The translations under genes were made by a program, and so were the position numbers. Source: Clostridiales bacterium UBA3705 (GTDB lineage: Bacteria; Bacillota_A; Clostridia; Oscillospirales; Oscillospiraceae). From it: 18,348 nt of DNA. Position 1 is the first letter of the stretch. Every line of letters begins with the position of its first letter. The notes under the pieces were generated by a model, which searched no databases, had not been told where the DNA came from, and was given only the letters and a program-made list of their open reading frames with translations. The DNA lies in assembly GCA_002372735.1 (NCBI GenBank), contig DFIE01000129.1:1-18348 (forward strand), written 5' to 3'. Positions 1 through 18,348 of this stretch are shown here, piece by piece.

Positions 1-98
1 CCGGGCTTGACGTGCTGGAACTCCACGACTTGGAAGATCTTGCCGTCCATCTCAAAGGTTTTACCGTTTCTGAAATCGCCTGCGGTAATGGTTGCCAT
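1..98 (-). CDS. efp: Elongation factor P, N-terminal fragment
   Basis: EF-P binds the ribosome between the P and E sites and relieves stalling at polyproline stretches. Only the first 32 codons are present; the gene runs off the left edge. The visible protein begins [20 protein letters not shown] and continues with [13 protein letters not shown]. This matches the KOW-like N-terminal domain of EF-P, with the family's NDFR-x-G and F-x-HVKPG signatures. The ATG at 98 is preceded by GGAGG at a normal distance, and a good promoter lies at 160-188. It appears to be monocistronic, or first in its operon, because the gene behind it (acyltransferase) has its own promoter. The lysine-bearing loop that is modified in some bacteria lies just beyond the visible part, so the modification type cannot be judged. 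Confidence 0.93.
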
Positions 99-159
99 AT
101 ATGTTTCCTCCAAACGAAAAAAATATACAAAATGCGGAATCTCGCCTTTTCACTCCTAC

Positions 160-188
160 AGTATACTATAATTACCTCCGCTTTGCAA
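160..188 (-). promoter_or_regulatory. Sigma-A-like promoter of efp
   Basis: On the minus strand the -35 box TTGCAA (183-188) and the -10 box TATACT (160-165) are separated by 17 bases. They sit about 60 bases upstream of the efp ATG. The -35 box lies inside an imperfect inverted repeat (181-212). Confidence 0.75.
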
Positions 189-212
189 GTATTTTTGTAA
201 AAATCTGCAAAG
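181..212. repeat. Imperfect inverted repeat over the efp -35 box
   Basis: Outer arms CTTTGCA (181-187) and TGCAAAG (206-212) enclose an inner pair ATTTTT / AAAAAT around a GT centre. The left arm contains the -35 hexamer of the efp promoter. It could be an operator. It could also be the 3' hairpin of the acyltransferase transcript, though no T-run follows it on the minus strand. Confidence 0.4.
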
Positions 213-232
213 CATTCTGGGCCGGCGCCCCT

Positions 233-1351
233 TTACGGGCTGCCCTGCCCGGAGTTTTTGCCCATAGCCAGCCAACTGCAGGTTTTGCGCGCCCGGGAAA
301 AAGGCATCCCCGACACCGCATAGCAGACCCACGGTACCGTGCACAGGGTTTTGCTCAGCAGCCAGCTGACCACCAGGATCCCGGCCGTGGCCGCCAGGAC
401 TCCGCCCAGATTCCTCGGGGCCAGGCCCAGGCTCCCTGCCAGGCTGAGCAGCAGATTGTGGCTGAGATAGATGGGCATGGACAGCTCCACCACTCCCAGC
501 CGGCGCAGCAGCGCCACAGGCCGGTCCAGATTTTGCTTGGCCAGCAGGAACAGGCAGGCCGCCAGCAGCAGCTCATATCCCCCGCTCTGCCTTTGAAACA
601 CTGCCGTGTAGACCCCAGCCTGCTTGGTTTTCCACCAGGTACCCAGGGTAATCACCGCCAGCAGCAGGCCCGCTGCGCCCAGCAGCAGAGCATTGGGCAC
701 CCGCCGCTTGAACCGAGCCAGATAATACCCCAGCAGAAAACTGAACAGGTGGCCCTGCAGCAGCTTCAGCTCCTCCGCCAGATCCAGGCTGAGATAGGGC
801 AGCCATGCGGCAGGCACCAGCGCCTTGACCATCTCCAGCAGGGTCACCGCCCCTATCATCCCAAGCAGATACCGCTCTCCGGTACGGTCAAGGCTGTGCA
901 CCAATCGGTACAGCAGCGGAGAGAGTACATACATGGCCGCCAGGGTATACAAATACCAAAAATGGACATACACCGGCCCGCTGACGCCGGACAGCGCCAG
1001 CTTCGCTGCCGCGGCCAGGCTGCCGCGCTCCCGGCAGGTAAGCCACAGGGCCGCAACCACCGTCCAACAGGCCAGCGGGACCAGGAGCTTGGGCAGCCGC
1101 TTGCGAAACAGCACCCGCAGGTCCAGGGTCTTCGGCCCGGAGAGCAGCAGACTGCCGGACATCATAAAAAACAGGGGTACTGCGGTAAAGGCCAGGCTGG
1201 TCATGCCCGCCAGCACACCCCAGCCCAAATTCCGCGCCCCCCGCAGGGGGCCGGAGGCCGCGTGTGTCAGAATGACACAGGTCAGGGCAAACAAACGCAG
1301 CAGGTCAAAGTACCACACATGCCCTCTGTCCCGGGCAAGATTCTGTTCCAT
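233..1351 (-). CDS. Acyltransferase family 3 membrane protein
   Basis: A 372-residue polytopic membrane protein of the acyltransferase-3 family, which moves acyl groups such as O-acetyl onto sugars, peptidoglycan, teichoic acids or exopolysaccharides at the cell surface. The N-terminus shows the family hallmark YFDLLRLFALTCVILTHAA, with the conserved D16, R19 and the presumed catalytic H30. About ten hydrophobic segments follow, including FTAVPLFFMMSGSLLL and a later HFWYLYTLAAMYVLSPLL, both typical of the family. There is no extra SGNH hydrolase domain. The length fits a stand-alone member. The ATG at 1351 has GGAGG just upstream and a near-consensus promoter behind it. It is divergent from the MMPL operon and is probably a single-gene unit. 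The substrate cannot be told from sequence. Confidence 0.88.
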   Translation of the reverse strand: MEQNLARDRGHVWYFDLLRLFALTCVILTHAASGPLRGARNLGWGVLAGMTSLAFTAVPLFFMMSGSLLLSGPKTLDLRVLFRKRLPKLLVPLACWTVVAALWLTCRERGSLAAAAKLALSGVSGPVYVHFWYLYTLAAMYVLSPLLYRLVHSLDRTGERYLLGMIGAVTLLEMVKALVPAAWLPYLSLDLAEELKLLQGHLFSFLLGYYLARFKRRVPNALLLGAAGLLLAVITLGTWWKTKQAGVYTAVFQRQSGGYELLLAACLFLLAKQNLDRPVALLRRLGVVELSMPIYLSHNLLLSLAGSLGLAPRNLGGVLAATAGILVVSWLLSKTLCTVPWVCYAVSGMPFSRARKTCSWLAMGKNSGQGSP

Positions 1352-1386
1352 GATAGACGCCTCCGTCCGGTTTTGTTTCTGTGGCC

Positions 1387-1414
1387 ATTATACCATATCC
1401 CTGTCTGTTTGCAA
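1387..1414 (-). promoter_or_regulatory. Promoter of the acyltransferase gene
   Basis: On the minus strand, -35 TTGCAA (1409-1414) and -10 TATAAT (1387-1392) are separated by 16 bases. They lie about 35 bases before the start codon, which is well placed for a short leader. Confidence 0.8.
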
Positions 1415-1468
1415 AGAAAAATCTCACGGCAGCCTGTTTTCACCGAAAGCAGGCCGGACAAGCTAGGC

Positions 1469-1512
1469 AAAACCCCGCCGGTGTCTGAATTTGTGACGCC
1501 GGCAGGGGTTTT
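1469..1512 (+). terminator. Orphan intrinsic terminator upstream of the MMPL operon
   Basis: The left arm AAAACCCC-GCCGG-TGTC (1469-1485) pairs with GAC-GCCGGC-A-GGGGTTTT (1495-1512). One bulged A and one wobble interrupt a stem of about 17 bp around a 9-base loop. The following bases TCTATTTTATTTT are T-rich on the plus strand only. No plus-strand gene lies upstream, so it may be an attenuator in the leader of the MMPL operon or the end of a short RNA. Confidence 0.65.
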
Positions 1513-1580
1513 GTCTATTTTATTTTCCGGGTAAATCCCGTATTTTGTGTATGCAATAAAAATGAGCCAAGAAAGGAACG

Positions 1581-3653
1581 ATGGATATGCGTTTTTCCAA
1601 GGGGATCGTGAAGCTGCGGATCCCGATTTTAATTTTGACGCTGGTGCTGCTGGTGCCCGCTGTGCTGGGCATGCTGAACACCCACATCAACTACGATATG
1701 CTCACCTACCTGCCCCAGGAGATGGAGACCGTACAGGGCCAGGACATCCTGATGGAGGAGTTTGGCAAGGGCGCCTTCGCCTTTTTGATTGTGGAGGATA
1801 TGCCGGCAGACCAGGTGTCTGCACTGAAGGGCCGGGTGGAGCAGGTGGAACACGTGGATTCGGTCATCTGGTACGACAGCGTGCTGGACCCCTCCGTGCC
1901 CATGGAGCTGCTGCCCGACCGGCTGTACAAGGAGTTCAACACCGACAACGCCACCATGATGGCCATCTTCTTTGACAGCTCCACCTCTGCTGACGAGACC
2001 ATGGAGGCCATCCGGGAAATCCGGGCCCGGGCAGGCACGCAGTGCTTTTTATCCGGCATGTCCGCCCTGGTCACAGATCTGAAGGATCTGTGTGAGCAGG
2101 AGGAGCCCATTTACGTGGGCATTGCCGTGGCCCTGGCACTGGCCGCCATGATGCTGCTGCTGGACAACTGGCTGGTGCCACTGGTGTTTCTGGCCTCCAT
2201 TGGGGCCATGATCCTGCTGAATCTGGGCACCAACTTCTTCCTGGGAGAGATCTCCTACATCACCAAGGCCCTGTCCGCGGTGCTGCAGCTGGCCGTGACC
2301 ATGGACTACTCCATCTTCCTGTGGCACAGCTACAATGAAAACTGCCGCCACACCGACGACCACAAGGCCGCCATGGCCGGGGCCATCACCCAGACGCTCA
2401 CCTCTGTGGTGGGCAGCTCGATCACCACCATTGCCGGGTTTATCGCCTTGTGCTTCATGTCCTTTACCCTGGGCAGAGACCTGGGCCTGGTGATGGCAAA
2501 GGGCGTGCTGCTGGGCGTGATCGGCTGCGTGACGGTGCTGCCGGCGCTGATTCTGGTGCTGGATAAGCCCCTGCAGGCCATGCACCACAGGCCGCTCATC
2601 CCCGATATGAGCCGGGCGGCCAAGGGTCTGGTCAAAATCTTCCCGGTGTTTCTGGTTTTGATGCTGGTGCTGGTGCCTCCCGCCTATTACGGCTACCGGC
2701 AGACCAACCGGGAGGTCTACTACGACATGGGCGCTGCCCTGCCCCAGCAGCTGCCGGTGGTCACCGCAAACCACAAGCTCTCTGACGAGTTCGGCGTGGC
2801 CTCCACCCACATGCTGCTGGTGCGCAGCGAACTGTCGGCGGACCAAAAACGGGCCATGTGCCGGGATATGGAACAGGTGGACGGCGTGAAGTATGTACTG
2901 GGCCTGGAGACCGTGGTGGGCGAAAACGTCCCCGTGGAGTTCCTGCCCGATTCCATCACCGCCAAGCTCCGGTCCGGAAGCTGGGAGCTGATGCTGATCA
3001 ACTCCGAGTACCCGGTGGCCAGCGACACAGTGAACCAGCAAATCGATGAGCTGAATGCCATTTTAAAGCAGTATGACCCCCAGGGAATGCTCATCGGCGA
3101 GGCCCCCTGCACCAAGGATATGATTGAGACCACCGACCACGACTTCCAGGTGGTGAACCTGGTGTCCATCCTGGCCATTTTCCTGATCATCGCGGTGGTG
3201 GAAAAGAGCATCAGCCTGCCCTTTATCCTGATTGCCGTGATTGAGCTTGCCATCTTTATCAACCTGGGCCTGCCCCACTACACCGGTGTGCGCCTGCCCT
3301 TTATCGCCCCGATCTGCATTTCCACCATTCAGCTGGGCGCCACGGTGGACTACGCCATTTTGATGACCACCCGCTACAAGCAGGAGCGCCGGAGCGGCCG
3401 CTCCAGAGTCCAGGCTGTTGAGACCGCGCTGGCCACCTCCATCCCCTCGATCCTGGTGTCCGGGCTGGGCCTGTTTGCCGCCACCTTCGGTGTGGCATTG
3501 TACTCTGAGATCGATATGATCTCCTCCATGTGCGCGCTGATGGCACGGGGTGCCATTATCAGTATGTTCTGTGTTGTTTTGATCCTGCCCGCCCTGCTGA
3601 TGCTGTGCGATCCTCTGATCCGCAAAACCACCTGGGGCATAAAAGAGAATTGA
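1581..3653 (+). CDS. MMPL/RND-family transporter
   Basis: A 690-residue membrane protein of the MMPL branch of the RND superfamily, which uses the proton gradient to export lipids or other hydrophobic compounds. It shows the expected twofold architecture. A first membrane helix (about residues 11-30) is followed by an extracytoplasmic domain, a five-helix bundle with VTMDYSIFLWHSY (D242), then a second set with its own external domain and ATVDYAILMTTRYK (D590). The repeated DY motif is the proton-relay signature of the family. The ATG at 1581 is only about 3 bases after AGGA; the in-frame ATG at 1587 has better spacing, so the true start could be two codons later. The next gene follows after 13 bases and encodes the Leu-x-x-Gly heptad protein that commonly accompanies such transporters. 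The cargo is unknown. Confidence 0.92.
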   Translation: MDMRFSKGIVKLRIPILILTLVLLVPAVLGMLNTHINYDMLTYLPQEMETVQGQDILMEEFGKGAFAFLIVEDMPADQVSALKGRVEQVEHVDSVIWYDSVLDPSVPMELLPDRLYKEFNTDNATMMAIFFDSSTSADETMEAIREIRARAGTQCFLSGMSALVTDLKDLCEQEEPIYVGIAVALALAAMMLLLDNWLVPLVFLASIGAMILLNLGTNFFLGEISYITKALSAVLQLAVTMDYSIFLWHSYNENCRHTDDHKAAMAGAITQTLTSVVGSSITTIAGFIALCFMSFTLGRDLGLVMAKGVLLGVIGCVTVLPALILVLDKPLQAMHHRPLIPDMSRAAKGLVKIFPVFLVLMLVLVPPAYYGYRQTNREVYYDMGAALPQQLPVVTANHKLSDEFGVASTHMLLVRSELSADQKRAMCRDMEQVDGVKYVLGLETVVGENVPVEFLPDSITAKLRSGSWELMLINSEYPVASDTVNQQIDELNAILKQYDPQGMLIGEAPCTKDMIETTDHDFQVVNLVSILAIFLIIAVVEKSISLPFILIAVIELAIFINLGLPHYTGVRLPFIAPICISTIQLGATVDYAILMTTRYKQERRSGRSRVQAVETALATSIPSILVSGLGLFAATFGVALYSEIDMISSMCALMARGAIISMFCVVLILPALLMLCDPLIRKTTWGIKEN

Positions 3654-3666
3654 GGAGGTTTTTGTT

Positions 3667-5697
3667 ATGAAGATTACCTTGAAAAAATTGCTGGCACTGG
3701 GCTTGAGCCTGTGCCTGATCTGCGGCTGCGGCGCCATGGCTGCTGCGGCCCTGCCCCATACGGAGCCCGCCGCCCCCGTCGTGTCCGCCCGGCGTGATGA
3801 CCCGGAGACCCCCGACCAAACGGCGTCCCGGGAGCCCGACACCCTCTACGTCTTTGCAGACGCCCGGGGTGAGGTGAATAAGGTTATGGCCGGCGAGGAG
3901 ACGGTGGATGCCGACTGCCCTGTGCAGACGGAGATCACCTACACCCTCGACGGCAAGGACGTCCGGCCGGAGCAGCTGGCCGGCCAGTCCGGCAAGGTCA
4001 GCATCCGCTATGCCTACACCACTGAGGAGACCTTCACCGCCCGGCTGGAGAATGGCAGCGTGGAGCTGCCCCAGCCCTATGCGGTGCTGACCGGTCTGAT
4101 CCTGGACGATGCCCGCTTTTCCAACGTCCGCGTCAGCCACGGCAAGGTGGTAAACGACGGCAGCCGGGTGGTGGTGCTGGGCGTGGCCATGCCCGGCCTG
4201 GCCGAGGCCCTGGACGTGGAGGAGGAAACGCTGTCTATCCCCTCTGAGGTGGAAATCACCGCAGACGTCACAGACTTCCAGCTGGATATGAGCCTGTGCG
4301 TCATCACCAAGGAGCTGTTCACCGCCATTGACCCGGACCGGCTGACCAGCACCGACGAGCTGAAGGCCCAGCTGGAGCAGCTCTCTGACGGGATGGCCCA
4401 GCTGCTGGACGGGGCCGACCAGCTCTCCCAGGGGCTGGACACCCTGGAGGAGAAGTCCGGCCAGCTGGAATCCGGCGTGAACCAGATTGCCGACGGCGCC
4501 AATTCCGTCGCGGACGGGGCTGCCCAGCTGGACGCTGGCGCCGCCACCCTGCAGAGTGGGGCGGACAGCCTGTCCGCCGGGCTGAGCACCCTGGCCGGCA
4601 AGAGCAGCGATCTGAACGCCGGCGCTGCCCAGGTGTTCAACTCCCTGCTCAGTGCCGCCAACACCCAGCTTGCCGCCGCAGGGCTGCAGGTCTCCACCCT
4701 GACCATCGGCAACTATGCCTCGGTGCTGAACGGGGTTATCGCCTCGCTGGACAGCCAGGCGGTCTACGCCCAGGCACTGCAGCAGGTCACCGCTGCGGTG
4801 GAGGCCCAGCGAGACACCGTCCGGGCCGGGGTCACTGAGGCCGTCCGGGCCCAGGTGCAAGAGCAGGTAACCGAGGCCGTCCGGGCCCAGGTGAACCAGC
4901 AAGTGGCCGAGGCCGTGGAGGCCCAGGTCACCGAGCAGGTAATCCAGGCCGCCACCGGCATGAGCGCCCAGGATTACAACGCGGCTGTGGAGGCCGGGCT
5001 GGTAGATGAGGAAACCCAGGCCGCCGTACAAGCCGCCCTCACCGCCCAGCTGGGGTCTGAAGCCGTGCAGGCGCAGATTGCCGCCGCCCAGGAGGCCCAG
5101 ATGGCCACTGACCAGGTGCAGGCGCTCATCGCCGACCAGCTGGAGGCCCAAATGGTGTCTGACCAGGTGCAGCAGCTGATTGCCGACAACACCGAGGCCC
5201 AGATTGCCAAGCTGATTGCCGACAACATGGAAAGCGACGCCGTGCAGGCAAAGCTGGCCGCCGCTTCAGAGGGCGCCCGGTCCGTCATGGCGCTGAAAAC
5301 CTCTCTGGACAGCTACAACGCCTTCTACCTTGGGGTGCAGGCCTACACCGCCGGGGTAAACCAGGCCTCCCTGGGGGCTAAGGAGCTCAGCAGCGGCGCC
5401 GCCCAGGTGAAGGATGGCGCCGACGCCCTGCGGGCCGGGGCCGCCCAGCTTGCGGACGGCACCTCCACCCTCCGGTCCAATATGCCGGAGCTGCTGGACG
5501 GCGTGCATCAGCTGGCAGAGGGTGCCGCCCAGCTTGCAGACGGGCTGCACACCCTGGATGAGGAGGGCATTTCCAAGCTCACCAACCTGGGCCAGGATCA
5601 GTTGCTGCCCCTGCTGGATCGTCTCCAGGCGGTGGCAGAGGCCGCCCGGGAGGGCGAGAACGTCCGCTACCTGATGCGCACCGAATCCATCGGCTGA
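3667..5697 (+). CDS. Exported Leu-x-x-Gly heptad-repeat protein, MMPL partner
   Basis: A 676-residue secreted protein with a basic start (MKITLKK) and a hydrophobic signal segment (residues 8-28). The ICGC stretch ending at C21 could be a lipobox; cleavage by signal peptidase I after the Ala run is the alternative. A beta-rich domain (about 60-220) precedes a long helical part. Heptads of the x-x-x-Leu-x-x-Gly type run from about 236 to 330 (QLSDGMAQLLDGADQLSQGL) and again from about 569 to 640. Between them is an Ala/Gln/Val-rich region with three tandem 12-residue repeats (389-424). There is no C-terminal membrane helix, unlike YhgE/Pip proteins that share the heptads. It is co-transcribed with the MMPL gene (GAGGAGG in the 13-base gap) and is probably its extracytoplasmic accessory. 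The family is recognised; the molecular role is not known. Confidence 0.82.
   Translation: MKITLKKLLALGLSLCLICGCGAMAAAALPHTEPAAPVVSARRDDPETPDQTASREPDTLYVFADARGEVNKVMAGEETVDADCPVQTEITYTLDGKDVRPEQLAGQSGKVSIRYAYTTEETFTARLENGSVELPQPYAVLTGLILDDARFSNVRVSHGKVVNDGSRVVVLGVAMPGLAEALDVEEETLSIPSEVEITADVTDFQLDMSLCVITKELFTAIDPDRLTSTDELKAQLEQLSDGMAQLLDGADQLSQGLDTLEEKSGQLESGVNQIADGANSVADGAAQLDAGAATLQSGADSLSAGLSTLAGKSSDLNAGAAQVFNSLLSAANTQLAAAGLQVSTLTIGNYASVLNGVIASLDSQAVYAQALQQVTAAVEAQRDTVRAGVTEAVRAQVQEQVTEAVRAQVNQQVAEAVEAQVTEQVIQAATGMSAQDYNAAVEAGLVDEETQAAVQAALTAQLGSEAVQAQIAAAQEAQMATDQVQALIADQLEAQMVSDQVQQLIADNTEAQIAKLIADNMESDAVQAKLAAASEGARSVMALKTSLDSYNAFYLGVQAYTAGVNQASLGAKELSSGAAQVKDGADALRAGAAQLADGTSTLRSNMPELLDGVHQLAEGAAQLADGLHTLDEEGISKLTNLGQDQLLPLLDRLQAVAEAAREGENVRYLMRTESIG
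4831..4938 (+). repeat. Three tandem 36-bp repeats inside the heptad-protein gene
   Basis: Units start at 4831, 4867 and 4903. Each encodes a 12-residue block: VTEAVRAQVQEQ, VTEAVRAQVNQQ and VAEAVEAQVTEQ. The DNA is also strongly similar between units (GAGGCCGTCCGGGCCCAGGT is shared by the first two), which points to recent tandem duplication. Confidence 0.85.
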
Positions 5698-5705
5698 GCA
5701 CTCCC

Positions 5706-5739
5706 CCGCCGCGCCCCCGCCGGGCGCGGCGGTTTTTTT
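5706..5739 (+). terminator. Terminator of the MMPL operon
   Basis: A perfect 11-bp stem CCGCCGCGCCC / GGGCGCGGCGG with loop CCGCC is followed by seven T. It starts 8 bases after the stop codon. The T-run merges into the stop codon of the convergent Clp gene; on the minus strand the hairpin has no T-run, so it is a poor terminator for clp. Confidence 0.95.
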
Positions 5740-7849
5740 ATGAGACAGCAGGGGTCTCCGCCGGGGTAAGGAGGACCAGGCGGTCACCCCGGCACTCCAG
5801 CCGGACCTGATGCAGATCCGGCCGGGTCAGCAGCAGCCGGGCAAGGGGGTCCTCCACCAGGTTCTGCACCAGGCGGCGGACCTGGCGTGCCCCGGCGGGG
5901 TGGTGCAGACTCTTCGCCGCCAGCAGGGCGGTCACGTCCCCCGCCAGCTCCACCTGCAGCCCTGCCTGGCTGGCCCGGTCCAGTGTCAGCCCCAGCTGCT
6001 GCCGGGCCACCTGGGTCAGAGCCTCCAGGTTCAGAGGGCGCAGCTGGGCCACCGCATCCAGCCGGCTGAGCAGCTCCGGCGGGAACCAGCGCTCCAGCCG
6101 CTGCTCCAGGGGGTCGGCATTCCCCTGCCGGGCAAAGCCTGCCCCGGCCCCGGTGACGCCGGCGTTGGTGGTCATGACCACCAGGGTGTTGCGGAAATCT
6201 GCCACCCGGCCCTGGGCATCGGTCAGGCGGCCCTCCTCCAGCAGCTGGAGCAGCAGGGCCCAGACCTCCCGGTGGGCCTTTTCCAGCTCGTCCAGCAGCA
6301 CCAGGCTGTAGGGCGAGCGGCGCACCGGCTCGGTGAGCTGTCCCCCCTGGCCGTGGCCCACGTAGCCCGGGGGCGCCCCCAGCAGGCGGGAAACCGCATG
6401 GGGCTCGGCGTACTCAGACATATCCAGGCGGATCACGCTGTCGCGCCTGTGAAAGACCAGCTCCCCCAGGGCCCGGCACAGGGCGGTCTTCCCCACTCCC
6501 GTGGGCCCGCAGAGCAAAATGGCCGCCACAGGTCGGTCGGGCCCGGCCAGCCCGGCCCTGCCCCGGCGCACCGCGGCGGCCACCGCCGCAAGGGCCTCCG
6601 TCTGCCCCGCCACCCTGCGGGCCAGGGCTTCCTCCAGCCCTATAAGACCCGAGCGCTCAGCCCCGGTGAGCTCTCCCGCGGGGATCCCCGTCCGGGCCTG
6701 GAGCCGCAGGGCAATGTCCCCTGCCCCCACCTGAGCGGCAGAGCCGGTGAGCCCGGCGGCGGAGGCAGCCTCATCCACCAGGTCGATGGCCTTATCCGGC
6801 AGGTACTGGGCCGGCAGATATCGCACCGAGAGCCCTACCGCTGCCTCCAGGGCAGGATCTGTGATCCGCACCCGGTGGTGCGCCTCCAGCCCCGGGCGCA
6901 GCCCCCGGAGGATTTCCAGGGTCTCGGCCCGGGTGGGCTCCTCCAGGCGCAGGGGACGGAAGCGGCGGCTCAGGGCCCCGTCGGGTTCAATGTGCCTGCG
7001 ATACTCCTCCGGGGTGGTAGCTCCGATGAGCTGAAGCTCTGAGCGGCTGAGCGCGGGCTTGAACAGGTTGGAGGCGTCAATGGCCCCCTCCGCGGCGCCG
7101 GCCCCCACAATGGTGTGCAGCTCGTCCACAAAGAGAATCACGTTGCCTGCCCGGCGGATCTCCGCCAGCAGATCCCGGACCCGCTCCTCAAACTCCCCCC
7201 GGTACTTGGTGCCGGCAAGCAGACTGGCCAGATTGAGACTGAACAGCCGCTTGCCCGCCAGCTGGGGCGGCACCAGGCCCCGGCAGATCCGCAGGGCCAG
7301 AGCCTCCACCAGGGCGGTCTTCCCCACCCCGGGCGGGCCGATGAGGGCAGGGTTGTTCTTCTGCTTCCGGCAAAGGATCCGAATCATCTCCTCCAGCTCC
7401 GCCCGGCGGCCCAAAAACGGGTCCTGCCGGGGGCAGTCCCGGCTGAGCTCCAGGGCAAATTGTTCCAATAGTCGCAACGGTACTTCCTCCTGTATGGGTT
7501 GTGGGCGCCAGCGCAAAAGCCTGGCCCGAGACGGCCCAGGCACCAGGGCCCGGACCGCAGGGTCTTGCAGCAAAAGGCGAACCAGGGCAGGCGCATCCAG
7601 CAGGACCTCTCTGCCGGCCGCCCGGCGCAGCAGCCGGCGCAGCGCCGGTGAGAGCCCCGCGCACCGCCCCGGATCCCCCGGGGGCGGGCCGGGGCAGAGC
7701 GCTGCCAGGGCCGGCGGCATGTCCGGCCGCTCCAGCAGCGCCCGGAGCAGATCCTCCGGCGCCAGCAGCGTCCCGCCCCGGCCGGCACACAGCGCGCCGG
7801 CCCGGACAAAGAGCCGGCGCACCGGCTCGGTGAGAATCGGTTTTCGCAT
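5738..7849 (-). CDS. ClpA/ClpC-like double AAA+ unfoldase
   Basis: A 703-residue class-1 Clp/Hsp100 ATPase that unfolds proteins, probably for ClpP. An N-terminal Clp-N-like region (1-140) is much diverged. D1 has Walker A GPPGVGKT (171-178), pore loop KYRG, Walker B VILFVDE (237-243) and LSRRF. D2 has Walker A GPTGVGKT (448-455), pore loop GYVG (495-498), Walker B LVLLDE (516-521), arginine finger in LLSRLD (R596) and sensor 2 GAR. D1 passes straight to D2 with no inserted coiled coil or UVR motif, unlike ClpB or ClpC. The tripeptide AGF (570-572) sits where ClpC has its VGF ClpP-docking loop. I chose ATG 7849 because GGAGG lies 5 bases upstream and the protein then begins like a Clp-N domain; the frame stays open to 8206 but crosses the ferredoxin gene. 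No CtsR or CIRCE site was seen. Confidence 0.9.
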   Translation of the reverse strand: MRKPILTEPVRRLFVRAGALCAGRGGTLLAPEDLLRALLERPDMPPALAALCPGPPPGDPGRCAGLSPALRRLLRRAAGREVLLDAPALVRLLLQDPAVRALVPGPSRARLLRWRPQPIQEEVPLRLLEQFALELSRDCPRQDPFLGRRAELEEMIRILCRKQKNNPALIGPPGVGKTALVEALALRICRGLVPPQLAGKRLFSLNLASLLAGTKYRGEFEERVRDLLAEIRRAGNVILFVDELHTIVGAGAAEGAIDASNLFKPALSRSELQLIGATTPEEYRRHIEPDGALSRRFRPLRLEEPTRAETLEILRGLRPGLEAHHRVRITDPALEAAVGLSVRYLPAQYLPDKAIDLVDEAASAAGLTGSAAQVGAGDIALRLQARTGIPAGELTGAERSGLIGLEEALARRVAGQTEALAAVAAAVRRGRAGLAGPDRPVAAILLCGPTGVGKTALCRALGELVFHRRDSVIRLDMSEYAEPHAVSRLLGAPPGYVGHGQGGQLTEPVRRSPYSLVLLDELEKAHREVWALLLQLLEEGRLTDAQGRVADFRNTLVVMTTNAGVTGAGAGFARQGNADPLEQRLERWFPPELLSRLDAVAQLRPLNLEALTQVARQQLGLTLDRASQAGLQVELAGDVTALLAAKSLHHPAGARQVRRLVQNLVEDPLARLLLTRPDLHQVRLECRGDRLVLLTPAETPAVS

Positions 7850-7918
7850 TTCATCCTCCGACGGGGCATTGATTTCACACCGGAGTATGGCCGGCTGCAG
7901 GAGGAAATAAACGAATTG

Positions 7919-7931
7919 CGAAAATTTTTCG
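7919..7931. repeat. Palindrome between clp and ferredoxin
   Basis: CGAAAATTTTTCG is a perfect 13-base palindrome with a single central T. It lies 19 bases upstream of the ferredoxin -35 box in the divergent clp-ferredoxin intergenic region. It is placed like an operator, but no repressor is known for it. Confidence 0.3.
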
Positions 7932-7949
7932 TTTTTCCCGAAAACCCCA

Positions 7950-7977
7950 TTGCATTTTTTCAAAAACGTGCTAGAAT
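7950..7977 (+). promoter_or_regulatory. Promoter of the ferredoxin gene
   Basis: -35 TTGCAT (7950-7955), 16-base spacer, and an extended -10 TGC-TAGAAT (hexamer at 7972-7977). The ferredoxin ATG follows about 46 bases later behind AAGGAGGAAG. Confidence 0.75.
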
Positions 7978-8023
7978 ATAAGCGCAACAACAGCAACCAC
8001 ACTTCATACAAGGAGGAAGAATC

Positions 8024-8191
8024 ATGGCTTATACCATTACCGACGCTTGCGTCAAGTGCGGCACCTGTGCCGATACCTGCCCCCTGGGCATCATCTCCGA
8101 GGGCGAAGACAAGTACGAAATCGACGCTGAGCAGTGCATCGAGTGCGGCTCCTGCGCCAGCGCTTGCCCTGTTGAGGCAATCGAGCTCTAA
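8024..8191 (+). CDS. Short 2x[4Fe-4S] ferredoxin
   Basis: A 55-residue clostridial-type ferredoxin, a soluble low-potential electron carrier. It carries two classical cluster motifs: CVKCGTCADTCP near the N-terminus and CIECGSCASACP near the C-terminus, each of the form C-x2-C-x2-C-x3-C-P. This gives eight ligands for two [4Fe-4S] clusters. Length and spacing are standard for the family. The ATG at 8024 has a near-perfect site (AGGAGG) and a good promoter. A terminator-like hairpin begins 12 bases after the stop, so the gene is probably transcribed strongly on its own, with some read-through into trmN6. Its electron partners are not encoded next to it. The gene is diverged from clp. Confidence 0.96.
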   Translation: MAYTITDACVKCGTCADTCPLGIISEGEDKYEIDAEQCIECGSCASACPVEAIEL

Positions 8192-8203
8192 GTCTTGTTG
8201 TAA

Positions 8204-8237
8204 CAAAAGGGTCTGTGCCTTGGCACAGGCCCTTTTG
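8204..8237 (+). terminator. Hairpin terminator between ferredoxin and trmN6
   Basis: CAAAAGGGTCTGTGCC (8204-8219) pairs with GGCACAGGCCCTTTTG (8222-8237) along its whole length, with one T-G wobble and a very tight loop. CCCTTTTG is a short T-run. The trmN6 start codon is only 18 bases further on, so this may act as a partial terminator that lowers trmN6-rsmI expression. Confidence 0.8.
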
Positions 8238-8254
8238 CTACAGAAAGGAATGCC

Positions 8255-8989
8255 ATGGAAGCTGAATTTCTCCGGCGTGATCTGGCCCTGCTGCAGTCAC
8301 AGCAGGTGTTTCGCCTGGGCACCGACGCCATGGTGCTGGCCCATTTTGTCCGGGTGGAGCCCCGGGCCCGGGTGTGTGACCTGTGCGCCGGGGGCGGGGC
8401 GCTGAGTCTGCTGCTGCTGGCCGCCGACCCCACCCTGCACATCACCGCCCTGGAGCTTCAGCCCCAGGCGGTGGCGCTGATGGAGCAGTCTGCGGCCCGG
8501 AACCGGCTGGGCGCACAGCTGACACCCCTGCAGGGGGATGTGCGGCAGATCCGCACCCTGCTGCAGCCGGGGAGCTTCCGCCATGTGGTGTGCAACCCGC
8601 CCTATTACCCCGTGGGCGCCGGCTTTGCCGCAGGCGACCCCGCCATGGCCATTGCCCGGACGGAGCTGTGCTGCACCCTGGAGGATGTAGTCCTGGCAGC
8701 AGCCTGGCTGCTGCCCACCGGGGGCAGCCTGTGGATGGTCCACCGGCCGGAGCGGCTGACAGATCTGCTGTGCGCCCTGCGCGCCCATGATCTGGAGCCC
8801 AAGCAGCTGCAGCTGGTCTGCCACCGGCCCGGCAGCCTGCCTGCCATGGTGCTGGTGCAGGCCGTACGGGGCGGCAGGCCGTCTTTGCGCTGCCAGGCCC
8901 CCCTGGTGCTGCGCCGGGCTGATGGCAGCCCCACAGAGGAATATCTTGAGATTTATCACATGGCTGCCCCAGAGGAGGAAACATCATGA
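8255..8989 (+). CDS. trmN6: tRNA1(Val) (adenine-N6)-methyltransferase, TrmN6/YabB type
   Basis: A 244-residue AdoMet-dependent methyltransferase predicted to methylate N6 of A37 in a tRNA. Motif I reads VCDLCAGGGAL (residues 40-50, a variant of DLGxGxG), the acidic residue that binds the AdoMet ribose is in ALELQ (E67), and the catalytic motif is NPPYY (114-118), which is diagnostic for amino-directed N6-adenine methyltransferases. The N-terminal QVFRLGTDAMVLAHF is typical of the YfiC/YabB family. The ATG at 8255 follows AGAAAGGA. The gene overlaps rsmI by ATGA, the same neighbourhood as yabB-yabC in Bacillus subtilis, which supports the assignment. Substrate specificity in Firmicutes is transferred from E. 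coli TrmN6 and remains inference. Confidence 0.88.
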   Translation: MEAEFLRRDLALLQSQQVFRLGTDAMVLAHFVRVEPRARVCDLCAGGGALSLLLLAADPTLHITALELQPQAVALMEQSAARNRLGAQLTPLQGDVRQIRTLLQPGSFRHVVCNPPYYPVGAGFAAGDPAMAIARTELCCTLEDVVLAAAWLLPTGGSLWMVHRPERLTDLLCALRAHDLEPKQLQLVCHRPGSLPAMVLVQAVRGGRPSLRCQAPLVLRRADGSPTEEYLEIYHMAAPEEETS

Positions 8990-9810
8990 ACGGAACGCTC
9001 TACCTGGTCCCCACCCCCATCGGCAACCTGGGGGATATCTCCCAGCGCTGTGTACAAACCCTGGCCGAGGCGGATTTCATTGCCGCTGAGGACACCCGGG
9101 TCTCGCTAAAGCTGCTGAACCACCTGGGACTGAAAAAAACGCTGGTCAGCTATCACGAGCACAACAAGGCCGAAAGCGGCCCGAAAATTCTCGCCCGGCT
9201 ACAGGCCGGGGAGACCTGCGCCCTGGTGACAGACGCAGGCTGCCCCGCCATCTCCGACCCCGGGGAGGATCTGGTGCGCCTGTGCGCCGGGGCCGGGGTG
9301 CCGGTGTGTGCCCTGCCGGGGCCCTGCGCCGCCATTACGGCGCTGAGCGTATCTGCACTGGCCACCCGGCGGTTTGTGTTTGAGGGCTTTTTGCCCACCC
9401 AGAAGAAGGAACGCCGCCAGCGACTGGAGGCCCTGGCCCGGGAGGAGCGCACCGCCATTGTCTACGAGGCGCCCCACCGGCTGCGGGAGACCTTGGAGGA
9501 GCTGGCCCGGGCCCTGGGTCCGGATCGTCCCGTCAGCCTTTGCCGGGAGCTGACCAAGCTCCACGAGGAGATTCTGCGCATGCCCCTTGGGCAGGCCGCG
9601 GCGTATTACCGGGCCAACGAGCCCCGGGGCGAGTACGTCCTGGTGCTGGGGGGCGCAGCCCCTGCCGCCGCACCGGAGGTCAGCCTGGACCAGGCCGCAG
9701 CCCTGGTGCAGGAGCTCACCGCCGGAGGCATGAGCAAGAAAGACGCCGTGCGCCAGGTGGCCGCCGAAACCGGCATTGCCAAAAACGCCCTGTACGCCGC
9801 AGTGGTTTAG
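8986..9810 (+). CDS. rsmI: 16S rRNA 2'-O-methyltransferase RsmI (C1402)
   Basis: A 274-residue tetrapyrrole-methylase-fold enzyme that 2'-O-methylates C1402 of 16S rRNA in the decoding centre. Recognisable family blocks in order are LYLVPTPIGNLGDIS at the N-terminus, AAEDTR (33-38), SYHEHNK, LVTDAGCPAISDPG, ALPGPCAAITALSVS, FEGFLP, IVYEAPHRL and RGEYVLV, followed by the small C-terminal helical domain ending KKDAVRQVAAETGIAKNALY. Length is normal. Translation is coupled to trmN6 through a 4-base ATGA overlap, so both probably share whatever transcript passes the upstream hairpin. It ends at a perfect bidirectional terminator that separates it from a convergent gene. Assignment is secure. Confidence 0.97.
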   Translation: MNGTLYLVPTPIGNLGDISQRCVQTLAEADFIAAEDTRVSLKLLNHLGLKKTLVSYHEHNKAESGPKILARLQAGETCALVTDAGCPAISDPGEDLVRLCAGAGVPVCALPGPCAAITALSVSALATRRFVFEGFLPTQKKERRQRLEALAREERTAIVYEAPHRLRETLEELARALGPDRPVSLCRELTKLHEEILRMPLGQAAAYYRANEPRGEYVLVLGGAAPAAAPEVSLDQAAALVQELTAGGMSKKDAVRQVAAETGIAKNALYAAVV

Positions 9811-9853
9811 GCAGCAAAAAAGCGCTCCGAAAAACGGAGCGCTTTTTTGCTGC
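9811..9853. terminator. Perfect bidirectional terminator between rsmI and a convergent gene
   Basis: GCAGCAAAAAAGCGCTCCG (9811-9829) and its exact complement (9835-9853) flank an AAAAA loop. A run of six T in the right arm and six A in the left arm make it work in both directions. It begins right after the rsmI stop codon and lies 6 bases past the stop of the convergent gene. Confidence 0.93.
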
Positions 9854-9859
9854 CGGGGA

Positions 9860-10870
9860 TTATTCCTCGGGGTTCAGCGGGGTCTGGTAGCCGGTGTAGT
9901 TGGGGTTGGGGCGCATACTCTCCTGCTGGGCCATGGCGCTGCCCAGCTGGGTGCGGTTGGTCTGGCTGCTGAGGAACCGCCAGGCCACAAACACCCCCAG
10001 GGCCATAAACACCAACAGCTGCAGCAGCTCGGTTGCCACATCGGACAGGAAGCCGGGGTCTGTGAACAGGGCCGCCACATAGCTGAGCGCGTCGCCCAGG
10101 GCCGCGCCGCCGTCCTTCATGAGGTAGATCGCATACTCCAGATAGAGCATCAGGGGCACCGCCAGGACGCTGACAGCCAGCACAGTGATCACCGCGCCCT
10201 TGTCCATCTTGCCCTTGAAGAGCTTGTAGCCGAACATGGCCGCAACGGGCACCAGCGCAAAGGCAAAGGCATAGATCCGCTGGATGCCGATAATGGTCAG
10301 CAGGTTTGCCGCCACGCCCACCAGCATGCCCAGAAGGGCGCCGATCAGGCCCAGGGCCCGGCTGCCGTTGTTTTCGTTTTCCTCCACCCTTTGCTGGATG
10401 GCGGCACTCTGGCTGCGCAGGGCTGTGCTGCTCACAGGCTGGAAGCTGACAAAGTTGCCCAGGGCTGTGAGGCACAGGCTGTCAGGATGGGGGGCGCCGG
10501 AGAGGATGCAGGTATCCGCCGGGGGCATCCCGTTGGCCCGCAGCACACCGGTCAGGCAATCCATACAGGAGCTCAGCCGGGCATCCGGCGCCTCGTCCTT
10601 GGGGAAACCGATGGTGGCGACCACAAAGTTTTGGTTGACCTGCTGGATGTCCAGATTCTTCAGCCCAGAGCCCTTGATGGCGGTACGCAGGGTCTTGCGC
10701 AGGGCGCCGGAGGCCTTTTCAGGCCGGACCGCCACGCACGCCGTATAGGTGGAGGCGGCATATCTTGTGAAACAGACTGCGTAGTTGCGCCAGGTGCCGA
10801 AGCATCGGCCGCCGGCAGTGGAAAAGCCCCTGACAGCCAGGGCGGAATAGATCTCTTCAGGTGTTGGCAT
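9860..10870 (-). CDS. Uncharacterised membrane protein with four cysteines
   Basis: I do not recognise this 336-residue protein. The N-terminal half (1-170) is soluble-looking, with a C-x2-C pair at 102/105 (SSCMDCL) and further cysteines at 121 and 133, spaced as in a loose metal-binding knuckle. A short polar stretch (EENENNGS, 163-170) leads into four predicted membrane helices at about 172-196, 198-216, 224-248 and 283-300. The tail is short and polar (NPNYTGYQTPLNPEE). ATG 10870 is chosen because GAGGAG lies 8 bases upstream and a consensus promoter lies behind it; the frame is open further upstream but would run through the tRNA promoter. It is convergent with rsmI and stands alone. No enzyme motif is visible. 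Confidence 0.75.
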   Translation of the reverse strand: MPTPEEIYSALAVRGFSTAGGRCFGTWRNYAVCFTRYAASTYTACVAVRPEKASGALRKTLRTAIKGSGLKNLDIQQVNQNFVVATIGFPKDEAPDARLSSCMDCLTGVLRANGMPPADTCILSGAPHPDSLCLTALGNFVSFQPVSSTALRSQSAAIQQRVEENENNGSRALGLIGALLGMLVGVAANLLTIIGIQRIYAFAFALVPVAAMFGYKLFKGKMDKGAVITVLAVSVLAVPLMLYLEYAIYLMKDGGAALGDALSYVAALFTDPGFLSDVATELLQLLVFMALGVFVAWRFLSSQTNRTQLGSAMAQQESMRPNPNYTGYQTPLNPEE

Positions 10871-10918
10871 GTTTTTCTCTCCTCTCAGTGCGGACAAAAA
10901 ACCGCATAATACGGGTTT

Positions 10919-10947
10919 ATTATACTCCCCTGCCCCAGCGGCGTCAA
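10919..10947 (-). promoter_or_regulatory. Promoter of the uncharacterised membrane protein gene
   Basis: On the minus strand, TTGACG (10942-10947), a 17-base spacer and TATAAT (10919-10924). It is close to perfect sigma-A consensus and about 48 bases from the ATG. Confidence 0.85.
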
Positions 10948-10996
10948 GGGAGTATGGCAATGGCGACGCAAAATCCGTGAAAAAGAAAAATAATGC

Positions 10997-11025
10997 TTGA
11001 CAAACAGTGGTTTTTCCTGTATAAT
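10997..11025 (+). promoter_or_regulatory. Promoter of the tRNA operon
   Basis: Exact consensus TTGACA (10997-11002), 17-base spacer, exact TATAAT (11020-11025). The first tRNA starts 46 bases after the -10 box. Confidence 0.93.
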
Positions 11026-11071
11026 TCTCATGCTGTTCGGGGCCGGTTATCGCTCCGGGCGGTGTATCCAT

Positions 11072-11147
11072 GGCGGCATAGCTCAGTTGGTAGAGCACCC
11101 GGTTCATACCCGTGTTGTCATCTGTTCGAGTCAGATTGCCGCTACCA
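11072..11147 (+). tRNA. tRNA-Met (anticodon CAU)
   Basis: A 76-base cloverleaf with encoded CCA. The acceptor GGCGGCA pairs with TGCCGCT (first pair G-U), D arm GCTC-AGTTGGTA-GAGC, anticodon loop TTCATAC with CAU, variable TTGTC, and T arm ATCTG-TTCGAGT-CAGAT. The anticodon stem CCCGG / CCGTG has one C-U mismatch at 28-42. The G-U first pair and lack of three G-C pairs in the anticodon stem argue against the initiator. Elongator Met is likely, but an Ile2 tRNA (lysidine-modified CAU) cannot be excluded by eye. Confidence 0.9.
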
Positions 11148-11222
11148 GGCCCGTTGGTCAAGTGGTTAAGACACCGCCCTTTCACGGCGGTAACATGGGT
11201 TCGAGTCCCGTACGGGTCACCA
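11148..11222 (+). tRNA. tRNA-Glu (anticodon UUC)
   Basis: A 75-base cloverleaf with encoded CCA. The acceptor GGCCCGT pairs with ACGGGTC, D arm GTCA-AGTGGTTA-AGAC, anticodon stem CCGCC/GGCGG around CTTTCAC (UUC), T arm ATGGG-TTCGAGT-CCCGT. It begins at the base directly after the CCA of tRNA-Met. Confidence 0.96.
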
Positions 11223-11224
11223 TG

Positions 11225-11260
11225 AAAAGACACTCTTGTCGTAAGACAAGAGTGTCTTTT
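11225..11260 (+). terminator. Terminator of the tRNA operon
   Basis: AAAAGACACTCTTGTC (11225-11240) pairs perfectly over 16 bp with 11245-11260 around a GTAA loop and ends in TTTT. It starts two bases after the tRNA-Glu CCA. Confidence 0.92.
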
Positions 11261-11307
11261 CAGTTATATTCGCCTTCGGCGAGTGATATTGCTGCGCAGT
11301 GATATTC
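11253..11307 (+). repeat. Direct repeat, copy 1 (55 bp)
   Basis: This copy begins in the last bases of the tRNA terminator. It continues through a hairpin CGCC-TTC-GGCG, the palindrome CTGCGCAG and three copies of the motif (C/G)AGT(G/T)ATATT. It matches 11524-11578 with a single substitution (T versus G at 11265/11536). Confidence 0.9.
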
Positions 11308-11432
11308 TCTTTGCGAGTGATATTGCACTGCGTGCAGTTTTGGAGGCGAATATAATCTCACTTTACGGCTCTGCCACAAAATATCACTGATCCGTAGGAT
11401 CAATCTCACTGCGCCGCAGGCGCAATATCACT
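11261..11432. repeat. Palindromic array of AGTGATATT motifs (REP- or MITE-like)
   Basis: Four forward motifs start at 11261, 11281, 11297 and 11315 (consensus CAGTGATATT or GAGTGATATT). Four reverse-complement motifs, AATCTCACT or AATATCACT, lie at 11354, 11380, 11402 and 11424. Between them are short hairpins: CGCCTTCGGCG, CTGCGCAG, CTGCGTGCAG, GATCCGTAGGATC and GCGCCGCAGGCGC. TTATATTCGCC (11264-11274) also pairs with GGCGAATATAA (11346-11356). The whole can fold into a branched symmetrical structure. No open reading frame of substance is present. Confidence 0.75.
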
Positions 11433-11501
11433 TGATCGGTAAGAGCACGCAGAAGGCTCGAACCGATTAGCAGGTCAAAAGGCTGCTTCCCTTGAAAGAA
11501 A
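11433..11501. other. Non-coding stretch with two small hairpins, unassigned
   Basis: The segment between the two repeat copies contains ATCGGT / ACCGAT arms around about 20 bases, then AGCAG / CTGCT around GTCAAAAGG. A tRNA D-arm-like string GGTAAGAGCAC is present, but I could not fold a cloverleaf on either strand. It may be a degenerate tRNA or part of a mobile repeat. Confidence 0.3.
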
Positions 11502-11523
11502 CACACTTGTTATGAGATAAAAA

Positions 11524-11578
11524 TGTCTTTTCAGTGATATTCGCCTTCGGCGAGTGATATTGCTGCGCAGTGATATTC
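11524..11578 (+). repeat. Direct repeat, copy 2 (55 bp)
   Basis: This is a near-identical copy of 11253-11307, offset by 271 bases. A fourth forward motif CAGTGAGATT follows at 11589. The sequence upstream (11502-11523) is a degraded counterpart of the tRNA terminator. The reverse-motif arm is missing or reduced to GGAGGCGAAGCTTCTCTCATT, which runs into the stop codon of the ABC ATPase gene. Confidence 0.88.
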
Positions 11579-11592
11579 CGCTGACGCCCAGT

Positions 11593-11615
11593 GAGATTGG
11601 GCTTCGCCCAGTCTC
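11593..11615 (-). terminator. Weak hairpin downstream of the ABC operon
   Basis: GAGATTGGGC pairs with GCCCAGTCTC around TTC (10 bp, one wobble), 16 bases past the ATPase stop codon on the minus strand. No T-run follows, so termination is uncertain; it may simply be another hairpin of the repeat element. Confidence 0.35.
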
Positions 11616-11631
11616 GGAGGCGAAGCTTCTC

Positions 11632-12300
11632 TCATTCCGGGGAGTTCTCCGGGCGGAGGCTGTCTGGGCGCGGGGTCAGCACCCCGCTGTCCAGCTCGTA
11701 AACCCGGTCACAGAGCAGGTCAATATCCTCCGCCGCGTGAGAGGCCAGGAGAATCGTCCTGCCCCGGCTGCGCAGGGCAGAGAACAGGGTACGCATCTGC
11801 TCCACCCCGGCCCGGTCCAGGCCGTTCATGGGCTCGTCCAGAATCAGGAGCTCGGGCTCCTCCATCAGGGCCTGGGCCAGGCCCAGGCGTTGGCGCATCC
11901 CCAGGGAGTACTTGCCCACCCACTTTTTGTCCCGGTCGTCCAGGCCCACCGCCCGGATTGCCCGGCGGACCTGGTCCGGCGTGATTTTGTGACGGATAGC
12001 CGCCAGATCCCACAGATTCCGATAGCCGGACTCATAGGGGATAAAGCCCGGGGTCTCAATCAGTACCCCTACGTCCGGGGCAAAATCGCAGTCTTTGCCC
12101 AGCTGCTTTCCCTGGACGGTCACCGTGCCGGCAGTAGGCACCAGCAGGCCGCAAATCAGCTTGAAGAGCACCGTCTTGCCGGAGCCGTTTCTGCCGATGA
12201 AGCCGTAGATTTTGCCGGCCTCCAGGCGCAGATCCGTGGGCTGCAGGACAACTCTCCCCTGAAATACCTTTGTCACTTGTTCCAGTCGGATGATTTCCAT
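11632..12300 (-). CDS. ABC transporter ATP-binding protein
   Basis: A 222-residue single nucleotide-binding domain that powers the membrane proteins encoded just upstream. It shows Walker A GRNGSGKT (36-43), the signature YSLGMRQRL (131-139, the variant usual in the bacitracin/lantibiotic-immunity and NatA-like group instead of LSGGQ), Walker B LLILDEP (151-157), D-loop NGLD and the switch histidine in LLASHAAED (H188). IETPGF sits at the Q-loop position, also a trait of that group. It is the last gene of a seven-gene operon, only 3 bases after the preceding stop, with GGGAG overlapping that stop. The C-terminus ends inside the repeat region, so the last residues may have been altered by it. 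Export or extrusion is more likely than import because no binding protein of import type is encoded. Confidence 0.93.
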   Translation of the reverse strand: MEIIRLEQVTKVFQGRVVLQPTDLRLEAGKIYGFIGRNGSGKTVLFKLICGLLVPTAGTVTVQGKQLGKDCDFAPDVGVLIETPGFIPYESGYRNLWDLAAIRHKITPDQVRRAIRAVGLDDRDKKWVGKYSLGMRQRLGLAQALMEEPELLILDEPMNGLDRAGVEQMRTLFSALRSRGRTILLASHAAEDIDLLCDRVYELDSGVLTPRPDSLRPENSPE

Positions 12301-12303
12301 GCT

Positions 12304-12918
12304 TTACTCCCTTCTGTTGCGGCTGCGCACAATCCGCCAGCCAAAGAATACCGTTACGGCAATGGTCAGCAGGCTCAGTCCAAGGCCCACGGGCAGCTGA
12401 AAGCCGAAGGGCTCGCCGGCTTGGCGGGTGCGCAGATAGCAGCCCCAGTTGCCGATGAACAGAAGCATCCTGTTCCCCACCAGAGCGCTGCTCATGGTGA
12501 CCGAGCAGAACACCGAGCAGAGCTGCCAGAGCAGCATCACCACAAGGCCGGCCTGTGCGTTTTGAAGCAGGCCGATGAGCAGCGTTTGCAGCGCGGCACA
12601 GGCCAGCATACAGGGCAGCCACAGCGCCCAGTCCCACAGCAGCTCTGCCCGGGAGAATTGGGGAAACAGCGCAAACACCAGCGGCAGCGGCGCAAGCCCG
12701 AACAGCGTGTTGACGCCGAGAATCCTGAAAAGCTGCCGCCGCCACCAGCGCCGCCAGCCGGCCCGCACCAGGGCAAATTGGTTTGGCCTTGCCACCTCTC
12801 TTGCCGCCGGAGCCCCTGCCAGCACATTGAAAAAGCAGGTGAGCAGCAGATATCGAATAATCTCTAGCGGGCTGCTCAGCTCAATCAGCAGCGGCAGGCC
12901 GCCTAACACAGGGCGCAT
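12304..12918 (-). CDS. ABC-associated membrane protein, third subunit
   Basis: A 204-residue protein with five or six hydrophobic segments (about 18-36, 66-86, 95-118, 122-145, 174-194) and a basic stretch RAGWRRWWRRQLFR before the second. It resembles a shortened ABC-2-type permease but has no motif I can name. ATG 12918 is chosen: GGAGG lies 7 bases upstream and the start is one base after the TGA of the previous gene, giving tight coupling. A longer reading from 12996 would overlap that gene by about 75 bases and is less likely. It ends 3 bases before the ATPase gene, so it is almost certainly part of the same transporter. Confidence 0.78.
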   Translation of the reverse strand: MRPVLGGLPLLIELSSPLEIIRYLLLTCFFNVLAGAPAAREVARPNQFALVRAGWRRWWRRQLFRILGVNTLFGLAPLPLVFALFPQFSRAELLWDWALWLPCMLACAALQTLLIGLLQNAQAGLVVMLLWQLCSVFCSVTMSSALVGNRMLLFIGNWGCYLRTRQAGEPFGFQLPVGLGLSLLTIAVTVFFGWRIVRSRNRRE

Positions 12919-12919
12919 C

Positions 12920-13759
12920 TCATTGCCTCCAAAGCGTTTCCGCCCGCCGAAGCCGGCGGCAGGACAGGGCCCACAGCAGTGCAATGTGCCCCGCAAAAAA
13001 CAAAACCGTATACGCCAGGTTGCCGACGCTCAGCTCCCGCGCCCGCAGATCCGTGAGACTCATGGGAGAGATCCACCGCAGGGCCGGGGCGGCAGACAGG
13101 CTCTCCAGGGCAAGCCGCAGCGCACAGAAGGCCACGGTAAGCAGGCCGGCCCAGCTGTGCCTGGTGTGCAGATTCAGCATGACCGCCCAGACGCCGCAGA
13201 AGCCGAACAGCAGAAGATTATACAAATAACTCACCGCAAAAACCAGCCAGGGCCCGCCGCCCTGCAGCAGCTCCATATCGGCCTCTACCCCCCGCAGCCC
13301 CACCGCCGCACCGGCACGTCCAAGCCGTGCGGCGGTTTTCATAAAAGCGCTCCATTGCCCGGAAAAGGACACCCGGGGCAGAAACCACAGCACCGAAAGC
13401 CCCAGCACAGCGCACAGCCAGAGGGCGGCAGCGGCAAACACCGCCAGGATCTGGGCGCTGAGCCACCGGCATTTATCCGTCCGCACGAGGACGAGTGCCA
13501 TCCCCTCACGGAAAAAGGGCGCGTCTGCGCACGCAAGCAAAAAGGCCGTTACCAGCAGCAGCTGGGGCAGGCGGCTCACGGTCAGCAGCAGAAAGGGCTC
13601 GGCAGCCTGCAGGGTCAGGTCGTTCTGCTGCAAATATGCCGGCACGTCTTGAAGCAGCGCCAGCAGGCTGCCCGCTCCAAGCAGCAGCGCCGCCGCGGTG
13701 CGGGGCCTGCCGAGCAGCCTGCGCAGGCTGATGGACACGACGGAAAGCAGCTCAGCCAT
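12920..13759 (-). CDS. ABC-2-like permease, second subunit
   Basis: A 279-residue membrane protein with six predicted helices (about 20-37, 55-78, 100-128, 170-196, 203-220, 247-266). A short N-terminal basic amphipathic segment (SLRRLLGRPR) is followed by the first helix, the layout of ABC-2 transporter permeases such as those of lantibiotic immunity systems. Its start overlaps the end of the first permease by 8 bases, and AAGGAGG precedes the ATG inside that gene. It ends one base before the third subunit's ATG. No substrate motif is visible; the assignment rests on topology and on the ATPase in the same operon. Confidence 0.8.
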   Translation of the reverse strand: MAELLSVVSISLRRLLGRPRTAAALLLGAGSLLALLQDVPAYLQQNDLTLQAAEPFLLLTVSRLPQLLLVTAFLLACADAPFFREGMALVLVRTDKCRWLSAQILAVFAAAALWLCAVLGLSVLWFLPRVSFSGQWSAFMKTAARLGRAGAAVGLRGVEADMELLQGGGPWLVFAVSYLYNLLLFGFCGVWAVMLNLHTRHSWAGLLTVAFCALRLALESLSAAPALRWISPMSLTDLRARELSVGNLAYTVLFFAGHIALLWALSCRRLRRAETLWRQ

Positions 13760-14513
13760 TTTGCAGCCTCCTTTGCAGGCGGAGATAGAACAGCAGGCCG
13801 CAGAGCACCACCACTGCCAGGGTGTAGACGGTCAAAAACGACACGCCGCCGTCCGGGCCGTAAATGACGTTGCTCTCTATCTGCAGCTGGCAGGGGTCCA
13901 GAAAGTATAAGCGCAGTGCCTGGGCCGGGAGACTCAGCCCGATGAGCGCTGCAAAGGGCACCGCCGCGCAGAGATACTGATTGGACACGAAGGCGGAGGC
14001 CCCGTAGGCCACTGCCGCCCACATGGCCCCGTTGGTCAGAAAGACCGCGGCGCGGAACAGGAACTGTCCCCGGCCGGAGAGCTGCATATTGAACGGGGTG
14101 ACGCCGTTGTGCAGCGAGGTGTAAAAGGAAATCGGCCCCGGCATGGTCAGCACTGTGAACAGAAAGAACAGCAAAAGACTGATAAGCGCCGTCACCGCGC
14201 CGGAGACCAGGGCAGCAACCAGGCCGCCCAGGGTGTAGCGCAGGGGCGAGGTGTGCATCATGGGGAACTGCCAGGCCCCGCCGGACTGCAGGGCATGGCG
14301 CACATAGCAGATCGGCAGCGCCGCGGCCACGGGGAGGAAATAGTTTGTCACGCCGATATAGGTGGCATACTGGAACAGATACAGAGGCCAGCAGTGAGGA
14401 AACGGAAACGGCGCAATGCTGAGCACCATTGAGGCAAACAGCGCCAGTGCCCCCAGATAGGTTGCCGGGCAGCGGAGGAGCTTTTTCAGATAGAACCGAA
14501 GCATGGCAATCAC
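13752..14513 (-). CDS. ABC-2-like permease, first subunit
   Basis: A 253-residue membrane protein with six predicted helices (about 16-36, 51-71, 94-123, 153-175, 180-199, 224-244) and the ABC-2-like start MLRFYLKKLLRCPATYLGAL. The start is ambiguous. A GTG at 14513 overlaps the lipoprotein stop as GTGA, while an ATG at 14504 (three codons later) has GGGTGAT, a match to the extended anti-Shine-Dalgarno region, at a better distance. I list the longer form. It overlaps the next permease gene by 8 bases. Together with the second and third subunits it probably forms the membrane part of the exporter. Confidence 0.8.
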   Translation of the reverse strand: MIAMLRFYLKKLLRCPATYLGALALFASMVLSIAPFPFPHCWPLYLFQYATYIGVTNYFLPVAAALPICYVRHALQSGGAWQFPMMHTSPLRYTLGGLVAALVSGAVTALISLLLFFLFTVLTMPGPISFYTSLHNGVTPFNMQLSGRGQFLFRAAVFLTNGAMWAAVAYGASAFVSNQYLCAAVPFAALIGLSLPAQALRLYFLDPCQLQIESNVIYGPDGGVSFLTVYTLAVVVLCGLLFYLRLQRRLQNG

Positions 14514-15460
14514 CCGAAGCGGATCACCTGGCCGGTGAGGGCGTTGACGGTGAAATCCATGCCGTGCCGGAAGCCGGAGTCCCCAAGCTCCCAGAATCTG
14601 CCTATAAAGCGCCAGGCGGGAACGAGCCTGCCGTTTTCGGCGTCAATGGCCAGGATCGGCTCATAGTCCTCCAGAACACAGACCCAGGGAAAGGGGTTGG
14701 CCTGCAGCTGCAGGCTCGCCAGGAGCTTTGCCTCCTCCATAGAGAAGGCGGAGGCCAGGTCGTCGGTCTGCAGGGCGGCGCCCAGCCGGAGGGGATATTC
14801 CAGGGTAATTGCCCCGTCCAGAACGCGCAGGGCGCTGCCCATGGTCAGGTCAAAGGGTTGGGTGTCCACCTTGACCCCCTGGGCAAAGAAGGCATAGCAC
14901 AGGCTCTCCCCCTCATCAGAATCCGGGGGAACCTGCTGCAGGGTGAAGCCCGAGGGGTCTGTCAGCCAGGCGGCAAGCTGCTCCGCCAGGGCGGGGGCGT
15001 CGTCCTGCCCCAGCCCCTCAAGGGACAGCCAGTTGGCGGACACCTCAACCCGGATCTCTGTGTCCCCCCGGGTCAGCACGACCCGGGTCTGCCCGGCCTC
15101 GGTTTCGGCGGACGATTCCTCCGCGTCCGGAAACAGTGCCGCCTGAAGCTCCGGCCACAGGGTGCGGCAGTCCAGGGGCGCATAGGACCAGGTGGTCCCT
15201 GTACCGTCCAGGGACGCCTCCGGGTCAATCTGCCAGAGCATTGCGGGCTGCCCCAGTCTGAGGGCCTCGGCGACCTCCTGCGGAAGGGCATCGCCGCCAG
15301 GGGCAGCTTCTGTGTATATTGCCGCTTCTGTTGACGGCGCGTCTGTCTGCGCAGCGGGGGTCTGCACGGGTGCGGCGGGGGATGGCACTGCCGGCGTGCA
15401 GGCGCACAGCGGCAGCGTAACCAGCAAAGACAGTATCAGACAAGTCAGCGTTCGTTTCAT
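14510..15460 (-). CDS. Lipoprotein of the ECF-ABC operon
   Basis: A 316-residue predicted lipoprotein. The signal segment MKRTLTCLILSLLVTLPLCA ends in the lipobox LCAC, with the lipidated cysteine at 21. A Pro/Ala/Thr-rich linker (22-50) follows. The C-terminal part, with ILAIDAENGRLVPAWRF and DFTVNALTGQVIRFG, resembles a PepSY- or YycH/YycI-like fold, in which such 'N-x-x-TG' turns recur. The start has GGAGG just upstream and lies 13 bases after the anti-sigma gene. It could be a ligand-sensing partner of the anti-sigma protein or an extracellular accessory of the transporter; nothing in the sequence decides between these. Confidence 0.82.
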   Translation of the reverse strand: MKRTLTCLILSLLVTLPLCACTPAVPSPAAPVQTPAAQTDAPSTEAAIYTEAAPGGDALPQEVAEALRLGQPAMLWQIDPEASLDGTGTTWSYAPLDCRTLWPELQAALFPDAEESSAETEAGQTRVVLTRGDTEIRVEVSANWLSLEGLGQDDAPALAEQLAAWLTDPSGFTLQQVPPDSDEGESLCYAFFAQGVKVDTQPFDLTMGSALRVLDGAITLEYPLRLGAALQTDDLASAFSMEEAKLLASLQLQANPFPWVCVLEDYEPILAIDAENGRLVPAWRFIGRFWELGDSGFRHGMDFTVNALTGQVIRFG

Positions 15461-15473
15461 GGTTCCTCCAATC

Positions 15474-16670
15474 TCAGGGCATCAGACCGGCGGACGTGTC
15501 CGGGGTGAGGACGCAGCCCTCCAGAATCTGAAGCAGGTCTTCCACAGGCAGCCTCTCCGGGCCGGTGGATTTGATGGTATAGTCCGCGCCGTCAAAGTGC
15601 CAGAGCAGCTGGGCCGCGGCGTCGGTCTGGTAGCAGGTCACGTCCATGCCCCCTGCCTGCGCCGCTGTTTTCTCATACTCCCGGGCGGAGAGCTCCCAAT
15701 CCTCCCGGATGTCGTCGTTTCTCCCCTGGGGGGCGATGCTCAGCTCCAGGGTACTGGGTGGGTTGGTCTCGCCCTGCAGCCAGAGGAAAAAATACTCTCC
15801 GTTTGTGTATTGCAGCCCCCGGCTTTGGGTGTAGCCCTCCGGCGCGGAGGCGGGAAAGAGAATCCGGGTCAGCCCCAGCCGGGGCAAAGGCAGGACAACG
15901 GCGGGCACGGACTCTACGGTGATGTATTTGTCGATCCGCTCCACCGGGGCAATACTCTCCAGGATTGCCCCCAGGGTCTGCTCCGACATGGCGTAGTTGA
16001 CCTCCATGGTGAACAGATAGTCGCCGTCCGACCAGTAGAGCTTTTGCAGGCCGGGCCGCTGGGCGCGGCTGCCCCCGGCCTCCAGCACAGAGGGGGCAAC
16101 CGTGATGCGCTGCACCCAAAAGCCGCCCAGCATCAGCTGGTCCACCGTCCAGGCCGCGTCAAAGCCGGTGGACACAGAGTCCAGGGGCTGCTCCACGGTG
16201 TAGCCCGGTGCCGCGTGCTGCCGGAACACCACGTAAGACCCGTCCCCGCTCCGCCACTGCAGCAGGGTATCCCTGCGGAAGGACGGCGTCTGCCCGGCTG
16301 TCACCTGCAGAGGAATCGGGTCCCAGGCCCGGGCGGGCAGCAGGGGGACATAGCAGGTTTCAATGGTCTTTGGCGCGTCCGGATTCATACGGACGTCCAG
16401 GAAGACGTCCATGGCGCCCTCCCGGGGATCTGCGGGCTTCCCCTCCCGGACATGAAGGCCGGATACATAGGTCTGTCCGGTCCGCAGGCCGAAGAGGGCG
16501 TTCCGGATCGCCGGGACCCCGAACACCGTGGTGGACAGCAGCACGATCACCGCCGCAGCCATGAGAATCCCCATCCGGAGCCGGTGGGTGCGGGGCGCGC
16601 GCCTCTCGCTGTGCTCCAGATCCGCGGCATCGGCTGCCCCGATGGCAGAGAGCAATTCCAAGGCTGTCAT
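15474..16670 (-). CDS. One-pass anti-sigma-like protein with DUF4367-like ectodomain
   Basis: A 398-residue protein encoded directly after the ECF sigma gene with a 4-base ATGA overlap, the standard position of an anti-sigma factor. The cytoplasmic part is very short (about 32 residues, starting MTALELLSAIGAADAADLEH) and lacks the H-x3-C-x2-C zinc motif. A single membrane helix (33-52, MGILMAAAVIVLLSTTVFGV) leads to a large outside part. There, two stretches of the form 'YLFTMEVNY...LGAILESI' and 'LLWHFDGADYTIKS...LLQILEGC' resemble the repeated DUF4367-type unit that I associate with Clostridial anti-sigma proteins. It probably holds the sigma factor at the membrane and senses an external signal. 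The family assignment is moderate; the role is inferred from position. Confidence 0.75.
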   Translation of the reverse strand: MTALELLSAIGAADAADLEHSERRAPRTHRLRMGILMAAAVIVLLSTTVFGVPAIRNALFGLRTGQTYVSGLHVREGKPADPREGAMDVFLDVRMNPDAPKTIETCYVPLLPARAWDPIPLQVTAGQTPSFRRDTLLQWRSGDGSYVVFRQHAAPGYTVEQPLDSVSTGFDAAWTVDQLMLGGFWVQRITVAPSVLEAGGSRAQRPGLQKLYWSDGDYLFTMEVNYAMSEQTLGAILESIAPVERIDKYITVESVPAVVLPLPRLGLTRILFPASAPEGYTQSRGLQYTNGEYFFLWLQGETNPPSTLELSIAPQGRNDDIREDWELSAREYEKTAAQAGGMDVTCYQTDAAAQLLWHFDGADYTIKSTGPERLPVEDLLQILEGCVLTPDTSAGLMP

Positions 16671-17224
16671 GGCAGATATCCCTCCTTTTTCAGATGTGCC
16701 TTCAGCTTTTTCCTTGTGCGGGAGAGCAGATTCAGCACGTTGCTCTGGCGGATGCCATAGCGCCGGGCAATCTGTTCGGTGGTCTCAAAGAAGAAATACC
16801 GGCGCAGAAAGACGTCCCGCTCCCTTTGCCCGCAGGCAGCCAGGAACCGGCGGATGCTCTGCTCCAGCTCCTTGTCCTCCAGCTGCTGCTGGGGCAGCGG
16901 CGGGCCGCCGGCACACTCGGCAAGCTCCTCCAGGGCAAGCTCCAGGCTGCTGCCCCGCTTTTGGGCATGGAGCCTGCGCCAGCGGTCAATGGCCAGGTTG
17001 CGGGTGATTTTGGCAAAAAAGGGACGCAGCCGGGGCGGCCGCTCCGGCGGGATGGCGTTCCAGGCGTGGAGCCAGGTATCCGAAAGGGTCTCCTGGGCGT
17101 CCTCGTGATTTGCCAGCACCCCCATGGCAATTTTGTAGCAATATGCCCCGTAGCACTGCTGGGAGGCCGCGATGGCCGCCTCCTGCCGGGCAAAATACAG
17201 GGCAACAATCTCAGCATCCTCCAT
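16667..17224 (-). CDS. ECF-type RNA polymerase sigma factor
   Basis: A 185-residue group-4 sigma-70 factor that directs transcription of a small regulon. Region 2 (about 20-88) contains NHEDAQETLSDTWLHAWNAI and FFAKITRNLAIDRWRR, and region 4 (about 115-178) contains RERDVFLRRYFFFETTEQIA and a helix-turn-helix of the form YGIRQSNVLNLLSRTRKKLK. There is no region 1.1 or 3. ATG 17224 is chosen because AGGAGG lies 8 bases upstream; a GTG at 17230 is only 2 bases from that site. It is the first gene of a seven-gene minus-strand operon and overlaps the anti-sigma gene by ATGA. It probably controls this operon, but no clear ECF promoter was found in front of it. Confidence 0.93.
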   Translation of the reverse strand: MEDAEIVALYFARQEAAIAASQQCYGAYCYKIAMGVLANHEDAQETLSDTWLHAWNAIPPERPPRLRPFFAKITRNLAIDRWRRLHAQKRGSSLELALEELAECAGGPPLPQQQLEDKELEQSIRRFLAACGQRERDVFLRRYFFFETTEQIARRYGIRQSNVLNLLSRTRKKLKAHLKKEGYLP

Positions 17225-17253
17225 GCGCACACCTCCTGCAGGTCCCTACACCT

Positions 17254-17282
17254 GTTATAACGCAAACCGGAGGGAAGTTCTA
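17254..17282 (-). promoter_or_regulatory. Possible promoter of the ECF-ABC operon
   Basis: On the minus strand TATAAC (17254-17259) lies 17 bases from TAGAAC (17277-17282), a weak -35. The string GAACTT with CGTT 12 bases on looks like ECF promoter elements but the spacing is too short. The start codon is about 30 bases downstream. Confidence 0.3.
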
Positions 17283-17456
17283 TCCGTTTTTTCAAAATTT
17301 GCGAAAATTCCCCATATGGTCAGATTCCATTTACAAAACGTTCAATCTCTGTTTTCGATTCATTCATGATTTCGTCACAATTGTCCGGTATGATATGGCT
17401 GTAAGTTGAAGCGACCGACAAACCGCTGTACTTTTCATTTCTTCTCTTCTTTTCTC

Positions 17457-17498
17457 AAAGGGCCCCTGGCAGTACGCTGCCAGGGGTTCTTTGATTTT
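17457..17498 (+). terminator. Orphan intrinsic terminator, possible end of a small RNA
   Basis: CCCCTGGCAG (17463-17472) pairs perfectly with CTGCCAGGGG (17477-17486) around TACG, extended by AAAG/CTTT (17457-17460, 17489-17492), then GATTTTT. It points along the plus strand, lies before the promoter of the oxidoreductase gene, and no plus-strand gene precedes it. The rest of the 17225-17588 interval, apart from the promoters listed, holds nothing else I can name. Confidence 0.8.
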
Positions 17499-17511
17499 TC
17501 CCTGTTGACGG

Positions 17512-17540
17512 TTGCAATCGGCGGCGAAATATGGTACACT
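17512..17540 (+). promoter_or_regulatory. Promoter of the iron-sulfur oxidoreductase gene
   Basis: -35 TTGCAA (17512-17517), 17-base spacer, -10 TACACT (17535-17540) preceded by TGG. The start codon is about 49 bases downstream. An alternative -35 TTGACG at 17505 is too far away (24 bases). Confidence 0.65.
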
Positions 17541-17588
17541 GAACTGTAAGGTATCCGCCGGCAACAGAAATGAGAGAGAGGTACAGTT

Positions 17589-18348
17589 ATGGATCCTACC
17601 AAAATCACCGAGCGCACCGAGGGCTTTTATCCCCCCGAGGTGATGGAGGGCCCCTTCCGGGAGCCTATCGCCAAGCTGGGCAAGATGATTACCGACCGCA
17701 TCCCCCAGAAGCTTGGTCTGAAAAAAATTGAACGCACCGACCCCGAATACTGGGCCCTGGCCCTGATGATTACCGACGAGGAGGCGGAAATCGCCCTGCA
17801 GTTCGGCGGCATCCGCAAGCCCAAAACTCTGGCTGAGATGGTCAAGCGCACCGGCATCCCCGCCCAGGATCTGGAGCCCAAGCTGGAACGGATGGCCTGG
17901 GCCGGCGTGCTGGAATACAACTGGGAGAACCCCCAGCACGAAAAGCAGTATCTGGTGCCCATGTTTGTGCCCGGCAGCGGCGAGTTCTCCAACATGAACC
18001 CCGACCTGATGAAGCAGCATCCGGAGCTGGGTATGTTCTTCAACTACATGACCCGGCTGCCCCTGGAAAAGGTCACCAAAATGGTGCCCCCCGGCGGCGC
18101 AGGCATCGGCATGCACGTGATTCCCGTGGAGAAGGCCATCCGCATGGAGGACAAGTCCATCAGCATTGAGCATATCTCCCACTGGCTGGACAAGTATGAG
18201 GGCAAGTACGCCGCCAGCCCCTGCTCCTGCCGGCGCAGCCGCAAAACCTATGACGAGGGCTGCGGCGACGACGAAGAGGGCTGGTGCGTGGCCGTGGGCG
18301 ACATGGCCGACTATGTTGTAGAAACCAACAAGGGCGGCCGCTACATCA
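17589..18348 (+). CDS. Iron-sulfur protein, N-terminal part of a probable FAD-dependent oxidoreductase (partial)
   Basis: 253 codons are visible; the gene continues past the window. The start ATG at 17589 follows GAGAGAGGTACAG. The beginning (ERTEGFYPPEVMEGPFREPI) leads to a small winged-helix-like segment (about 76-110, RKPKTLAEMVKRTGIPAQDL) and then to conserved-looking blocks MVPPGGAGIGMHVIPVEKAI and SPCSCRRSRKTYDEGCGDD. Cysteines at 212, 214, 225 and 233 look like iron-sulfur ligands. From memory, proteins with this start in Oscillospiraceae are long, with later ferredoxin-like clusters and a glutamate-synthase-small-chain-like FAD/NAD(P) part. That C-terminal part is not visible here, so the enzymatic call is inference. 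It is divergent from the ECF operon and has its own promoter. Confidence 0.6.
   Translation, partial: MDPTKITERTEGFYPPEVMEGPFREPIAKLGKMITDRIPQKLGLKKIERTDPEYWALALMITDEEAEIALQFGGIRKPKTLAEMVKRTGIPAQDLEPKLERMAWAGVLEYNWENPQHEKQYLVPMFVPGSGEFSNMNPDLMKQHPELGMFFNYMTRLPLEKVTKMVPPGGAGIGMHVIPVEKAIRMEDKSISIEHISHWLDKYEGKYAASPCSCRRSRKTYDEGCGDDEEGWCVAVGDMADYVVETNKGGRYI

Follow-up and report, generated by a model that had tools for sequence, protein, structure and literature searches.

An ECF sigma/anti-sigma unit, a lipoprotein with a predicted YycI/YycH-like fold and a candidate ABC exporter in one conserved clostridial operon

Judged by analogy of its parts, the closest working analogue of the operon described here is CprABC of Clostridioides difficile, which consists of one ATPase and two small permeases with an adjacent lipoprotein (PMC5786555). 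Both CprABC and BceAB are under two-component control, the latter having a single ten-helix permease of ~630–650 aa with a large extracellular loop (PMC5786555). On the side of regulation, the closest precedent by analogy is SigY of Bacillus subtilis. Its operon, which we take to be made up as sigY-yxlCDEFG, likewise brings an ABC exporter together with an ECF sigma factor and its membrane anti-sigma components; it is not known to include a DUF4367 anti-sigma or a YycI-like lipoprotein. The genes sigY and its antisigma genes yxlC, yxlD and yxlE are named in PMC4326333, and PMC11466899 lists YxlF2G2 as an exporter whose function is unknown. In the open-licence literature we found no paper on DUF4367, none on an ECF sigma factor combined with DUF4367 and an ABC transporter, and none on the gene arrangement reported here, which counts as weak evidence in each case.

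The locus studied here lies in a window of 18,348 nucleotides (the whole stretch of DNA that was analysed) from Clostridiales bacterium UBA3705. On its minus strand, from 17230 to 11632, an ECF sigma factor, an anti-sigma-like protein, a lipoprotein, permeases 1–3 and an ATPase are encoded in this order. The sigma gene (185 aa; 16667..17224) starts with ATG 17224, with an alternative GTG at 17230 upstream, and overlaps by 4 nt the gene of the anti-sigma-like one-pass membrane protein (398 aa; 15474..16670), which is separated from the lipoprotein gene (316 aa; 14510..15460) by 13 nt, the largest gap in the operon. Permease 1 (253 aa; 13752..14513) overlaps the lipoprotein gene by 4 nt given its GTG start at 14513; according to the alignment, the in-frame ATG at 14504 (250 aa) is the better fit to the starts of most homologues. 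Permease 2 (279 aa; 12920..13759) overlaps permease 1 by 8 nt and is followed after 1 nt by permease 3 (204 aa; 12304..12918), given the most likely start of the latter, ATG 12918 (the ORF list has TTG 12996), and after a further 3 nt by the ATPase gene (222 aa; 11632..12300). A previous reading of the sequence alone (the sequence-only reading) had described seven packed minus-strand genes forming one transcript. All seven ORFs were found where it had placed them, with no gap above 13 nt, and a single transcript is inferred from gene spacing and promoter. The seven-gene operon is real and conserved.

The conserved gene order that the sequence-only reading had proposed to look for is indeed found. 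In a protein search in which the ~8,000 best candidates were scored, and with the window's own cluster included in the counts, there were at least 9 relatives for permease 1, at least 35 for the anti-sigma and at least 3 for the lipoprotein; when genome contigs were scanned with the anti-sigma alignment, five loci emerged. In searches of 300 genomes, permease 1 was matched in 10 and the anti-sigma in 19, the latter matches being mostly weak and N-terminal. The full gene order recurs in three loci: L001 and L002 encode sigma, anti-sigma, tandem lipoproteins, permeases 1–3 and ATPase, and L045 has the complete order, but with a different anti-sigma-like protein. From the lipoprotein to the ATPase the order is kept in L046 and L047. 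L046 has no upstream sigma gene; its module is preceded by BlaI, BlaR1-type and trypsin-like genes and followed by an ORF with weak likeness to sigma (29 bits). In L004 permease 1 is shifted ahead of the lipoprotein, and an extra membrane-anchored DUF4367-type protein is followed by one lipoprotein, permease 2, permease 3 and the ATPase; L003 stops after the anti-sigma, and in L005 the match is weak and lies where the contig ends. The genomes of the relatives include metagenome-assembled ones, and contig edges truncate several of the loci (L047, L050, L051, L052, L057 and L130). The recurrence of the gene order is more than chance. A mobile or viral element is disfavoured: permease 1 had no match in 72,556 plasmid records, no relative was found among viral contigs, and the phage search returned two records, each matching 2% of the query, inside the ATPase gene. 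Anti-phage defence was also considered and rejected, as PADLOC matches the ATPase alone, the best match (mad3, 83.3 bits) amounting to generic ATPase likeness.

Upstream of the sigma gene lies GATAGAA-N12-TTGCGT (17260..17284, minus strand). The pattern GATAGAA-N12-YTGYGT occurs at the same position before sigma in the window, L001, L002, L003, L004 and L057, and the six upstream regions align poorly except for this motif and a strong ribosome site. As the pattern was derived from the very loci it was counted in, its rarity rather than its presence counts as evidence: the window contains one match (none in 200 shuffles), and four relatives' genomes contain 1, 2, 1 and 1 matches, one per genome preceding sigma, at a chance expectation of ~0.26 per genome (own arithmetic, assuming even base use). 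The reversed pattern has 0 matches in all four. The strict pattern is absent from L044, L045, L049, L054, L055 and L059; L044 and L045 nevertheless have a sigma gene. The extra match, in genome G002, sits near unrelated genes, and a wider regulon was rejected. We propose this motif as a candidate autoregulatory promoter of the sigma operon.

The sigma protein scores 76.6 bits with TIGR02937 (NCBIfam; cutoff 42.9) and lies above the Pfam cutoffs for both Sigma70_r2 and Sigma70_r4, having regions 2 and 4 only. As expected for an ECF sigma/membrane anti-sigma pair, it is followed by a one-pass membrane protein, with ~33 cytoplasmic residues, a single hydrophobic segment (helix near 34–52) and an ectodomain matching DUF4367 (PF14285) with 24.6 bits (Pfam cutoff 22.1). 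In 16 of the 25 loci found with the anti-sigma profile a sigma ORF lies immediately upstream, which supports the earlier view of the two proteins as part of a sensor unit. The anti-sigma N-terminus (columns 1–52) is common to anti-sigma-like proteins with other ectodomains (hhalign probability 89.8); the PDB holds no sequence relative of the anti-sigma at E 0.1 or better. In L054 and L055 sigma and anti-sigma occur without a pump within 8.4 and 19 kb, and the unit is therefore separable from the pump.

The lipoprotein matches no Pfam family. Its structure model matches the extracytoplasmic regulators YycI, YycH and YpeB, and a YycI/YycH-like regulator fold is predicted. Because of these matches, a solute-binding lipoprotein is disfavoured; kinship with the anti-sigma ectodomain was rejected (hhalign 0.4). 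At E 0.1 or better, the PDB contains no sequence relative of the lipoprotein or of permease 1, except for LpqN, which alone among solved structures was reached by the lipoprotein profile, at E 0.1 and over the signal region. In contrast to YycI and YycH, which regulate the WalK (YycG) kinase, the window's protein is lipid-anchored and encoded in an ECF/ABC operon, and no WalK-type kinase was recognised among the window genes scanned; the uncharacterised E. rectale EUBREC_2869 (PDB 5coz) is among the closest known entries. The lipoprotein gene is present in one to four copies (four in tandem in L001, two in tandem in L002). In L044 the YycI/YycH-like domain sits in a one-pass membrane protein encoded directly after sigma (hhalign probability 99.7). 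We take this fusion for a putative anti-sigma from its position, because its N-terminus is not alignable with that of the window's anti-sigma (hhalign probability 0.4) and matches no Pfam family.

The ATPase matches PF00005 (ABC_tran, Pfam) with 102.7 bits and carries Walker A, signature and Walker B motifs. Among all NCBIfam models it scores best with TIGR03740 (168.9 bits, cutoff 309.75; next model 127.0), as do the ATPases of L001 (191.3 bits) and L144 (191.1 bits), both likewise below the cutoff; in the three ATPases tested the lead over the next model is 42 to 58 bits. The earlier description of a bacitracin/lantibiotic-type ATPase thus holds in so far as the LanF-type model is the nearest named subfamily of the ATPase; the scores are well below the cut-off, and the permeases fall into no NCBIfam family. 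For permease 1 the single match is a sub-threshold one to MerE in Pfam (NCBIfam MerE model at E 0.67), permeases 2 and 3 match no family in Pfam or NCBIfam, and eleven further permeases from relatives match none in NCBIfam, which presumably includes LanE and LanG models. The modelled fold of permease 1 resembles the exporter folds of NosY, CcmB and PmtD, although no Foldseek match reached E 0.001; the closest solved permease folds are NosY and CcmB, neither of which is a peptide pump. The NosY/PmtD-type model would place permease 1 among the small ABC exporter permeases of NosY/PmtD/ABCG-like fold, for which we take ‘type V’ to be the label. Hydropathy gives six segments for permease 2, five for permease 1 and, for the short permease 3, five predicted helices, so that the earlier label of three six-helix proteins is approximate. 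Permease 3 was found in seven of the eight modules of the window's clade (see below) and in none of 40 others (threshold >60 bits). Recent duplication of the three permeases is unsupported, with pairwise hhalign probabilities of 6.8, 0.4 and 3.1.

Set against the known systems, the pump shares with CprABC-KR/LanFEG one ATPase, two approximately six-helix permeases, an adjacent lipoprotein and control by a surface sensor (PMC5786555). It differs in having an ECF sigma/anti-sigma pair in place of the two-component system (such systems do occur in its distant relatives), an additional permease 3 and a YycI-like lipoprotein, and its sequences fall outside the LanFEG/CprABC models, with an ATPase below the family cut-off and permeases, including the eleven from relatives, that match no NCBIfam model. 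Three permeases of 204–279 aa are also unlike the single BceAB permease. The pump would work like CprABC/LanFEG but fails the sequence tests of both families. The likeness to the SigY operon, which has one permease instead of three, is one of gene content. The sequence-only reading had called direct ECF wiring less usual; it does differ from the two-component control of CprABC and BceAB, but the SigY precedent had been missed.

To place the pump more widely, profile searches were run on 394 genomes of the order and 391 of the class, with matches in 21 and 28 genomes at 23 and 30 places, respectively, from which 32 regions were taken. In all, 48 modules were mapped, eight in the window's clade and 40 outside. 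In a FastTree tree of 47 modules (L138, which has no permease 1 call, was left out) the window's clade has a support of 1.0, and the deep branches are poorly supported. The distant permeases are firmly tied to the window's (hhalign 99.2 for permease 1, 99.1 for permease 2), the distant lipoproteins weakly (80.4 over 51 columns). Regulators were called up to 7 kb away towards lower coordinates and up to 5 kb away towards higher ones. A sigma match of at least 50 bits was in range of six of the eight modules in the window's clade (not L046; L047 is cut by the contig end), but of only three of the 40 distant ones (L049, L121, L124). Close to the distant modules we also found BlaI together with BlaR1 (L049, L118, L129, L136), a GHKL kinase (L048, L053, L116, L145) or an OmpR-type kinase (L126, L128, L132, L136), i.e. 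each in 4 of 40 cases; 27 of the 40 had no strong regulator of these four kinds in range, which is to be read as a lower bound because the profiles were small and home-made and the range limited. L045 combines sigma with a BlaI/BlaR1 pair. On this evidence from sequence profiles, the pump forms a branch within a broad, unnamed clostridial group of lipoprotein-permease-permease-ATPase modules, found elsewhere beside BlaI/BlaR1, GHKL/LytTR or OmpR-type systems or beside no recognised regulator. Sigma appears at four separate places in the tree, consistent with a repeated exchange of regulators. The sequence-only reading had named pump homologues regularly lacking the sigma unit as an observation that would speak against it; this is the case in the wider family (37 of 40 with no strong sigma match in range) but not in the window's clade. 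Given these 37 modules and the pump-less L054 and L055, the sigma wiring is not exclusive.

Taken together, we give about even chances to the operon being a self-contained, autoregulated envelope-defence system. Observed in support of this reading are the gene set and its order, their conservation, the promoter motif and the L044 fusion, joined by the predicted folds. Against it count the ATPase score far below the TIGR03740 cut-off, permeases that match neither LanE/LanG nor other NCBIfam models, closest solved permease folds that are not peptide pumps, the unalignable N-terminus of the L044 fusion, the absence of the strict promoter pattern from L044 and L045, and the 27 distant modules with no strong regulator in range. 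In the resting state, the ECF sigma would be kept at the membrane by the DUF4367 anti-sigma through its short cytoplasmic part, with the YycI/YycH-like lipoprotein outside as a sensor or regulator that may contact one or more of three partners: ligand, pump and anti-sigma ectodomain. A compound acting on the membrane or the cell wall, in all likelihood an antimicrobial peptide from competing gut bacteria or the host, would then free sigma, by proteolysis or a change of shape, and sigma would transcribe its own operon from GATAGAA-N12-YTGYGT, so that the sensor would be produced along with the pump. Presumably made up of two ATPases with mixed small exporter-type permeases, the pump would expel the compound from the membrane, and the system would reset as the signal falls. 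The likeliest role is defence against membrane-active peptides, given the ATPase's nearest model and the family's surface-sensing partners; from these the substrate class is inferred, and the pump probably acts against membrane-active compounds. That the transporter is instead an energy-transducing machine of the NosDFY/CcmAB kind, in which ATP drives work on an extracytoplasmic lipoprotein, e.g. in the upkeep of the cell wall or of surface proteins, seems rather unlikely to us: structural rank among such folds is a weak guide to the substrate, and the models closest to the ATPase are those for lantibiotic protection. A true LanFEG/CprABC member rewired to an ECF sigma factor would account both for TIGR03740 as best ATPase model and for a parts list identical to that of CprABC (PMC5786555); with the ATPase below cut-off, the scanned permeases lacking NCBIfam matches and a scan of the window's other genes that revealed none for lanthipeptide synthesis, we consider it quite improbable.

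Distinctly doubtful, too, is that the pump exports, or confers immunity to, a product of the cell itself, such as a bacteriocin-like protein sensed by the sigma unit. Eleven small proteins with signal-like N-termini adjoin distant modules at ten loci, which speaks for it, but no such gene was recognised beside the window operon, and six of the small proteins, when scanned, matched no Pfam family above cut-off; the small proteins look Sec-secreted and would therefore not need this pump for their export. Possible, if tentative, is an extension of the envelope-defence reading to the whole family: a hitherto unrecognised sense-and-expel cassette, widespread among clostridia, in which a YycI-like receptor and a small ABC exporter are plugged into whichever transmembrane switch is available (ECF anti-sigma, BlaR1, GHKL kinase or OmpR-type kinase), the ECF branch reporting to the anti-sigma and having added a third permease. 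A receptor reporting directly to the anti-sigma would explain the L044 fusion and the four diverged lipoprotein copies of L001, which would widen the ligand range. If true, many gut Clostridia would possess a peptide-defence cassette that has no name as yet and whose sensor could be recognised from the neighbouring genes, the promoter motif would make the ECF branch directly testable by reporter, and the YycI/YycH fold would be at work beyond the WalK kinase too, forming the ectodomain of an ECF switch. The small signal-like proteins mentioned above are located at L053, L117, L120, L122, L123, L124 (twice), L127, L139, L144 and L146.

Small proteins of about 124-163 aa adjoin distant pump modules (lipoprotein, permease, permease, ATPase; outside the window's clade) in ten loci from relative genomes, namely L053, L117, L120, L122, L123, L124, L127, L139, L144 and L146. 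Their N-termini are signal-like, and several end C-terminally in a G-x-W/F-x-P-like motif. A Pfam scan of six of them returned no family above the cut-off for any (0/6); they are possibly bacteriocin-like or surface proteins. L144 carries two whole-module copies in tandem (3326-7629 and 9885-14190 of that locus), each made up of a small secreted protein, lipoprotein, permeases and ATPase, and nearly identical in the module tree. Between the two copies lie ORFs that by eye look like transposases.

In four other loci (L128, L129, L130 and L131), the pump module is followed by a second ATPase and a protein that has two membrane segments. A permease of FtsX/MacB-like appearance closes the run, an extended operon whose gene names were assigned by eye. 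In L049, the gene at 5509-6942 encodes a BlaR1-type M56 protein that carries a peptidase M23 domain at its C-terminus; this gene lies beside BlaI and adjoins a sigma unit and a pump module. In L004, a membrane-anchored, free-standing copy of the DUF4367-type ectodomain (7457-8098) lies inside the operon and scores 148 bits against the anti-sigma profile.

In the window itself, positions 1581-5697 hold an MMPL-family transporter gene (PF03176) followed by a gene for a secreted, repeat-rich protein of 676 aa, for which a Pfam scan found no family. Between two tRNA genes and the stop of the ATPase gene we found a repeat array (window 11223-11634) with an 83-nt direct repeat (88%), a second repeat of 45 nt (73%), numerous palindromes with AGTGATATT flanks and one perfect 18-bp hairpin. 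The Rfam family Gut-1 matches at 11261-11328, right at threshold (score 50.1; gathering score 50).
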